From Actinotalea lenta (lineage in GTDB: Bacteria > Actinomycetota > Actinomycetes > Actinomycetales > Cellulomonadaceae), in the NCBI RefSeq assembly GCF_030586465.1, contig NZ_JAUQYP010000001.1, forward strand, positions 186,001 to 250,000: 64,000 bases of DNA, in the 5' to 3' direction. Shown here piece by piece: positions 1 to 64,000 of this stretch (positions within the stretch are counted from its first letter, which is position 1; every line of letters begins with the position of its first letter). The notes below the pieces were generated by a model, which did not search any database, was not told the origin of the DNA, and worked only from the letters and a program-made list of their open reading frames with translations. The position numbers and the translations under genes are program-made.

Positions 1-120
1 CCCACCGGGCTCGACCGTGCGAGGTGGCCGCCATACCCGGCGAAGGGTGCAGCGAATCCGTCGGATGGCGACGGTAGCGCTGCACTCCTGCGGCCCCAGG
101 CGGCGCAGGCGGCGCAGGCG

Positions 121-1224
121 TCAGAGGTGCACGTTCACCAGGACCGGCTCGGGCTCGAGCTCGACTCCGAACGCCTCGCGGACGCCGCCGCGGACCGTTC
201 GCGCGAGGGCCACGAGCTCCGCGGTCGAACCGCCGCCGCGGTGGGTCAGCGCGAGGGAGTGCTTGGTCGAGACCCCGACGGCGCCCGGCAGGCCGAAGCC
301 CTTCCCGAACCCGGCGTGCTCGATGAGCCATGCCGCACTGGTCTTGACCAGACCCGGGTCGATCTCGCCGAGGCTGGGTCCGGTCGTGCGCTCCGGGCGG
401 GCGGCCCGTACCGGGTAGCGCGGAGCCCCCTCGGGCAGCGCGTCGGCGACGTCGGCCGGGACCACGGGGTTGGTGAAGAACGAGCCGGCGCTCCAGGTGT
501 CGTGGTCGGTGGGGTCGATGACCATGCCCTTGCCGGAACGCAGCGCCAGGACGGCGTCGCGCACGTCGGTCATCGGGGCGCGCTCCCCCACCCGGACGCC
601 GAGTCGCGCCGCGAGCTCGGCATACCCGATCGGCGCGGACAGGGTGCCGAGCCGCAGCTGGAAGCCCACCTCGAGCACGACGTACCGGGGCGTAGGGCCC
701 CAGCCGTCCTCGCGCATCGAGCGCTTGAGCACCGAGGTGCGGTAGCCGAAGCCGAGCTCACCGGTCGCGAAGGTGCGGTGCCGGCCCTCGGCACGGTCCC
801 AGGTACGCACCGTCGAGACCACCCCGGCGACCTCCTGGCCGTACGCGCCGACGTTCTGCACGGGCGTCGCACCCGTCGAGCCCGGGATGCCCGCGAGCGC
901 CTCGACGCCCACCCAGCCCTCAGCCACGGCACGCTCGACCACGACCGACCACGGCGTGCCGGCCGGCACGGTCGCGCTGGCGCCGCCACAGCTGTCGACC
1001 GCGTCCACGTGCACGCCCGAGCGCACGTCGTGCACGACCAACCCGGGGAAGCCCTCGTCGGCGACCACCAGGTTCGACCCGCCGCCCAGGACCAGTACGG
1101 GCTCCCCGGCCGCGTCGGCCGTCCGGACCGCATCGACCAGCGCGTCGGCGGAGTCGACCTCGAGGTACCGGCCGGCGGGACCGCCCAGGTGCAGGGTCGT
1201 CAGGTCGGCGAGCAGGGGTTGCAC
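121..1224 (-). CDS. murB: UDP-N-acetylmuramate dehydrogenase (MurB)
   Basis: MurB reduces UDP-GlcNAc-enolpyruvate to UDP-MurNAc with NADPH and FAD, the second committed cytoplasmic step of peptidoglycan precursor synthesis. The 367-residue protein shows the FAD-binding GGGSNLVVADEG segment near residue 48, the IPGSTGATPVQNVGAYGQEV segment near residue 112, the active-site serine region AGSFFTNPVV and a C-terminal LEPEPVLV with the usual glutamate. The length fits the actinobacterial type I family. The GTG start at 1224 lies 6 nt behind TAGGGT on the minus strand (1236-1231), a likely -10 box, so the transcript is probably leaderless. The gene is separate from the upstream MFS gene by 24 nt. 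Confidence 0.96.
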   Translation of the reverse strand: MQPLLADLTTLHLGGPAGRYLEVDSADALVDAVRTADAAGEPVLVLGGGSNLVVADEGFPGLVVHDVRSGVHVDAVDSCGGASATVPAGTPWSVVVERAVAEGWVGVEALAGIPGSTGATPVQNVGAYGQEVAGVVSTVRTWDRAEGRHRTFATGELGFGYRTSVLKRSMREDGWGPTPRYVVLEVGFQLRLGTLSAPIGYAELAARLGVRVGERAPMTDVRDAVLALRSGKGMVIDPTDHDTWSAGSFFTNPVVPADVADALPEGAPRYPVRAARPERTTGPSLGEIDPGLVKTSAAWLIEHAGFGKGFGLPGAVGVSTKHSLALTHRGGGSTAELVALARTVRGGVREAFGVELEPEPVLVNVHL

Positions 1225-1248
1225 GCCGTCACCCTACGCGCGGCCGGG

Positions 1249-2469
1249 TCAGCGAGCGCCGCCGGCGGCCGTCGGCAGCGGCCTGGCGGCTGGGATCACC
1301 AGCAGGCCCACGAGCACCGGGACCGTCACCGCGAGGAGGGCGTGCCGGTAGCCGACCGCGCCGGCCAGCAGCCCGAGCAGCGGCGGACCGGCGAGGAAGG
1401 CGCTGTAGCCGATGGTGGCGACCACGGCCACCCGCGCGGGCGCGCGCCGCGGGTCGTCCGACGCCGCGCTCATCCCCACCGGGAAGCCGAGCGCTGCCCC
1501 CATCCCCCACAGGGCGACGCCGACCGCCGCGAGCCACAATGCCGGAGCGAGGCCGAACAGCAGCAGCCCCACCAGGGACAGGGCGGCGACGATGCGCAGC
1601 ACGACGACTCGGCCGTACCGGTCCAGCAGACCGGTGCCGAGCAGCCGCATCGCCGTCATCGCGGTCACGAAGAGCCCGAAGCCGAGCGCACCGACGTCGT
1701 TGCCCACGTCGAAGCCGTCCACCACCGCAAGGCTCACCCAGTCGTTCGCCGAGCCCTCGGTGATCGCGGCCGCGAGCACGACCAGCCCGATGAGGACGGT
1801 GCGGGGCTCGAGCCACGCGCTGCGCGGGCGCCCGACCGCGTCGTCGGGGTGGGCCGCGTGCGTGCCGGCCGGCAGGAACCAGCGTGAGCACACCACGAGG
1901 GCGAGGTAGCCCAGGGGGAGCGCTATGCCCAGGTGTACGACGAGCGGCGCGTGCAGGCTCGCGGCCAGGGCGCCGATCCCGGCGCCGGCCATGGTCCCGA
2001 ACGAGAACCCCGCGTGGAACCGCGGCATGATCGCCCGGCCCAGGCGCTGCTCGACGGCGGCGCCCTCGAGGTTCATGGCGGCGTCCCACACGCCGGTGCC
2101 CATCCCCACGAGCACCAGGGCCGGGACCACCACCCAGATCCGGTGCGCGTCCACGGCCGCGGCAGCCACCAGCAGGCCGGTCCCGTTCACCGCCGCGAAG
2201 GACAGGATGGTGCGGGTCGCGCCGAGCCGCTGGACCACCACACCGGACAGCGGCATGGCGAGGAGCGCACCGGTGGACACCCCCAGCAGCAGGAGACCGA
2301 CCTGCTGCGGCTCCAGCCCGAGGGCGTCCCGCACCGCCGGGACGCGGGACGCGAAGCTCGCGAACGCGAAGCCGTTGAGCGCGAAGGTGACGAACACGGC
2401 CCACGCCGCGGCCTCGGGCGTCCCCCGGCCGGAGACCGCGGGCGGTGCCGTCTCGACGGGTCCTGTCAC
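1249..2469 (-). CDS. MFS transporter (YbjJ-like)
   Basis: A 406-residue major facilitator protein with about twelve hydrophobic segments. It carries the phrase TEGSANDWVSLAVVDGF in its second half, which resembles the conserved EGxxxDW region of YbjJ-type efflux permeases. The MFS loop 2-3 region reads GVVVQRLGATR. The ATG overlaps the stop of the upstream MFS gene by ATGA (2466-2469), so the two are translationally coupled. They are paralogs with similar layout (LxxWL/VPAVRDALGL near the N terminus, HAGFSFGT in the middle). The substrate cannot be read from sequence. The coupling to a LacI-controlled promoter suggests a sugar or sugar-like compound, but that is inference. Confidence 0.85.
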   Translation of the reverse strand: MTGPVETAPPAVSGRGTPEAAAWAVFVTFALNGFAFASFASRVPAVRDALGLEPQQVGLLLLGVSTGALLAMPLSGVVVQRLGATRTILSFAAVNGTGLLVAAAAVDAHRIWVVVPALVLVGMGTGVWDAAMNLEGAAVEQRLGRAIMPRFHAGFSFGTMAGAGIGALAASLHAPLVVHLGIALPLGYLALVVCSRWFLPAGTHAAHPDDAVGRPRSAWLEPRTVLIGLVVLAAAITEGSANDWVSLAVVDGFDVGNDVGALGFGLFVTAMTAMRLLGTGLLDRYGRVVVLRIVAALSLVGLLLFGLAPALWLAAVGVALWGMGAALGFPVGMSAASDDPRRAPARVAVVATIGYSAFLAGPPLLGLLAGAVGYRHALLAVTVPVLVGLLVIPAARPLPTAAGGAR

Positions 2470-3932
2470 GGTGCCGCCACCTCGGGCCGGACAGCAGGGG
2501 TCACGGCCGCGGCGGGCAGGTCGACCGCCTCGAGCACAGGCAGGTCGACCGCCTCGAGCGCGGGCACGGCCGCAGGGGCGCCGGACGGGGCGACGGCGGA
2601 GGCACGGTCGTCGGCGACGCGGCGCGACAGGAGCACGCCCACGATCATGACACCGCCGACCAGGAGCACGGCATGCCGGACGCCGGCGGCCTCCGCGGCC
2701 AGCCCGATCGCGGGCGGCGCGATGAGGTTCGCCGTCGAGGCGAATGCCGACGCGACCGCGACCCGGCCCGCGGCGCCGACACCGTCGCCGGTCACCGCAG
2801 CCATCCCGATCGGCACGACGAGCCCGGCACCCAGGCCCCAGGCGACGGCGCCGAGAACGGCGACCGGCAGCGTCGGGGACAGGGCGAAACCGACCAGCCC
2901 GGCCAGCGCGGTGGACGTGGACGCGAGCATCACGGGAGCCCTGCCGAACCGGTCGATCAGCCTGGTCCCGCTCACCCGGGCCGCAGTCATCGAGGCGACG
3001 AACGTCGCGAACACCAGGGCACCCACGGCTTCACGGGCCCGGAAGCCGTCGACCACGCCGATCGCGAGCCAGTTGTTCGCCGTGCCCTCGGACAGCCCGC
3101 CGGCCATCACGAGGACCCCGAGCACCAGGGTGCGGGGATCGCGCCAGGCCCGCAGCGCCTCGCGCATGCTCCCGCCCGGCGTGACGACGGCCCGGGTCTC
3201 CTGGGGGGCCATCGGCAGCACGGCCCCGGGGATGCTGCGCAGCCGCCAGACGAGCGCCACGACGGCGACGGCCGAGAACTGGACGACCAGGGGGACGCGT
3301 CCCCAGGCCGCGAGGGCACCGAGGCCCGAACCGAGCACCGACCCGATCGAGAACCCTGCGTGGAACTGCGGGACCACGGTGCGCCCCATCCGGCGCTCGA
3401 TCGCCACGGACTGCACGTTCAGCGGGACGTTCCCCAGCGCGAAGGACACACTCATCGCGACCACGCCCGCGCCCAGCACGACGACCGAGCCGACCTCGGG
3501 GCCGACCCCGAGGAGGACCGCCGCCACCGAGTACGTCCACGCGGCGACGACCATCGAGCGCCGGCTGCCCCACCGGGTGGCCAGCGCGCCGGCGCCCAGC
3601 ACCATGGTCAACGACCCGAGCGATCCGACCAGCAGCACCGTGCCCAGCTCGCCGGTGCTCAGGTGCAGCGACTCGCGCACCGTGGGCAGGCGCGCGAGCC
3701 AGGTCGACACCGTGAGCCCGAGCAGGAGGTAGAGGCCGAACAGGTGAGCCCGCGCGACGAGGGCGTCGGGCGCGTCGCCGGGTCGTCCACCCAGAGGCCG
3801 TCGGACCGGAGGTCGCCGGACGGGGGCCTGGCGGGGGATGCGGTCGCCGCGCACGGCGCGCCGCAGGTCGGTGCGCCGGGGTCGGTGACGCAGGTCGAGG
3901 AGTCGGGCGGGCAGGCGGGCAGGACGGTGCAC
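2466..3932 (-). CDS. MFS transporter, first gene of the LacI-facing pair
   Basis: A twelve-helix MFS protein paralogous to the next gene, with the matching segments WLARLPTVRESL, QFHAGFSIGSVLGSG and SEGTANNWLAIGVVDGF. The open frame runs to 4424, but everything upstream of 3932 is Arg/Pro-rich and would overlap the divergent LacI gene. I take the GTG at 3932 (488 residues). A GTG at 3854 (462 residues) is also possible, and neither has a good Shine-Dalgarno. The first hydrophobic helix begins well after either start. A perfect 14-bp palindrome lies 47 nt upstream of 3932, placing the gene under probable LacI control. Substrate unknown. Confidence 0.8.
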   Translation of the reverse strand: MHRPARLPARLLDLRHRPRRTDLRRAVRGDRIPRQAPVRRPPVRRPLGGRPGDAPDALVARAHLFGLYLLLGLTVSTWLARLPTVRESLHLSTGELGTVLLVGSLGSLTMVLGAGALATRWGSRRSMVVAAWTYSVAAVLLGVGPEVGSVVVLGAGVVAMSVSFALGNVPLNVQSVAIERRMGRTVVPQFHAGFSIGSVLGSGLGALAAWGRVPLVVQFSAVAVVALVWRLRSIPGAVLPMAPQETRAVVTPGGSMREALRAWRDPRTLVLGVLVMAGGLSEGTANNWLAIGVVDGFRAREAVGALVFATFVASMTAARVSGTRLIDRFGRAPVMLASTSTALAGLVGFALSPTLPVAVLGAVAWGLGAGLVVPIGMAAVTGDGVGAAGRVAVASAFASTANLIAPPAIGLAAEAAGVRHAVLLVGGVMIVGVLLSRRVADDRASAVAPSGAPAAVPALEAVDLPVLEAVDLPAAAVTPAVRPEVAAP

Positions 3933-3978
3933 GAGGGGCTCACAGCAGGAAGAGAGGGTGGCCTCGTCGACACCTTTG

Positions 3979-3992
3979 TCGAATCGATTCGA
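3979..3992. promoter_or_regulatory. LacI-type operator between MFS pair and lacI gene
   Basis: TCGAATCGATTCGA is a perfect 14-bp palindrome with the central CG typical of LacI-family operators. It sits between the divergent MFS and LacI genes. A second short inverted repeat, TCGACA-CCTT-TGTCGA (3967-3982), overlaps its left side. A TAGGCT box at 4016-4021 could be the -10 of the lacI gene. Autoregulation plus control of the MFS pair is inferred from position. Confidence 0.7.
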
Positions 3993-4060
3993 GGTTGCGA
4001 CACAAGTGTGCTCGGTAGGCTGCCGCCCGTCAACTGACTCCACGAGCCCAGGCAGGTGAG

Positions 4061-5119
4061 ATGACCGACCGCACCACCCTCGCGGACGTCGCCGCGGCGG
4101 CCGGGGTCTCGGTGTCCACGGCGTCCCTCGCCTTCTCCGGCGCGGGACCCATCTCCGCAGCGACCAAGGAACGCGTCCTGGCCGCCGCCACGGAGCTCGG
4201 CTACGCGGGGCCCAGCGCGCTGGGTCGCTCGCTGCGCTCCGGGCGCTCCGGGATCGTCGGGGTCGTGATCGGTGACCAGCTCCGGCGGTCGTTCCGCGAC
4301 CCCGTGTCGGTACGCGTCCTGGACGGCCTGGCCGGATCCCTGGGCCCGCGCGGGCTCGGAGTGCTGCTGGTGCCCGCCACCGGGGACGAGGACGACGAGA
4401 ACGACCCCTTGGTCGCGACGGCACCGCTCGATGCGGCGGTCCTGCTGTTCGGCGCGCGGCGCAGCTCCCCCATCCTCGGCGCGCTGCAGCACCGCGGCAT
4501 CCCCGTCGTGCTGGGCGAAGGGCCGACCGGGCTCGGCCTCCCGGTGGTCGGGGTGGCCGATCGGCAGGGCACGCGACTGCTCGCCGAGCACCTGCGGGAC
4601 CTGGGCCATGAGCGGATCGCCGTGGTCACGCTCCCGCTGGGCGGGGCGCGCCGGTGCGCGCCGGTGGATCCGACCCGGCTCGCGGAGATCGACTGCCCGC
4701 CGGCCGAGCACCGACTCGACGGGCTGCGCGACGCCGGGATCGAACCGGTGGCGGTCGTGGAGGCCGCCGCGTCCCTCGTCGAGGCCGGCACCGACGCGGG
4801 ACGTGTCCTGCTCGACGTCGCCGACCCGCCGACCGCCGTGATGACCCAGTCCGACCTGCTGGCGGCGGGCGTGATCATCGCTGCGCGTGAGCTGGGCCTG
4901 CGAGTGCCGGAGGACGTCTCGGTCGCGGGCTTCGACGGACTGGACCTGCCGTGGCTGGCCCCGGACGTGCTGACGTCGGTGTCTCAGCCGTTCGCCGCCA
5001 AGGGTCAGGCCGTCGCGGAGATGGTCACCGCGATCCTCGCGGGTGAGCAGCCGGCGGACGTCGAGCTCCCCGTCGAGCTCCGCCTCGGTACCACCACAGG
5101 CCCACCACCAGCTGCATGA
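4061..5119 (+). CDS. LacI family transcriptional regulator
   Basis: A 352-residue LacI/GalR repressor. The N-terminal helix-turn-helix reads TLADVAAAAGVSVSTASLAF, followed by the hinge helix ALGRSLRSGRSG and a periplasmic-binding-protein-like effector domain ending in a DVSVAGFDGLDLPWLAPDVLTSV segment. The ATG at 4061 has AGGTGAG directly upstream. It faces the coupled MFS genes across a palindromic operator and most likely represses them and itself. The effector is not predictable, though LacI members usually bind a sugar. The C-terminal tail is short and unremarkable. Confidence 0.92.
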   Translation: MTDRTTLADVAAAAGVSVSTASLAFSGAGPISAATKERVLAAATELGYAGPSALGRSLRSGRSGIVGVVIGDQLRRSFRDPVSVRVLDGLAGSLGPRGLGVLLVPATGDEDDENDPLVATAPLDAAVLLFGARRSSPILGALQHRGIPVVLGEGPTGLGLPVVGVADRQGTRLLAEHLRDLGHERIAVVTLPLGGARRCAPVDPTRLAEIDCPPAEHRLDGLRDAGIEPVAVVEAAASLVEAGTDAGRVLLDVADPPTAVMTQSDLLAAGVIIAARELGLRVPEDVSVAGFDGLDLPWLAPDVLTSVSQPFAAKGQAVAEMVTAILAGEQPADVELPVELRLGTTTGPPPAA

Positions 5120-5146
5120 CCCCGCCGCCCGGTGGTGATCACGGTG

Positions 5147-5563
5147 TCAGGGGGTGGGCAGGCTCACGAGGGCCTGGGCCTTGGCCAGGACCTTGACGCC
5201 GGCCGCCTCGACCACGAGGTCGACGCGGGCGGTGCCGGCGTCGACAGCACCCACGGTGGCCGTGATGGTCACGAGCGCGGCGCCGGGATCGGGCACCTCC
5301 ACGGGGCGCGTGAAGCGCACGCCGTACTCGAGCACGCGGCCCGGATCCCCCAGCCAGTCCACCACGACGTTGATCGCGACCCCCATGGTGAGCATGCCGT
5401 GCGCGATGACGCCGGGCAGGCCCACCTCGCGCGCGAGCCGCTCGTTCCAGTGGATGGGGTTGCGATCGCCGCTCGCGCCCGCGTAGTGCACGAGATCCGC
5501 ACGCGAGACCTCGACGGTGCGGATGCCGACCACCTGGCCGACCTCGACGGGCGTGCCGCTCAT
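5147..5563 (-). CDS. MaoC-type (R)-specific enoyl/hydroxyacyl dehydratase, HadB-like
   Basis: A 138-residue single hot-dog protein. It has the hydratase motif GDRNPIHW near residue 33 (catalytic Asp and His present), followed by GLPGVIAHGMLTMG, as in the catalytic HadB subunit. The ATG at 5563 overlaps the stop of the preceding hadA-like gene as ATGA. In mycobacteria, rpmG2-hadA-hadB-hadC encodes the FAS-II 3-hydroxyacyl-ACP dehydratase, and the gene order here is the same for rpmG-hadA-hadB. No hadC follows. Whether it acts in FAS-II or on another acyl thioester in this organism is open. Confidence 0.85.
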   Translation of the reverse strand: MSGTPVEVGQVVGIRTVEVSRADLVHYAGASGDRNPIHWNERLAREVGLPGVIAHGMLTMGVAINVVVDWLGDPGRVLEYGVRFTRPVEVPDPGAALVTITATVGAVDAGTARVDLVVEAAGVKVLAKAQALVSLPTP

Positions 5564-6009
5564 GTGCCGTCCCCCCGGACCGCGAGGGTGGAGACCACCG
5601 TGCTCACCGGCCGACCAGCACCGTCGACGAGCTCGCACCGGGTGGTGACCATCGCCAGGCCGGCGCGCTCGGTGATCGAGTCCACGTGCAGGACCGTCGT
5701 GATCTCGTCCCCCGCCACGATGGGACGGTGGTGGGTGAAGCGCTCTTCCGCGTGCACCACGCGGGAGAAGTCGATCCCCGCGGCCGGGTCGGCGATCAAC
5801 TGGGCCTCGGCGGCCTGCGCGATCACCACCGCGAAGGTCGGCGGCGCAACCACGTCGGCGTACCCGATCTGTCGGGCTGCTTCCGGGTCCCGATGGCTCG
5901 GGTGGGTCGCTCCGACGGCGGACGCGAAGTCCCGCACGTGCTCACGCCCCACCAGGTACGGCGCGGTGGGCGGGTAGGCGCGTCCGGCGTAGCCCGCGTC
6001 GATCGGCAT
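5560..6009 (-). CDS. MaoC-like dehydratase, HadA-like structural subunit
   Basis: A 149-residue hot-dog-fold protein starting at ATG 6009 (MPIDAGYAGR...). The region that aligns with the hydratase motif reads VGATHPSHRD and lacks the Asp-x4-His pair, as in mycobacterial HadA, which is the substrate-binding partner of catalytic HadB. Together with the overlapping hadB-like gene it probably forms a heterodimer. It lies 11 nt downstream of rpmG and is probably transcribed with it and the two tRNA genes. Upstream in-frame codons belong to the antisense-like extension and the rpmG region, so I rejected longer starts. Confidence 0.83.
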   Translation of the reverse strand: MPIDAGYAGRAYPPTAPYLVGREHVRDFASAVGATHPSHRDPEAARQIGYADVVAPPTFAVVIAQAAEAQLIADPAAGIDFSRVVHAEERFTHHRPIVAGDEITTVLHVDSITERAGLAMVTTRCELVDGAGRPVSTVVSTLAVRGDGT

Positions 6010-6020
6010 GGCCGATCCGG

Positions 6021-6191
6021 TCAGCGGGTCTCGCGGTGCGCGGTGTGCTTGCCGCAGCGCGGGCAGAACTTCGCCAGCTCGAGCCGGTCGGGGTCGTTCC
6101 GCCGGTTCTTCTTGGTGATGTAGTTCCGCTCCTTGCACTCGGTGCAGGCAAGCGTGATCTTCGGTCGGACGTCCTGAGTCTTGCTGGCCAC
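6021..6191 (-). CDS. rpmG: 50S ribosomal protein L33 (zinc-binding form)
   Basis: A 56-residue protein beginning with GTG at 6191, preceded by AGAGGTGA. It contains the L33 core [21 protein letters not shown] and two CxxC pairs (CTEC, CPRC) that mark the zinc-bound paralog rather than the zinc-free C-minus form. It sits directly after tRNA-Met and before hadA/hadB, the order seen around rpmG2 in mycobacteria. The ribosomal role is established for the family. Confidence 0.95.
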
Positions 6192-6243
6192 GATTCACCT
6201 CTGCTGTCGTGCGTCGGCCGGGCGCGACCGATCTTGTCCTGAG

Positions 6244-6320
6244 TGGTAGCGGGGGCGGGACTCGAACCCGCGACACCACGATTATGAGCCGTGTGCTCTA
6301 ACCACCTGAGCTACCCCGCC
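6244..6320 (-). tRNA. tRNA-Met (CAT), elongator type
   Basis: Cloverleaf on the minus strand with acceptor GGCGGGG pairing CCCCGCT, D-arm TAGCTCAGGTGGTTAGAGC, anticodon loop with CAT, and TTCGAGTC in the T arm. CCA is encoded (6244-6246). The first pair is G-U, not the mismatched C-A of the initiator, so this is an elongator Met tRNA; a lysidine-modified tRNA-Ile2 cannot be fully excluded from sequence alone. Confidence 0.93.
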
Positions 6321-6350
6321 ATTCCGGCACCCGCGCACAGGCACCGCCAG

Positions 6351-6423
6351 AGCCCCGAAAGGGAATCGAACCCTTGACCTTCTCCTTACCATGGAGACGC
6401 TCTGCCGACTGAGCTATCGGGGC
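6351..6423 (-). tRNA. tRNA-Thr (GGT)
   Basis: A 73-nt cloverleaf on the minus strand. Acceptor GCCCCGA pairs with TCGGGGC, the anticodon stem is TCTCC/GGAGA with loop ATGGTAA (anticodon GGT), and the T arm contains GGTTCGATTCC. CCA is not encoded. It lies 30 nt upstream of tRNA-Met, the conserved thrT-metT-rpmG order. Confidence 0.95.
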
Positions 6424-6477
6424 AGCGCAGGCCAGGGTACAGGAGCCTGAGCGGCGGGCGAAATTGCGCCCCCGCCC

Positions 6478-6855
6478 TCAGTCGTCGGCGAAGATCTCGA
6501 TCAGCTCGCCCACGCGATGCTCGCCCTCGGCCGGGTGGCGGAACTCCAGGTCCCCGTGCACGACGTAACGGTTGCGACGGCCGACCCGCTCCTTGGTGAC
6601 GTAGCCCGCCACCTCGAGATCATGCACGATGCTCGCGGCCGAGCGCTCGGTGATCCGGGCGCGTTCCGCGATGTCGCGAAGGCGCAGGTCCGGCTCCCGG
6701 GCGATGAGCAGGAGCACGCGGCCGTGCGAGGTCAGCAGCGTCCAGCCCTGCCCCTCGCGCCGGCTCGCGGGCACAGGCTCGGCGGCCGGCCGGGTCCCCT
6801 CCGACCGGCCCGGGCGACGACCCGCGACGGACACAGCTCCATGGTGCCCGATCAC
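6478..6855 (-). CDS. Winged helix-turn-helix regulator facing dabBA
   Basis: A 125-residue protein. After a disordered Arg-rich N terminus it has a compact winged helix: GRVLLLIAREPDLRLRDIAERARITERSAASIVHDLEVAGYVTKERVGRRNRYVV, in which the recognition helix and wing are clear. It resembles MarR/ArsR-type regulators without an obvious ligand domain. The start is GTG 6855; a later start would not affect the HTH. It is divergent from the dabBA fusion, and a 22-bp inverted repeat sits between them, so it probably controls that operon and itself. A TAAAAT box at 6889-6884 on the minus strand may be its -10. Confidence 0.8.
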   Translation of the reverse strand: MIGHHGAVSVAGRRPGRSEGTRPAAEPVPASRREGQGWTLLTSHGRVLLLIAREPDLRLRDIAERARITERSAASIVHDLEVAGYVTKERVGRRNRYVVHGDLEFRHPAEGEHRVGELIEIFADD

Positions 6856-6885
6856 GCCCCGCCCCGGCCCGTTCCGTGGGTCGAT

Positions 6886-6913
6886 TTTACAGGAAACTTA
6901 TTTCCTGTATCTT
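6886..6913 (+). promoter_or_regulatory. dabBA promoter with overlapping palindromic operator
   Basis: TTTACA (6886-6891) and TATCTT (6908-6913), 16 nt apart, form a good -35/-10 pair. Transcription would start about 7 nt after the -10, at the ATG at 6921, giving a leaderless mRNA. A perfect inverted repeat lies between them: arm TACAGGAAA (6888-6896), spacer CTTA, arm TTTCCTGTA (6901-6909). The arms cover the -35 and -10, so a bound regulator would block polymerase. The divergent winged-helix gene is the likely ligand. Confidence 0.75.
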
Positions 6914-6920
6914 CCCTCCT

Positions 6921-9900
6921 ATGTTCGCCCTCTCGGTCGCCCGCATCCCACCGGTAGCCCTGCTGCTCGCGGCGCTCGTCGCCCTCGGCAGGTCGCTGTC
7001 CGGCACCACCCCGGCCCTGGTCCTGGGACGGATGGACCTGGGCCCGCTCGGCACGGCCGACGTGGCATGGACCGTCGGCCCCGTCGAGGCCGCGCTCCTC
7101 GCCCTGGTGGCGGGCATCGGCACCGTCGTGACCAGCTACAGCGCCCGCAACCTCGTCGGCCAGCGGCGTCTGGTCCGGTACGCAGCGCTCGAGACCGCCG
7201 CCGTGGCGGGGCTCGCGCTCGCCGTGACGGCGTCCTCGCTGCCTGTGCTCGCCGCGGGCTGGACCCTGGGGACGTTCGCCCTGACGGGTCTGGTCTCCCA
7301 CGCGGGCACGACGCAGGCCCGGCGCGCCGCGCGGCAGGTCAGGGCCCGACTGCTGGTGGGAGACGCGCTGCTCTGGGCCGCCGTCCTGCTGGCCGGCACA
7401 CAGCTGGGCACGCTCGACCGGGCGGACCTCTCCGCGCGGGTCGCCCAGGCGCCCAGCTCCGTCGTCACCCTCACCGCACTGGCCGTCGTGGGCGCCGGAA
7501 TGGTCCGCAGCGCGCTCGTCCCCGCGCACCGGTGGCTGCCCGAGACCGCCGAGGCGCCGTCGCCGGTGAGCGCGCTGCTGCACGCCGGCCTCGTCAACGG
7601 GGTCGGCGTGCTAGCCCTGCTGCTGTGGCCCCTGGTCGAGGCCGCGACCGCAGCCCGGGTGCTGCTCCTGCTGGCCGGTGCCACCACCGCGGTCGTCGCA
7701 ACCGCCCAGCTGCGCACTCGCGCCGACGTCAAGGGAAGGCTGGCCGCGTCGACCTCCTCCCAGATGGGCTACCTGGCGATCCAGGCAGGTCTCGGGATCC
7801 CCGCGGGCGTCCTGGCCCACGTGATCGGGCACGGCGTGTGGAAGGCGTCTCTGTTCCTGGGAGCGGGCGGTGCCGTGGGACGTGCCAGGACGCGCGATGC
7901 GGCGGGTTCCGGGCATCGGCGGCTGCCGGTCGTGCTCGGCGCCGTGGTTGCGGCGACGGTGGGGCTCTCGGCGCTCGCGCCCGCGGCCTGGCTGCCCGCG
8001 CTGACCGCCCCCGCGGAGCTGCTCGTCCTGGTCATCGCGACGGTCGCCGCCTGGGTCGCGCTCGACGCCGTCGCCCGGCGTGACGCCCCGCTCCCGGCGC
8101 GCCTGCTCGCGTCCGGCCTGGTCCTGGCCGCGGTGGCCGGGTACCTGCTCGGGCTGCGCGCCCTCGGCCACCTGCTGGCCGACGTGGTCGGCGAACCCGC
8201 ACCCTGGACCGGCCCGCAGGGCCCTGTCACCGCCGGGGCAGTCCTCGTGCTCGTCGTGACCGGCGTGGTCGCTGCGCGCATCGACGGCGCGGCCCGTGCC
8301 GGACGCCGGCCGCGGCTCGCGCGCCGGGCCGCCCGCAGCTCGCTACGGCCCACGACGCTGCGCGGGCGGTTCGCAGGCGCCCCCTCGGTCGCGATGCCGA
8401 TCCCGCCGGTGACCGAGGCTGACGCCACGGCCGCGCGCCACGACCTGGACGGCGCGTCGTCGGTCGCCGGCGTCCTGTTCCCTCTCACGTCCTTCGTGGC
8501 GAGCAACCCTCTCGCCGGCCTCGAGGACCTCGACGTCGTGGAGGCCACCCGCGTGGCCGGCGACACGTGGGGGGCCGAGCCCGGACCGTCGGCGCGCGCG
8601 CTGCGGGACGCACAGGAGCGGGGGCGCCTCCAGGAGGCCGACCTCGCTGCGGCGCTCGAGGCAGGATCCGTCGAGGTCGGCGTCCGCCCGGACCTGCTCC
8701 GCGCACTGCTCGTCAGCGACGGTCCAGGAGCCCACGAGCTCGCGTGGGCGGTGGACGCGCTGGACCGGGCCGGGGTCGAGCCCGACCGCGCGCTGCGCAC
8801 CCCGGTCCAGGTGCTGCTGCCCCACGCGCCGGAGGTCGCGGGCCGCGCCCGGGACCTGGCGAACCACTGCTGCGCCCGGTCCCTCGCCGGCACGGCCTGG
8901 CCCGGGGCGGCGGGTCCGTGGCAGGAGCTTCGCGCCCTGGATCTCGACGCACTCATCGGCGTGCGGGGCGCCGCGGACGTCGTCGCCGCGCTGCCTGCCG
9001 ACGCCACCGGCGCGATCGCGGCGCTCCTCGAGCACTTGGGCGTGCACCCGCAGGACCGTCCTGCGCTGCTCGCCCGGGTCGTCGCCCGCGACCCGGGCTG
9101 GCCCGCGCACCTGCAGTGGCGTGCACGCCACGAGCGTCTTGGCCGGGAGGCCGGCCTCGACCTCCCGACGCAGGGTGCCGCCGACGCGCTCCTCGCCGAG
9201 CTGGTCGCGACGCGCCTGGCCCTCGACGTGGTCGTGGCCGAAGCGCATGCGCCACGCCTGCTCGGCCGACCGTTCGACCCGAGCGACCTCGTGCACGACT
9301 CGCACGACCGACTGGCCGGGCACCTCTCGACCCTGAGGCACGCCGGGCTGCTCGGAGCCGACCCCGGTCCCGCGGAGGTCCGCGCGGTGGCCGGCGAGCT
9401 CGCCGACCTGACGGCTGCCCGGCTGGCGAGCATGCGGGCCGAGGCCCTCGAGCGAGCGTTCCGGCGGACGCTGCTCGGCCCGGTGGCGGCCCGCGCGGAG
9501 CAGCCCGCAGCCGCGCCGGGGTCCGCTCAGCCGCCCGCGGCACAGCTGGTCACGTGCATCGACGTGCGGTCCGAGCGGCTGCGCCGCCACCTCGAGGCAC
9601 TGGGGCCGTGGGAGACCCTGGGGGCCGCAGGGTTCTTCGGTCTCCCGGTCCAGCACAGCGGCCCGACGGGGACCGTGACCGAACGGACCCCCGCGCTGGT
9701 CCGGCCCGGCGCCGCGGTCACGGAACGGCGCGGCCCGACGCGCGGCCTCGCGGGCTGCGACGACGCGCTCGTCGCCGCCGCGCGTGCGGTCGAGGGCGCC
9801 GTAGGCCTGCCGTTCGGGTGGGCCGAGGCGGCCGGCTGGTTCTACGCGCCGTTCGTCCTGCTCACGACTCTCGCTCCGGCCGGCGCCCGCGCCCTGCGCG

Positions 9901-11057
9901 AGGTGGTCCGACGCGCCCTCGGCACGCCACGTCGCGGAACCCTCGACGTCGTCTCGGACGTGGGCGTGGACACGCTGGCCGATGCTGCGGCGGGCTTCCT
10001 GGCCACCCTCGGGAACCCCGACCTGGCACCGCTCGTGGTCATCGCCGGTCATGGCGGCGGGGTCACCAACAACCCGCATGTGGCCGCCTACGACTGCGGT
10101 GCGTGCGGAGGCGCCGCAGGGGACGTCAACGCGCGCGTCATGGTGCAGGCGCTGAACGACCCTCGGGTGCGTCGGGCCCTGGGCGAGCGGGGCGTCACCC
10201 TCACGCCGCAGACGCGCTTCGTCGCGGCGGTGCACGACACCACGCGCGACGTCGTGGCGGTCCTGGACCGCGAGGAGCTGCCCGACCAGTGGTCCTCGAC
10301 CCTCGGCGACCTCGAGGCCGACCTGTCCCGCGCCGGGCACGCGGTCCGGCACGAGCGCCTGGCCCTGCTCCCCGAGGGCGCGCACCGCAACGGGCTCGGT
10401 CAGGTGCGCCGGCGCGCCGCGGACTGGGCCCAGCCCCGCCCGGAGTGGGGGCTGGCCGGGGCGGCCGCGATCGTCGTGGGACCGCGCGACCTCACCCGTG
10501 GTCTGGCGCTCGACGGACGGGTCTTCCTGCAGTCCTACCGGGCCGGGTCCGACCCCGACGGGGTGGTCCTCGAGCAGCTCCTCGCCGCTCCGGTGGTGGT
10601 GGCCCAGTGGATCACGGCGCAGTACTGGGCATCCACCGTCGACCCGCACCGCTTCGGCGCCGGGGACAAGACGACCCACAACGTCGTGGGCGACGGACCG
10701 CTCTCGGCCGTCGTGACCGGGGCGCGCGGTGACCTGCGACTCGGGCTCCCCTGGCAGGCCGTCTCGGCGACCTCCCCCGTCGCGAACCCCTCGACCGGGC
10801 AGGACCCGTGGACGGCAGCCACGCACCACGAGGCCCTCCGGCTCCTGGTCGTCGTGGCGGCCGAGCGGTCCACGGTCGACCGTGCCGTTCAGCGGCAGCC
10901 CGCTGTGGCCCGCCTCGTCTCGGGCGGGTGGATCACCGTGGCGGTCGTCGAACCCGGCTCCGGCGAGACATGGGTGATGCGGCGCGACGGCAGCTGGGTG
11001 GCCGAGGCCCTCCCGCTGGGCGAGGGAACCGTGCGCGAGACCGTCCGCGATGCTTGA
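6921..11057 (+). CDS. DabB-DabA fusion, probable inorganic carbon (DIC) accumulation protein
   Basis: One 1378-residue chain. Residues about 1-480 are a polytopic NuoL/DabB-like proton-channel domain with the hallmark HRWLPETAEAPSPVSALLHA, and LAASTSSQMGYLAIQ. After an Arg-rich linker, residues about 515-1370 are a DabA/DUF2309 domain starting LFPLTSFVASNPLAGLED. Its carbonic-anhydrase-like zinc site is intact: C879 and D881 in TCIDVRSE, H1044 in AGHGGG and C1059 in YDCGACGG. The His-Cys spacing of 15 equals that recalled for Halothiobacillus DabA (H524, C539). In known systems DabA and DabB are separate and together hydrate CO2 to bicarbonate vectorially. Start ATG 6921 matches a leaderless promoter; a GTG at 6876 would place the operator inside the gene. 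Confidence 0.88.
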   Translation: MFALSVARIPPVALLLAALVALGRSLSGTTPALVLGRMDLGPLGTADVAWTVGPVEAALLALVAGIGTVVTSYSARNLVGQRRLVRYAALETAAVAGLALAVTASSLPVLAAGWTLGTFALTGLVSHAGTTQARRAARQVRARLLVGDALLWAAVLLAGTQLGTLDRADLSARVAQAPSSVVTLTALAVVGAGMVRSALVPAHRWLPETAEAPSPVSALLHAGLVNGVGVLALLLWPLVEAATAARVLLLLAGATTAVVATAQLRTRADVKGRLAASTSSQMGYLAIQAGLGIPAGVLAHVIGHGVWKASLFLGAGGAVGRARTRDAAGSGHRRLPVVLGAVVAATVGLSALAPAAWLPALTAPAELLVLVIATVAAWVALDAVARRDAPLPARLLASGLVLAAVAGYLLGLRALGHLLADVVGEPAPWTGPQGPVTAGAVLVLVVTGVVAARIDGAARAGRRPRLARRAARSSLRPTTLRGRFAGAPSVAMPIPPVTEADATAARHDLDGASSVAGVLFPLTSFVASNPLAGLEDLDVVEATRVAGDTWGAEPGPSARALRDAQERGRLQEADLAAALEAGSVEVGVRPDLLRALLVSDGPGAHELAWAVDALDRAGVEPDRALRTPVQVLLPHAPEVAGRARDLANHCCARSLAGTAWPGAAGPWQELRALDLDALIGVRGAADVVAALPADATGAIAALLEHLGVHPQDRPALLARVVARDPGWPAHLQWRARHERLGREAGLDLPTQGAADALLAELVATRLALDVVVAEAHAPRLLGRPFDPSDLVHDSHDRLAGHLSTLRHAGLLGADPGPAEVRAVAGELADLTAARLASMRAEALERAFRRTLLGPVAARAEQPAAAPGSAQPPAAQLVTCIDVRSERLRRHLEALGPWETLGAAGFFGLPVQHSGPTGTVTERTPALVRPGAAVTERRGPTRGLAGCDDALVAAARAVEGAVGLPFGWAEAAGWFYAPFVLLTTLAPAGARALREVVRRALGTPRRGTLDVVSDVGVDTLADAAAGFLATLGNPDLAPLVVIAGHGGGVTNNPHVAAYDCGACGGAAGDVNARVMVQALNDPRVRRALGERGVTLTPQTRFVAAVHDTTRDVVAVLDREELPDQWSSTLGDLEADLSRAGHAVRHERLALLPEGAHRNGLGQVRRRAADWAQPRPEWGLAGAAAIVVGPRDLTRGLALDGRVFLQSYRAGSDPDGVVLEQLLAAPVVVAQWITAQYWASTVDPHRFGAGDKTTHNVVGDGPLSAVVTGARGDLRLGLPWQAVSATSPVANPSTGQDPWTAATHHEALRLLVVVAAERSTVDRAVQRQPAVARLVSGGWITVAVVEPGSGETWVMRRDGSWVAEALPLGEGTVRETVRDA

Positions 11058-11910
11058 CGTGCCGCTCGGAGCCGTGGACCCGACCTATCGCGGCCGGGTC
11101 GCGGTGCTCGCCACCAAGCACGGGAAGGAGGCGCAGATCGCCCCTGCGCTGGCGCCGACGGGGCTGCTGGTGGAGGTCACCGAGATCGACACGGACCGGT
11201 TCGGCACGTTCACGGGCGAGGTCCCGCGCACCGGCAGCCCGGTCGAGGTGGCGGAGCGCAAGGCCCGCGCCGCCATGGCGGCGACGGGCCGGGACGCGGG
11301 CCTCGCCTCCGAGGGCAGCTTCGGCCCGCACCCGGGCGTTCCCGTCCTCACCGCCGACCTCGAGATCGTGGTGCTCGTCGACGACCTCCTCGGCGTCGTC
11401 GTCGCCGAGCAGGCGCTCAGCGTCGACACCGCCGCCACGTCGCGCACCGTGGCCCCCGGGGAGGACCTCTCGGAGCTCTGCGCCGCCGTCGGGTTCCCGG
11501 ACCAGGCACTCATCTGTCGTCCGGCGGACGGCTCCCCCGACGGCATCGCCACAGGTCTCACCCGGCTGCCGGACCTCGACCGAGCGGTCCGGGACGCCGC
11601 GCGCGCGTCGGCCGACGGGCTCGCCCGGGTCGAGACCGATCTGCGAGCGCACCTGTGCCCGACCCGCCGTCGGGTCATCGCCGAGGCGGCCGAACGCCTC
11701 GCCGTGCGGCTGATGACGCGCTGCCCGCGCTGCTCGGTACCGGGTTTCGGGCTCACCCGGTCGGAGCAGGGACGGCCGTGCGGGCTGTGCGGGCTGCCGA
11801 CCAGGGGGCCCGTGGCGATGGTCACGACCTGTTCGCGGTGCGAGCACCGCGAACGGGTCCCGGTCCCCGGGCCGGCCGATCCCGCCACGTGCACGTGGTG
11901 CAATCCCTGA
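11050..11910 (+). CDS. DUF6671-like zinc-ribbon protein, coupled to dabBA
   Basis: A 286-residue soluble protein of unknown function that I match, from memory, to DUF6671. The N-terminal part begins YRGRVAVLATKHGKEAQIAPAL and contains SEGSFGPHP. The C-terminal 60 residues hold four Cys pairs (CPRC, CGLC, CSRC, CTWC), forming two probable zinc ribbons. The ATG lies inside the end of dabBA (8-nt overlap), which implies co-translation and a shared role. It might assist assembly or zinc loading of the DabA site or regulate it; this is inference from context only. A strong hairpin terminates the operon. Confidence 0.75.
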   Translation: MLDVPLGAVDPTYRGRVAVLATKHGKEAQIAPALAPTGLLVEVTEIDTDRFGTFTGEVPRTGSPVEVAERKARAAMAATGRDAGLASEGSFGPHPGVPVLTADLEIVVLVDDLLGVVVAEQALSVDTAATSRTVAPGEDLSELCAAVGFPDQALICRPADGSPDGIATGLTRLPDLDRAVRDAARASADGLARVETDLRAHLCPTRRRVIAEAAERLAVRLMTRCPRCSVPGFGLTRSEQGRPCGLCGLPTRGPVAMVTTCSRCEHRERVPVPGPADPATCTWCNP

Positions 11911-11930
11911 CGCGCACCCGGAGACGACGA

Positions 11931-11954
11931 ACGCCCCGAGTCTCCTCGGGGCGT
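11931..11954. terminator. Hairpin between dabBA operon and tRNA-Tyr
   Basis: ACGCCCCGAG (11931-11940) and CTCGGGGCGT (11945-11954) form a perfect 10-bp stem with a TCTC loop and no U tract, common for actinobacterial terminators. It lies between convergent units and can serve both strands. Confidence 0.75.
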
Positions 11955-11957
11955 CGC

Positions 11958-12041
11958 TGGTGGCAGGTGAGGGATTCGAACCCCCGTAGCTCGCGCAACT
12001 GATTTACAGTCAGCTCCCTTTGGCCGCTTGGGTAACCTGCC
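11958..12041 (-). tRNA. tRNA-Tyr (GTA)
   Basis: A class II cloverleaf on the minus strand. Acceptor GGCAGGT pairs ACCTGCC, the anticodon loop contains GTA (GACTGTAAATC), a long variable arm follows and the T arm has GGTTCGAATCC. CCA is encoded at 11958-11960. Confidence 0.95.
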
Positions 12042-12165
12042 GGGCCGACCACGGTCGGTGCGGATGGAAGGATAGCAACTCCCCGGGGGAGGTCCGCACG
12101 CCCAACGGGACCGGACCCGGCGCGAGAACGCCACGCCCCCGCTCGCCGCACCGGAAGGACACGCC

Positions 12166-12657
12166 ATGGCATCCGACTCCTCGTTCGACGTCGTCAGCAA
12201 GGTCGACCGCCAGGAGGTCGACAACGCCCTCAACCAGGCGGCCAAGGAGATCTCCCAGCGGTACGACTTCAAGGGCGTCGGCGCCTCGATCGCGTGGAGC
12301 GGCGACATGATCGTCATGCTCGCCAACAGCGAGGAGCGCGTGAAGGCCGTCCTCGACGTCTTCCAGACCAAGCTGGTCAAGCGCGGCATCTCGCTCAAGG
12401 CCATCGACACCGGCGAGCCCAAGGCCTCCGGCAAGGAGTACCGCCTCGAGGCGACCCTCAGGCAGGGCCTGAGCAGCGAGAACGCCAAGGCGATCAGCAA
12501 GCTCGTGCGCGACGAGGGCCCCAAGGGCGTCAAGGCCACCATCACCGGTGACGAGGTGCGGGTGTCGAGCAAGAGCCGCAACGACCTGCAGGCCGTCATA
12601 GCCCTCCTCAAGGAGGCGGACCTGGACGTCGCGCTGCAGTTCGTCAACTACCGGTAG
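12166..12657 (+). CDS. yajQ: YajQ family cyclic-di-GMP/nucleotide-binding protein
   Basis: A 163-residue protein covering the whole family length. It starts with the typical [20 protein letters not shown] and contains QRYDFKG, followed by [23 protein letters not shown] and [16 protein letters not shown]. YajQ proteins are two-lobed ferredoxin-like folds; the Xanthomonas member binds cyclic di-GMP, and other homologs bind RNA. A GGDEF-EAL protein lies at the other end of this window, so c-di-GMP signalling is plausible but unproven. The GGAAGGACACGCC stretch supplies a Shine-Dalgarno before ATG 12166. Confidence 0.94.
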
Positions 12658-12687
12658 GAGCGCGCGGTCCTAGGGGCGTCCGGCCGG

Positions 12688-13173
12688 TCACATCCCGAGG
12701 GCCGAGAGCTCCCCCGGAGCCGGTCCACCCGCGGCACGGGTGAACGCCTCGAGCGCGTCGGCCAGGGTGGCGCGCTCGTCGTCCGCCATGCCCGCCAGGA
12801 TCGCCGCGATCTCCTCGCGCCGCCGCGCGGTGACACGGTCCACCAGGTCCCGGCCGGCGTCGGTCAGCTCGATGAGCACCGTGAGCCGCGTGCCGGGCTC
12901 GTCGATCCGCTGCACCCAGCCGCCCGCGACCAGCCGGTCGGCGTTCCGGGTGAAGGTCGACGGGTGGATGCCCATCCGTTCCGCCACCACGCCCGAGCGC
13001 AGCGGACCCTCCGTGGCCAGCAGGACCAGGACCCGGTATTGCGGCAGGGAGACCTCGTCGAGCGCCTCGTTGAGCGACCGGGCGATCACGGCGAGCAGGG
13101 CCCGCGACGCATGCAGGGTGACGTCCGCCGCGCGGTCGAGGCCGACCGGTGGACCCTCGGGTCGAGTGGTCAT
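12688..13173 (-). CDS. MarR family regulator facing the ClC genes
   Basis: A 161-residue MarR protein. It has LPQYRVLVLLATEG, the winged helix GVVAERMGIHPSTFTRNADRLVAGGWVQRI, and the wing segment RLTVLIELTDAGRDLV, then the dimerisation helices. The ATG at 13173 is chosen because the frame continues upstream only into antisense of the ClC gene. It is divergent from the ClC genes with 24 nt between start codons, and a MarR-type palindrome overlaps the ClC start. It probably represses the ClC pair and itself; the ligand is unknown. Confidence 0.9.
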   Translation of the reverse strand: MTTRPEGPPVGLDRAADVTLHASRALLAVIARSLNEALDEVSLPQYRVLVLLATEGPLRSGVVAERMGIHPSTFTRNADRLVAGGWVQRIDEPGTRLTVLIELTDAGRDLVDRVTARRREEIAAILAGMADDERATLADALEAFTRAAGGPAPGELSALGM

Positions 13174-13185
13174 GGGACGACATGC

Positions 13186-13207
13186 TACATTAGTTGTATG
13201 CCTACAA
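13186..13207 (+). promoter_or_regulatory. ClC promoter -10 and MarR-type operator
   Basis: TACATT (13186-13191) lies 6 nt before the A of ATG 13198 and gives a leaderless transcript. TTGTA-TGCC-TACAA (13194-13207) is a perfect inverted repeat of MarR-operator shape that covers the start codon, so binding would block both the start site and early elongation. Confidence 0.65.
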
Positions 13208-15171
13208 GTTCCGGAGTTGCCGCGCGCCTCGGCACGACCGCTCGGCAGCTCCGGAGCACCTCCGGCGCCCTGACCGTGATGGCTCTCGTGGTGGGAGCCA
13301 CCACCGGTCTGGGCGCCGTCGTCTTCCGGTGGCTCATCACGCGCGCGACCTGGATCTTCACCGGTCACGCCGACTACTCCGCCGTCGGCCTCGGCAACCA
13401 CCCCCCGCACCCGTGGGTGCCATGGCTGGGCTCCTGGTTCGTCGTCCTGGCACCCGTGGTCGGCGGGATCATCTACGGCCCGGTCATCCAGAAGTGGGCC
13501 AAGGAGGCCCGCGGGCACGGCGTCCCCGAGGTCATGCTCGCCGTCTCCCAGCGGGGCGGCCGGATCGAGGGCAAGGTCGCCGTCGTCAAGTCGCTCGCAT
13601 CGGCGCTGTCCATCGGCTCCGGCGGCTCGGTCGGCCGCGAGGGCCCGATCGTGCAGATCGGCTCGGCGCTGGGCTCCCGCATCGCCCAGTGGGCACGGCT
13701 GTCGGAGACCAAGGTCCGCACGTTGGTGGCGTGCGGCGCCGCGTCCGGTATCGCTGCCACCTTCAACGCGCCCATCGCCGGGGTCTTCTTCGCCCTCGAG
13801 CTGCTGCTGCGCGACTTCACCGCCGAGTCGTTCGGCATGGTGGTCCTCGCCGCCGTCACCGCCTCCGTGATCGGGCGAGCGATCCTCGGCGACGTGCCCT
13901 TCCTCGAGCTGCCGACGTTCTCCGTGCACCACGCGGGCGCCTACCTGCTGTTCGCCGTCCTCGGCGTGATCGCCGGAGTCGTCGGCGTGCTCTTCACCCG
14001 GATCCTGTACGGCTTCGAGGACGTCGCGGACAAGATCTGGCGCGGCCCGGAGTGGGCCAGGCCGGCCGTCGGCGGCGTGCTGCTCGGCCTGCTCCTGCTC
14101 GCCGTCCCGCAGATGTACGGCGTCGGTTACCCCGTCCTGCAAGCGGGTGTGCACGGTGAGTTCGCGATCGCAGTGCTGCTGGGCCTCCTGGTGGCCAAGA
14201 TGGTGGCGACCAGCCTGAGCATCGCGATCGGCGGCTCCGGCGGCATCTTCGCCCCGAGCCTGTTCATCGGAGGCATGCTCGGCGCCGCCTTCGGGGACGT
14301 CGCGTCCCAGCTGTTCCCCGGCATCGCCGGTCCCGCCGGCGCGTTCGCGCTCGTGGGCATGGGAGCGGTGTTCGCCGGAGCCGCGCGCGCCCCGATCACC
14401 GCGGTGCTCATCCTGTTCGAGCTCACCGGCGAGTACACCATCATCCTGCCGCTGATGCTCGCGATCGTGCTGGCCACGGGCGTGAGCCGGGCGCTGAGCC
14501 GGGACAGCATCTACACCCTGAAGCTGCGTCGGCGCGGCATCGAGATCGACTCCCGCGCCGCCGATCCCCGCCTGACCGACAAGACCCTCGGCGACGTCAT
14601 GGAACCACCACCCGTCGCACTGTCCGACTCGGTGAAGCTCGAGGCCGCCGCACGTCGCCTGCTCTCCAGCGGCCGCGGGTCCCTGCCCGTGGTCTCCGAG
14701 GGCCTGCTCGTCGGCCAGCTACGGGCGGACAAGGTCGCCACCGCGATGGAGACCGAGGACACGGCCGGCACGTTGACCGTCGCGGACGTCCTCGACGACG
14801 TACCCCGCGCGCGCACCACGACTGTGCTGCGGCGCGGCCTGGACGCGTTGCGCCGTCACGAGTACCCCGACGGCGGCCTCGCCGTGACGGACGAGGAGGG
14901 GCGGCTCGTGGGCTGGGTCACGCACCGAACCCTGCTGCGCACCCTCACGGCGCCCCTCCCCGTGGCGCCGGCCGCGACCGCCGGGACCGCACTGGCCCGG
15001 CTGCGCTCCCCCCGGCGTCGGCCGCACGAGCCGCGCGTGCGGCGAGGACCGGCCCGACCGCGCTCCGGCGACGGCGACCCCGCCGCCCACCGCGACCCCG
15101 CCGCACACCGGGGCCCCGCCGCGGCTCCTGGGACCGAAGAGGGGCAGGCCACCGCGCCCGCCCGCCGCTGA
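13198..15171 (+). CDS. ClC family chloride channel/transporter with CBS domains
   Basis: A 657-residue membrane protein of the voltage-gated chloride channel family. The ion-pathway motifs are present: GHGVPEV (GSGIP equivalent), GSGGSVGREGPIVQ with the gating glutamate, and GSGGIFAPSLFIGG (GxFxP). It has about ten transmembrane helices, then a CBS pair (DVMEPPPVALSDSV..., VLDDVPRARTTTVLRRG...). The end is Arg/Pro-rich, with a DPAAHR-type repeat in the last 40 residues. It may be a Cl-/H+ antiporter or channel; I cannot tell which, nor exclude fluoride, although the GREGP motif is of the ordinary chloride type. The MarR gene faces it. Confidence 0.92.
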   Translation: MPTSSGVAARLGTTARQLRSTSGALTVMALVVGATTGLGAVVFRWLITRATWIFTGHADYSAVGLGNHPPHPWVPWLGSWFVVLAPVVGGIIYGPVIQKWAKEARGHGVPEVMLAVSQRGGRIEGKVAVVKSLASALSIGSGGSVGREGPIVQIGSALGSRIAQWARLSETKVRTLVACGAASGIAATFNAPIAGVFFALELLLRDFTAESFGMVVLAAVTASVIGRAILGDVPFLELPTFSVHHAGAYLLFAVLGVIAGVVGVLFTRILYGFEDVADKIWRGPEWARPAVGGVLLGLLLLAVPQMYGVGYPVLQAGVHGEFAIAVLLGLLVAKMVATSLSIAIGGSGGIFAPSLFIGGMLGAAFGDVASQLFPGIAGPAGAFALVGMGAVFAGAARAPITAVLILFELTGEYTIILPLMLAIVLATGVSRALSRDSIYTLKLRRRGIEIDSRAADPRLTDKTLGDVMEPPPVALSDSVKLEAAARRLLSSGRGSLPVVSEGLLVGQLRADKVATAMETEDTAGTLTVADVLDDVPRARTTTVLRRGLDALRRHEYPDGGLAVTDEEGRLVGWVTHRTLLRTLTAPLPVAPAATAGTALARLRSPRRRPHEPRVRRGPARPRSGDGDPAAHRDPAAHRGPAAAPGTEEGQATAPARR

Positions 15172-15203
15172 CTACGGACCCCTGGTCCGCCGAGAGGACG
15201 CCC

Positions 15204-17024
15204 ATGGTGGGATTCGTGACCGCGATCGGTCGACGCATGCGCGCGGAGGTCGTCACCGCCGTCCTCGCACTCGCCGTCGGCGTGGTGGCGGGGCTCGGCG
15301 CGGTGGCGTTCAGGGCGCTGATCTCCCTGGTCCACAACCTGTTCTTCGGCGGCAGGCTCAGCCTGACCTACGACGCCCTCGTGCACACCGACCCCAGCCG
15401 GTGGGGCGTGGGCGTGATCCTGGTGCCGGTCGTCGGCGCTCTCGCGGTCGTGGTCCTGGTCAAGCGATTCGCGCCCGAGGCCAAGGGACACGGTGTGCCC
15501 GAGGTGATCGACGCGATCCACTTCAAGGGCGGCCGCATCCGTCCGCGCGTCGCGGGCGTCAAGGCCCTGGCCTCCTCGATCTCGATCGGATCCGGGGGCT
15601 CCGTCGGCCGCGAAGGACCGATCATCCAGATCGGCGCGACGTTCGGCTCGATCCTCGCCCAGTGGCTCAAGCTGCCCGAGTGGCAACGCCTGACCCTGAT
15701 CGCGGCGGGCGGTGGCGGCGGCATCGCCGCCACGTTCAACACCCCGATCGGCGGCGTGATCTTCGCCGCCGAGATCCTCATCGTCGAGATCAGTGCCCGC
15801 ACGCTGATCCCCGTGCTGATCGCCACGGGGACCGCGAGCGTGATCGCGGGACTGTTCTTCGGGGACCAGCCCTCGTTCGTCATCCCCGCGCTCACCATCG
15901 ACCCGCCCGCCGTGTCCCCGATGTCACTGGTGGGCTACAGCCTGCTGGCCATTCTCCTCGGCCTGGTCGGCTGGCTCTACACCCGGTCGATCTACTGGGC
16001 CGAGGACCTGTTCGACCGGCTCCCGGTCAACGACTACCTCCGGCACGTGATCGGCATGCTCGTGGTCGGCGTCACGATCTACCTGCTCATGGCACGCACC
16101 GGGCACTACTGGATCGAGGGCGTCGGCTACGCCACGATCCAGGAGATCCTGCAGGGCACCCTCACGGCCGCCGGGTTCATGGTGCTGCTGGCTGGGCTCA
16201 AGCTGCTGTCCACGTCGTTGACCCTGGGCTCGGGGGCGTCCGGCGGCGTCTTCTCACCCGCGCTGTTCATCGGTGCGACGCTCGGCGCAGCGTTCGCGAC
16301 CGTGGTCGACGCCGTCGCTCCCGGGATGCACCTCAACCCCGTCAACGCGGCCGTCGTCGGGATGGCGTGCATGGTAGGTGCGAGCACCGGAGCCGCCGTG
16401 ACAGCCGTCGTGATGACCTTCGAGATGACCCGGGACTTCCAGGTCCTCATCCCGCTGATCGTCGCGGTCTCGCTGGCCTACCTGGTGCGACGCTCGCTCA
16501 TGTCGGACACCATCTACACCCTCAAGCTGTCCCGCCGTGGACAGCAGCTGCCGGCCGCGCTGCAGAGCTCCCTGTACCTGACGCGCCGGGCGGTCGACTT
16601 CGTCCACGCGCCGTTCGTCGTCAAGCCCGCGGACGCCACCCTGTCGGACCTGCCCCTGACCTGGGGGCGCCGGAACAGCCACATCGTGCTGGCCGGGCCG
16701 GACGGAGGGGTCGCCGGCGTGGTGACCGCGCACCGCATCGGCGAGGCGCGTCGCTCGCAGCGCTCACCGGCGACCCCGCTGCTGGACCTGGCCGGTACGA
16801 AGCCCACCTTCGCCCCTGCGGACGCGCAGATCGTCGACCTCATCGGGGTGCTGCGCGGCAGCGGCGTCCACCTCACCGTGCTCACCGAGGACGGGGCGCG
16901 CGCGCCGGCTCGCGCGGTCAAGGGCGTGCTCACCCACGAGGACGTCGTGGAGGCCACCAACATGGCTCAGACGCTGCGACGCACGCCCGTCGCCCGGACG
17001 GACATCGCGGGCCCGGACGACTGA
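15204..17024 (+). CDS. Second ClC family chloride channel/transporter
   Basis: A 606-residue paralog of the preceding gene, 32 nt downstream and on the same strand. It carries KGHGVPEV, GSGGSVGREGPIIQ with the gating glutamate and GSGASGGVFSPALFIG. The C-terminal cytosolic part resembles a diverged CBS pair (FVHAPFVVKPADATLSDL..., PTFAPADAQIVDLIGVL...). The ATG at 15204 follows GAGAGGACGCCC. The pair presumably forms homodimers or a heterodimer. The tandem arrangement suggests an old duplication, because the proteins differ clearly outside the motifs. Confidence 0.9.
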   Translation: MVGFVTAIGRRMRAEVVTAVLALAVGVVAGLGAVAFRALISLVHNLFFGGRLSLTYDALVHTDPSRWGVGVILVPVVGALAVVVLVKRFAPEAKGHGVPEVIDAIHFKGGRIRPRVAGVKALASSISIGSGGSVGREGPIIQIGATFGSILAQWLKLPEWQRLTLIAAGGGGGIAATFNTPIGGVIFAAEILIVEISARTLIPVLIATGTASVIAGLFFGDQPSFVIPALTIDPPAVSPMSLVGYSLLAILLGLVGWLYTRSIYWAEDLFDRLPVNDYLRHVIGMLVVGVTIYLLMARTGHYWIEGVGYATIQEILQGTLTAAGFMVLLAGLKLLSTSLTLGSGASGGVFSPALFIGATLGAAFATVVDAVAPGMHLNPVNAAVVGMACMVGASTGAAVTAVVMTFEMTRDFQVLIPLIVAVSLAYLVRRSLMSDTIYTLKLSRRGQQLPAALQSSLYLTRRAVDFVHAPFVVKPADATLSDLPLTWGRRNSHIVLAGPDGGVAGVVTAHRIGEARRSQRSPATPLLDLAGTKPTFAPADAQIVDLIGVLRGSGVHLTVLTEDGARAPARAVKGVLTHEDVVEATNMAQTLRRTPVARTDIAGPDD

Positions 17025-17030
17025 TCTCGG

Positions 17031-17051
17031 CCGGACGCCTCAGGCGTCCGG
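17031..17051. terminator. Convergent terminator between ClC and htpX
   Basis: CCGGACGCC (17031-17039) and GGCGTCCGG (17043-17051) make a perfect 9-bp stem whose three-base loop TCA is the htpX stop codon read on the minus strand. It can serve both convergent genes. Confidence 0.7.
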
Positions 17052-17909
17052 GTAGCCCGCCATCTGGCGCAGCCGGGCGATCCGGTCCGCCATCGGCGGG
17101 TGGGTCGCGAACAGCTTGGCCATCCCGCCGGCCTTGAACGGGTTGGCGATCATCAGGTGCGAGACGTCGACCAGGTCCCGGGTCGCCGGCAGCGGGGCTC
17201 GCGCCGTCCCGGCGTCCAGCTTCTCCAACGCCGACGCCAGCGCGAGGGGGTCGCCGGTCAACCGTGCGCCGTCCTCGTCGGCGTCGTACTCCCGGGTGCG
17301 AGAGATCGCGAGCTGGATCATCATCGCCGCGATCGGCGCCAGGAAGACCAGGGCGATCGCGCCGATGGGGTTGTTGCTGCGGTTGCCGCCGCCGAAGAAG
17401 AGCAGGAACTGCGCCACCGCCGTGATCAGCCCGGCGATGGCTGCCGCAACCGAGGACGTCAGGATGTCCCGGTTGTAGACGTGCATGAGCTCGTGCCCGA
17501 GCACCCCGCGCAGCTCGCGCTCGTCGAGCATCCGCAGGATGCCTTCCGTGCAGCACACCGCGGCATGCCGAGGGTCCCGCCCGGTCGCGAACGCGTTGGG
17601 GGCGGCGGTCGGCGAGATGTACAGAGCGGGCATCGGCTGCCGGGCCTGCGTGGACAGCTCGCGCACGATCCGGTACATCTCCGGGGCCTCGAGCTCGCTG
17701 ACCGGATAGGCGTGCATCGCCCGGATGGCGATCGAGGCGGAGTTCCAGTAGCCGTACGCCGTGCCGACCACCCCCAGGCCGGCGAACAACCACAGGAAGG
17801 CCGAGCTCCCGGCCGCGTTGGCCACCAGGTAGCCCACGCCCAGCAGCACGGCCCACAGGAAGCCGAACAGACCTGCGGTCTTCAGGCCGTTGAAGTGCTG
17901 CCGTCCCAC
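17040..17909 (-). CDS. htpX: HtpX-family membrane zinc metalloprotease
   Basis: A 289-residue M48 peptidase that degrades misfolded membrane proteins. The zinc motif is in GVLGHELMHVYNRD (HExxH), followed by transmembrane helices and the third zinc ligand region SRTREYDADEDGARL. The N terminus has two membrane helices. I take GTG 17909, with GGAGG 7 nt upstream; a start at 17957 adds 16 Arg-rich residues and lacks a ribosome site. The closing HPPMADRIARLRQM is a family hallmark. Confidence 0.94.
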   Translation of the reverse strand: MGRQHFNGLKTAGLFGFLWAVLLGVGYLVANAAGSSAFLWLFAGLGVVGTAYGYWNSASIAIRAMHAYPVSELEAPEMYRIVRELSTQARQPMPALYISPTAAPNAFATGRDPRHAAVCCTEGILRMLDERELRGVLGHELMHVYNRDILTSSVAAAIAGLITAVAQFLLFFGGGNRSNNPIGAIALVFLAPIAAMMIQLAISRTREYDADEDGARLTGDPLALASALEKLDAGTARAPLPATRDLVDVSHLMIANPFKAGGMAKLFATHPPMADRIARLRQMAGYPDA

Positions 17910-18047
17910 GTGAACCCTCCTGCCCGACGTACGCACCGCACCGCGGCGGCTGCCCACGTCAACGTTCCACAGGCTGGCACGGTTCCCTGCGGGCCGGCCC
18001 GGAACGGGGTGGACGTCGGCTGTGCGAACCCGGTGCGGGCGCCGGGC

Positions 18048-19400
18048 TCAGGCCTCGCCGCGCATCACACGCAGCATGTCCTCGCGAGGCACCAGCTTGA
18101 TCCGCTCGCGGCCGTGCGGCTCGCCGAGCGACTGCTCGTACGCGTCGAGCAGCACCCACCCGGACCACTCGATGTGTCCGACACCCCGGCTCGCCAGCAG
18201 CTGCGTCACCGCTCCCGGGTCGGGCTCGGCCGCACGCGGCAGCGCGGGCGCGTCCTGGACCAGGTGCCCGATCGTCTCGGTCGCGTCGGACTTGGTGTGC
18301 CCGATGAGCCCGACCGGGCCCCGCTTGATCCACCCTGTGGTGTACACGCCGGTCAGGTGCTCGCCGTCGGGCCCCACGACGCGGCCCTCCCGGTTGGGGA
18401 TCACACCGGCGACCTCGTCGAACGGGAGACCCGGCACGGGGGACCCGAAGTAGCCGACGGCACGGTAGACGGCCTCGACCGGCCAGTCGTGCAGCTGACC
18501 GGTCCCGGCGGCGGTCCCGTCACCCGTGAGCGTGGTCCGCTCGGTCCGGATCCCGGTCACCCGGTCCTCGCCGAGCACTGCGACCGGGCGGTGCAGGAAG
18601 TGCAGGTGGATCCGCCGGCTCGCGGTCAGGTCCTCCGGTTCCTTCAGCGTCCAGTCCGTCAGGGTCTTGACCACCTGCTTGGTCTGGTTGGAGGAGTGGA
18701 TGGCGGCCATCGACCCCTCGTCGAACTCGAAGTCCTCGGGATACACCACCACGTCGACGTCGGGCACCTTGCCCAGCTCGCGCAGCTCCAGCGGCGAGAA
18801 CTTGACCTGGGCCGGACCGCGGCGGGCGAACACGTGCACGTCCGTGACGGGGTTCGCCTCGAGGATCCGGTGCACGTTGTCCGGGATCTCCGTGGGCAGC
18901 AGGTCCTCGGCGTGCTTGGCGAGCATCCGCGCGACGTCGAGCGCGACGTTGCCCGCGCCGATCACCGCGACGTGCTGCGCCTCGAGCGGCCACGTCCGCG
19001 CCACGTCCGGGTGACCGTCGTACCAGGACACGAAGTCCGCCGCGCCGTAGGACCCCGGCAGGTCGATCCCGGGGATCGGCAGCTCCGCGTCCCGGATCGC
19101 GCCCGTGGCCATGACCACCGCGTCGTAGTAGCGGTGCAGCTCGGCGACGGCGATGTCCGTCCCCACGTCGACGTTGGCCAGCAGCCGGATGTCGCCGCGC
19201 TCGAGGATCTTGTGCAGCGCGACGATGATCTGCTTGATGCGAGGGTGGTCCGGAGCGACGCCGTAGCGCACCAGGCCGAACGGCGCAGGGAGGCGCTCGA
19301 TCAGGTCGATGCTCACGTCCAGGCCGGTCTTGGACAGGATGTCCGCGGCGTAGATGCCGGCAGGGCCGGCGCCGACCACGGCGACGCGCAGGGGACTCAC
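18048..19400 (-). CDS. fprA: Ferredoxin/flavodoxin--NADP+ reductase, FprA type
   Basis: A 450-residue adrenodoxin-reductase-like flavoprotein that moves electrons between NADPH and ferredoxin. It starts LRVAVVGAGPAGIYAADIL (FAD GxGxxG), continues LPAPFGLVRYGVAPDHP, then has the NADPH motif HVAVIGAGNVALDVARMLAK, and ends with VYTTGWIKRGPVGLIGHTKSDA, all classic for FprA. GTG 19400 is preferred because GGAAGG lies about 10 nt upstream; GTG 19412 is the alternative. A TAGACT box on the minus strand at 19466-19461 may be the -10. Confidence 0.95.
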   Translation of the reverse strand: MSPLRVAVVGAGPAGIYAADILSKTGLDVSIDLIERLPAPFGLVRYGVAPDHPRIKQIIVALHKILERGDIRLLANVDVGTDIAVAELHRYYDAVVMATGAIRDAELPIPGIDLPGSYGAADFVSWYDGHPDVARTWPLEAQHVAVIGAGNVALDVARMLAKHAEDLLPTEIPDNVHRILEANPVTDVHVFARRGPAQVKFSPLELRELGKVPDVDVVVYPEDFEFDEGSMAAIHSSNQTKQVVKTLTDWTLKEPEDLTASRRIHLHFLHRPVAVLGEDRVTGIRTERTTLTGDGTAAGTGQLHDWPVEAVYRAVGYFGSPVPGLPFDEVAGVIPNREGRVVGPDGEHLTGVYTTGWIKRGPVGLIGHTKSDATETIGHLVQDAPALPRAAEPDPGAVTQLLASRGVGHIEWSGWVLLDAYEQSLGEPHGRERIKLVPREDMLRVMRGEA

Positions 19401-19530
19401 GCGGGACAACACCTTCCGACGAGGGTCAGCCGCGCGCGTGTGCTGCGCGACCGACGGACCAGTCTAGGCGCCAGGGCCGCCTCCTGGACGCCGACGACCA
19501 CCGCGCGGTCACGCGCGTAGCGTCTGGTCC

Positions 19531-20469
19531 GTGGCCGCAGGCACCCCTCCCCGTCCGGGCACCCGGACGCAGAGTGACGGGTCCGGGCTCGCCCAGGGTC
19601 TCGGCGCATACCTCTGGTGGGGTTTCCTCCCGCTGTACTTCCCGCTCCTCGCGCCGGCCGGCTCCGTCGAGATCATCGCCCACCGGGTGCTGTGGTCGCT
19701 CGTGTTCTGCCTCGTCGGCCTCGCGGTGACCGGCACGCTGCGCCGAGCGCTCGACGTGCTGCGCTCCCGCGCGACCCTGGCCCGGCTGGCCGCCGGCGGG
19801 GTGCTGGTGGCCGGCAACTGGCTGGTCTTCGTCTACGCGGTGCTCTCCGACCACACGGTGGACGCTGCGCTCGGGTACTACATCAACCCGATCCTCACGG
19901 TGGTCCTGGCCGTGCTGGTGCTGCGCGAGCGGCTCCAGCCCGCGCAGTGGGCCGCGGTGGGGCTCGGTACCACCGCCGTGCTGGTGCTCACGGTCGGTCT
20001 CGGACGCCCCCCGTGGATCTCCCTGGCCCTGGCCGGCTCCTTCGGCCTCTACGGGCTGATCAAGAACCGGGTGGGTCGCAGCGTGCCGCCGTTGACCGGT
20101 CTCGCGGTCGAGACCGCGGTGCTCGCCCCGCTCGCCCTCGTCTGGCTCCTGGCGGTCCTGCACGGCGGATCGTTCGCGACGGGACCCTGGCACGCGCTCG
20201 CCCTGGCCGGGGCCGGCGTGGTCACCGCGGTACCGCTCTTGCTGTTCGCCGGCGCCGCGAGGCGGCTCCCGCTGTCGGTCGTGGGCCTGCTGCAGTACCT
20301 CACGCCGACCATGCAGTTCGTGATCGGCGTGGTGGTGTTCGGCGAGCGCATGCCCGCGGCCCGGTGGTGGGGCTTCGCGCTCGTGTGGGCGGCCCTGGTC
20401 ATCCTCACCGCGCACGGGCTGCGGGCCGGGCGGCTCGCTCGCCGTCAGCCCGCGACGGTCAACCAGTAG
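19531..20469 (+). CDS. rarD: RarD family EamA/DMT transporter
   Basis: A 312-residue drug/metabolite-superfamily permease with about ten helices. The N-terminal core GLAQGLGAYLWWGFLPLYFPLL and AHRVLWSLVFC, and the central GYYINPILTVVLAVLVLRERLQPAQWAAV, are RarD hallmarks. RarD was named for a chloramphenicol-related phenotype; the natural substrate is uncertain. TAGCGT (19518-19523) lies 7 nt before the GTG start, implying a leaderless transcript. Its 3' end overlaps the convergent RDD/FHA gene by 25 nt. Confidence 0.92.
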   Translation: MAAGTPPRPGTRTQSDGSGLAQGLGAYLWWGFLPLYFPLLAPAGSVEIIAHRVLWSLVFCLVGLAVTGTLRRALDVLRSRATLARLAAGGVLVAGNWLVFVYAVLSDHTVDAALGYYINPILTVVLAVLVLRERLQPAQWAAVGLGTTAVLVLTVGLGRPPWISLALAGSFGLYGLIKNRVGRSVPPLTGLAVETAVLAPLALVWLLAVLHGGSFATGPWHALALAGAGVVTAVPLLLFAGAARRLPLSVVGLLQYLTPTMQFVIGVVVFGERMPAARWWGFALVWAALVILTAHGLRAGRLARRQPATVNQ

Positions 20470-21605
20470 TCGCCGAACGCGACCGACGCGCCCACGGGGA
20501 CCCGGACCTTCTGCTCCGGCGCGCACAGGATCTGCTGGCCGTCCTCCAGGGTCACCACGGTGCCGTTCGTGGAGTTGCGGTCCCGCAGCCACACGCCGGC
20601 GCCGTCGACGCCGATGGCCAGGTGGGTCTTGGACACCGATCGGCCCCGGTCCACCACCGCGATCACCTGCACGGGAAGTCCCTCACCCTCGCGCGGCGCG
20701 GGGTTGCGGCCCACCAGGGCGGTCCCCTCGAGCACGACCACCCGGTTGTCCCACAGCAGCAACGTCGCGCGCGGACGGGTCTGGGCCCTCGTGGGCGCGT
20801 AGGCGACCCTGGACCTGGCCTCGCGCATCGAGGTGCGCTCCAGGTCCTCGGGCAAGCCGCGGGAGGAGCCGCTCGCCCGCTGCACGTGTGGCGCCCGCGG
20901 GACGACCCTGGTGCCCTGGGCGACCGTCGTGGGCGCCGCGACGGCGGCCACCTCTCGCTCGCCCTCGACCGCGGGCCCGCCGTTCGGCACGACCCCGGGA
21001 GGCGCCGCGGCCTCGGTCGTCGTGACGGGCGGTGCGGAGGCCTCCGGCGACCGTGCGCGGCCCGGCGCAGCGCGGTGGCGACGCCGGTCGTCGTCCCCGA
21101 GCAGGGACTGCAGGCGTTCGGTGGCCTGTCGCGGCGTGGGGGGTGCGTGCACCGGGTCCACGCCGATGTTCACGTCGAACACGACGTCCCCGACCAGACG
21201 GTCCTGCCAGCCCTGCCGCCGGGCGTTGCGCCGCGCCGAGGCCGTCATCAGCAGGCCGACGAGCACCGTCGACCACGCGACCAGCACACAGAGCTCGCGC
21301 GCGAAGGCCCGGCCCAGGCCGATCGGCCGCCCGTCGCCCGCCGCGAGCACCCGGAGCCCGGTCAGGACCCGGCCGAGCGTGTACCCGCGGCGGCCCAGCA
21401 GCGACCACTGCACCACGCCCTGCCCTGCCAGCGCGACGAGGCCCAGCACCGTCATCGCACTGACCTGGGGCTCGCCCGCCCGCTGCTGACCGAGGACCCC
21501 GCCGACCACCAGGCCACCGCCCAGCACCAGGGCCGCGACGAGGTCGATGAGGCGCGCGAACGCTCGCTTGCCCAGGCTCGCCGGGACGGACCCTGCTGCG
21601 GGCAT
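20445..21605 (-). CDS. RDD-FHA protein
   Basis: A 386-residue protein with an N-terminal RDD membrane domain (KRAFARLIDLVAALVLGGG..., then helices to about residue 160), a Pro/Thr/Ala-rich linker, and a C-terminal FHA domain. The FHA has LVGRNPAP, SVSKTHLAIG and RNSTNGT, all needed for phosphothreonine binding. ATG 21605 has GGAGGTG upstream. It is next to, but not in, the Ser/Thr kinase operon: 153 nt and a hairpin separate it from the transglutaminase-like gene. It is a likely reader of the nearby kinase, an inference from proximity. The role of RDD is unknown. Confidence 0.88.
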   Translation of the reverse strand: MPAAGSVPASLGKRAFARLIDLVAALVLGGGLVVGGVLGQQRAGEPQVSAMTVLGLVALAGQGVVQWSLLGRRGYTLGRVLTGLRVLAAGDGRPIGLGRAFARELCVLVAWSTVLVGLLMTASARRNARRQGWQDRLVGDVVFDVNIGVDPVHAPPTPRQATERLQSLLGDDDRRRHRAAPGRARSPEASAPPVTTTEAAAPPGVVPNGGPAVEGEREVAAVAAPTTVAQGTRVVPRAPHVQRASGSSRGLPEDLERTSMREARSRVAYAPTRAQTRPRATLLLWDNRVVVLEGTALVGRNPAPREGEGLPVQVIAVVDRGRSVSKTHLAIGVDGAGVWLRDRNSTNGTVVTLEDGQQILCAPEQKVRVPVGASVAFGDYWLTVAG

Positions 21606-21735
21606 CCGGCTCACCTCCGTCCGGTCCGGCGAGTGGTGGCCGCGCCCGCGGGGGGCGGGCGGGCTCTGGACCCGACATCGGCACTGCCACCGTCCGACAT
21701 GAGTCCGATCGGGTGAACATTCCGTGCAGGTGCGC

Positions 21736-21758
21736 CCGGGCCGGGCTGCCGGGCCCGG
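21736..21758 (-). terminator. Terminator hairpin of the PP2C-to-transglutaminase-like operon
   Basis: CCGGGCC and GGCCCGG form a 7-bp stem with a 9-nt loop, directly after the stop codon of the transglutaminase-like gene. There is no U tract. The next gene (RDD-FHA) begins 130 nt further down and has its own ribosome site. Confidence 0.55.
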
Positions 21759-24008
21759 TCAGCGCGCCCCGCGCAGGGACGCCCAGGTCCACCATGATCG
21801 CCAGCGCACGCGGCGCGGCACGGCACGGCGCATCGCCCCGACAGCGTTGTCGACCTGCGTCCAGTACGCCTCCACCTCGGCCTCGGTGGGGCTGCGTCCC
21901 GAGAACACCACGGCGTCGGCGCGCGCCGCGAGCGTGGCCACCGGGCCCCCGATGCCCGCCGAGCGCCGGCCACCATCGGCGGGTCTCGTCCCGGCCGGCC
22001 CGAAGGAGCCGGCCAGCGCGACCGCGATCTCGCGGCGGGTTGCCTGGTCCGGGACGTCGCGACGCAGGTCCGTCGCGCGGTCGAGCACCTCGTCCCACCC
22101 GCCGATCACGCGCCGCACCCCGTCCTCGGCTCGCCGCCGACGACGACGCCGTCGACCCTTGAGCAGTGCGAGCAGCAGCGGGGGGCCCAGCACCAGGAGT
22201 GTCGGGACGCCTCCGAGCAGCGCGGCCCGACGCAGCACGAGGAGCACCTCCGAGGGCTGGGACCGGTCCTGGTTGTCGTCCGTGGTGGGCTGCTCGGTGT
22301 CGTCGTCCGGCGCGGTCACCGGGTCCTGCGGAGGAGGCGGGGGCTGGCGGACGGCGGGGTCGGCCGCCGCCTGCTGGGGTGAGGTGTCCTGGCGTGGCGT
22401 CCGGCTCTGGTCCGGCGTCGGGAAGAAGCTCACCCACCCGTAGCCGGCGAAGTCGACCTCGACCCACGCCTGGATGTCGGACCCCGTGAAGGTGATCGCC
22501 GGGTCGCCCGCGACGGCGGGGTCGGGCACGAAGCCGAGGACCACCCTCGACGGCAACCCCATCTCCCGTGCCATCAGGGCCATCGCGGAGGCGTACTGCT
22601 CACCGTCCCCGACCATGGTCGTGCCGAGCAGGTCGGTGATCCGGTTGGCGCCGTGCCCGGACAGCGAGGGCGTGTCACCGCGGTCCACCAGACCGTGGCT
22701 GAAATACCCGTCGGTGGACAGCTCCTCCTCCAGAGACCGGGCGATCAGGCCCGGCGACCCTGCGGTCCCTGCGATCTGCGCCGCCCTGGTGCGCACCATG
22801 TCCGGCACCTCCTGCGGCTTGGGAAGCACCACGCGCGCCGTCGTCGCCCGGTCCAGGTCCGGCTCGGTCGGGACGGTCGGCACCACGACGTCCTCGGTCC
22901 ACTCCAGGCCCCGCGGGACCCCGTCCACCAGCGCGGCCGTGCCCGTCGCGTCGTTGTACCGCAGCTGCGAGCGCAGGGCACCGTCCCCGCCGGAGAAGGT
23001 CACCTGCTTGGCCCACCCCACGGTCGGCAGCCAGACGAACGGCAGCGCACCCGCCTCGAACCGCACCGTTGCGCGCTGCCCGACACGGCGCAGCGGGTCG
23101 ACCTCGCTCCCCACCCGGCGGAACGAGCCGGAGCCCTCCGCGGCCGCGGCCCCGGCGACGTCCCACACCACGCCGTCGAAGGCGTCCATGGTTGCCAGCC
23201 GCACGGTCGCTCCCTCAGGCAGGCCGCGGACGGTCAGCAGGTCCGTGTCGCCCCAGTCCTTGACGAAGGCGCGAAACGCCGACAACGGGCTGGGCTGGTC
23301 CGCCGGGTCGAACGGCGGCACGATCTCGTCCCGGGTCACGAACCGGGCGCGCTGCTCGGCGAGCCATGGGGCGGTCACCGACCCGAGCGCCGTCACGACC
23401 GCGGCCACCAGCGCGATCGACACCACCCGGCGCGGTGCGAGCGTGCCGGAGCGCCACGAGACCCAGCTCACCAGGCTCAGCACCATGCCGACCCCGGCGG
23501 CGACCGGAAACACGGCGACCTTCGTGCTGAGCACCACGCAGACCACCAGGACGGCGAGCGGGACCAGGGCGGCCAGGGCGCCGGCACGCCGGGTGCGCAG
23601 GGCCAGGCTCAGTGCACCGAGGGAGCCGACGAGCGCCAGCAGGAACGGGGCCGCCAGGACCGTCCCCGCGGTCCCGAGCTGCGGCTCGAGGGTGAGCACC
23701 TGCTTCCACGCGGTCACCGCCGCGGTCAGCAGGTCCACCGTGCTGCGGGCGCTGGGCAGCGGCCCGCGCGTCGCGTCCCCCACCACCGCGGGTCCCACCA
23801 GGAGGTAGGCCGCGAGCGCCGCGGCGATCGTGACCGCGGTCCCCCACCGCAGGTGCGCCGCGACCACGGCGAGCCCCGCGCCGCAGATCAGCCCGGCGAG
23901 AACCGGTGCGACCAGCGCCCGGGCACCGAAGACCGGGATCACGGGCAGCATCGCGAGCGCGAGGCTCACCGTGAGCACCACGACGTCGATCTCGGGACGG
24001 CGCCTCAT
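21759..24008 (-). CDS. DUF3488/transglutaminase-like membrane protein with lost catalytic triad
   Basis: A 749-residue protein with about six N-terminal helices, a large extracellular transglutaminase-fold domain (about residues 430-540), a Pro/Gln/Asp-rich linker, a helix near residue 610 and a charged cytosolic tail. The triad positions of TgpA-type enzymes are all replaced: the Cys site reads GDGEQYASAM with G469, the His site reads SDIQAWVEV with Q513, and the Asp site reads WVSFFPTP with F529. It is therefore predicted to be a binding pseudo-enzyme. ATG 24008 overlaps the DUF58 stop as ATGA. Known TgpA/DUF58/MoxR trios share this organisation. Confidence 0.88.
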   Translation of the reverse strand: MRRRPEIDVVVLTVSLALAMLPVIPVFGARALVAPVLAGLICGAGLAVVAAHLRWGTAVTIAAALAAYLLVGPAVVGDATRGPLPSARSTVDLLTAAVTAWKQVLTLEPQLGTAGTVLAAPFLLALVGSLGALSLALRTRRAGALAALVPLAVLVVCVVLSTKVAVFPVAAGVGMVLSLVSWVSWRSGTLAPRRVVSIALVAAVVTALGSVTAPWLAEQRARFVTRDEIVPPFDPADQPSPLSAFRAFVKDWGDTDLLTVRGLPEGATVRLATMDAFDGVVWDVAGAAAAEGSGSFRRVGSEVDPLRRVGQRATVRFEAGALPFVWLPTVGWAKQVTFSGGDGALRSQLRYNDATGTAALVDGVPRGLEWTEDVVVPTVPTEPDLDRATTARVVLPKPQEVPDMVRTRAAQIAGTAGSPGLIARSLEEELSTDGYFSHGLVDRGDTPSLSGHGANRITDLLGTTMVGDGEQYASAMALMAREMGLPSRVVLGFVPDPAVAGDPAITFTGSDIQAWVEVDFAGYGWVSFFPTPDQSRTPRQDTSPQQAAADPAVRQPPPPPQDPVTAPDDDTEQPTTDDNQDRSQPSEVLLVLRRAALLGGVPTLLVLGPPLLLALLKGRRRRRRRRAEDGVRRVIGGWDEVLDRATDLRRDVPDQATRREIAVALAGSFGPAGTRPADGGRRSAGIGGPVATLAARADAVVFSGRSPTEAEVEAYWTQVDNAVGAMRRAVPRRVRWRSWWTWASLRGAR

Positions 24009-25192
24009 GTACCCACCACCCGTCGCAGCAGCAAGGGCAGGTCCTCGAGCGCACCCAGCCGGGCCACGGCGAGCGAACCGCGCGCGGTGACCTCCGTGGT
24101 GTCCCCGCTCCGGCACGTCAGCAGCAGGGTGGGGGCACCACCGCGCAGCCGCTCGGCGGCCGCTCGCAGCACGGGAAGCTCGGGCACGGACCCGGTGATC
24201 AGGACCACGACGGACGCGTCAGGGGCGTCCGAGGAGATCCAGGGCACCAGTGCGGTCGCGGCGCGACCCCCGGGGCTGGTCGTCACGCGCGCCACGTCGT
24301 CGAGCAGGGCTCCTGCCTCATGCGTGCGCAACCGCGAGCCCGCGAGGAAGGTCAGGCTCCGGTCCTCCCGGAGTGCGGACACCCCGATCGAGGCGGCAGC
24401 TGCCACCGCCAGCTCGAGCTCGTCCTCGTCGCGGTAGTCCGCTGCGCAGGTGGCGAGCGCGACGGCCGTGTGCGTGCGGCGGGTGTCCTCGAACTGGCGC
24501 ACCATCAGAGTCCCGGTCCGCGCCGTCGTCTTCCAGTGGATGTGACGCCGGTCATCACCGGGCTCGTAGTCGCGCAGCGCGTGGAACGACAGGTCCGAGT
24601 TGGACACCACCCGGGTCGGTCGACCCTCGAGGTCGCGCAGGACCCCAGCGGCCGCGCCGGTCAGGGGGACGAGCACCGGGTGCACGCAGACCTCGACCGT
24701 CCCGGTCCACGCCACTCTCCTGGCGATCAGGCCCCACGGGTCCCCGCGGACCGAGCGCACCGGGCCCACCTGCACGACCGACCGCCGCGTGGTGGGGATC
24801 GAGAACAGCTCCTCGTGACGAGCGCCGGGGCGCAGCCACGGCAGCGGGAACTCGGCGACCTGCCGTCCGACGGGGAGCTCGATGCGGGCCGGCAGGAGCC
24901 GCCTGCGAGCCCTGCTGCGCACCTCGACCCTGCCGGTCACGCGCTGGCCCACGGTCACCCGGCGGTCCACGACCTCCAGGTCGACGTCGTAGGTCGAGCG
25001 GCCGAGAGTCAGGGCAACCGCCAGAGCCGCCATCCCCAGCAGCCCGAGGCCCACCACCAGCAGCTCGAGCCAGCCGAGCCACCAGCCGGCGCCGGACAGC
25101 ACGGCCCCGAGCCCGAGCACGGCCCAGCCGAGCCCGGACACCGACCTCAACGGTCGTACCAGGGCCCTCAGGCGTCGGACGGGCAGTCGCAT
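24005..25192 (-). CDS. DUF58 domain protein
   Basis: A 395-residue protein with two N-terminal helices and a C-terminal von Willebrand-like DUF58 core: SDLSFHALRDYEPGDDRRHIHWKTTARTGTLMVRQFED. The RxYxxGDxxRxIHW motif defines the family. In other bacteria DUF58 proteins are clients or partners of MoxR ATPases. It sits 7 nt downstream of moxR and overlaps the following gene by ATGA. A membrane-bound platform on which MoxR acts is the usual view; the client is unknown. Confidence 0.93.
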   Translation of the reverse strand: MRLPVRRLRALVRPLRSVSGLGWAVLGLGAVLSGAGWWLGWLELLVVGLGLLGMAALAVALTLGRSTYDVDLEVVDRRVTVGQRVTGRVEVRSRARRRLLPARIELPVGRQVAEFPLPWLRPGARHEELFSIPTTRRSVVQVGPVRSVRGDPWGLIARRVAWTGTVEVCVHPVLVPLTGAAAGVLRDLEGRPTRVVSNSDLSFHALRDYEPGDDRRHIHWKTTARTGTLMVRQFEDTRRTHTAVALATCAADYRDEDELELAVAAAASIGVSALREDRSLTFLAGSRLRTHEAGALLDDVARVTTSPGGRAATALVPWISSDAPDASVVVLITGSVPELPVLRAAAERLRGGAPTLLLTCRSGDTTEVTARGSLAVARLGALEDLPLLLRRVVGT

Positions 25193-25199
25193 GGTCTCG

Positions 25200-26165
25200 T
25201 CAGCCTCTGGTCGCCGGCGGGGCGGTCTCGGCGAGCACGCGGGCGACGACCTGGCGCGCGGTGACGCCGGCGAACTCGGCCTCGGTGTCCAGGATCAGCC
25301 GGTGCGCGAGCACCGGTTCCGCGAGGAGCTTGATGTCGTCCGGGATCACGTAGCCGCGCCCCTGCGAGGCGGCCCACACCTTGGCCAGCCGCACCAGCGC
25401 GAGCGATCCGCGGACCGAGGCCCCGACGACCGTCTGCGCATCCTCCCGGGTCGCCTCGGTCAGCCGGGCCACGTAGTCGAGGACGACGTCCTCGACGTGC
25501 ACGGTCGTGGCCAGGTCCGACATCTCCGCGACGGCCTGAGTGGTGATCTTGGGAAGCAGACTCTTCGTCCGGTCGCGGTCCGACGCGCCGGACAGGATCC
25601 GGACGGTCGAGGCCCGGTCCGGGTAGCCGAGGGAGGTCTTGACCAGGAACCGGTCCAGCTGGGCCTCGGGGAGCCGGTAGGTGCCGGCCTGCTCGATGGG
25701 GTTCTGGGTGGCGATCACCATGAAGGGGCGGCCGACCTGGTGGGAGACCTTGTCCACGGTGACCCGGGCCTCCTCCATGACCTCCAGCAGGGCGGACTGG
25801 GTCTTGGGCGAGGCACGGTTGATCTCGTCGGCCAGCACGACCGAGGCGAACACCGGTCCCGGGTGGAAGTCGAACGAGCGTGAGCCCTGGTCGTAGATCG
25901 TCACGCCGGTGACGTCGCTGGGCAGCAGGTCCGGCGTGAACTGGATCCGGCTGTGGGTGCCCTGGACGGTCGCGGCGATCGCCTTGGCCAGCGACGTCTT
26001 CCCGGTCCCCGGTGCGTCCTCGAGCAGGAGGTGCCCGTCGGCGATCATGCAGGTCAGGGCGAGACGCACCGCGTGCTCCTTGCCGAGCAGCGCCTGACCG
26101 ATGTTCGCGACGAGCTCGTCGAAAGTCTGCGCGAACCACGCACTCTGCTCGGCGGACATGCTCAC
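25200..26165 (-). CDS. MoxR family AAA+ ATPase
   Basis: A 321-residue AAA+ ATPase. Walker A is EDAPGTGKTSLAKAI, Walker B is VVLADEINRASPKTQSALLE, sensor 1 follows in MVIATQNPIEQAGTYRLPEAQLDRF, and the lid domain is complete. MoxR ATPases remodel or insert metal into partner proteins carrying VWA-like folds, here most likely the next gene. The GTG at 26165 with AGGAGA upstream is preferred; an ATG at 26159 is in frame. A 33-nt gap separates it from the giant surface-protein gene. Confidence 0.94.
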   Translation of the reverse strand: MSMSAEQSAWFAQTFDELVANIGQALLGKEHAVRLALTCMIADGHLLLEDAPGTGKTSLAKAIAATVQGTHSRIQFTPDLLPSDVTGVTIYDQGSRSFDFHPGPVFASVVLADEINRASPKTQSALLEVMEEARVTVDKVSHQVGRPFMVIATQNPIEQAGTYRLPEAQLDRFLVKTSLGYPDRASTVRILSGASDRDRTKSLLPKITTQAVAEMSDLATTVHVEDVVLDYVARLTEATREDAQTVVGASVRGSLALVRLAKVWAASQGRGYVIPDDIKLLAEPVLAHRLILDTEAEFAGVTARQVVARVLAETAPPATRG

Positions 26166-26198
26166 GGGGATTCTCCTGACGTCGGGGGATGGGGCCGG

Positions 26199-29100
26199 TC
26201 ACGGAGCCGGCGGTGGCGTGGTGGGCGAGTCGGTCGGCGGCGGCGTGGTCGGCGGTGGCGTGGTGGGCGGTGGCGTGGTGGGCGAGTCGGTCGGCGGCGG
26301 CGGGGTCGGCGGTGGCGTGGTCGGCGGCGTGGAGTCGTCCACGACGACGACCTGCGCGGTCGCAGAGGCGAGCGACGCCCCCTCGGCGTTGAGGGCCCAG
26401 ACGGTCAGCGTGAGCGTCTCACCGCCGGTCCCGTCGACGACGAGGGCGGGCGTCGCCACGGAGCCCGTGACGGTGACGGGTGGCGGCGTGGACCCGTCCG
26501 GAGCTGCCGGAGGCGTCCTGACCAGCTCGTACCGGTACCCGGTGATCGCCGATCCTCCGTCGACGCCGGGCTGCCAGGTGAACTGCACCTGCGCGGAGTC
26601 CGGCAGGTTCTCGCCGCGGACGTCGGTCGGCTGCTGCGGCACGGTGCGCAGCGTGACGGACGCGCTGACGGCGGGACCGGCGGCCCCCTTGGTGTTGACC
26701 GCCAGCACGGACACCGTGTGGTCGCCGCCGGCGAGCCCGGTCAGGCGCACCGAGGTCTGGTCGGGCCCCACCCTGACCGGCTGCGCGCCGTCCACGCTGA
26801 CGTCGTACCCGCTCAGCGGGACACCGCCGGTGTCCGCCGGCGCGGTCCAGCGCACCTGCACGGCCGCCTGTCCGAACGGGGTCGGCTCGAGGGAGTCGTC
26901 GGACACCACGAGGCCGGTCACGGCTCCCGGCGCCGTCCAGATCTCACCGGTGGTCGAGGCCCACGCGCCCGCGCCCGCCTTGTTCGAGGCGCGGACGTCG
27001 ATCTGGTAGGTCTGGCCACGCTGCGCCGGGAACGTGTAGCTCGTGGCGTCGCCGCCGACCGACGTCACCGCGCCGTCCACCCGCACCTCGTAGCCCGAGA
27101 CCGGGTCGCCGTGCGCGGCGGCGGGCGCCCACGTCACGGTGATCTGGGTCCCGCCCGGACCGACCTTCGACCGGGTCGCGGTCACGCCGCCGGGGGCCGA
27201 CGGCACGGCCGCGGGGACCTGGGGCGTGGACCACATGCTCCAGTCTCCGGGGTCAGGCGCGTCGTTCACGGCGCGGACCCGGACCGTGTACGAGGTCCCG
27301 TTGGTCAGGCCGGCGAACGAGACCGAGGTCGAGGCCGACGTCACCACGGCGGTACCGGCCGAGGGCGCGGGACTGATCTCGACCTGGTACTCCCGGATCG
27401 GCGACCCGGTGTTCGCCGGAGGCTCCCAGGAGGCCGTGACCTTCGCGTCGCCCCAGGCCAGCGTCGGCGCTCCGGGCGCCGCGGGCTTGACGTCGGGGCG
27501 GGCCGGCCCGGAGGCCGGGCTCGGGTCGGAGTCACCCACCGCGTTCTGTGCGACGACCGTGAACGTGTAGTCAACGTCGTTGGTCAGCCCGGCCACGGTG
27601 CAGGTCGTCGACGGACAGTCGACGGTCGGTCCTCCGGGCTCCGCCGTGACGCGGTACCCGGTGATCGGTTCGCCGTTGGCCGGCGGGGCGTCCCAGGCGA
27701 GCGTGACGGTCTGGTCTCCCACCTCGGAGATCCTGGGCGCCGCGGGCGCGTCGGGCCGCCCGCGCACGACCAGGGTGATCCGCCCCTCGACCTCGCGGTC
27801 GGGGTCGGCCGTGACGTCCCGCACGCGGAACCGCACGGCCATGGGACCGAGGAAGTCGGCGGCGGGACGGATCATCACCTGGTCGCCCTCGACCCACGCC
27901 TGGCCCGAGGCGGGATCGTCGGGGACCGCAGCCATGAGCGTCAACGGCGCGGGGAACGGGTTGAACGCCCCGGCGAGGGCCCGGACGGCGGTGACCTGGC
28001 CCCGCACACCGGTCCCGATGCGCTGGTCCACGACCCGCGCGAGCGGTTTGCTCGAGGCCACGACGCGGAAGTCCACCTGCGCCGGCAGCGCGCCGAGGCC
28101 GCCGTAGTCGATGGACAGACCCACGCCGCCCACCGTGCCGCGCGCCACGGACGTCGCCACGCTCAGGGTCAGGACCGAGCCGTCGAGGGTCATCGTGACA
28201 CCGCGAGGCGGGCTCGAGGTGAGCAGGTAGGCGTAGGTCGACTGCGGAGACTGGGCTCCGATGGGGGCCGAGGTGAACGCGGTGAGGTCGACACGGGTGG
28301 ACTCGCCCTGCGGGACGTCGAGCACGGACGGCGTGAAGGTCGGGGGGTGGTCCTCGAACGCCAGCACGGTGATCGGCAGCGTGAGCACGGCGGTCCGGGC
28401 CGTGGGGTCGTCCGCCGGGCCGTCACTGACCGGGACCGTGATCGACGCCGGGCCGGCGTACGTCTTCACCGCCCGGTAGCGCAGCGTCCGGGAGTCCACC
28501 ACCAGGTCCGAGCCGTCGGACTTGGTCGCGCTCACGGCGGTGGGGTCCGCGACCCGCACCGTCCGGCCCGGGGCCACCTGGATCTGCTCGTCGAGCGAGA
28601 TCGACAGCGATGCGCCCGCCAGCACCACCAGGTCGGGCGCACCCGGCCGCCGCACGGGCGGGAAGTCCCCGAGTGCCGGGACGGTGATGAAGGCGTAGGA
28701 GCTGACCCCGCCGGCGTCGGGCGCGACGTTGGTCAGGAGGTAGGGCAGGGTGCGGGGCTGGGGGCCGAGCGCGACGACCACCGTGCCGCTCGGGGTGACG
28801 TGTGCGACGTCCGCGGCCGAGCTGTCCACGGACACCCGGAGGTCCGAGAGCGGTCCGCTCGGGTTGTCGGCGACCTCGAGCACGTTGACCTCGACGGACG
28901 AGGCGTTGAGGGTCTGGGTCGCGGGCACGACGACGTCCTGGGCCAGCGGCGCCAGGATGGGTGCGTCAGGGTCGACGACGACGGTCAGCACCGCGCTGTC
29001 CCGCCCGCCGCGGGCGTTCGAGGCGGTGTAGGCGATCTGCAGCGTCGCGGGTTCCAGCGGGGTGCGCACGACGATGCGGCGGTTGTCCACGTGCGCGTCC

Positions 29101-32100
29101 GTGCCCGCGGCCATCTGGAGCTCGGGGTCCAGCGTCAGGGTGCCGCCGGAGGTGTCCACGTCGTTGGCGAGCACCCGGACCGCGACCGACTGCCCGGGGC
29201 GCACCGTCACGTCGTCGTTGCGCGCGACGACCTGCGCCGGCGCCTGCGGGCGCGCGGCGATCCCGACCCGGATGGTCGCCACGGCGCGCTGCCCGACCCA
29301 GTCCTCGACCGCGTAGCTGAACGTGTCGGTGCCCAGCTCGCCCGGCAGGGCCTCGTACTCCAGCCAGTCGGCGCCCTGGTTGACGATCCGTCCCTTGCTC
29401 GGGGCCTTGTCCTGACCGAGCAGCGACACGCCGTCGCCGTCCGGGTCGATCCCGGTCAACGGGATCGGGATCCGGATGGTCTCGGCCTCGAACACCCTGG
29501 CCGTGAGGTCCTTGGGGTGCGGCGGGGACTTCGAGGTCCGGTCGGACGCGTGCACCTCGACCGTCACCCGGGCCGCGGTGGCGTTGCTCTCCGGGTCGGA
29601 GACCTGGAACGTGGCGTGCACACGCATCGGCGTGTCAGGGGCTTGGTAGCGCAGCACGTCTCCGGAGACGAACATCAGGCCCTGGCCCTCCTCGGGCGGC
29701 TGCACGAGGGTCCTCTCGAGGTGCAGCGGGTCCCCGTCCGGGTCGTAAGCGCCGTCCAGGACGGGGATGGTCACCACGCCGCCGGTGCGGACGGTGGCGA
29801 CCACGTCGGGCACCACCGGAGGCTGCTGGGTGGACGACGCGTCGATCGGCTTGACCCGCAGCTCGCCGGTCGCCGCCGCGGCGCCGTTGGAGATCGTGTA
29901 GGGAACCGTGACCGGGCCGGACAGGGTCCGGGTGGCCGAGATGCGGACCAGCTGATGGTTGAGCACGGCGACCTCGAGCCCGCTGCCCTCCGGCACGTCG
30001 ACCGACTGCAGGACCAGCACCGCGCCGCCGGGGTCCACGTCGTTCGCGAGCGGGTCGACCACGACCTCTCCGCCGGGCGGCAGGAGGGCCACGTCGAGGA
30101 CCGCCGTGGGCGGTTCCACGGACTGCGGCTTCTCGGCCACGTCGATGCGGGCCACGCCCGTGGTCTGCTGCGGCGCGGCCGTGACCACGAAGCTCACGTA
30201 GTACGTGCCGGCCCGCGCGGCGGAGAACGTGAACGTCCCGGCGGCCAGGTCCGGCGTGATCGTGGCACCGGTGAGCTCGTCCACCCCGGCCAGTCGCACG
30301 GGCTCGCGGGAGGCGGAGCGCACGCTGTCCAGGGGGCGCACGGTGACCGGTTGACCCACGTAGGTGACGGCGTGCACCGGGTCGATCACCGGGGCGAGCG
30401 ACCCGGCGGGACGGATGTCCACCTGCAGCTCACCCGTCGCCGTGGCCTGCCCGTCGCCGACCAGGAGCTGCACCGTGCGGCGGCCCAGCGTGGTGCCGTC
30501 CGAGGAGAACGTCAGCTCCCCGTCCTGGCGGGTGCGCACCGAACCGCCACCGTCGACCGTGGCACCCAGCAGCACGAGCTGGTCGCCGTCGGGGTCGACG
30601 AAGTCGGGCAGCACGTCGAACGTCCCGGTGGCGCCGCGCTCGACCTGCACCTGGCTGACGCGCTGCTGCCGGGGCGGTCGGTTGACCCCGTCGGGGACCA
30701 CCTCGAGGGTCACGGTCGCGGTGGACGGCGCACTCGCGCCCCGCCCGTCGGTCACGGTGTAGGTGAACCGCACGGCTCCCGAGGCGCCCGCGGCCGTGAC
30801 GAGCTGGATCGCCCGTCCGCCGTAGATCGGCACGATCGTGCCGAACGACGCCGGCAACGGGTCCAGGTCGGAGATCGCCAGCAGTCCGCAGTCCGACGCC
30901 GAGTCGTTGTCGATCACCGACAGGATCGTGGTCCGGCCGGGGCGCACGCCGTACGAGTCGTCCACGGCCCGCGCCGGGGCGGACTGCGGTGTGCACTCGG
31001 CCTGCAGCGTCTGGGTGCTGCGCTGGTCGCTGGCCTGCTGGCCCGTGTCGGTCTGCTCCTCGGGGACCACCTCGCGCCAGTTCGCCTGCCGCAGCGTGGC
31101 GTCCACGGTGGGCGCCCAGAGGTTCCCGGACACGTCGTTGAGGACGACGACGTCCCGGTTGACCCGGAAGCGCAGCTCGGCACCACCGGTCATGCCCTCC
31201 AGGTCGACCGTGCGGGTCCGGTCGCCGCACACCTGGAGGTAGGACGCGCGGACCGCGGCCCACGCACCGTTCGCGCAGCCGGCGACCCGGACCGGCGCCG
31301 CGGGTGCACCGGACCCACCCTGCCGGTGTGCGACCACCGGGCCCCCGGACAGCGGCACCTCGAGCAGCGCGTCGGGGGTCGCCACGAGCACCGAGTCAGC
31401 GCGCGGTCCGGGCTGCTGCAGGACCAGGTCCGGCCCCCACTGGGCGAGGTCCACCGATGCCGTCGGGGTGTGCACCGTGGTTCCGGTCACCGTCACCAGC
31501 ACGTCCCCGACCGCCGTCGCGGACTGCGCGGGCGAGGTCTGGCCGCGCATCGAGCCGACCACCCGGTCACTCACGGCGGGGTCCAGCCGGAGGCGGTGCA
31601 GCTGACCGGACGAGGTGGTGGCGAGCACGTCACCGGACGTTCGCGAGACCACGGCCGATGCACCGGGACCGAGCCGGACGTCGGGCTCGGTCGTGGTGTC
31701 CAGTGTGCCGACCTCGTCCAGGGGGAGCACCCACAGGTCACCGTCGGGCTGCAGGACCGAGACGACGCCGTGCGCCATGGAGACCTGGTCGTCCGACGCG
31801 ACGGTCGCCGTGCCCGCGATGGTCACCGAGGCGGGGTCGACCCGGGAGATGCTCCCGGGCTGGACGAGCATCACCTGGTCACCGTCCTGCTGGACGTCGA
31901 AGCCGGGCTGCTCGGCGACCAGGCCGGCGTTCAGCTCCCCGACCTGCGCGTTCCACCGGGCCAGCTGCATGCTCGGGCCCCTGGTCACCCACACCGAGGC
32001 GTCGTTGAGGTCCACCTGGGACACCGTGGCCCCGGGGTACACGACGGCCATCGCGATCAGCGCCGCCGGAGCGGCCAGCGCACCGACGACGGACGGCCAC

Positions 32101-32132
32101 CGACGCCCACGCGCGGGTCCGTGATGCGTCAT
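26199..32132 (-). CDS. Giant surface protein with Ig-like and five FN3 domains
   Basis: A 1977-residue single-pass protein. A cytosolic Arg-rich N terminus precedes a helix near residues 15-35. Then come a beta-rich segment to about residue 400 that may be a propeller, roughly ten Ig-like/cadherin-like modules (repeats of AxDDSYxVxPG, DxDGDxL and PLxNDVDxxG), five FN3 domains from about 1457 to 1920 (WDAPPANGEPITGYRV and repeats) and a Pro/Thr tail. This is a type II topology. No sortase motif is seen. The ATG 32132 overlaps the kinase gene by ATGA. It is likely an envelope-spanning adhesin or scaffold working with the kinase, an inference. Confidence 0.85.
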   Translation of the reverse strand: MTHHGPARGRRWPSVVGALAAPAALIAMAVVYPGATVSQVDLNDASVWVTRGPSMQLARWNAQVGELNAGLVAEQPGFDVQQDGDQVMLVQPGSISRVDPASVTIAGTATVASDDQVSMAHGVVSVLQPDGDLWVLPLDEVGTLDTTTEPDVRLGPGASAVVSRTSGDVLATTSSGQLHRLRLDPAVSDRVVGSMRGQTSPAQSATAVGDVLVTVTGTTVHTPTASVDLAQWGPDLVLQQPGPRADSVLVATPDALLEVPLSGGPVVAHRQGGSGAPAAPVRVAGCANGAWAAVRASYLQVCGDRTRTVDLEGMTGGAELRFRVNRDVVVLNDVSGNLWAPTVDATLRQANWREVVPEEQTDTGQQASDQRSTQTLQAECTPQSAPARAVDDSYGVRPGRTTILSVIDNDSASDCGLLAISDLDPLPASFGTIVPIYGGRAIQLVTAAGASGAVRFTYTVTDGRGASAPSTATVTLEVVPDGVNRPPRQQRVSQVQVERGATGTFDVLPDFVDPDGDQLVLLGATVDGGGSVRTRQDGELTFSSDGTTLGRRTVQLLVGDGQATATGELQVDIRPAGSLAPVIDPVHAVTYVGQPVTVRPLDSVRSASREPVRLAGVDELTGATITPDLAAGTFTFSAARAGTYYVSFVVTAAPQQTTGVARIDVAEKPQSVEPPTAVLDVALLPPGGEVVVDPLANDVDPGGAVLVLQSVDVPEGSGLEVAVLNHQLVRISATRTLSGPVTVPYTISNGAAAATGELRVKPIDASSTQQPPVVPDVVATVRTGGVVTIPVLDGAYDPDGDPLHLERTLVQPPEEGQGLMFVSGDVLRYQAPDTPMRVHATFQVSDPESNATAARVTVEVHASDRTSKSPPHPKDLTARVFEAETIRIPIPLTGIDPDGDGVSLLGQDKAPSKGRIVNQGADWLEYEALPGELGTDTFSYAVEDWVGQRAVATIRVGIAARPQAPAQVVARNDDVTVRPGQSVAVRVLANDVDTSGGTLTLDPELQMAAGTDAHVDNRRIVVRTPLEPATLQIAYTASNARGGRDSAVLTVVVDPDAPILAPLAQDVVVPATQTLNASSVEVNVLEVADNPSGPLSDLRVSVDSSAADVAHVTPSGTVVVALGPQPRTLPYLLTNVAPDAGGVSSYAFITVPALGDFPPVRRPGAPDLVVLAGASLSISLDEQIQVAPGRTVRVADPTAVSATKSDGSDLVVDSRTLRYRAVKTYAGPASITVPVSDGPADDPTARTAVLTLPITVLAFEDHPPTFTPSVLDVPQGESTRVDLTAFTSAPIGAQSPQSTYAYLLTSSPPRGVTMTLDGSVLTLSVATSVARGTVGGVGLSIDYGGLGALPAQVDFRVVASSKPLARVVDQRIGTGVRGQVTAVRALAGAFNPFPAPLTLMAAVPDDPASGQAWVEGDQVMIRPAADFLGPMAVRFRVRDVTADPDREVEGRITLVVRGRPDAPAAPRISEVGDQTVTLAWDAPPANGEPITGYRVTAEPGGPTVDCPSTTCTVAGLTNDVDYTFTVVAQNAVGDSDPSPASGPARPDVKPAAPGAPTLAWGDAKVTASWEPPANTGSPIREYQVEISPAPSAGTAVVTSASTSVSFAGLTNGTSYTVRVRAVNDAPDPGDWSMWSTPQVPAAVPSAPGGVTATRSKVGPGGTQITVTWAPAAAHGDPVSGYEVRVDGAVTSVGGDATSYTFPAQRGQTYQIDVRASNKAGAGAWASTTGEIWTAPGAVTGLVVSDDSLEPTPFGQAAVQVRWTAPADTGGVPLSGYDVSVDGAQPVRVGPDQTSVRLTGLAGGDHTVSVLAVNTKGAAGPAVSASVTLRTVPQQPTDVRGENLPDSAQVQFTWQPGVDGGSAITGYRYELVRTPPAAPDGSTPPPVTVTGSVATPALVVDGTGGETLTLTVWALNAEGASLASATAQVVVVDDSTPPTTPPPTPPPPTDSPTTPPPTTPPPTTPPPTDSPTTPPPAP
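26207..26335 (-). repeat. Coding tandem repeat for a Pro/Thr-rich tail
   Basis: The last ~130 nt of the giant gene consist of tandem units, largely GGCGGTGGCGTGGTGGGC and GAGTCGGTCGGCGGCGG on the plus strand, in two higher-order copies. They encode PPPTDSPTTPPPTTPPPT-like peptide repeats. Copy number could change by slippage. Confidence 0.75.
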
Positions 32133-33649
32133 GGCGCGCACCCGACGGCGGGGTTCGTCGTGTACCGGCCGTCGTCCCGCACGATGGCCACCTCGATGCA
32201 CACCTGGCCCGGGGCGTCGGGATGGACGACGACCCGCGGGGTGTCGACCAGCTGCATCGCCGTCGTCCGGCCGGGCTCCGCGCGCCCCCACAGGTACCGG
32301 TCACCCGGCTCCGGGGACGGGTTGGCCCAGGTGAACACGACCGTGTCGTCCGCGACGCTCGCCGTCAGGCCCGTGGGCGCGGGGACGGGCGCGCGGCTCA
32401 CCGCCGGCGCGCCCGTCGGGCTCGTCACCGGCTCCGGACGGGGCGCGCGGTCTCCGAAGGCACCGAGCACGCCCACCACCGCGGCCGACAGCACGAGGCC
32501 ACCCGCCACGCCGGCGGCCACCACCCGGCCCACCCGGCGCCGGCGGGGAGGGGGCTCGATCTTGGCGCGCTCCAGCTCCGCGACGTGCTGGCGCCAGCTG
32601 TCCGGGACCTCGACGTGCTCCTCCGCGCCGGGCTCGGCGACCGACCCGCTGCCGGTCGCGGCGGCCCGCGCGAGCTGGGCGGTCGCCTCGGGCGAGACCG
32701 TGCGGACCGGCCGGAGCCGCGTCGTCTGCGCCACCTCTGCGTCGGGCCCCGGCGCCGACGTCCCGCCGGGCGGGAGGTCGTCGGGCAGGTCCAGCGGGGT
32801 CAGCGGGAGCATCAGCTCGGCCTCGAGCTGCTGCCATGCCCGTCCCAGCGCGAGCGCGGAGTGGTACCGCAGCCCCGGGGCGGGAGCCATGGCACGCGCC
32901 AGGACGTGCTGCAGCGACTCCGGGACGTCCCCTCGACCTGTCGGGGGCAGCGCACCGCGCCCGATCCGCGCCACCAGGTCCGCCGCGGTGTTCGTCCCGC
33001 CGACGACCTCGAACGGGGAGCGCCGGGCGAGCAGCGAGTACACCGTGGCGGCCAGCTGGTAGACGTCGGACCGGACGTCGGCGACGGGCTCGTCGGCGAG
33101 CATCTCCGGCGGCGACCAGGGGATCGACATGCCGACCATCCGGTCGCCGAGCAGCCCCGCCGTGGCGGCGATCCCGAAGTCGGTCAACGCCGGCCACCCG
33201 AAGTCCGTCACCAGGACGTTGGCGGGCTTGATGTCGCGGTGCAGGACGCCCGCTCGGTGGGCGCTCTCCACGGCGGACGCCAGCCGGATCCCGATCCGCA
33301 GCACCTCCGCGACGCTCATCCGCTCCGCACGGTACCGCTGGGCGAGCCCGGGCCGGGAGCAGTACTCCATGACCAGGTACGGCCGACCGTCCGGAGCGAC
33401 GTCCGCCTGGTAGACGGTCACGATCGAGGGGTGGTGGGACAGCGAGGCCATGATGTCCGCCTCAGCCCTGAACCGGGCCCTGGCGCCGTCGTCGAGGGAG
33501 GTCGCGAGCAGCACCTTGACCGCCACCTGACGCCGGGGCATCTGCTGGCGGTACAAGAACACGTCGGCGAACCCACCCATGCCCAGGAGGCGTACGTACT
33601 CGTACCCCGGGATCGCGGGCGGCCGCGACGGCTCACGACGGGAGCTCAC
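32129..33649 (-). CDS. Transmembrane Ser/Thr protein kinase (PknB-type)
   Basis: A 506-residue Hanks-type kinase. The glycine loop LGMGGFADVF, VAVK (K45), HRDIKPANVL and DFGIA are intact, so it should be active. An Ala/Pro-rich linker leads to a helix VAAGVAGGLVLSAAVVGVLG near residue 380, and an FN3-like extracellular domain with TVVFTWANPSPEPGDRYLWGR. There are no PASTA repeats, so it does not sense muropeptides the PknB way. The gene is coupled to the FHA gene upstream and the giant surface protein downstream by ATGA overlaps. Confidence 0.93.
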   Translation of the reverse strand: MSSRREPSRPPAIPGYEYVRLLGMGGFADVFLYRQQMPRRQVAVKVLLATSLDDGARARFRAEADIMASLSHHPSIVTVYQADVAPDGRPYLVMEYCSRPGLAQRYRAERMSVAEVLRIGIRLASAVESAHRAGVLHRDIKPANVLVTDFGWPALTDFGIAATAGLLGDRMVGMSIPWSPPEMLADEPVADVRSDVYQLAATVYSLLARRSPFEVVGGTNTAADLVARIGRGALPPTGRGDVPESLQHVLARAMAPAPGLRYHSALALGRAWQQLEAELMLPLTPLDLPDDLPPGGTSAPGPDAEVAQTTRLRPVRTVSPEATAQLARAAATGSGSVAEPGAEEHVEVPDSWRQHVAELERAKIEPPPRRRRVGRVVAAGVAGGLVLSAAVVGVLGAFGDRAPRPEPVTSPTGAPAVSRAPVPAPTGLTASVADDTVVFTWANPSPEPGDRYLWGRAEPGRTTAMQLVDTPRVVVHPDAPGQVCIEVAIVRDDGRYTTNPAVGCAP

Positions 33650-34926
33650 CCACCGGCCTCCACGAGGAACGTGACCCCCTCACCCAGGTCCACCACGACG
33701 CCCGGCTCGACCACCGTGGGCTCTCCCGGGTGCAGGCGCTGCGCACCCGACCCCTGTCGCAGGAGAAGGACGCCGTTCGTCGAGCGCAGGTCGGTGACGA
33801 CGACGTCGTCACCATCCATCCGGATCTCGCAGTGCGTGCGGGAGATGTCCTGGTTGGGGCTGGCCACGGTGACGAGGCGCGGCACCTCTCCCCCGGGCGT
33901 GCGCGTGGTCTGCGGTGCGCGGCCGATGAGGACCGGCCGGTTGAGCGAGACCACCAGGCCGGTGGACATCAACAGCTTGGCCGGGGCGGGGGTGCGAGGG
34001 GTCGGGACGGACAGCTGCGGCACGGCGTCCTCCGCCCAGTCCGGGAGCTGGCGGCGCAGGGCGACCACGTCCGAGCTCAGGATCGTCAGGCCGTCATGGT
34101 CCTCGGGGACCTCGGTGGAGGCATGCACTGCGCGGGCCTCGCTGAGCGCCTGCCCGGACTCCTCGCGACGGGCCTCCCGCACGGAGGCGACCGGCTGCCA
34201 CGCCGGGACGGCGGGCTCGTCAGCCTCCTCGTCGGGATCGGGCCGGTCGACCCGCGCGGACGGCGACGCCGCCCGGAGCCCGGGCAGCGGTCGGGGCTCG
34301 GTCTCGGCGGGGATCTCGGCCTCCGGTCGGAGACCGGCCTCGGGCTCGGGCTCCGGTCGGGGGCCGGTCTCGGCTCGGGGCTCGGGCTCCGGTCGAGGAC
34401 TCTCAGTGCGGGGCTCAGGCTCCTGCACGGAGCGCGGCGACCCGGCCTCGGGCGCCGCGGTGCTCGCGACCCCGGCCACCGATGTCCCGCTCGCCGGCGC
34501 GCCGGTCCTCAGGACCACCTGCGTCGCGGGCACGACGGCGACCCGGGCCGGGAACTGCGCGCCCGCGCCGGGACGGCCCGCCGTCAGGCGTACCTGAGAC
34601 ACCCCGGTGCGCCGCACCTCCGCCCAGGTCGAGACCTGTTCGGCCCCGATCATCTCCGCCGTGTCGCCGACCGTGATCTCCACCTGCGCGGAGCCGCGCA
34701 CCACGAGGTGCGCCGTGGCGCCCTCCAGACGCACGATCGCGAACGAGGGCGCCGCTGCCAGCCCGTCGCGGAGCAGCACCTGGAGATGGTCGGTGAGCGA
34801 ACCGCCCGTGAGCATCGACTCCCACAGCGCCGTGCGCAGCTCGGCGGCGCACCCGTCGGGCAGCAGCGCCGCGGTGCCGTCGACGAGGACGGCCAGGCCG
34901 TCGCCGGGGATGTAGTCGCTTCTCAT
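33646..34926 (-). CDS. FHA domain protein
   Basis: A 426-residue protein. The first 130 residues form a globular domain of unknown family (DGLAVLVDGTAALLPDGCAAELR). A long, repetitive EP/RPE-rich disordered linker of about 90 residues follows. The C-terminal FHA has VLIGRAPQTT, DISRTHCEIR and LRSTNGVLL, with binding residues intact. Lying between a phosphatase and a kinase with ATGA overlaps on both sides, it is probably the phosphothreonine adaptor or a substrate of that kinase. Both starts and stops are fixed by these overlaps. Confidence 0.9.
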   Translation of the reverse strand: MRSDYIPGDGLAVLVDGTAALLPDGCAAELRTALWESMLTGGSLTDHLQVLLRDGLAAAPSFAIVRLEGATAHLVVRGSAQVEITVGDTAEMIGAEQVSTWAEVRRTGVSQVRLTAGRPGAGAQFPARVAVVPATQVVLRTGAPASGTSVAGVASTAAPEAGSPRSVQEPEPRTESPRPEPEPRAETGPRPEPEPEAGLRPEAEIPAETEPRPLPGLRAASPSARVDRPDPDEEADEPAVPAWQPVASVREARREESGQALSEARAVHASTEVPEDHDGLTILSSDVVALRRQLPDWAEDAVPQLSVPTPRTPAPAKLLMSTGLVVSLNRPVLIGRAPQTTRTPGGEVPRLVTVASPNQDISRTHCEIRMDGDDVVVTDLRSTNGVLLLRQGSGAQRLHPGEPTVVEPGVVVDLGEGVTFLVEAGG

Positions 34927-35810
34927 CGGTCCACCTCCGGGACAGGCGCGGGGGTCTCGCGCGGGTTGGTCGTTCCGGCGGACAGCTCGCCCGGCACCCC
35001 AGGGCGCGCGTCGTCGCCCGCGTGGAGCGTCACCACGTCGATCACGATCGCGGTGACGTTGTCCCGGCTGCCGCGCCGGACCGCCTCGTCCACCAGCTGC
35101 TCAGCCGCGGCCTGCGGATCGGCCACGGAGCCCAGGAGCGCCGCGATCTCCCCGCCGGCGAGCTCCTCGGTCAGACCGTCCGTGCACACCAGCATGCGGT
35201 CGGCCGGGCCGACCGGGATGAGCCAGTAGTCCGGTTCTGCGTCCGGCCCCGTGCCGATGGCACGGGTGATCACGTGCCGGTCGGGATGGTGCAGGGCCTC
35301 GTCGGGCGCGATCACCCCGCGGTCCACGAGCTCCTGGACGACCGAGTGGTCCACCGAGATCTGGTCGAGCTCGCCGCCGGCGTAGCGGTACACCCGGGAG
35401 TCGCCGATGTTGAACACCAGCCAGTACGCAGCGCCGTGGTGGTGTGCCACCCCGACGCCCGCGAACGTGGTCCCCATCGTGCGCCCCGCCGGGGCGGCGC
35501 CGCGCACGCGGGCGGAGATCTCCCGCACCACCAGGTGAACGTCATCGGCGGCGACCGTGCGGCGATCGGCCAGCCGTCCGGCCTCTTCGACCGCGATCCG
35601 GGCGGCGACCTCCCCGGCGTCGTGGCCGCCCATGCCATCCGCGACGACGAAGAGCGGGGGGCAGGCGAACAGCGCATCCTCGTTCAGGCGGCGGAACGGC
35701 CCGCAGTCCGTCGCCGACCCCCAGGTCGTGCGCACCCGCCCACCCCCGTCCACGCTCGGCTGCCCGCCCGGGCGTGTGGCCCGAACGGGTGAATCCTCCC
35801 GACTGCTCAT
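34923..35810 (-). CDS. PP2C-type protein phosphatase
   Basis: A 295-residue PPM phosphatase. The motifs RRLNEDALF, VVADGMGGHDAGEVAA, FNIGDSRVYR, LVCTDGLTEEL and GSRDNVTAIVI contain all metal-binding aspartates. It should dephosphorylate targets of the coupled kinase. It is the first gene of the minus-strand operon; upstream is a terminator hairpin (35824-35841) that separates it from the nuo genes. ATG 35810 lacks a clear Shine-Dalgarno. The family is cytosolic and no membrane helix is present. Confidence 0.95.
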   Translation of the reverse strand: MSSREDSPVRATRPGGQPSVDGGGRVRTTWGSATDCGPFRRLNEDALFACPPLFVVADGMGGHDAGEVAARIAVEEAGRLADRRTVAADDVHLVVREISARVRGAAPAGRTMGTTFAGVGVAHHHGAAYWLVFNIGDSRVYRYAGGELDQISVDHSVVQELVDRGVIAPDEALHHPDRHVITRAIGTGPDAEPDYWLIPVGPADRMLVCTDGLTEELAGGEIAALLGSVADPQAAAEQLVDEAVRRGSRDNVTAIVIDVVTLHAGDDARPGVPGELSAGTTNPRETPAPVPEVDR

Positions 35811-35823
35811 CGGCGCGTCGACG

Positions 35824-35841
35824 CCCGGGCTGTAGCCCGGG
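35824..35841 (-). terminator. Terminator of the nuo/polyprenyl synthase operon
   Basis: CCCGGGC (35824-35830), loop TGTA and GCCCGGG (35835-35841) make a perfect 7-bp hairpin in the 69-nt gap between the polyprenyl synthase stop and the PP2C start. No U tract follows. Confidence 0.65.
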
Positions 35842-35879
35842 AGGGTGAGGAGTTTGTGTGCTTCGTGGGCCCTGCGGAG

Positions 35880-36878
35880 TCAGGCCGAGCGCTCGACCAG
35901 GGAGCGCGCGAAGAGCACCAAGGAATCCCGCACGGGCCCTTCCGGCAGGGCGCCCAGCGCGTCGACCGCCTCGTTGGCACGGGCCTCCGCGGCGAGCCGG
36001 GTGCGCTCGGTGACCTCGTGCTCCCGCAGGGCGCGCACCGCCGCCGCGAGGTCGGCGTCGTCGGACAGGTCCCCGTCGAGCAGGTCCAGCACCCGGCGGT
36101 CCTCGGCGGTGCCCGCCCCGGAGCCGACCAGCCGGCGCAGCAGCAGCACCGGCATCGTCGGCACGTGCTCACGCAGGTCCGTCCCGGGCCGCTTCCCGGT
36201 GAGGCCGCCGTCGTCGGTGAGGTCGATGACGTCGTCAGCGAGCTGGAAGGCGAGGCCGATCTTCTCTCCGTACGTGGTCACGACGTCGACGACCTCGGGC
36301 GGGCACCCGCCGAACAGGGCGCCGTACCGCGCGGACGTGGCGATCAGCGAGCCGGTCTTGTCCGCGAGCACCTGCAGGTAGTGGTCGACGGGGTCCACGC
36401 CGTCGGCCGGCCCGACCGTCTCGTGCAGCTGGCCCAGGCACAGGCGCTCGAAGGTCTGGGCCTGGACCAGGACGGCCTGCGGGCCCAGCACGGCCGTCAG
36501 CGCGGACGCCTTGGCCAGCAGCAGGTCGCCGGTGAGGATGGCGACCTGGTTGCCCCACACCTCGTGTGCGGCGGGGGCCCCGCGACGCACCGGTGCCGAG
36601 TCCATCACGTCGTCGTGGTACAGCGTCGCGAGATGGGTGAGCTCGACGACCACGGCGGCGTCCAGCACGCGAGGGTCCGCGCCGTCCCCGAGCTCTGCCG
36701 TGAGCAGCGTGAGCAACGGGCGCAGCCGTTTGCCCCCGGCGCTGACCAGGTGCCGCGACGTCGCGTCGGCGAGGTGGTCGGCGTGCGAGGCCGCCTCGAC
36801 CAGGCGCGTCTCGACCCGGGCGAGGCGATCGGTGAGTCGATCCGCCAGCCCGGTGTCGGCGAGGGGCAGCGCGGTCAC
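35880..36878 (-). CDS. Long-chain polyprenyl diphosphate synthase
   Basis: A 332-residue trans-isoprenyl diphosphate synthase. It has GGKRLRPLL, the first Asp-rich motif in TLYHDDVMDSAP (DDxxD), and the second in FQLADDVIDLTDD. The start GTG 36878 overlaps the nuoN stop as GTGA, so it is the last gene of the nuo operon. It probably makes the hepta-, octa- or nonaprenyl tail of menaquinone, the quinone complex I uses. Chain length cannot be inferred reliably from the residues before the first motif. Confidence 0.92.
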   Translation of the reverse strand: MTALPLADTGLADRLTDRLARVETRLVEAASHADHLADATSRHLVSAGGKRLRPLLTLLTAELGDGADPRVLDAAVVVELTHLATLYHDDVMDSAPVRRGAPAAHEVWGNQVAILTGDLLLAKASALTAVLGPQAVLVQAQTFERLCLGQLHETVGPADGVDPVDHYLQVLADKTGSLIATSARYGALFGGCPPEVVDVVTTYGEKIGLAFQLADDVIDLTDDGGLTGKRPGTDLREHVPTMPVLLLRRLVGSGAGTAEDRRVLDLLDGDLSDDADLAAAVRALREHEVTERTRLAAEARANEAVDALGALPEGPVRDSLVLFARSLVERSA

Positions 36879-38458
36879 CGGACGAAGACCGCCGCGTTCC
36901 CGAGCAGGTCCAGCAGCCAGGACGGCAGCACGCCGAGCGCCACGGTCCCGACCGCTGCGATGCCGACCGCCACGGCGGTCAGGCCCTCCGACCGCACGAC
37001 CGTGGTGGTCTCCGCGACACCCGGCTCCGGGTCCTTGAAGAACATCAGCACGACGATCCACACGTAGAAGAACACCGCCGCTGCCGAGGCCAGCACACCG
37101 AGCACCGCCAGCCACGCCTGCCCGCCTGCGACCACGGCCGAGAACACCGCGTACTTCCCGATGAACCCCGCCGTGAGCGGGATGCCGGCGAACGACAGCA
37201 GGAACAGGGTGAACGTCACCGCGAGCAGCGGGTGCCGGCGACCGAGCCCGGTCCACTGCGTCAGCGCGGTCGCCTCGGCGACGGTGGCGCCACCGGGACC
37301 CTCGTTGACCTCGCGGACCAACGTGACGATGCCGAAGGCGCCCACGGTGGCCAGGCCGTAGGCCACCAGGTAGAACAGCACGCCGGAGACCCCGGACTGC
37401 TGGAGCGCGACCACGCCCACGAGCACGAACCCGGCGTGCGCGATCGAGGAGTACGCCAGCAGGCGCTTGACGTCGGTCTGCACCAGCGCGACCACGGTGC
37501 CGACGACCATCGTCACGGCGGCGACCGCCCACAGCAGGGGCATCAGGTCCCACTGCAGCGGTGCGGCCACGACGTACACCACGCGCAGCAGGGCGCCGAA
37601 GGCCGCGATCTTCGTGCACGCCGCCATGAAGCCGGTGATCGGGGTCGGCGCACCCTGGTACACGTCCGGGGTCCACGAGTGGAACGGCACGGCACCGACC
37701 TTGAACAGCAGGCCCACCATGAGCATGACGAGCCCGGCGACCAGCATCGGGTCGACACCCGCGGCCCCGCCAACGGTGGTCGCGATCTCGGACAGCCGCA
37801 CCGATCCGGAGTAGCCGTACAGCAGCGCGATGCCGAACAGCAGCACCGCTGAGGCGAAGGCGCCCAGCAGGAAGTACTTGACCGACGCCTCCTGGCTGAG
37901 CAGGCGGCGACGACGGGCCAGCCCGGTGAGCAGGTACAGCGGCAGGGAGAGCACCTCGAGTGCGACGAACAGCGTCAGCAGGTCCCCCGTGGCCGGGAAG
38001 ATCATCATGCCGCCGAGTGCGAACAGCACCAGCGGGTACACCTCGGTCTGGGCGAGGCCGCGCGAGGTGGCCAGTCGTTCGTAGTCCGAGCCGGGCACCG
38101 CCGCGCCGGCGGGCGCGAAGGCGTCCTGCCCGGCGTCCGTGCGGTCGGCGATCACCAGCACGCTGAGCAGGCCCAGCATGACGAGGGCACCCTGCAGGAT
38201 GACGGCGGGACGGTCCAGCACCATCGAGCCGCCCAACGCCACGACGCCGCCACCGGACGACGGCGCGGTGTCGGGCCACAGGGCGGCCAACGCCACCGCC
38301 GCGCCGGCCAGTGCGGCCATGGTGAGACCGAACTGCGTCCAGCGCCGCACCTTCTGGGGCACGAACGCCTCGACCAGCACGCCCAGCACGGCCGCGCCCA
38401 GCACCACGAGGACCGGTGCGATGGCGCCCCAGGCGACCTCGGGAGGGTTGAAGCTCAC
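36875..38458 (-). CDS. nuoN: NADH-quinone oxidoreductase subunit N
   Basis: A 527-residue antiporter-like membrane subunit. It shows SVKYFLLGAFASAVLLFGIALLYGYSG, then KVGAVPFHSWTPDVYQGAPTPITGFMA, and DVKRLLAYSSIAHAGFVLVG. The GTG 38458 start overlaps the nuoM stop as GTGA; upstream codons are an Arg-rich shadow of nuoM. It is the terminal membrane subunit of complex I and forms one proton pathway. The VAYGLATVGAFGIV helix is present. It is followed directly by the polyprenyl synthase. Confidence 0.97.
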   Translation of the reverse strand: MSFNPPEVAWGAIAPVLVVLGAAVLGVLVEAFVPQKVRRWTQFGLTMAALAGAAVALAALWPDTAPSSGGGVVALGGSMVLDRPAVILQGALVMLGLLSVLVIADRTDAGQDAFAPAGAAVPGSDYERLATSRGLAQTEVYPLVLFALGGMMIFPATGDLLTLFVALEVLSLPLYLLTGLARRRRLLSQEASVKYFLLGAFASAVLLFGIALLYGYSGSVRLSEIATTVGGAAGVDPMLVAGLVMLMVGLLFKVGAVPFHSWTPDVYQGAPTPITGFMAACTKIAAFGALLRVVYVVAAPLQWDLMPLLWAVAAVTMVVGTVVALVQTDVKRLLAYSSIAHAGFVLVGVVALQQSGVSGVLFYLVAYGLATVGAFGIVTLVREVNEGPGGATVAEATALTQWTGLGRRHPLLAVTFTLFLLSFAGIPLTAGFIGKYAVFSAVVAGGQAWLAVLGVLASAAAVFFYVWIVVLMFFKDPEPGVAETTTVVRSEGLTAVAVGIAAVGTVALGVLPSWLLDLLGNAAVFVR

Positions 38459-40026
38459 TGGTTGCTCCCGTCGTCGGAGGGGCTCGCGAGCGTCGGTGCC
38501 ACATCGGCGACACCCACGTGCTCGAGGGTCACGGAGGCCGGGTCCCGCACCAGGTTCAGCGCGGGCGCCGGGAAGAAGCCGAGCACCAGCATCGCGGCGA
38601 TCAGCGGGCCGACCACCCAGCGCTCGCGCGCCGAGAGGTCCGGCAGCGAGGAGAGCTCCTCGCGCCCGGGCCCGGTGAAGGCGCGCTGGTAGGTCAGCAG
38701 AACGTACAGCGCGGCGAGGATCACGCCCACCGCCGCGACAACGGCCGCGGCCTTGTTGGCGCCGAACGTGCCGACCAGCACGAGGAACTCGCTGACGAAG
38801 GTCGACAGCCCGGGCAGCGACAGCGCTGACAGCCCGGCGACCAGGAACGTCCCGGCGAGCACCGGCACCACCTTCTGCAGACCGCCGTGGTCGGAGATCT
38901 TGGCGCTCCCGGATCGGGCGATGAGGAAGCCGGCCACCAGGAACAGTGCGCCGGTCGACAGCCCGTGGTTGAGCATGTAGAGGCTCGCGCCCTGCACGCT
39001 GACCGAGGTGAACGCGAAGATGCCCAGCACGATGAAGCCGAAGTGGCTCACCGACGTGTAGGCGATCAGACGCAGCAGGTTCTCCTGGCCGATCGCCAGC
39101 AGCGCTCCGTACAGGATGGAGATCACCGCGAGCACGATGATCACCGGAGCGGCCCAGCGGGATGCCTCGGGGAACAGCGGCAGGCACAGCGTGAGCATCC
39201 CGAACGTGCCCACCTTGTCCAGCACGCCGACCAGCAGGACCGACGTGCCCACCGGGGCAGCCTCGGCGGTGTCCGGCAACCAGGTGTGCACGGGCCACAT
39301 CGGCGCCTTGATGGCGAAGGCGAGGAAGAACGCCAGGAACACCAGGCGCTGGGTGGTCACCGACATGTCGAGGTGACCCACCAGGTTGTCGATGAGGAAG
39401 CCCTGCGGGCCCTGGGGTCCGTGCAGGTAGAGCGTGATCACACCCGCGAGCATCACCAGGCCACCGGCGAGCGAGAAGATGAGGAACTTGATGGCGGCGT
39501 AGCGCCGCTGCAGCCCGCCGAACGACCCGATCATGAAGTAGACGGGCACCAGCATGGCCTCGAACAGGACGTAGAAGAAGAACACGTCCCGCGCGGAGAA
39601 CACCGCGACCATGAACGCCTCGAGCACCAGGACGAGGGCGGTGTAGGTGCGGATCCGCGAGCCACCGATCACCTGCAGGCCGTCCTCGTGCACGTCCGGG
39701 TGCTCGCGCCACGCCGCGATCAGGACCAGCGGGGTGAGCAGCACGGACAGCAGCACCAGCGTGAGGCCCACGCCGTTGACGCCGACCGCGTAGCTCACGC
39801 CCAGGCTCGGGATCCACGCGTGCGTCTCGGTGAGCTGCTGGGTGCCGGCGGAGGCGGTGTCGAAGGAGAACGCCGCCACCGCGCCGAGCACGAGCTCGAG
39901 CAGGGCCACGGCCACGGCCACGGGCCGGGCGTGCCGTCGGGCCGCGCCGGGGAGCGCCCAGACCAGGGCGGCGCCCACCAGGGGGACCACGATCAGGGTG
40001 GTCAGCCAGGGGAACTGTGCGGGCAT
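38455..40026 (-). CDS. nuoM: NADH-quinone oxidoreductase subunit M
   Basis: A 523-residue proton-pumping membrane subunit. Residues around 110-250 include the ARDVFFFYVLFEAMLVPVYFMIG segment and HTWLPDTAEAPVGTSVLL; later LLRLIAYTSVSHFGFIVLG and LYMLNHGLSTGALFLVAG follow. The ATG 40026 is chosen over the longer frame to 40185, which would overlap nuoL. Thirteen nucleotides separate it from nuoL. Part of the uninterrupted nuoA-N operon. Confidence 0.97.
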   Translation of the reverse strand: MPAQFPWLTTLIVVPLVGAALVWALPGAARRHARPVAVAVALLELVLGAVAAFSFDTASAGTQQLTETHAWIPSLGVSYAVGVNGVGLTLVLLSVLLTPLVLIAAWREHPDVHEDGLQVIGGSRIRTYTALVLVLEAFMVAVFSARDVFFFYVLFEAMLVPVYFMIGSFGGLQRRYAAIKFLIFSLAGGLVMLAGVITLYLHGPQGPQGFLIDNLVGHLDMSVTTQRLVFLAFFLAFAIKAPMWPVHTWLPDTAEAAPVGTSVLLVGVLDKVGTFGMLTLCLPLFPEASRWAAPVIIVLAVISILYGALLAIGQENLLRLIAYTSVSHFGFIVLGIFAFTSVSVQGASLYMLNHGLSTGALFLVAGFLIARSGSAKISDHGGLQKVVPVLAGTFLVAGLSALSLPGLSTFVSEFLVLVGTFGANKAAAVVAAVGVILAALYVLLTYQRAFTGPGREELSSLPDLSARERWVVGPLIAAMLVLGFFPAPALNLVRDPASVTLEHVGVADVAPTLASPSDDGSNQ

Positions 40027-40039
40027 CGTTGTCTTTCCC

Positions 40040-42013
40040 TCAGATCCGGAACGCCAGGACGATGGCGACGAGCACGACGACGCCGGCGAGCATCGTGGCG
40101 GCGTAGGAGCGCACGAAGCCGTTCTGCAGCCTGCGGACGATCGACCCGGAGCCGAGCACGCCGTGCGCGAGCCCGGTGAACGCACCGTCCACCACGGTGC
40201 GGTCGCCGTAGACCAGCGACCGGGTCATGACCTGGCCGGGCAGCACCAGGAGCGCGTCGTTGACCTGGTCCTGGTACAGGTCCTGCCGGGCGGCCTTGGT
40301 GAGCACGCTGCCCGGTGGCGGGGTGACGGCCACCGGCGCGGCCCAGTACTGGCGCCACGCCAGCACGATGCCCGCGGCGACCAGGAGCAGGGTCAGGATC
40401 GTGATCACGGGCACCGACAGCACGGGCGAGTGCTCCTCGGTGTGACCCGTCACCGGCTCGAGCCAGGTGGTGAACAGGTTGCCGAAGGCCAGGGCACCAC
40501 CGAGCGCGGCGGAACCCACCGCGAGGATGATCATCGGCCACGTCATCAGAGCCGGGGACTCGTGCGGGTGGCGCACCGGGGCGTCCGTGGCTCCCCCGCC
40601 GTGCCCGTCGGACCAGCGCTTGGTGCCGTGGAACGTCATGAAGAACATCCGGGACATGTAGAACGCGGTGATGCCTGCGCCGATCATCGCGACCAGGCCG
40701 AACACCCACGGCTGCCACCCGGTGCCGCCGTTCATCGCGAACGCCGACTCGATGATCTTGTCCTTGCTCCAGTAGCCGGAGAACGGGGGCACGCCCATGA
40801 TCGCGAGCCAGCCGAGCCCGAACGTGACCCAGGTGATCTTCATCAGCGGGGCCAGACCACCGAACCGGCGCATGTCGACGGTGTTGTCCATGCCGTGCAT
40901 GACGGAACCGGCGCCCAGGAACAGCCCGGCCTTGAAGAAGCCGTGGGTCAGCAGGTGGAAGATCGCGAACGCGTAGCCGATCGGTCCGAGCCCGGCGCCC
41001 AGCATCATGTAGCCGATCTGCGACATCGTCGAGCCGGCCAGCGACTTCTTGATGTCGTCCTTGGCGCTGGCCACGATCGCCCCGAACAGCAGCGTGATCG
41101 CGCCGACGATCGCCACGACCAGCAGTGCCGTGGGAGCGCCGTCGAACACCGGGGCCGACCGCACCACGAGGTACACCCCCGCGGTCACCATGGTCGCCGC
41201 GTGGATGAGGGCGGACACCGGCGTCGGGCCGGCCATCGCGTCGCCGAGCCAGGACTGCAGCGGGAACTGCGCGGACTTACCGGTCGCACCCAGCAGGAGC
41301 AGCAGCCCGATCGCGGTGAGCACGCCTTCGCCCGCCCCGCCCACCCGGCCGAACACCGTGGCGAAGTCCGTCGCACCGAAGGTGGCGAAGATCAGCGCGA
41401 TCGCGACGATCAGCCCGAGGTCACCGACGCGGTTGGCCACGAAGGCCTTCTTGGCGGCCACCGCGTTCGGGGTCTCGTGGTTCCAGAACCCGATCAGCAG
41501 GTAGGACGCCAGGCCGACGCCCTCCCACCCGACGAACAGCAGCACGTAGCTGTCGGCCAGCACCAGCAGCAGCATCGCCGTGACGAACAGGTTGAGGTAG
41601 GCGAAGAACCGGCGCCGGTCGGTGTCGTGCTCCATGTAGGCGACGGAGTAGACGTGGATGAGGGTGCCGACGAACGTCACCAGGAGCACGAAGGTCATCG
41701 ACAGCGGGTCCAGCCGCATCCCGGCGTCCAGCGAGAACGCCCCGGCGGGGATCCAGGAGAACAGGTGCACGTCGATCACGCGCTCGGCGGCGGGCCGGCC
41801 CAGCAGCGCGACCCACTCGATCACGGCCACGACGAACGCCGCGGTCGAGGCGAGCACGCCGAGCCAGTGGCCCCAGCGGTCGGTCGCCTTGCCGCCGAGC
41901 AGCAGCACCGCGGCGCCGAGCATCGGCAGCGCGACGAGCAGCCACACGGCGGACAGCGCCCCGGTGGCGGCGCTCGTCGCCGCGGCGGCGGGCAGCAGGG
42001 TTGCGGTGGTCAT
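40040..42013 (-). CDS. nuoL: NADH-quinone oxidoreductase subunit L
   Basis: A 657-residue subunit at the distal end of the membrane arm, including the long lateral helix. Hallmarks are [51 protein letters not shown], and [18 protein letters not shown]. The ATG 42013 lies 6 nt downstream of the nuoK stop. Compare the DabB half of the dabBA product at 6921-8370, which shares the W-x-P-x4-A-P-x-P-V-S-A-L signature. Confidence 0.97.
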
Positions 42014-42019
42014 CCGGCC

Positions 42020-42319
42020 TCAGCCCTTCAGGAGGTTGACGTCGTCGACCGAGGCCGACCGGCGGGTACGGAAGATCGCCACGATGATCGCGAGCCCCAC
42101 CACGACCTCGGCGGCGGCGACCACCATGACGAAGAACGCCATGACCTGGCCCGTGAGGTCACCGTGGATCCGGGAGAACGTGACGAACGCCAGGTTCGTC
42201 GCGTTGAGCATCAGCTCGACCCCCAGGAACGCGATGATCGCGTTGCGCCGCAGCAGCACCGTGGCGGCGCCCAGCGAGAACAGGATCGCGGACAGCACGA
42301 GGTAGTTGGTCAGGCTCAT
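42020..42319 (-). CDS. nuoK: NADH-quinone oxidoreductase subunit K
   Basis: A 99-residue three-helix membrane subunit. It has [37 protein letters not shown], containing the conserved membrane glutamate of helix 2, and a second near [19 protein letters not shown] 42319 overlaps the nuoJ stop as ATGA. Full length for the family. Confidence 0.97.
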
Positions 42320-43191
42320 CGGGTGCGCTCCTCGTCGATTCCGGTGAGGCCCGCGCGACGCTCGTCCGCGCCGGTCAACCGGTCGCGGGTGCGCTCGTCG
42401 ACCTCGGCGTGCACCTCGCTGATGTCCCGCTCCTGGCCCCGGATGCGCAGCACGCGCGGGACGGACTGCTCCAGCGGTGCGCCGTCCGGGCCCAGCGCCG
42501 GCACGTCCATGGCATTGGACCGTGCGTAGACGCCCGGGGCCGGCAGCGGCGTGACCACCTGGCCCTCCGCGATCGCGGCCACCCGGGCGTCCGCACGCTC
42601 CTTCTGCCCGATCAGCCGGGTCAGCCGGGGGCGGTGCGTCAGGACGATCGCACCGACGGCCGCCGTGACCAGCAGCGTGCCCACCACCTCGAGCGCGAAC
42701 ACGTGCTGGCCGAACACCACCCCGGCCACAGCCTGCGGGTTGCCCACCTCGTTGGCGGTGGCCAGCCCCTGCGGCGTCGGAGCGGTGGCCGCGACGACCA
42801 CGCCGATCAGCACGGCGGCGAGTCCGGCACCGAGCAGCAGCCCGATCCAGCGCTGCCCGGTGATCGTCTCCACGAGCGAGTCCGAGGCGTCCACACCCAC
42901 GAGCATCAGCACGAACAGGAACAGCATCATCACGGCGCCGGTGTAGACGATCACCTGGACGACGCCGAGGAACGGCGCCTCCTGGGCGACGTAGATGATC
43001 GCCAGGCTGATCATCACGACCACGACGCCCATCGCGGCATGGACGGCCTTGCGGGCGAACAACAGCCCGAGCGCCGCGATCACCATGATCGGGGCGAGCA
43101 CCCAGAACAGCACCCCCTCCGCGGTGGAGGTGTGGCCCGTGGTGGCCAGGGAAGTGGCCGCGGGCAGCAGGGCCCCGAGGCTCAGCGTCAT
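42316..43191 (-). CDS. nuoJ: NADH-quinone oxidoreductase subunit J
   Basis: A 291-residue membrane subunit with five helices. [50 protein letters not shown] is the diagnostic core, including the pi-bulge region of helix 3. The 90-residue charged C-terminal extension ([25 protein letters not shown]) is hydrophilic and typical of actinobacterial NuoJ. ATG 43191 overlaps the nuoI stop as ATGA. A longer frame to 43491 was rejected because it overlaps nuoI. Confidence 0.96.
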
Positions 43192-43883
43192 CGTGCGCCC
43201 TCCGCCCGGTTGCGTGCGGCGTCCAGCGTCGGGTCCTCGGGACGCCACTGCGCCACCCAGTCCACCTGCTCGATCACCGGACCGGTGATCTCGCCGCGGT
43301 AGTACTCCAGGTCCTCCGTGCCGGGCACCATCGGGTGCGGGGCGGCGAGCATGCCCTCGCCCATCGGCGCCAGCAGGTCGGCCTTCTCGTAGATCATCCC
43401 GCGCCGGGTGGGACCGGCGAGCTCGTAGTCGTTGGTCATCGTCAGGGCGCGCGTGGGGCACGCCTCGATGCACAGCCCGCAGAAGATGCACCGCAGGTAG
43501 TTGATCTGGTAGACGCGGCCGTACCGCTCACCGGGTGAGAACTGCGCCTCGGGCGTGTTGTCCGCGCCCTCGACGTAGATCGCGTCGGCGGGGCAGGCCC
43601 AGGCGCACAGCTCGCAGCCGATGCACTTCTCCAGACCGTCCGGGTAGCGGTTGAGCTGGTGCCGGCCGTGGTAGCGCGGCTTGGTCGGCACCTTCTCGAA
43701 CGGGTACTGCTCGGTGACCGTCGGGCGGAACATGCTCGACAGCGTCACGCCGAACCCGGCCGCCGGGGCGAAGATCCGCCCGACGGCGCCCTTGCGCGGC
43801 AGCAGCGACTCGTACTCGTGCTCGCTGCCGGCCGGGCGGTCCAGCGGCCCGGTCTCGCGGCGGGTGAGGTCGTCGTCAGCCAC
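43188..43883 (-). CDS. nuoI: NADH-quinone oxidoreductase subunit I
   Basis: A 231-residue peripheral-arm subunit carrying two [4Fe-4S] clusters. The ligand sets are [12 protein letters not shown] and [12 protein letters not shown]. It starts at GTG 43883, 8 nt inside the nuoH end; the longer frame to 44108 is an Arg-rich shadow. The N-terminal 35 residues are hydrophilic and variable. The clusters N6a and N6b pass electrons to NuoB. Confidence 0.97.
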
Positions 43884-45240
43884 GGTCCTCCTCCTGGGCG
43901 GTCGTCTGGTCGGCAGTCGTCCGATCGGCACCGTCCGCCACGACGGAGGCCTCGACGGGCGCCCGGCGGCGCGGGGACGGGGGCAGGGCCTGGCCGGGCA
44001 GCGGCGGGACCGGGTAGCCGTCCTTGAACGCGTCGAACGGCTCGGGTGGTCCGTCCGGCTCGGGTTGCTCCTTGCGCTCGGGCACCAGGAACATCGCGGC
44101 GACCGCAAGCACCAGCACGGCGGCCAGGCCGCCGAGCAGCTGGGCCTGGCTCAGGTCCGCGAACCGCCGCACACCCTGCACCACGGAGACGGCGACGATC
44201 CACACGAGCGCGAACGGGATGAGGATCTTCCACCCGAACTTCATGAACTGGTCGTACCGGAAGCGCAGCAGCGTGCCGCGGACCCAGACGAAGATGAACA
44301 TGAAGAACCAGAGCTTCACGCCGAACCAGAGCACCGGCCACCAGCCGTGGTTGAGCATGTCGTTGTTGATCGCCGAGAGCGGCCACGGCGCCCGGAAGCC
44401 ACCGAAGAACAGCGTCGTGGCCACGGCGGAGACGTTGAGCATGTTGATGTACTCGGCCAGGAAGAACCACGCGAACTTCATCGACGAGTACTCGGTCATG
44501 TACCCGCCCACCAGCTCGCCCTCGGCCTCCGGCAGGTCGAAGGGCAGGCGGTTGACCTCACCGGTCATCGAGATCAGGTAGATGACGAACGCCGGCAGCA
44601 GAGGCAGGAACCACCAGATGGTGGTCTGGGACTCCACGATCTGCCGCGTGCTCATCGAGCCGGCCATGACGAACACGCTGACCAGGGACATGCCCATCGC
44701 GAGCTCGTAGGAGATCACCTGCGCGGTGGACCGCACCGAACCCAGCAGCGGGTACGTCGAGCCGGACGCCCAGCCGCCGAGCACGATCCCGTACACGCCC
44801 ACCGACGCCGCGGCCAGGATGTACAGCACCGCGACCGGGAAGTCGGTCAGCTGCAGGGGCGTGAGGTGCCCGAACAGGTTGACCTCGGGGGCGATCGGGA
44901 TGACCGCGAACACCAGCAGCGAGGCGAACACCGAGATCATCGGAGCCACCAGGTAGATGACCTTGTCCGCCGCGCGGACGGTCATGTCCTCCTTGAGCAG
45001 CAGCTTCATCGCGTCGGCCAGGGATTGCAGCAGGCCGAACGGGCCGTGCACGTTGGGACCGGGCCGGATCTGCATGCGCGCGACGACCTTGCGCTCGAAC
45101 CAGATCGCGAAGAGCACGCTCAGCAGCAGGAAGACGATGATCCCCACGGCCTTGATCAGCACGATCCACCAGGTGTCGTTGCTGAAGTCCGCCGCGGGCG
45201 GGGGGGTCGCGGCGGCCAGCGCCACGCTCATCGCGGTCAT
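43876..45240 (-). CDS. nuoH: NADH-quinone oxidoreductase subunit H
   Basis: A 454-residue eight-helix subunit at the quinone site. The loop [34 protein letters not shown] and the segment [27 protein letters not shown] are diagnostic. Unusual for NuoH in other phyla but common in actinobacteria, the C terminus carries about 60 extra Pro/Ala-rich residues. ATG 45240 overlaps the nuoG stop as ATGA. Confidence 0.97.
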
Positions 45241-47878
45241 GCCTGCTCTCCGTCCGTCGGCTCCACGTCCGTCGTCGTGCCGGGCGCCACCGTGACCACG
45301 GCGCCCGCGTCGACCCGCAGGGTCGTGCGGACCGTGGAGCCCGGCGAGCTCACCGGCAGCCACACCACGGCGTCGGGCATCGGCGTGATCACGGCCGGCA
45401 GCGTGATGCTGCCGTGGTCGGTGGACACCGTCACCGGCGCACCGTCATCCACCCCGATGCGGGCGGCGAGCTCGCTGCTGAGCCGCGCGACCGGTCGCGG
45501 CGCGGTGCCGGCCAGGAACGCCTCACCGTCCTGGCACCGGCCCAGGTCGAGCAGAAGGTGCCAGCTCGCCAGCACCGCCTGGTCGGCCCCGGGGGTCGGC
45601 GGCTCGGAGTACGCCATGTCCGGGGCGTCGGCCCGGACCCCGTCCCACGCGCCGAGCTCGTCGAGGTCGCCGTGCACCGCGGCCAGCGTGCCCAGCCCGA
45701 GGTCCACCCCGAGCCGGCCCGCCAGCGCGTGCAGCACACGATGGTCGGGCAGCGCCGTCGAGGTCAGCGCCTGGGCGAACGGTCGCGGCCTGCCCTCCCA
45801 CGTGACGAACGTGCCGGGCTTCTCGGCGGGCGGGGCGACCGGGAGCACGACGTCGGCCCGCTCCGTCACCGCCGACGCGCGCACCTCCAGGCTGACCACG
45901 AAGGTCTGCTCGAGGGCGCGCAGCGCGAGGTCCGGATCGGGCAGGTCGGCCGGGTCGACGCCGCCGACCACCAGGGCGGCCAGCCCGCCGGAGACCGCAC
46001 CGGTGAGGATCGCCGTGAGGTCGCGGCCCGGCGTGCTCGGCAGCGACTCGACGCCCCAGGCGGCGGCCAGGTCGGCCCGTGCCGCGCCGTCGGCCACCGG
46101 GCGACCGCCCGGCAGCAGGGTCGGCAGGGTGCCGACCTCGAGGGCGCCGCGTTCGCCGGCGCGTCGTGGCAACCAGGCCAGCCGGGCACCGAGGCGCTCG
46201 GCCAGTCGCAGTGCCGCGGACAGCGCACCGGGCACGGTGGCCATCCGCTCGCCCACCAGGACCACACCGCCGCGCAACGCCTCCGCCGCGGCGGCGAGCT
46301 CGGCGTCCTCGGCGTCCCCGATCGCGTCGAGCACCTCCGGCTCGGTCCCGGGCGCCGCAGGCAGCAACGTGCCGCGCACCCGGCGCAGCCCGCGCGTGGC
46401 GAAGGGCGCGACCGAGAACACCCGGGTGGCCCCGGCCAGCACACCCTTGCGCAGGCGCAGGAAGACCACGCCGCCCTCGTCCTCGGGCTCGAAGCCCACC
46501 AGCAGCACCGCGCTGCGCTCGAGGTCGGCGAACGTCACGTCGATGCCGCGTCCCGCGACCGCGTGGCCCAGGAAGGCCTCCTCCTCGGCGGAGTGCGGCC
46601 GCGCACGGTGGTCGACGTCGTTGGTGCCCAGGGCCACGCGTGCCAGCTTGGCGTAGGCGTAGGCGTCCTCCATGGTCGGGCGCCCGCCGGGCAGCACACC
46701 CACCCCGGCGCCGTCCCGCGCCGCGGCCAGCCCCTCGGCCGCCACGGTGAGGGCCTCGGCCCAGCTCGCCTCGCGCAGCTCGCCGGGGGCGCCGTCATCG
46801 GTGCGGTCCCGCACCAGCGGCGCGGTGAGCCGGTCGGGGGCGGTCTGCCAGGTGAACGCGAACCGGTCCTTGTCGGTCAGCCACTCCTCGTTGACCACCG
46901 GGTCCTCGCCGGCCAGCCGCCGCATCACCACACCGCGACGGTGGTCGACGCGGATCGCCGAGCCGTTGGAGTCGTGCTCGGCGATCGACGGCGTGGAGGC
47001 CAGGTCGAACGGGCGGGAGCGGAACCGGTAGGAGGCGCCGGTGAGAGCGCCGACCGGGCAGATCTGCACCGTGTTGCCGGAGAAGTACGAGGAGAACGGC
47101 CGTCCCGACGCGTCCAGCGCGGCCGGGCCGATCGGCCGCTCCGGGGACTCGTCGACCGGCGGCATGCCACCGGCCCGGGTGTAGGGCGTCCCGTCGTCCT
47201 CGGCCCCGGCGAACACCGTCGCCTGGCCCGCTCCGTCGAAGCCCAGCACGGCCGGGTCGAACCGACCGATCTGCTGGCGCGCGCCGCGCTGCTGCAGGTC
47301 GATGAACTGGTCCCCGGCGATCTCGTTGGAGAAGCGCGTGCAGCGCTGGCACAGGATGCAGCGCTCGCGGTCCAGCAGGATCTGCGTGGAGATCGCCAAC
47401 GGCTTGGCGAACGTGCGCTTGGCGTCCACGAACCGGCTCGTGGCGCGGCCGTTGCTCATCGCCTGGTTCTGCAGGGGGCACTCGCCACCCTTGTCGCACG
47501 TGGGGCAGTCCAGCGGATGGTTGATGAGCAGCAGCTCCATCACGCCGTGCTGGGCCTTGTCCGCCACCGCAGACGTGCGCTGGGTGTGCACGACCATGCC
47601 GGGCGTGGCCACCAGCGTGCAGGACGCCTGGGGCTTGGGCATCGGCCGCAGGTTGCCCTCGCGGTCCGGCATCGCGACCTCGACGAGGCACTGCCGGCAC
47701 GCGCCCGCGGGCTTGAGCAGCGGGTGGTCGCAGAACCGGGGGATCTGGATGCCGAGCTGCTCGGCCGCGCGGATCACCAGGGTGCCCTTCGGGACGGACA
47801 CCTCGACGTCGTCGATGGTGAACGTCACCTCGGGGACCACGGTGCCCGAGGTGCCCGCCGCACCGGTCGTCGTGGACG

Positions 47879-47882
<4 letters not shown>
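45237..47882 (-). CDS. nuoG: NADH-quinone oxidoreductase subunit G
   Basis: An 881-residue molybdopterin-oxidoreductase-like subunit with several Fe-S clusters. Cys ligands are seen in [19 protein letters not shown] ([2Fe-2S]), [17 protein letters not shown] and [17 protein letters not shown], and the C-terminal MopB part lacks a visible Mo-binding site, as expected for complex I. The central region has VFLRLRKG and [13 protein letters not shown](V)TWEGR. It links NuoF/E clusters to NuoI. The ATG 47882 overlaps the nuoF stop as ATGA. Confidence 0.97.
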
Positions 47883-49209
<1,327 letters not shown>

Positions 49210-49210
<1 letters not shown>

Positions 49211-50040
49211 CACGACTCCTCACGCTTGGTCTGGTCGCCCGACGCGTCGTTCGAGGTGCGGCGCGACGCGTCCTCGCCCTGCGGTCCGGCGGGGGTGTCC
49301 ACGCTCGACTGGGTGCCGCCGGAGCGGGGGGCGGTCTTCTGCCGCTCGCCGCGCGCGGGCTGCGCCCGCGTCTTGCCGGCCTCGCCCGGCGCGACCCAGC
49401 CGCGCTCGTCGGCCAGCTGCAGCCCGACCAGGGTCGGCGCACCGGCCCCCGGACCTTCGTTCGCCCGGCCGTCGGTGAACCCGGCGAGCACGCGGGAGGT
49501 CTCCTTGAACCCGACGACGCGGTCGGCCCCGCGCGTGGGCCGCACCGGCTCCCCGGCCTGCAGAGCGTCCACGAGGGCGGTCGCCGAGGCCGGCGTCTGG
49601 TTGTCGAAGAACTCCCAGTTGACCATCACCACGGGCGCGTAGTCGCACGCGGCGTTGCACTCGACGCGCTCGAGCGTGATCGCCCCGTCCTCGGTGGTCT
49701 CGTCGTGCCCGACGCCGAGGTGGTCGCTCAGCTCGGCCCAGATCTGGTCGCCGCCCATCACGGCGCACAGCGTGTTCGTGCACACCCCGACGGTGTAGGT
49801 CCCGTTGGGGTGACGCTTGTACTGGGTGTAGAAGGTGGCCACCGCGGAGACCTCGGCGGCGGTCAGGTCCAGCGACCGGGCGCAGAACTCGATCCCGGCG
49901 GCGGTGATGTACCCGTCGACGGACTGCACCAGGTGCAGCAGCGGCAGCAGCGCGGACCGCGGGTTCTCCGGGTAGCGCGCCAGGACCTGCGCGGCGTCGG
50001 CCTCGAGCTGCGCCAGGGTCTGCGCGTCGTAGCTCGCCAT
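49210..50040 (-). CDS. nuoE: NADH-quinone oxidoreductase subunit E
   Basis: A 276-residue thioredoxin-fold subunit with one [2Fe-2S] cluster. Ligands are CTNTLC and CNAAC (Cx4C and Cx3C). After about residue 185 an extra 90 residues are rich in Arg/Gly/Ser and look disordered, longer than the typical 160-240 residue NuoE. ATG 50040 overlaps the nuoD stop by one base (TGATG). Confidence 0.96.
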
Positions 50041-51386
50041 CAGCGGTCCACCCCTCCCAGCACGGGGTCGAGCCCGGCCACCGCGACGACCACGTCAGCC
50101 ACCTGGCCGCCCTCGCACATGAGGGACACGCCTTGGAGGTTGTTGAACGACGGGTCACGGAAGTGCGCCCGGTACGGCCTGGTGCCTCCGTCGGAGACCA
50201 GGTGGACGCCGAGCTCGCCGCGCGGCGCCTCGACCGTCTGCCAGACCTCGCCTGCCGGGACCCGGAAGCCCTCGGTGACGAGCTTGAAGTGGTGGATGAG
50301 CGACTCCATCGAGGTGCCCATGATCTCCTTGATGTGCGCCAGCGAGTTGCCCATGCCGTCCGCACCGATCGCCAGCTGCGCGGGCCACGCGACCTTCTTG
50401 TCCGCGACCATCACCGGCCCGGGACCCATCTGCTGCAGGCGCTCGACCGCCTGCTCGACGATCCGCAACGACTGGTAGCACTCCTCCAGCCGCAGGACGG
50501 TCCGCGCGTAGGCGTCGGCGTCCGTCGACGTCGGCACGTCGAAGTCGTAGGTCTCGTAACCGAGGTAGGGGAAAGCCTTGCGGACGTCGTAGGGCAGGCC
50601 TGCCGAGCGCAGCACCGGCCCGGTGATGCCGAGCGCCATCGCGCCGGCCAGCGACAGGTGTCCGACGCCGACCGTACGGCCCTTGTAGATGGGGTTGGCC
50701 AGCATCAGGTCGCCGAGCTGGCCCAGGTACGTGCGCACCCGGGGCATCGCCTCACGCACCGTGTCCAGCGCGCCGGGCGGGATGTCCTGGGCGACGCCAC
50801 CGGGCCGGATGAACGCGTGGTTCATCCGCAGACCGGTGATCAGCTCGAAGATCTTGAGGATCTCCTCGCGCGCGGTGAACGAGATCGTCATGATCGTCGT
50901 CGCACCGAGCTCGTTGCCGCCCGTACCGATCGCGATGAGGTGCGAGGCGATCCGGTTGAGCTCGAGCAGCAGGACGCGGACCGCCTGGGCGCGCTCGGGC
51001 ACGTCCTCGGTGATGCCGAGGAGCTTCTCGACCGCCAGGCAGTAGGCCGCCTCGCTGGAGAACGGCGCCACGTAGTCCATCCGGGTGCAGAACGTCACGC
51101 CCTGCGTCCAGGTGCGGAACTCCATGTTCTTCTCGATGCCGGTGTGCAGGTAGCCGATGCCCGCCCGGGCCTCGGTCACCGTCTCACCGTCGATCTCGAG
51201 CATCAGGCGGAGCACGCCGTGCGTGGACGGGTGCTGCGGACCCATGTTGACGACGATGCGCTCCTCGCCGAGGCGCGCTGCCTCCTCGGCGATGTCCGAC
51301 CAGTCGCCGCCGACGGCCTCGAAGACGCGGGCGTCCTCGTCGTCGGGCAGCGAGCCGGTGGCGTGCGGGGTGCGGGCCTCAGCCAT
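50040..51386 (-). CDS. nuoD: NADH-quinone oxidoreductase subunit D
   Basis: A 448-residue subunit that, with NuoB, lines the quinone site. The [22 protein letters not shown] beta-hairpin, [32 protein letters not shown] and the C-terminal [16 protein letters not shown] region are classic. The ATG 51386 matches a TGATG junction with nuoC; upstream codons to 51785 belong to the nuoC shadow. Confidence 0.97.
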
Positions 51387-52207
51387 CAGTTGTACGACCT
51401 CCGCTCGTCCGGCGGGACGACCTGCGCCCCCTTGTACTCCACCGGGATGCCGCCCAGCGGGTAGTCCTTGCGCTGCGGGTGACCGACCCAGTCGTCCGGC
51501 ATCTCGATGCGGGCCAGCCCCGGGTGGCCGTCGAACACGATCCCGAAGAAGTCGAAGGTCTCCCGCTCGTGCCAGTCGTGCCCCGGGTAGACCGGGGTGC
51601 TCGACGGGATGTGCGGGTCGGACTCGGGGACCGACACCTCGAGGCGCAGCCGACGCGAGTGCGTGACCGACGTCAGGTGGTAGACCGCGTGCAGCTCGCG
51701 CCCGGTCTCGTGGGGGTAGTGCACGCCGGAGACGCCGAGGCCCAGCTCGAAGCGCAGGTCCTGCTCGTCGCGCAGCGCGCGGCACACCGTCAGCAGGTGC
51801 TCCCGGCTGGTGTGCAGCGTCAGCTCCTCGCGGTCGACCACGACCGCCTCGACCGCGTCCTCGAACGCGATGCCCTGCTCGGCGAGGACCTCGGCGAGGA
51901 TGTCCACCACCTCGTCGAACCAGCCACCGTAGGGCCGCGGGCTGGGCCCGGGCATCGCCACCGTGCGGACCAGGCCGCCGAACCCGGAGGTGTCCCCCGA
52001 CCCGGTGACGCCGAACATGCCCGTGCGCACGTCGACGACCTGCGGCCCGGCCGGGCGGGTACCCGTCGCGGGGATGTTCTGCGAGCCTGCCTCGAGGGCG
52101 GCCTCGACGGTGGTCTGCGGGGTGTCGCCGCCCTCGGCGCCGACCGGTGCGTCGCCGGCCTTCGCCGCGGCCGAGGCGTCCTTCTTCTCGTCGCTAGCGT
52201 CGCTCAC
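51386..52207 (-). CDS. nuoC: NADH-quinone oxidoreductase subunit C
   Basis: A 273-residue subunit with the 30 kDa subunit core [24 protein letters not shown] and [27 protein letters not shown]. The N-terminal 60 residues are low complexity (Ala/Asp/Lys), as often in actinobacteria. NuoC and NuoD are separate genes here. GTG 52207 overlaps the nuoB stop as GTGA. Confidence 0.96.
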
Positions 52208-52755
52208 CGCAGCAGCCCCTTCATCTGGGAGGTCGGGGTGGCCTCGAGAGCCGCGGCCTCCGCGGCGCGCGCCGCCTCCTCACGGTCGACCCCCAGCGGA
52301 GACTGCTGGACCTGGTCGTGCAGCGCGAGGATCGCGTTCAGGAGCATCTCCGGTCGCGGCGGGCAGCCGGGCAGGTAGATGTCCACCGGCACCACGTGGT
52401 CGACGCCCTGGACGATGGCGTAGTTGTTGAACATCCCGCCCGAGGACGCGCACACGCCCATCGACAGCACCCACTTGGGCTCGGACATCTGGTCGTAGAC
52501 CTGGCGCACGATCGGGGCCATCTTCTGGCTGACGCGCCCCGCGACGATCATCAGGTCCGCCTGCCGCGGCGACGCGCGGAACACCTCCATGCCGAACCGG
52601 GACATGTCGAACCGGGGGGTACCGGTCGCCATCATCTCGATCGCACAGCAGGCCAGGCCGAACGTCACCGGCCACATCGACGCCTTGCGGAAGTAGCCCG
52701 CCAGGCCCTCGATGGTGGTCAGCAGGATCCCGGACGGGGCCTCCTCGATGCCCAT
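52204..52755 (-). CDS. nuoB: NADH-quinone oxidoreductase subunit B
   Basis: A 183-residue subunit with the N2 [4Fe-4S] cluster. The tandem Cys in [11 protein letters not shown], and [16 protein letters not shown] and [10 protein letters not shown], supply the ligands. ATG 52755 has AAGGAGG about 7 nt upstream. N2 reduces menaquinone. A 40-nt gap separates it from nuoA. Confidence 0.97.
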
Positions 52756-52795
52756 GGCCTGCCTCCTTCCTCTCGTCGTTCGTGCTGCAGCCCGG

Positions 52796-53158
52796 TCAGT
52801 CCCACTCGAACCCGCCGCGGCGCCACTCGTAGACGAACGGCACCGTGATGAGAACCAGGAAGGTGAGCATCGCGACCACGCCGAACATGGCGAGCGCGTC
52901 GAACGCCACCGCCCACGGATACATGAAGACGACCTCGATGTCGAAGACGATGAAGGTCATCGCGACCAGGTAGTACTTGATCGGGAAGCGTCCGCCGCCG
53001 ATGGCGTGCGGCGTCGGGTCGATCCCGCACTCGTACGCCTCGAGCTTGGCGCGGTTGTACCGCTTGGGGCCGATGATCGCGCTCGCCCCCACCCCACCGA
53101 GGGCGAGCACGGCCGCCACCGTCATGAGCACGAGGATCGGCACGTACGGGTTGCTCAT
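52796..53158 (-). CDS. nuoA: NADH-quinone oxidoreductase subunit A
   Basis: A 120-residue three-helix membrane subunit. The conserved [43 protein letters not shown] fixes the call. ATG 53158 has GGAGG 5 nt upstream; the longer frame to 53260 runs into the intergenic region. It opens the nuo operon, 85 nt downstream of menJ, which may share its promoter. Confidence 0.97.
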
Positions 53159-53243
53159 CTCGTCCTCCAGCTCTGTCCCGCGCGGTGCGGGCCGTGGTGC
53201 AGCGACGGCCGGTGGCGCTGGGTCCCAGCCGAGTTTTCTCGGG

Positions 53244-54566
53244 TCATGCCGCAGGCGCAATTCGCGTCAGCGCGGCGATGAAACGGTCGGACGCATCGCC
53301 CCCGTGCGGGTCCCACACGTCCGACAGCAGCTTCAGTGTGAGGCGCATCAACGCCGGCCGGGGCAGACCGTACCGCGTCAGGACGCGCATCACGTCAGGG
53401 CGCTCGATGATCCGCACGAATGCCCGGCCCAGGGTGTAGTAGCCACCGAGCTCGTCGGCCATCACACCCGGGTAGGTTGCCAGCACCCGGTCGCGCTGCG
53501 CGTCGGTGGCTCGCGCGCGGGCCTGCACGATCACCTCGGCGGCCCGACGGGCGGCCTGCATCGCGTAGGCGATCCCCTCGCCGTTGAACGGGTTGACCAT
53601 GCCGCCGGCGTCCCCGACCAGCAGGACGCCGCGATGGTAGAGCGGCTTCCGGTTGAACGCCATCGGCAAGGCCGCCGAGCGCACCGGGCCGATCTGGTTC
53701 TCGGGCGTGAACTCCCACTCCGGAGGCAGGTGGGACACCCAGCGCTGCAGGAGGTCCTTGTAGTCGATCTTCGTGGCGGCCGCCGTGGAGCTCACCGATC
53801 CGAGGCCGACGTTCGCGGTGCCGTCGCCGAGACCGAAGATCCAGCCGTACCCCGGCAGCAGCGCCGAACGTCCCGGGGGGCCGTCCCACAGCTCGAGGTG
53901 GGACTCCATCCAGTCGTCGTCGTGTCGCGGGGTGCGGAAGTACGTGCGCACGGCCACGCCCATCGGGCGCCGCGGGTCCTTCTCCAGGCCGAGCGCGAGC
54001 GCGAACCGCCCGGACACGCCGTCGGCGGCGACCACCACGGGCGCACGGTAGGTGACCTCGTCGCCTGTTCGACGACCGCTGGCGTCGACCGGGCGTGCCG
54101 TGACGCCGACCACGCGGCCCGTGCGCTCGTCGGTCACCGGGCCGGTGACCTGCGTCCGCTCCTGGATGCGGGCGCCCGCGGCGCGGGCGTGCACGGCCAG
54201 CGTCTGGTCGAAGTCCTTGCGGGTCCGGCTCACCCCGTAGTCCGGGAAGGTCTCCGTCTGCGGCCAGGGCAGGTGGATGACGTGCCCGCCGCCGCGCACC
54301 CGCAGGCCCTTGTTGCGGATCCAGCCGTCCTCGGGGCGCATCGGCACGCCCATCGCGACGAGCTCGCGCACCGAGCGGGGCGTGAAGCCGTCGCCGCAGA
54401 CCTTCTCCCGGGGGAACTCGGTCTTCTCCAGCACGAGGACGTCCACTCCGGCGGCCGCGAGGTAGAAGGCCACGGTCGATCCTGCGGGACCTGCGCCGAC
54501 GACGATCACGTCAGCGTCGGGGGTCACCACCAGAGTCCTGCCTTCGATCCTTGTGAACAGATTCAC
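53244..54566 (-). CDS. menJ: Geranylgeranyl reductase family protein, probable menaquinone reductase MenJ
   Basis: A 440-residue FAD protein. It has DVIVVGAGPAGSTVAFYLAAAGVDVLVLEK at the N terminus, PREKVCGDGFTPRSV, and GDAGGMVNPFNGEGIAYAMQAARRAAEVI. This is the geranylgeranyl reductase family. In mycobacteria the member between men genes and complex I genes saturates one isoprene unit of menaquinone (MenJ), which fits the neighbours menG and nuoA. GTG 54566 has no Shine-Dalgarno and overlaps a CRP-like site; GTG 54530, preceded by GCAGGA, is a likely true start and still precedes the FAD motif. A small CCGAG-TTTT-CTCGG hairpin follows the stop. Confidence 0.87.
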   Translation of the reverse strand: MNLFTRIEGRTLVVTPDADVIVVGAGPAGSTVAFYLAAAGVDVLVLEKTEFPREKVCGDGFTPRSVRELVAMGVPMRPEDGWIRNKGLRVRGGGHVIHLPWPQTETFPDYGVSRTRKDFDQTLAVHARAAGARIQERTQVTGPVTDERTGRVVGVTARPVDASGRRTGDEVTYRAPVVVAADGVSGRFALALGLEKDPRRPMGVAVRTYFRTPRHDDDWMESHLELWDGPPGRSALLPGYGWIFGLGDGTANVGLGSVSSTAAATKIDYKDLLQRWVSHLPPEWEFTPENQIGPVRSAALPMAFNRKPLYHRGVLLVGDAGGMVNPFNGEGIAYAMQAARRAAEVIVQARARATDAQRDRVLATYPGVMADELGGYYTLGRAFVRIIERPDVMRVLTRYGLPRPALMRLTLKLLSDVWDPHGGDASDRFIAALTRIAPAA

Positions 54567-54567
54567 G
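54552..54567. promoter_or_regulatory. CRP/GlxR-like binding site upstream of menJ-nuo
   Basis: TGTGAACAGATTCACG matches the CRP/GlxR/Rv3676 consensus TGTGA-N6-TCACA in all but the last base. It lies in the 89-nt gap between menG and menJ (or just inside the annotated menJ start if GTG 54566 is used). A cAMP-responsive regulator of the menJ-nuo unit is inferred. Confidence 0.55.
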
Positions 54568-54655
54568 AACGAGCCGTGCCAATCCTAGTGCCCCGTGGGA
54601 CCTTGGGCCGCACACGCCCATCGGGCGGACGGGGATCACCAGGGACCGAGGTCTG

Positions 54656-55378
54656 TCACCCCCTCGTGCGCGGGTCGTGCCCCGGCCGCACGCCCCGGTG
54701 CATCGCGACGATGCCTCCCGAGAGGTTGCGGTACGCGACCCGGCTCCAGCCCGCGCCGGCCATCAGTGCGGCGAAGTCCCCCTGGTCGGGCCAGCTGCGG
54801 ATCGACTCGGCGAGGTACACGTAGGCGTCGGGGTCACGCGAGACGGCACGCGCGACGGCGGGCAGCGCGCGCATCAGGTACTCCGTGTACACCGTGCGGA
54901 ACACCAGGTCCGTCGGCCGTGAGAACTCGGTCACCACGAGCCGCCCCCCGGGGCGTGTGACGCGCAGCATCTCGGCGAGCGCGGCGCGGGTGTCCACGAC
55001 GTTGCGCAGCCCGAACGAGATCGTCACGGCGTCGAAGGACCCGTCGGCGAACGGCAGTCGCGTCGCGTCCCCGGCGGTGAAGGCCAGGTCCGGGCGGCGG
55101 CGCTTGCCCACCGCGAGCATGCCGACCGAGAAGTCGCACGGGACCACATGCACGCCCGCGGCGTCGAACGGCTCGCTCGACGTACCGGTACCGGCCGCGA
55201 GGTCCAGCACGACCTCACCGGGACGCGCTCCGACGGCCTCGACGGTCGCCGTCCGCCAGCGGCGGTCCTGGCCGAGCGAGATCACGTCGTTCGTCAGGTC
55301 GTACCGGTGGGCGATGGCGTCGAACATCGCCGCGACCTCACCGGGTCGCTTCTCCAGACTCGCGCGCATGCCCGCCAT
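54656..55378 (-). CDS. menG: Demethylmenaquinone methyltransferase (MenG/UbiE)
   Basis: A 240-residue SAM methyltransferase that converts demethylmenaquinone to menaquinone. It has the UbiE opening [25 protein letters not shown], the SAM motif [16 protein letters not shown], and [27 protein letters not shown] 55378 is preferred, with GGAGGG about 8 nt upstream; ATG 55369 is equally possible. The larger frame to 56215 is an antisense shadow of menF. It lies divergent from menF, 247 nt apart. Confidence 0.94.
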
Positions 55379-55493
55379 CCTCCCAGCCCTCCGCGGGTGC
55401 CCCGAACGCGCCGGGGCGCCGAGCCCCCGCCCCGGGGTCGGCCCGACCGCCCCGTCGGCGTCACTCTCCCCCCAACCGAGACGCGCACACCCA

Positions 55494-55548
55494 GGCGAGT
55501 GCTGCACCTGGAGGCACACCTCTGGACTGGATGTGCGCCGCTCGACGG
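55494..55548 (+). repeat. Dispersed noncoding repeat, copy 1 (diverged)
   Basis: About 55 nt starting GGCGAGTGCTGCACCTG and ending GCCGCTCGACGG align with 57053-57107 on the other side of menF at 45 of 55 positions. Its inverted-repeat pairing is degraded. It runs straight into the G-rich tract. Confidence 0.7.
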
Positions 55549-55584
55549 GGGTGGGGGTGGGGGTGGGGGTGGGGGTGGGGTGGG
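55547..55584 (+). promoter_or_regulatory. G-quadruplex-forming tract upstream of menF
   Basis: Seven runs of G (5,5,5,5,5,4,3) separated by single T residues, in the coding strand of menF. Single-base loops and long G runs give a very stable parallel quadruplex. The tract ends 42 nt before the menF ATG, so just upstream of the probable -35 region. As a hexamer repeat it can also change length by slippage. Confidence 0.85.
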
Positions 55585-55611
55585 CGGACGGAGGTGGGGG
55601 GCTCGGGGATC

Positions 55612-55617
55612 TAGGCT
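55612..55617 (+). promoter_or_regulatory. menF -10 box
   Basis: TAGGCT lies 8 nt before ATG 55626, giving a leaderless or nearly leaderless menF transcript; no Shine-Dalgarno is present. Same layout as the other leaderless genes here. Confidence 0.45.
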
Positions 55618-55625
55618 TGGGGGCG

Positions 55626-56915
55626 ATGACACTCGGCCCCTCCCCCGACGGCGCGCAGACCCTGCCGGCGCCGCTGGTCGCCCGTACCGTGCGCGTCGAC
55701 CCCGAGGACCTGCCCGCCGACCTGATGGACCTGCTGCCGCCCGAGGGCGGCAACGCGTGGGTGCGGCGCGGGGACGGCCTGGTCGCATGGGGCGAGGTCG
55801 CGGCCCTGCGCACGGAGGGCGAGGACCGGTTCGCCGACGCCGATGCGGCCTGGCGCACCGCCATGGCGCACGCCGTCGTCCGCGACGAGGTCCGGCTGCC
55901 GGGCACCGGGCCGGTCGCGTTCGCGTCCTTCGCGTTCGCCGACGACTCCCCCGCCGGCGGCATCCTCGTCGTCCCGCGCGTGGTGGTGGGCCGGCGCGGC
56001 GAGGACGCGTGGCTCACCACCGTCGACGTCGGCGCGATGGCGCCCGCGGCGCGGCTCGAGCCGACGGAGCCACCACTCGGCCCGGGCGACGTCACGTACC
56101 GCCCCGGCGGCCTGAGCCCGGACGCCTGGCGCTCCGCCGTGGCCGAGGCCGTCGCCGCGATCCGCGCCGGTCGGCTGGACAAGGTCGTGCTGGCGCGCGA
56201 CGTCGAGGCGCGCACGGCGCACCCGCTCGACCCCCGCTGGGTCCTGCACCGGCTCGCGACGGACTACCCGGGGTGCTGGACGTTCTCGGTGGGCGGCCTG
56301 GTGGGCGCGACCCCGGAGCTGCTGGTCCGCTCCGAGAAGGGCCTGGTCACCTCGCGCGTGCTCGCGGGGACGATCCGGCGGACCGGTGACGACGACGCCG
56401 ACCTGGCTCACGCGGGCGTGCTGGCCCACTCCTCGAAGGACCTCGAGGAGCACGAGTACGCGGTCGCCTCGCTGACCAGGGCGCTCGAGCCGTTCTGCTC
56501 CTCGACGAACGTCCCGGAGACGCCGTTCGTGCTGCACCTGCCCAACGTGCTGCACCTGGCGACCGACGTCACGGGAGTGCTGGGCGAGGAGGGCACGTCG
56601 AGCCTCGCACTCGCCGCGGCCCTGCACCCGACCGCAGCGGTGGCAGGAACGCCCACCGCCGACGCCGTGACCCTGCTGGCCCGGCTCGAACGGATGGACC
56701 GCGGGCGGTACGCAGGCCCGGTCGGCTGGCTCGGCGCGGACGGGGACGGAGAGTGGGGCATCGGGCTGCGGTCCGCCGAGCTGGATGCCGACGACCAGCA
56801 CCGGCTGCGCTTGTTCGCGGGCTGCGGGATCGTCGCGGCGTCGGTGCCCGACTCCGAGCTCGCCGAGTCGGAGGCGAAGCTCGAGCCCATGCGGCACGCC
56901 CTCGGCGAGGACTAG
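55626..56915 (+). CDS. menF: Isochorismate synthase (MenF type)
   Basis: A 429-residue chorismate-binding enzyme that converts chorismate to isochorismate, the entry to menaquinone synthesis. The C-terminal core contains [41 protein letters not shown] and [22 protein letters not shown], then the ending [28 protein letters not shown] siderophore (EntC-like) role is possible, but the neighbours menG and menD/menC/menB favour menaquinone. It is leaderless (TAGGCT -10). A longer frame to 54885 is antisense to menG. Confidence 0.93.
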
Positions 56916-57035
56916 AGCCGCCAGACCGACCCCCGTGCTCTGCGCGAGCACGGGCACCCCAGGCAGGGCGCGCACCCACCTGTGGCCACCGCGGCGCCCA
57001 CCCCCGCCCACCGCACCCACTCACCCACCTAGCCG

Positions 57036-57103
57036 CGAGTGGTGCACATGCAGGCGAGTGGTGCACCTGCGGGCGCACCACTCGCCTGCATGTGCACCAC
57101 TCG
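57036..57103. repeat. Perfect 29-bp inverted repeat downstream of menF
   Basis: Two 29-nt arms, 57036-57064 and 57075-57103, beginning CGAGTGGTGCACATGCAGG, are perfect reverse complements around a 10-nt loop. The left arm itself holds two copies of GCGAGTGGTGCAC. Part of it (57053-57107) matches the diverged copy upstream of menF. It can act as a terminator for menF, but the size is far larger than needed. The rest of the 56916-57238 gap holds nothing else I can identify. Confidence 0.88.
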
Positions 57104-57238
57104 ACGGCGGGTGCGGAGGCGCGGCGACGGCGGGTGGCGGGCCGACGCCTCGTGCGGACCTACGGCGGCGGGCCGGGACGCTCGCGCCGTGAGCGTCCCG
57201 GCCCGCACCGGGGGGGTCAAGGTGTCCGTCGGGCTGTG

Positions 57239-58807
57239 TCAGCCCCCTTGACCCCAGGGCAGGCTCGGCAGGGAGGGGGACTGACCCTGCTGCGAGCCGG
57301 AGGTGGTGGAGCCGCTCATCGCGGCGAACGTCACGTCCACGCTGAAGGACTTGCCGTCGCGGACCACGGTGAGCGTGGCGGACTGGCCGGCGGCCAGTGC
57401 TCGCACGTACCCGGTCAGGGACTCGGCCCCGCTGACCGGCTGGTTGTCGATCGCCACGATCACGTCACCGGCCCGCAGGTCGGCCGACGCCGCGGGTGTC
57501 CCGGGGGACACGGAGTGGATCTTCGCGCCCATCCGGGTGACGCCGTCGGCGGTCGCCTGACCGTCGGTCAGCTCGACACCGAGGAAGGCGTGGCTCGCCG
57601 TGCCGTCCTTGAGCAGCTCGGCGCCGATCCGGTCCGCCAGGTTCGACGGGATCGCGAACCCGAGCCCGATCGAGCCGGAGGACTGCGACAAGGACGCGAT
57701 CGAGGACGTGATGCCGATGACCTCACCCTTGGCGTCGAACAGCGGACCACCGCTGTTGCCGGGGTTGATCGCCGCATCGATCTGGATCGCGTTCGTCACG
57801 ACCGGCTGACCGCCGCCCTCCGACGTGGACACCGGGCGGTCGAGCGCCGAGACGATGCCCGTGGTCGCCGTGCTGGACAGACCGAGCGGGTTGCCCACCG
57901 CCATCACGGGCTCGCCGACGACGACCTTGGAGGAGTCGCCGAGCGTCGCGGGCTTGAGGTCGCTCGGCGGGTTGGTGAGCGAGACCACGGCGAGGTCCGT
58001 CGTGGGGTCGGTGCCAGCCACGGTGGCCGGGAACACACGCCCGTCGGACAGCGTGACCGTGATGCCGCCCTGGGTCGCCCCGGCGACGACGTGGTTGTTG
58101 GTGAGGATGTGACCCTTGGTGTCCACGACCACACCGGAGCCCTCGGCGACGCCCCCGTTGAGCTGGACCTTGATGGCCACCACGGACGGACGCACGGCGT
58201 TGGCCACGGCCTCCCAGTCCGGGTTGGACACCGTCGATCCGGAGACCGGCACCGCCTCCGAGGAGGTCGCGCCCAGGCTGTCGATCGACACCGCGGTGTG
58301 CGCGGGGTGGCTGAACCCGATCACGAGACCGGCGGTGGCCACGCTCGCGATGAGCGCGGCGCCGGCAGCGGTGCCGACGAGCGGCATCCACCGGTGCTCC
58401 CGCTTGGGGCGCTCGGGCGTCGCGACGGAACCGATCGACCACCCGGGGGGCGGGGTGCCCTGCCCGTGCGGCTGCTGGTAGTAGGGCGGGGTGGGCTGAT
58501 GGGTGAAGCCGGGATGCTGGGGTCCGGGGTTGGTCTGCGGGCCCGGCTGGCCCTGCGGACCGGTGGGCATGTGCGGACCGGGGTTGGCCTGCGGACCGGG
58601 GTGACCCTGCTGCGGGTAGCCGGCAGGCGGGGTCTGGTGGGCCGGCTGGGACGCGGCCTGCTGACCCTGCTCGGGTGCGGCCTGCTGACCTGGCTGCGGC
58701 TCCTGGGGGTGGCCCGGGCTCACCCACGGCGCCGCAGTACGCGGGTCGCGCTGCGACTCTGGGGTGTGACCGGCCTGCGGGTCGGGCCGGTTCTCGTACG
58801 GGTGCAT
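57239..58807 (-). CDS. HtrA/DegP-like membrane serine protease with PDZ domain
   Basis: A 522-residue envelope protease. An N-terminal Pro/Gln/Gly-rich cytosolic part of about 140 residues precedes a helix (GTAAGAALIASVATAGLVIGF), then a trypsin-like domain with TNNHVVAGA (His), DPTTDLAVV (Asp) and NPGNSGGPLFD (Ser), then one PDZ domain (AFLGVELTDGQA...SPGTPAASADLRAGDVIVAIDN). It degrades or senses misfolded extracytoplasmic proteins. ATG 58807 has AAGGAGG 7 nt upstream. It is flanked by men genes but has no obvious link to them. Confidence 0.94.
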   Translation of the reverse strand: MHPYENRPDPQAGHTPESQRDPRTAAPWVSPGHPQEPQPGQQAAPEQGQQAASQPAHQTPPAGYPQQGHPGPQANPGPHMPTGPQGQPGPQTNPGPQHPGFTHQPTPPYYQQPHGQGTPPPGWSIGSVATPERPKREHRWMPLVGTAAGAALIASVATAGLVIGFSHPAHTAVSIDSLGATSSEAVPVSGSTVSNPDWEAVANAVRPSVVAIKVQLNGGVAEGSGVVVDTKGHILTNNHVVAGATQGGITVTLSDGRVFPATVAGTDPTTDLAVVSLTNPPSDLKPATLGDSSKVVVGEPVMAVGNPLGLSSTATTGIVSALDRPVSTSEGGGQPVVTNAIQIDAAINPGNSGGPLFDAKGEVIGITSSIASLSQSSGSIGLGFAIPSNLADRIGAELLKDGTASHAFLGVELTDGQATADGVTRMGAKIHSVSPGTPAASADLRAGDVIVAIDNQPVSGAESLTGYVRALAAGQSATLTVVRDGKSFSVDVTFAAMSGSTTSGSQQGQSPSLPSLPWGQGG

Positions 58808-58955
58808 GTGGGAACCTCCTTCGATCCCCTACTCAAGACCACCCGCCTGGCGCGGACCTGGAACGAACCTGGGAGTCCGCTGAGAGTGCCCGCGGCGCGC
58901 GTGCACGGCCCGCTCGTCGCCCTCCCGGGACCCCGCGGACGGCGGCCCGAGCGCT

Positions 58956-60722
58956 TCACTGCAGATCGGCCAGCGCCACGTGGACGGCGTCCGCGAGCCG
59001 CCCGGTCAGGGCTCGGCGTTCCGCCCGGTCCACCGGGACCTCGAGCACCTCGAGCCCCTGCACGGGCCGCGCGAGCGCCGCCGGGAGCTCGTCCACGTCG
59101 ACCCGGCGGTGCGGCACGCCGTAGCCCGCGCACAGCGCGCCCAGGTCGGCGCGGTGCGGGGTGGCCATGACCCGCTCGGCCAGGTGTGCCAGCCGACGCT
59201 CGCCGTGCTCGAGCGTGGCGAAGATCGACCCCCCGCCGTCGGCCGCCACCACGACCTGCAGGTCCGGACGGGGCTCGTCGGGACCCATCAGGAGCGCGCC
59301 CGCATCGTGCAGGAAGGCCAGGTCGCCCACATAGGCGCGCACGGGTCGCCCGAGCCCCAACGACAACCCGGCCGCGGTGGACAGCGTCCCGTCGATCCCG
59401 GCGAGGCCGCGGTTGGCCACCACGAGCGGCGGATCCTCCCACCGTGCGACCAGGTCGAGGTCCCGGACCGGGTTGCTGGCGGAGACCACGAGCACGTCCT
59501 GAGGGCCCAGCGAGGAGGCCACGACGGCGGCGAGCAACGGCCCGGAGGCGGCGTCGGCGCTCTCGGCTGCGAGCACGTCCGCGACCGCGCCGGCGGCCAG
59601 CACCCCGGCCCGGCGCCACCGCCCCAGCCAGTCCAGACCCGCGCCGAGGTTTCCCCGCAGGAGGGAGCCGGGCACCCCGGGGACCACCTGATCGGCCCGA
59701 CGGGCCGCGTCGGGCCAGTCGCGGCCCTGCTCGGCGATCACCATCACCTCGACGTCGGGACGGGCGAGCAGCGCCTGCACCGGGCGGGACAGCGTCGGCC
59801 GGCCCAGCACCACGACGCGCTGCACCGCGCCGCCGAGCTCCGGGTGGTCCAGCAGCAGCCGGTACGCGGCGATGGCGTTCGGCCCGCCTCCTGCACCCGA
59901 GGAGGGCTCGGCAAGCAGCGGCCACTCGTTGGCGTGGGCCACCACGGAGGCCTCCGGGCCGGCCCCGTCACCGGCCACCACCACGGTCCGCACGCCGTCC
60001 GGCGGCGAGACCGGCCGCGCCACGTCGGAGAACGCGGCCAGCTCCGCTCCTGCGGGGGTGCCGGGATGCGCGAGCACCCGGGTCAGGCCGTCCGCGGAAC
60101 GCTCCGGCCACGGCCCGTCCGGCACCAGCGGCTCGCGGTAGGCGAGGTTCACGTGCACCGGACCCGGTGTGTGGTCCCGGGTGCCGAGCGCGACGGCGAC
60201 CACCCGGGCCGCCAGGTTGCGCAGGTCACGTTCCTCGTCGGGCAGCCCCACGGGTGCGGGGACGTCCACCGACAGCCGCACAGCCGGCGCGAGCAGGCCC
60301 ACCTGCTCGGTGGTCTGGTTGGCGCCGGTGCCGCGCAGCTCGTGCGGTCGGTCCGCGGTGAGCAGCAGCAGGGGCAGGCCCGCGTGCCGGGCCTCGAGCA
60401 CCGCGGGCAGCAGGTGCGCCGGCGCCGTGCCCGACGTGGTCACGACGGCGACGGCTCGCGGCTCCTTGCGCGCCTTGGCCGCGCGAGCCAGGCCCAGCGC
60501 GAGGAAGCCCGCGACCCGCTCGTCCACCCGCACGTGCACGCGCAGCCGCGGCGCGCGGAGGTCGCGCGCCGGATGGTCGGGCGGCAGCGCGGCCTCCGCA
60601 GCGGCGTAGGCCAGCGGTGCGCTGCGCGAGCCCGGAGCAACCACGACGTCGGCGACGCCCAGGTCGGCCAGCGCCTGCATCAGCGTCCGGGCCGCCCGAG
60701 CGGCCGGGGGGTTGGGCGTCAC
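58956..60722 (-). CDS. menD: 2-succinyl-5-enolpyruvyl-6-hydroxy-3-cyclohexene-1-carboxylate synthase (MenD)
   Basis: A 588-residue thiamine-diphosphate enzyme that joins isochorismate and 2-oxoglutarate. Key segments are VVVAPGSRSAPLAYAAAE, VAVVTTSGTAPAHLLPAVLEA with the catalytic glutamate region, LLTADRPHELRGTGANQTT, and GDLAFLHDAGALL with DGGGSIFATLEHG for ThDP/Mg. GTG 60722 overlaps the menC stop as GTGA; a longer frame to 60773 was rejected. It is co-transcribed with menC. Confidence 0.96.
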   Translation of the reverse strand: MTPNPPAARAARTLMQALADLGVADVVVAPGSRSAPLAYAAAEAALPPDHPARDLRAPRLRVHVRVDERVAGFLALGLARAAKARKEPRAVAVVTTSGTAPAHLLPAVLEARHAGLPLLLLTADRPHELRGTGANQTTEQVGLLAPAVRLSVDVPAPVGLPDEERDLRNLAARVVAVALGTRDHTPGPVHVNLAYREPLVPDGPWPERSADGLTRVLAHPGTPAGAELAAFSDVARPVSPPDGVRTVVVAGDGAGPEASVVAHANEWPLLAEPSSGAGGGPNAIAAYRLLLDHPELGGAVQRVVVLGRPTLSRPVQALLARPDVEVMVIAEQGRDWPDAARRADQVVPGVPGSLLRGNLGAGLDWLGRWRRAGVLAAGAVADVLAAESADAASGPLLAAVVASSLGPQDVLVVSASNPVRDLDLVARWEDPPLVVANRGLAGIDGTLSTAAGLSLGLGRPVRAYVGDLAFLHDAGALLMGPDEPRPDLQVVVAADGGGSIFATLEHGERRLAHLAERVMATPHRADLGALCAGYGVPHRRVDVDELPAALARPVQGLEVLEVPVDRAERRALTGRLADAVHVALADLQ

Positions 60723-61702
60723 CGGTCCTCCTGCGCTGCGAGTGCGACGACCCGGTCCAGACGCGTGCGCCACCGACGGTCGAGCTCGGGGTCGGCGACG
60801 TGCCGGGCCAGCAGGTCCTCCGCGGGAGCCACCGGCCCGGACGGGACGGGCAGCTCACCGTCCGTCACGTCTGGTGGGTCCGCCACGACGTCGTCGAGCA
60901 TGAGCTGCGCGGTGGCCAACCCGCAGGCGTAGGGCAGCTCCGGCAGCGCGCCGGCGAGCGCGAGACCGGCCGCCAGGCCCACGGAGCTCTCCAACGCCGA
61001 GGACACCACCACGGGCAGCCCGGCCTGCTCGGCCAGCTCCAGGCAGGCGCGCACGCCGCCCAGCGGCGCGACCTTGAGCACGAGCACGTCCGCCGCGCCG
61101 GCCCGGGCCACGGCGAGCGGGTCCTGCGCGCGGCGCACCGACTCGTCCGCGGCCACCGGCACGTCCGACGCGCGTCGCACGGCGGCGAGCTCGGGGACCG
61201 TCGCGCAGGGCTGCTCGACGTACTCCAGGCCTCCGGCGGCGCGGTCCAGCACGGGCAGCCGGGCGAGCGCGGTGGCCACGTCCCAGCGCCCGTTCACGTC
61301 GATCCGGATCGCGCCGCCCGGTCCGAGGGCGTCACGCACCGCCTCGAGCCTGGCGATCTCCTCTGCCAGGTCCTGACCGGCCTCGGCGACCTTGACCTTC
61401 GCGGTGCGGCACCCCCCCGAACCGGTGACCAGGGTGTGTGCCGTGCCCGCGTCCACAGCGGGCACGGTGACGTTCACCGGGACGCTGGGTCGCACCGGCT
61501 CGGGCCATCCTTCGTCAGCGGCCTCGAGGGCGGACCGCCACCAGGCCAGCGCAGCCGCGTCGTCGTAGTCCCAGAAGGGCGCGAACTCGCCCCATCCCGC
61601 GGTCCCACGCACGAGCATCCCGTCCCGCGAGGTCAGGCCGCGGAACCGGGTGCGCAGCCCGACCCGGTACACGTGCAGGTCGGTGGGGGACGGTGCGCTC
61701 AT
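60719..61702 (-). CDS. menC: o-Succinylbenzoate synthase (MenC)
   Basis: A 327-residue enolase-superfamily enzyme that dehydrates SHCHC to o-succinylbenzoate. The catalytic bases are in TAKVKVAEAG (Lys-x-Lys) and LVLKVAPLGG, and metal ligands in IRIDVNGRW, YVEQPCA and AADESVR. ATG 61702 lies 7 nt behind TACGGT, a -10 box on the minus strand, so the transcript is probably leaderless. The longer frame to 61933 overlaps menB and is rejected. It is coupled to menD by GTGA. Confidence 0.95.
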   Translation of the reverse strand: MSAPSPTDLHVYRVGLRTRFRGLTSRDGMLVRGTAGWGEFAPFWDYDDAAALAWWRSALEAADEGWPEPVRPSVPVNVTVPAVDAGTAHTLVTGSGGCRTAKVKVAEAGQDLAEEIARLEAVRDALGPGGAIRIDVNGRWDVATALARLPVLDRAAGGLEYVEQPCATVPELAAVRRASDVPVAADESVRRAQDPLAVARAGAADVLVLKVAPLGGVRACLELAEQAGLPVVVSSALESSVGLAAGLALAGALPELPYACGLATAQLMLDDVVADPPDVTDGELPVPSGPVAPAEDLLARHVADPELDRRWRTRLDRVVALAAQEDR

Positions 61703-61709
61703 GACGGCC

Positions 61710-61735
61710 ACCGTAGTGGCGGCGACCCCTACGCT
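61710..61735. promoter_or_regulatory. Divergent leaderless promoters of menC and menB
   Basis: On the minus strand TACGGT (61715-61710) sits 7 nt before menC ATG 61702. On the plus strand TACGCT (61730-61735) sits 7 nt before menB ATG 61743. Both fit TAnnnT -10 boxes of leaderless genes, and the whole region between the starts is only 40 nt, so the two promoters overlap and must share factors. Confidence 0.6.
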
Positions 61736-61742
61736 GGCGGCC

Positions 61743-62687
61743 ATGACAGCACTGCCGGACCAGGTCTCCGCGACGTTCGACCCGCAGCGCTGGCGCGAGG
61801 TCCCCGGCTTCGCCGATCTCACCGACGTGACGTACCACCGGGGTGTGCTGCGTGGCGACGCCGAGCGGGACCTGCCCGTGGTCCGGGTAGCGTTCCACCG
61901 CCCGGAGGTGCGCAACGCCTTCCGCCCGCACACCGTCGACGAGCTCTACCGCGTGCTCGACCACGCGCGCATGTCACCCGACGTGGGCGTCGTGCTGCTC
62001 ACGGGCAACGGGCCCAGCCCCAAGGACGGCGGCTGGGCGTTCTGCTCCGGCGGCGACCAGCGCGTGCGGGGTCGCGACGGGTACCGCTACGCGACGGGCA
62101 CCGGTGAGAGCGACCCGCTGGACGCCGCGCGGGCCGGCCGGCTGCACATCCTGGAGGTCCAGCGACTCATCCGGACGATGCCCAAGGTGGTCGTCGCCGT
62201 CGTCGACGGCTGGGCGGCCGGCGGTGGGCACTCGCTGCACGTGGTCGCGGACCTGACCATCGCGTGCCGCGAGCACGGCCGGTTCAAGCAGACCGACGCC
62301 GACGTCGGCTCGTTCGACGCCGGGTACGGCTCCGCGCTGCTGGCCCGCCAGGTCGGCCAGAAGCGCGCCCGGGAGATCTTCTTCCTGGCGCGGACGTACA
62401 CCGCCGACGACGCCGAGCGCTGGGGTGCGATCAACGAGGTGGCCGAGCACGACGACCTCGAGGCCCTCGCGCTCGACTACGCCCGCACCATCGTCGGCAA
62501 GTCCCCCCAGGCCGTCCGGATGCTCAAGCTCGCGTTCAACCTCGCCGACGACGGCCTGGCCGGCCAGCAGGTGTTCGCCGGCGAGGCCACCAGGCTGGCG
62601 TACATGACCGACGAGGCCGTCGAGGGCCGGGACGCGTTCCTCCAGCGGCGCGAGCCGGACTGGTCCGCCTTCCCGTACCACTTCTGA
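61743..62687 (+). CDS. menB: 1,4-Dihydroxy-2-naphthoyl-CoA synthase (MenB)
   Basis: A 314-residue crotonase-fold enzyme that closes the naphthoate ring. It shows NAFRPHTVDELYRVLDHARMSPDVGVVLLTG, FCSGGDQRVRGRDGY, PKVVVAVVDGWAAGGGHSLHVVADLTIA with the oxyanion loop and FKQTDADVGSFDAGYGSALLARQVG with the catalytic Asp/Tyr region, and ends REPDWSAFPYHF. ATG 61743 agrees with the leaderless promoter; an upstream ATG at 61701 is antisense to the menC start. Confidence 0.96.
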   Translation: MTALPDQVSATFDPQRWREVPGFADLTDVTYHRGVLRGDAERDLPVVRVAFHRPEVRNAFRPHTVDELYRVLDHARMSPDVGVVLLTGNGPSPKDGGWAFCSGGDQRVRGRDGYRYATGTGESDPLDAARAGRLHILEVQRLIRTMPKVVVAVVDGWAAGGGHSLHVVADLTIACREHGRFKQTDADVGSFDAGYGSALLARQVGQKRAREIFFLARTYTADDAERWGAINEVAEHDDLEALALDYARTIVGKSPQAVRMLKLAFNLADDGLAGQQVFAGEATRLAYMTDEAVEGRDAFLQRREPDWSAFPYHF

Positions 62688-62704
62688 CGGCGCTGCGGCC
62701 GTCA
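62685..62704. terminator. Convergent hairpin holding both stop codons
   Basis: TGACGGC (62685-62691) and GCCGTCA (62698-62704) form a perfect 7-bp stem with a GCTGCG loop. The first three bases are the menB stop and the last three are the stop of the convergent GGDEF-EAL gene on the minus strand. Confidence 0.6.
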
Positions 62705-64000
62705 GTCCAGCAGTGCGCCGAGGTCCTCGGCGCTCATCGGCCTTCCCAGGTGGAAACCCTGCGCGCGCGGGCACCCCAGGGCGCGGAGCGCCTCGAGCTG
62801 CTCGCTCGTCTCCACCCCTTCGGCCACCGCGCCCAGCCCCAGGGAGCCCGCGAGCCCGAGGATCGCCTCGGCCACCGCGGTGTCGCGCCCGCGGCCGCCG
62901 AGCCCGGCGACGAACGCGCGGTCGATCTTGACCTCGCTCACCGGGAACCGGGTGAGGTAGGCGAGCGAGGAGTAGCCGGTGCCGAAGTCGTCGATCGCGA
63001 GGCCGCACCCGGCACCGGTGACGCCCAGGAGCTCGGCCAGCACGTCGTCGCCCGCGCCCAGCAGCACGCGCTCGGTGATCTCCAGCTGGAGGCCGGCCGG
63101 GTCGACGTCCGCGGCCTGCGCAGCGTGCACCACCTGGTCCCGCAGCACCAGGTGGTGCACCTGGCGCGGCGAGACGTTGACGGACACGGTCAGGTCCGGA
63201 CGCCGCCGCCGCCAGAGGGCGAGCTGCCGGGCGGCCTCGTCGAGCACCCAGGCACCGATGGGCAGGATGAGCCGGCTGTCCTCGGCGACGTCGAGGAACG
63301 CGGCGGGCGTCAGCGTGCCGTGCTGGGGGTGCTCCAACCGCAGCAGGGCCTCGGCGGAGACGACCCGGCCGGAGTCGAGGTCGCGGATGGGCTGGTAGAG
63401 GAGCCGGAAGCGCGCGCGTGCGAGCCCGGCACGCAGGTCCTCCTCGATCGCGAGCCGGTTCACCGCGATCGCGTGCAGCTCGTCGTCGTACAGCGCCCAC
63501 GGCTCGCTGCTGTGGTGCTTGGCGTGGTACATCGCGACATCCGCATGCCGCAGCAGCTCCTCGGCCTGCGTTGCGCCGTCGTCGCTCACGGCGACGCCGA
63601 TGCTCGGGCGGACCACCAGCTCCCGACCCGAGACGCGCAGCGGCTCCAGGACCGCGGCGTGCAGCCGTTCGGCGATGCGGACCGCTGCCAGGTCGTCGGA
63701 CACCCGGGTGGCCACGACGAACTCGTCGCCCGCGAGGCGGGCCGCGGTGGCGTCCGCCCGCAGGACCGCACCGATCCGTCGCGCGACCTCCCGCAGGACC
63801 TCGTCGCCGGCGGCGTGGCCGAGCGTGTCGTTGATGTCCTTGAACCGGTCGAGGTCGAGGTAGAGCACCGCGAGGTGGCCGCCGGCCCGGTCCAGGCCGC
63901 GCGCCAGGACCCCGAGGTGGTCCAGCAGCAGTGAGCGGTTGGCGAGGCCGGTCAGGGGGTCGTGCAGCGCCCGCCGCTCGAGCTCGGCCTCGACCGCGCG
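62702..64000 (-). CDS. GGDEF-EAL protein, 5' end outside window
   Basis: Open to the window edge, so the start is missing and about 432 residues are visible. The GGDEF domain has LTGLANRSLLLDHLGVL, DRFKDINDTLGHAAGDEVL and RLAGDEFVVATR, in which the first Gly of GGDEF is Ala. The EAL domain has SAEALLRLEHP, VNVSPRQVHH, QLEITERVL, IDDFGTGYSSLAYLTRFPVSEVKIDRAFV and AEGVETSEQ, with the metal and catalytic residues present. It probably hydrolyses cyclic di-GMP, and the cyclase half may be weak. Upstream sensory domains, if any, are outside the window. Confidence 0.93.
   Translation of the reverse strand, partial: RAVEAELERRALHDPLTGLANRSLLLDHLGVLARGLDRAGGHLAVLYLDLDRFKDINDTLGHAAGDEVLREVARRIGAVLRADATAARLAGDEFVVATRVSDDLAAVRIAERLHAAVLEPLRVSGRELVVRPSIGVAVSDDGATQAEELLRHADVAMYHAKHHSSEPWALYDDELHAIAVNRLAIEEDLRAGLARARFRLLYQPIRDLDSGRVVSAEALLRLEHPQHGTLTPAAFLDVAEDSRLILPIGAWVLDEAARQLALWRRRRPDLTVSVNVSPRQVHHLVLRDQVVHAAQAADVDPAGLQLEITERVLLGAGDDVLAELLGVTGAGCGLAIDDFGTGYSSLAYLTRFPVSEVKIDRAFVAGLGGRGRDTAVAEAILGLAGSLGLGAVAEGVETSEQLEALRALGCPRAQGFHLGRPMSAEDLGALLD

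Follow-up and report, generated by a model that had tools for sequence, protein, structure and literature searches.

The 64,000-nt window of the Actinotalea lenta genome analyzed here contains, within its positions 1-19000, an island formed only by a regulator gene, a gene designated here dabBA and a DUF6671 gene. Their features, with the basis for each in brackets, are the following:

6478..6774, reverse strand: divergent gene for a MarR-like winged-helix protein of 98 aa (Pfam, relatives)
6888..6909, no strand: perfect palindrome TACAGGAAA-CTTA-TTTCCTGTA, a candidate operator that begins 33 nt before the ATG
6908..6913, forward strand: TATCTT, a possible -10 box (sequence)
6921..11057, forward strand: dabBA, single-chain DabB-DabA protein of 1378 aa (translation, Pfam, PDB sequence matches, residue alignment)
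6921..8282, forward strand: DabB/NuoL-like membrane half, residues 1-454 (Pfam, residue alignment, hydrophobicity)
8283..8453, forward strand: basic segment that joins the two halves, residues 455-511 (sequence)
8454..10934, forward strand: DabA half, residues 512-1338, with C879, D881, R883, H1044, C1059 and L1178 (Pfam, residue alignment)
9807..9920, forward strand: predicted helix-loop-helix, residues 963-1000, in which E969 aligns with E444 of the membrane 'finger' of DAB2 (alignment, structure model)
11050..11910, forward strand: DUF6671 gene, 286 aa, with an N-terminal part followed by four CxxC pairs (Pfam, co-occurrence)

Translation of 6921-11057 gave one frame of 1378 codons with 0 internal stops, as a previous sequence-only reading had described. 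A longer alternative frame starts with a GTG at 6876; since it would cross the palindrome at 6888-6909, the ATG at 6921 is the likelier start. The same reading had proposed a NuoL/DabB-like domain followed by a complete DabA domain, and Pfam bears out both halves in that order, each above its cut-off: Proton_antipo_M (PF00361) at residues 110-327 (87.1 bits, cut-off 21.5, E 1.6e-24) and DabA (PF10070, DUF2309) at residues 512-1338 (592.9 bits, cut-off 25, E 1.4e-177), the latter over positions 4-747 of a 747-position profile. Residues 1-454 show 13 hydrophobic peaks in a family-averaged profile, and the limits of the linker were placed at the last of these peaks and where the DabA match begins. 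A 1:1 subunit stoichiometry would follow from this arrangement. The junction is unlikely to result from misassembly, since the contig is 2.9 Mb long in an assembly of 3 contigs and the same one-frame DabB-DabA order is present in 19 further non-identical rows of the set used for the careful tree described below. We found no point in favor of an assembly or frameshift artefact, whose probability is practically negligible and which was rejected as the origin of the fusion in view of the frame, the contiguity and the relatives.

The best PDB sequence matches of dabBA correspond to 9rd0, the DAB2 complex of Halothiobacillus neapolitanus (DabA2, E 2.2e-82; DabB2, E 5.1e-27), with identities across the aligned stretches of 33.3% to DabA2 and 28.9% to DabB2. 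The zinc-site residues named in the sequence-only reading are found at the numbers given there, C351, D353, H524 and C539 of DabA2 being C879, D881, H1044 and C1059 in dabBA, so that the Cys-His-Cys ligands (C879, H1044, C1059) and the Asp-Arg dyad (D881, R883) are present, and Leu658, which replaces the Gln/His of carbonic anhydrases, is L1178. Among 22 fused proteins, positions C351, D353, R355, S356, H524, C539, H585, W656 and L658 of DabA2 are invariant and E444 is Glu in 20 and Asp in 2, while D590 and L629 (18/22), A703 (15/22) and R653 (13/22) are less constant. In the membrane half, dabBA retains the proton-path residues of DabB2 as S217, H221, K271, S277, H300, H304 and K308; of these DabB2 positions, S256, H260, K310, H339, H343 and K347 are invariant in all 22 fused proteins (P0001 included) and S316 in 21. 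The position of DabB2 I151, occupied by Glu in NuoL, is T115 in dabBA, and the Glu is thus absent there too. Regarding the ion pair of DAB2, Lys K235 is replaced by Arg in 20/22 fused proteins (R196 in dabBA) and R182 corresponds to L145, D185 being retained as D148; these two differences mean that coupling could differ from that of DAB2. A structure model of residues 180-1378 reached a mean pLDDT of 70.5 and a pTM of 0.71; the fold search with it gave low TM-scores and no match at E <= 0.001, and 9rd0 was not among the matches listed (50 of 339) in this weak search.

The sequence-only reading had cited no description of such a fusion and had left the point to a literature and database search. 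The fusion is not new, according to a 2026 cryo-EM paper (PMC13144422): DabB2 was there joined to DabA2 in the same order as in dabBA, growth yield was not significantly affected by this fusion, and the construct mirrors a natural single-subunit system of Acidimicrobium ferrooxidans, credited to Schmid 2021. In two other papers the passages on DabA and fusion are irrelevant or refer to separate genes, and those of two more make no mention of a fusion. Natural DAB2 shares with dabBA the zinc-site and proton-path residues and, in its engineered chain, the order of the halves, whereas it consists of two proteins, belongs to a chemolithoautotroph and differs in the ion-pair residues. The A. ferrooxidans complex (L045/L102) has the architecture of dabBA, with DabB and then DabA in one frame and the zinc-site residues kept. 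It is 32.6% (DabA) and 23.9% (DabB) identical to dabBA, falls outside the clade of the window in a group that contains DAB2 and four plasmid copies from proteobacteria, and occurs in a genome with RuBisCO where DUF6671 is unlinked to the complex, in contrast with the host of the window, in which RuBisCO was not matched and DUF6671 overlaps dabBA.

DabB-DabA fusions are common: they occur in 12 of the 31 DabA-bearing genomes of the class sample. A plasmid match from Sphingobium was rejected as a fusion, given that the annotated DUF2309 gene starts after the membrane part. Before building trees, 28 rows without the active-site expression were removed together with two duplicates (L036, L040), leaving 44. 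Of these 28, two were plasmid copies (L110 and L112) and 26 were loci, for the most part fragments or members of the DabA subfamily with reversed order. When L002, L004 and L029 were scored as split, the first tree required 5 changes. In the careful tree, built also without these three rows, whose contigs end before any DabB is visible, and without L033, a fused protein on a very long branch, 3 changes were needed, 2 of them forced by well-supported branches. In the careful tree dabBA lies within an actinomycete clade that has good support, consists of fused proteins throughout and excludes A. ferrooxidans. The natural one-chain complexes thereby gain a group of considerable size that branches separately. 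Such proteins are useful because two-chain DAB2 tended to dissociate during sample preparation and was fused artificially for its structure, as described in PMC13144422.

RuBisCO had no match in the host genome, which contains two beta-carbonic anhydrase matches, the second one partial. Among 14 genomes with fused complexes, RuBisCO was matched in 2 and not found in 12, two of these being only 70-76% complete, and a tie of the fused complexes to the Calvin cycle is therefore unsupported. The previous description of the host as a probable heterotrophic actinobacterium holds for its actinobacterial affiliation, while the fit with heterotrophy extends to the Calvin cycle only; the introduction of PMC13144422 mentions homologues in heterotrophs. 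The possibility that dabBA is the sole means of CO2 hydration was rejected, since beta-carbonic anhydrase matches are present in 19/19 members of the genus, with or without DabA. We read dabBA as a putative energy-driven supplier of bicarbonate in its host.

From the sequence, domains, conserved residues, gene overlap and co-occurrence established for the locus, we infer coupling, direction, regulation and physiological use, and we consider it likely that dabBA is a single-chain dissolved-inorganic-carbon accumulating complex (DAC/DAB) in which proton-driven CO2 hydration feeds carboxylations, under MarR-like control and with the assistance of DUF6671. Protons would pass down the proton motive force through the NuoL-like half, the helix-loop-helix of DabA, predicted to sit beside it, would detect this flow, and the buried zinc site would then hydrate CO2 one-way, bicarbonate staying in the cytoplasm. 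This bicarbonate would enter ordinary carboxylations, with beta-carbonic anhydrase working alongside, and DUF6671, probably co-translated with dabBA, would aid its uptake. It seems quite unlikely that dabBA works instead as a symporter of Na+ and bicarbonate, a mode that, as PMC13144422 reports, was put forward for the staphylococcal homologue MpsAB. MpsAB is also a DAC homologue in a non-autotroph, set apart from the mode proposed for dabBA by that description and encoded by two separate genes according to literature abstracts, and the altered ion pair of dabBA would agree with such a role; the retained Cys2His zinc site, Asp-Arg dyad and finger Glu argue against it, bearing in mind that these residues do not by themselves separate dabBA from MpsAB. 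For DAB2, the same paper reports that it did not rescue a Na+-sensitive E. coli lacking nhaAB and was fully active without sodium. It is also rather improbable that the bicarbonate serves a narrower process, perhaps a stress or metal response, with DUF6671 and companion enzymes. Genes for terC-like proteins (7), ilvD (6), cysD/cysN (5), icd (3), tsaC (3) and pyrC (2) do recur among 27 DUF6671 loci, counted with reference proteins taken from those loci themselves, but none of them was found in positions 1-19000 of the window (locus L091), and no literature on this enzyme set was found using 5 of its 6 members as terms.

The product of 11050-11910 matches DUF6671 (PF20376) over the whole profile (1-217 of 217; 151.3 bits, cut-off 23.8), and there is an overlap of 8 nt between its gene and the dabBA stop. 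No published function for this family was found in the literature searched. Its recurrence with inorganic-carbon uptake is a new element of the present analysis: DabA is present in 12/15 DUF6671 genomes, with 7/8 in the class sample (Fisher p 7e-8) and 6/8 in the phylum sample (p 5e-7), both values treating related genomes as independent, and 22 of the 27 loci lie <9 kb from a DabA or SbtA-type gene, the other 5 being near neither. A likeness of the N-terminal part to ITPase-type pyrophosphatases was unsupported by Pfam (25 of 47 families listed) and by a PDB sequence search, in which the leading matches were zinc-ribbon-like and had E values no better than 0.07; the structure model, built from 2 sequences (pLDDT 52.2), was too poor for use.

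The chances seem to us about even that inorganic-carbon uptake in bacteria has in DUF6671 a working part or regulator that had escaped notice, serving the unrelated transporters DabAB and SbtA and marking transferable islands that combine bicarbonate supply with spare housekeeping enzymes; if true, the window would represent a minimal island of regulator, operator, one-chain pump and DUF6671. That it is a passenger sharing mobile islands with DabA, with no common function, is doubtful. In its favor, plasmid copies and patchy occurrence suggest mobility and A. ferrooxidans carries both genes far apart. Such a reading fits poorly with the direct overlap of DUF6671 with the end of dabA in 5 loci (the window, L043, Aminobacter, Fuscovulum and Ideonella), with its divergent or upstream position in others, and with its closeness to SbtA at 5 loci in which no DabA was detected. 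The linked gene offers a direct handle on an uncharacterised family and a testable extra component of CO2/bicarbonate supply outside autotrophs.

The sequence-only reading was silent on this overlapping gene, on the divergent regulator gene and on the palindrome. The regulator matches MarR_2 (35.2 bits, cut-off 27) and related genes adjoin the pumps of fused relatives. The palindrome lies between this gene and dabBA and is the only site in the 3.3-Mb genome at <=3 mismatches (0 for the reversed control); a match with <=4 mismatches was present near the pump start in 5/10 named fused relatives, compared to 2/10,000 random stretches. The MarR-like protein, acting at the palindrome, probably controls dabBA expression, and the spacing between TATCTT and the ATG suggests a leaderless transcript.

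The DNA around the pump carries the following features:

6478-6774 (-): MarR-like gene, 98 aa
6888-6909: perfect palindrome TACAGGAAA-CTTA-TTTCCTGTA, between dabBA and the divergent 98-aa MarR-like gene
6921-11057 (+): dabBA, with a DabB/NuoL-like membrane half followed by a DabA half
11050-11910 (+): DUF6671 gene (Pfam PF20376), 286 aa, overlapping the dabBA stop by 8 nt

Translation of dabBA gave a complete frame of 1378 residues with no internal stop, and both halves matched their profiles (Proton_antipo_M at residues 110-327, the full DabA domain at 512-1338). The closest solved chains by sequence were DabA2 (E 2.2e-82) and DabB2 (E 5.1e-27), both in PDB 9rd0, the structure of the two-protein complex DAB2 of Halothiobacillus neapolitanus. 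The zinc-site residues named in the sequence-only reading (C879, D881, H1044 and C1059) are at the positions assigned to them and align with DAB2 residues whose mutation impaired that complex according to PMC13144422. That reading had also suggested that the fusion might be undescribed, but the architecture is already in print: the same paper reports an engineered DabB2-DabA2 fusion without significant impact on growth yield, a design said to mirror the single-subunit system that occurs naturally in A. ferrooxidans (PMC13144422; primary source Schmid 2021). The fused gene of genome G499, where a six-frame search of the locus found DabA in one frame behind DabB, is very probably the A. ferrooxidans gene described. 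The architecture of dabBA is not new, and the aspect of the locus worth following is DUF6671 rather than the pump itself.

Residues were compared among 22 fused proteins, that of the window included, aligned to the DAB2 stretches of PDB 9rd0; they do not amount to 22 independent rows, since L024 and L036 hardly differ and have the same sequence over the stretch used for the tree. All 22 proteins keep the residues that bind zinc, the Asp-Arg dyad and Leu658 (DAB2 numbering). Of the seven proton-path residues mapped in DabB, six were likewise conserved in 22/22 and the seventh, S316, was present in 21. The finger glutamate E444 was Glu in 20 proteins and Asp in two. Conservation was weaker at D590 and L629 (18/22 each), A703 (15/22) and R653 (13/22), and the ion-pair region was changed, with Arg for K235 in 20/22 and Leu for R182 in 16/22, the window's protein among the latter. 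A predicted model of residues 180-1378 (mean pLDDT 70.5, pTM 0.71) shows a helix-loop-helix around E969, and a fold search with it placed NuoL-type and Mrp chains at the top, with low TM-scores and no E value <=0.001, values too weak to bear on how DabA and DabB are arranged. The mechanism by which dabBA would work as a pump is carried over by analogy from DAB2 through the conserved residues.

DabA was found in 31 of the 394 genomes of the class sample, and a six-frame search of the loci gave 12 fused and 17 split cases (dabB leads in 8 of the latter, dabA in 9), the matches in G112 and G242 being broken or cut by contig ends and not assignable. In the phylum sample (DabA in 23/396 genomes), the window's genome and A. 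ferrooxidans were fused and the remainder split or too fragmentary to assign. Scanning named genomes by protein gave 11 loci, including Terrabacter, Tessaracoccus, Nocardioides and Nostocoides; nine have both halves in one frame, although L041 among them lacks its start, and in the other two the contig runs out inside the membrane half or behind it. The reversed order, dabA before dabB, was seen in Actinomycetota at L014-L021, L032, L046-L049, L051, L053, L054 and L058-L060, with DabA frames of ~1,000-1,390 aa, the majority with a long insert (L032 is cut).

A tree was built for 40 DabA proteins (20 fused, 20 split) from their catalytic parts, about 28 rows, the reversed-order subfamily among them, lying outside it. 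The fused/split label requires at least three changes on this tree, two being forced by well-supported branches, with gains and losses indistinguishable. Placing all fused proteins in one group was rejected (AU p 2.9e-77). The window's dabBA falls in a clade of 16 rows, every one fused (support 99/99). A. ferrooxidans groups with DAB2 together with four copies from proteobacterial plasmids (100/100). Within the genus DabA is present in 4/19 genomes: the copy of the congener G016 is fused but falls outside the window's clade, and contig ends cut the loci of the remaining two. This pattern fits a gain of dabBA by transfer. As no RuBisCO match was found in the window's genome and two beta-CA matches were (one spanning the whole profile at E 9e-33, the other covering less than half at E 2e-11), with beta-CA present in 19/19 genus members, the pump does not look like a Calvin-cycle component or the only route of CO2 hydration.

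The palindrome is a candidate operator of the MarR-like regulator. A single place in the genome matches it at <=3 mismatches (reversed control: 0). Among 10 named fused-type relatives with upstream sequence, two of them known from the membrane half only, a match with <=4 mismatches lies near the pump start in L035, L036, L037, L042 and L044, and none was found there in L034, L038, L039, L040 and L043; controls gave 2 matches in 10,000 random stretches of equal local composition and 0 in 5.55 million bases (whole-locus). In L035, L037 and L044 the match begins 31-33 nt ahead of the called start, a spacing shared with the window, and matches with 2-4 mismatches also occur in L094 and the split L099. 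In 7/11 named loci a related small winged-helix gene lies next to the pump and divergent from it. Upstream of the fused dabBA of L036 there is, beside such a gene, a cysD-like frame (L036:3157-4548), with no DUF6671 near.

DUF6671 is rare and often accompanies DabA: it was found in 8/394 class genomes, seven with DabA (Fisher p 7e-8), and in 8/396 phylum genomes, six with DabA (p 5e-7), genomes being taken as independent and the window's genome sitting in both samples. The union holds 15 DUF6671 genomes, with DabA in 12 and both within ~5 kb in 10. On plasmids, DUF6671 was present in 12 of 72,556 records, at 15 places (123 records match the fused protein); taking the best place per record, seven of 12 were near DabA, four near an SbtA-type permease (three by annotation, two of these on plasmids of one strain, and one by phmmer) and one near neither. 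G113 lacks DabA, yet an SbtA-like gene adjoins its DUF6671. Altogether, 22 of 27 loci (15 genomes and 12 plasmids) have DUF6671 <=9 kb from DabA or SbtA. The exceptions are G411 (DabA on a different contig), A. ferrooxidans (same contig, unlinked), G483 and G656 (isocitrate dehydrogenase nearby) and a Methylocystis plasmid. Among the loci DUF6671 may be divergent, upstream or downstream, a variation that speaks against a single operon simply having been inherited. Invariant positions in 28 proteins (the 27 loci and L043) include H24, K26, D49, R60, K71, E88 and seven cysteines, an eighth, C247, being almost invariant. Behind the nearest fused relative, the DUF6671 gene L034:10112-10702 matches over its first part only, and may be broken or reflect a metagenome assembly error.

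DUF6671 islands repeatedly contain copies of housekeeping enzymes (L093, L094, L096, L100, L104, L106, L108-L115, L117, L118). Among the 27 loci these companions were terC (7), ilvD (6), cysD/cysN (5), icd (3), tsaC (3) and pyrC (2), counted with reference proteins drawn from these same loci, so that one match each arises by construction. P-II-like small proteins, two confirmed by Pfam and the others by phmmer, adjoin or overlap dabA in L093, L095, L097, L104, L105, L108 and L110.
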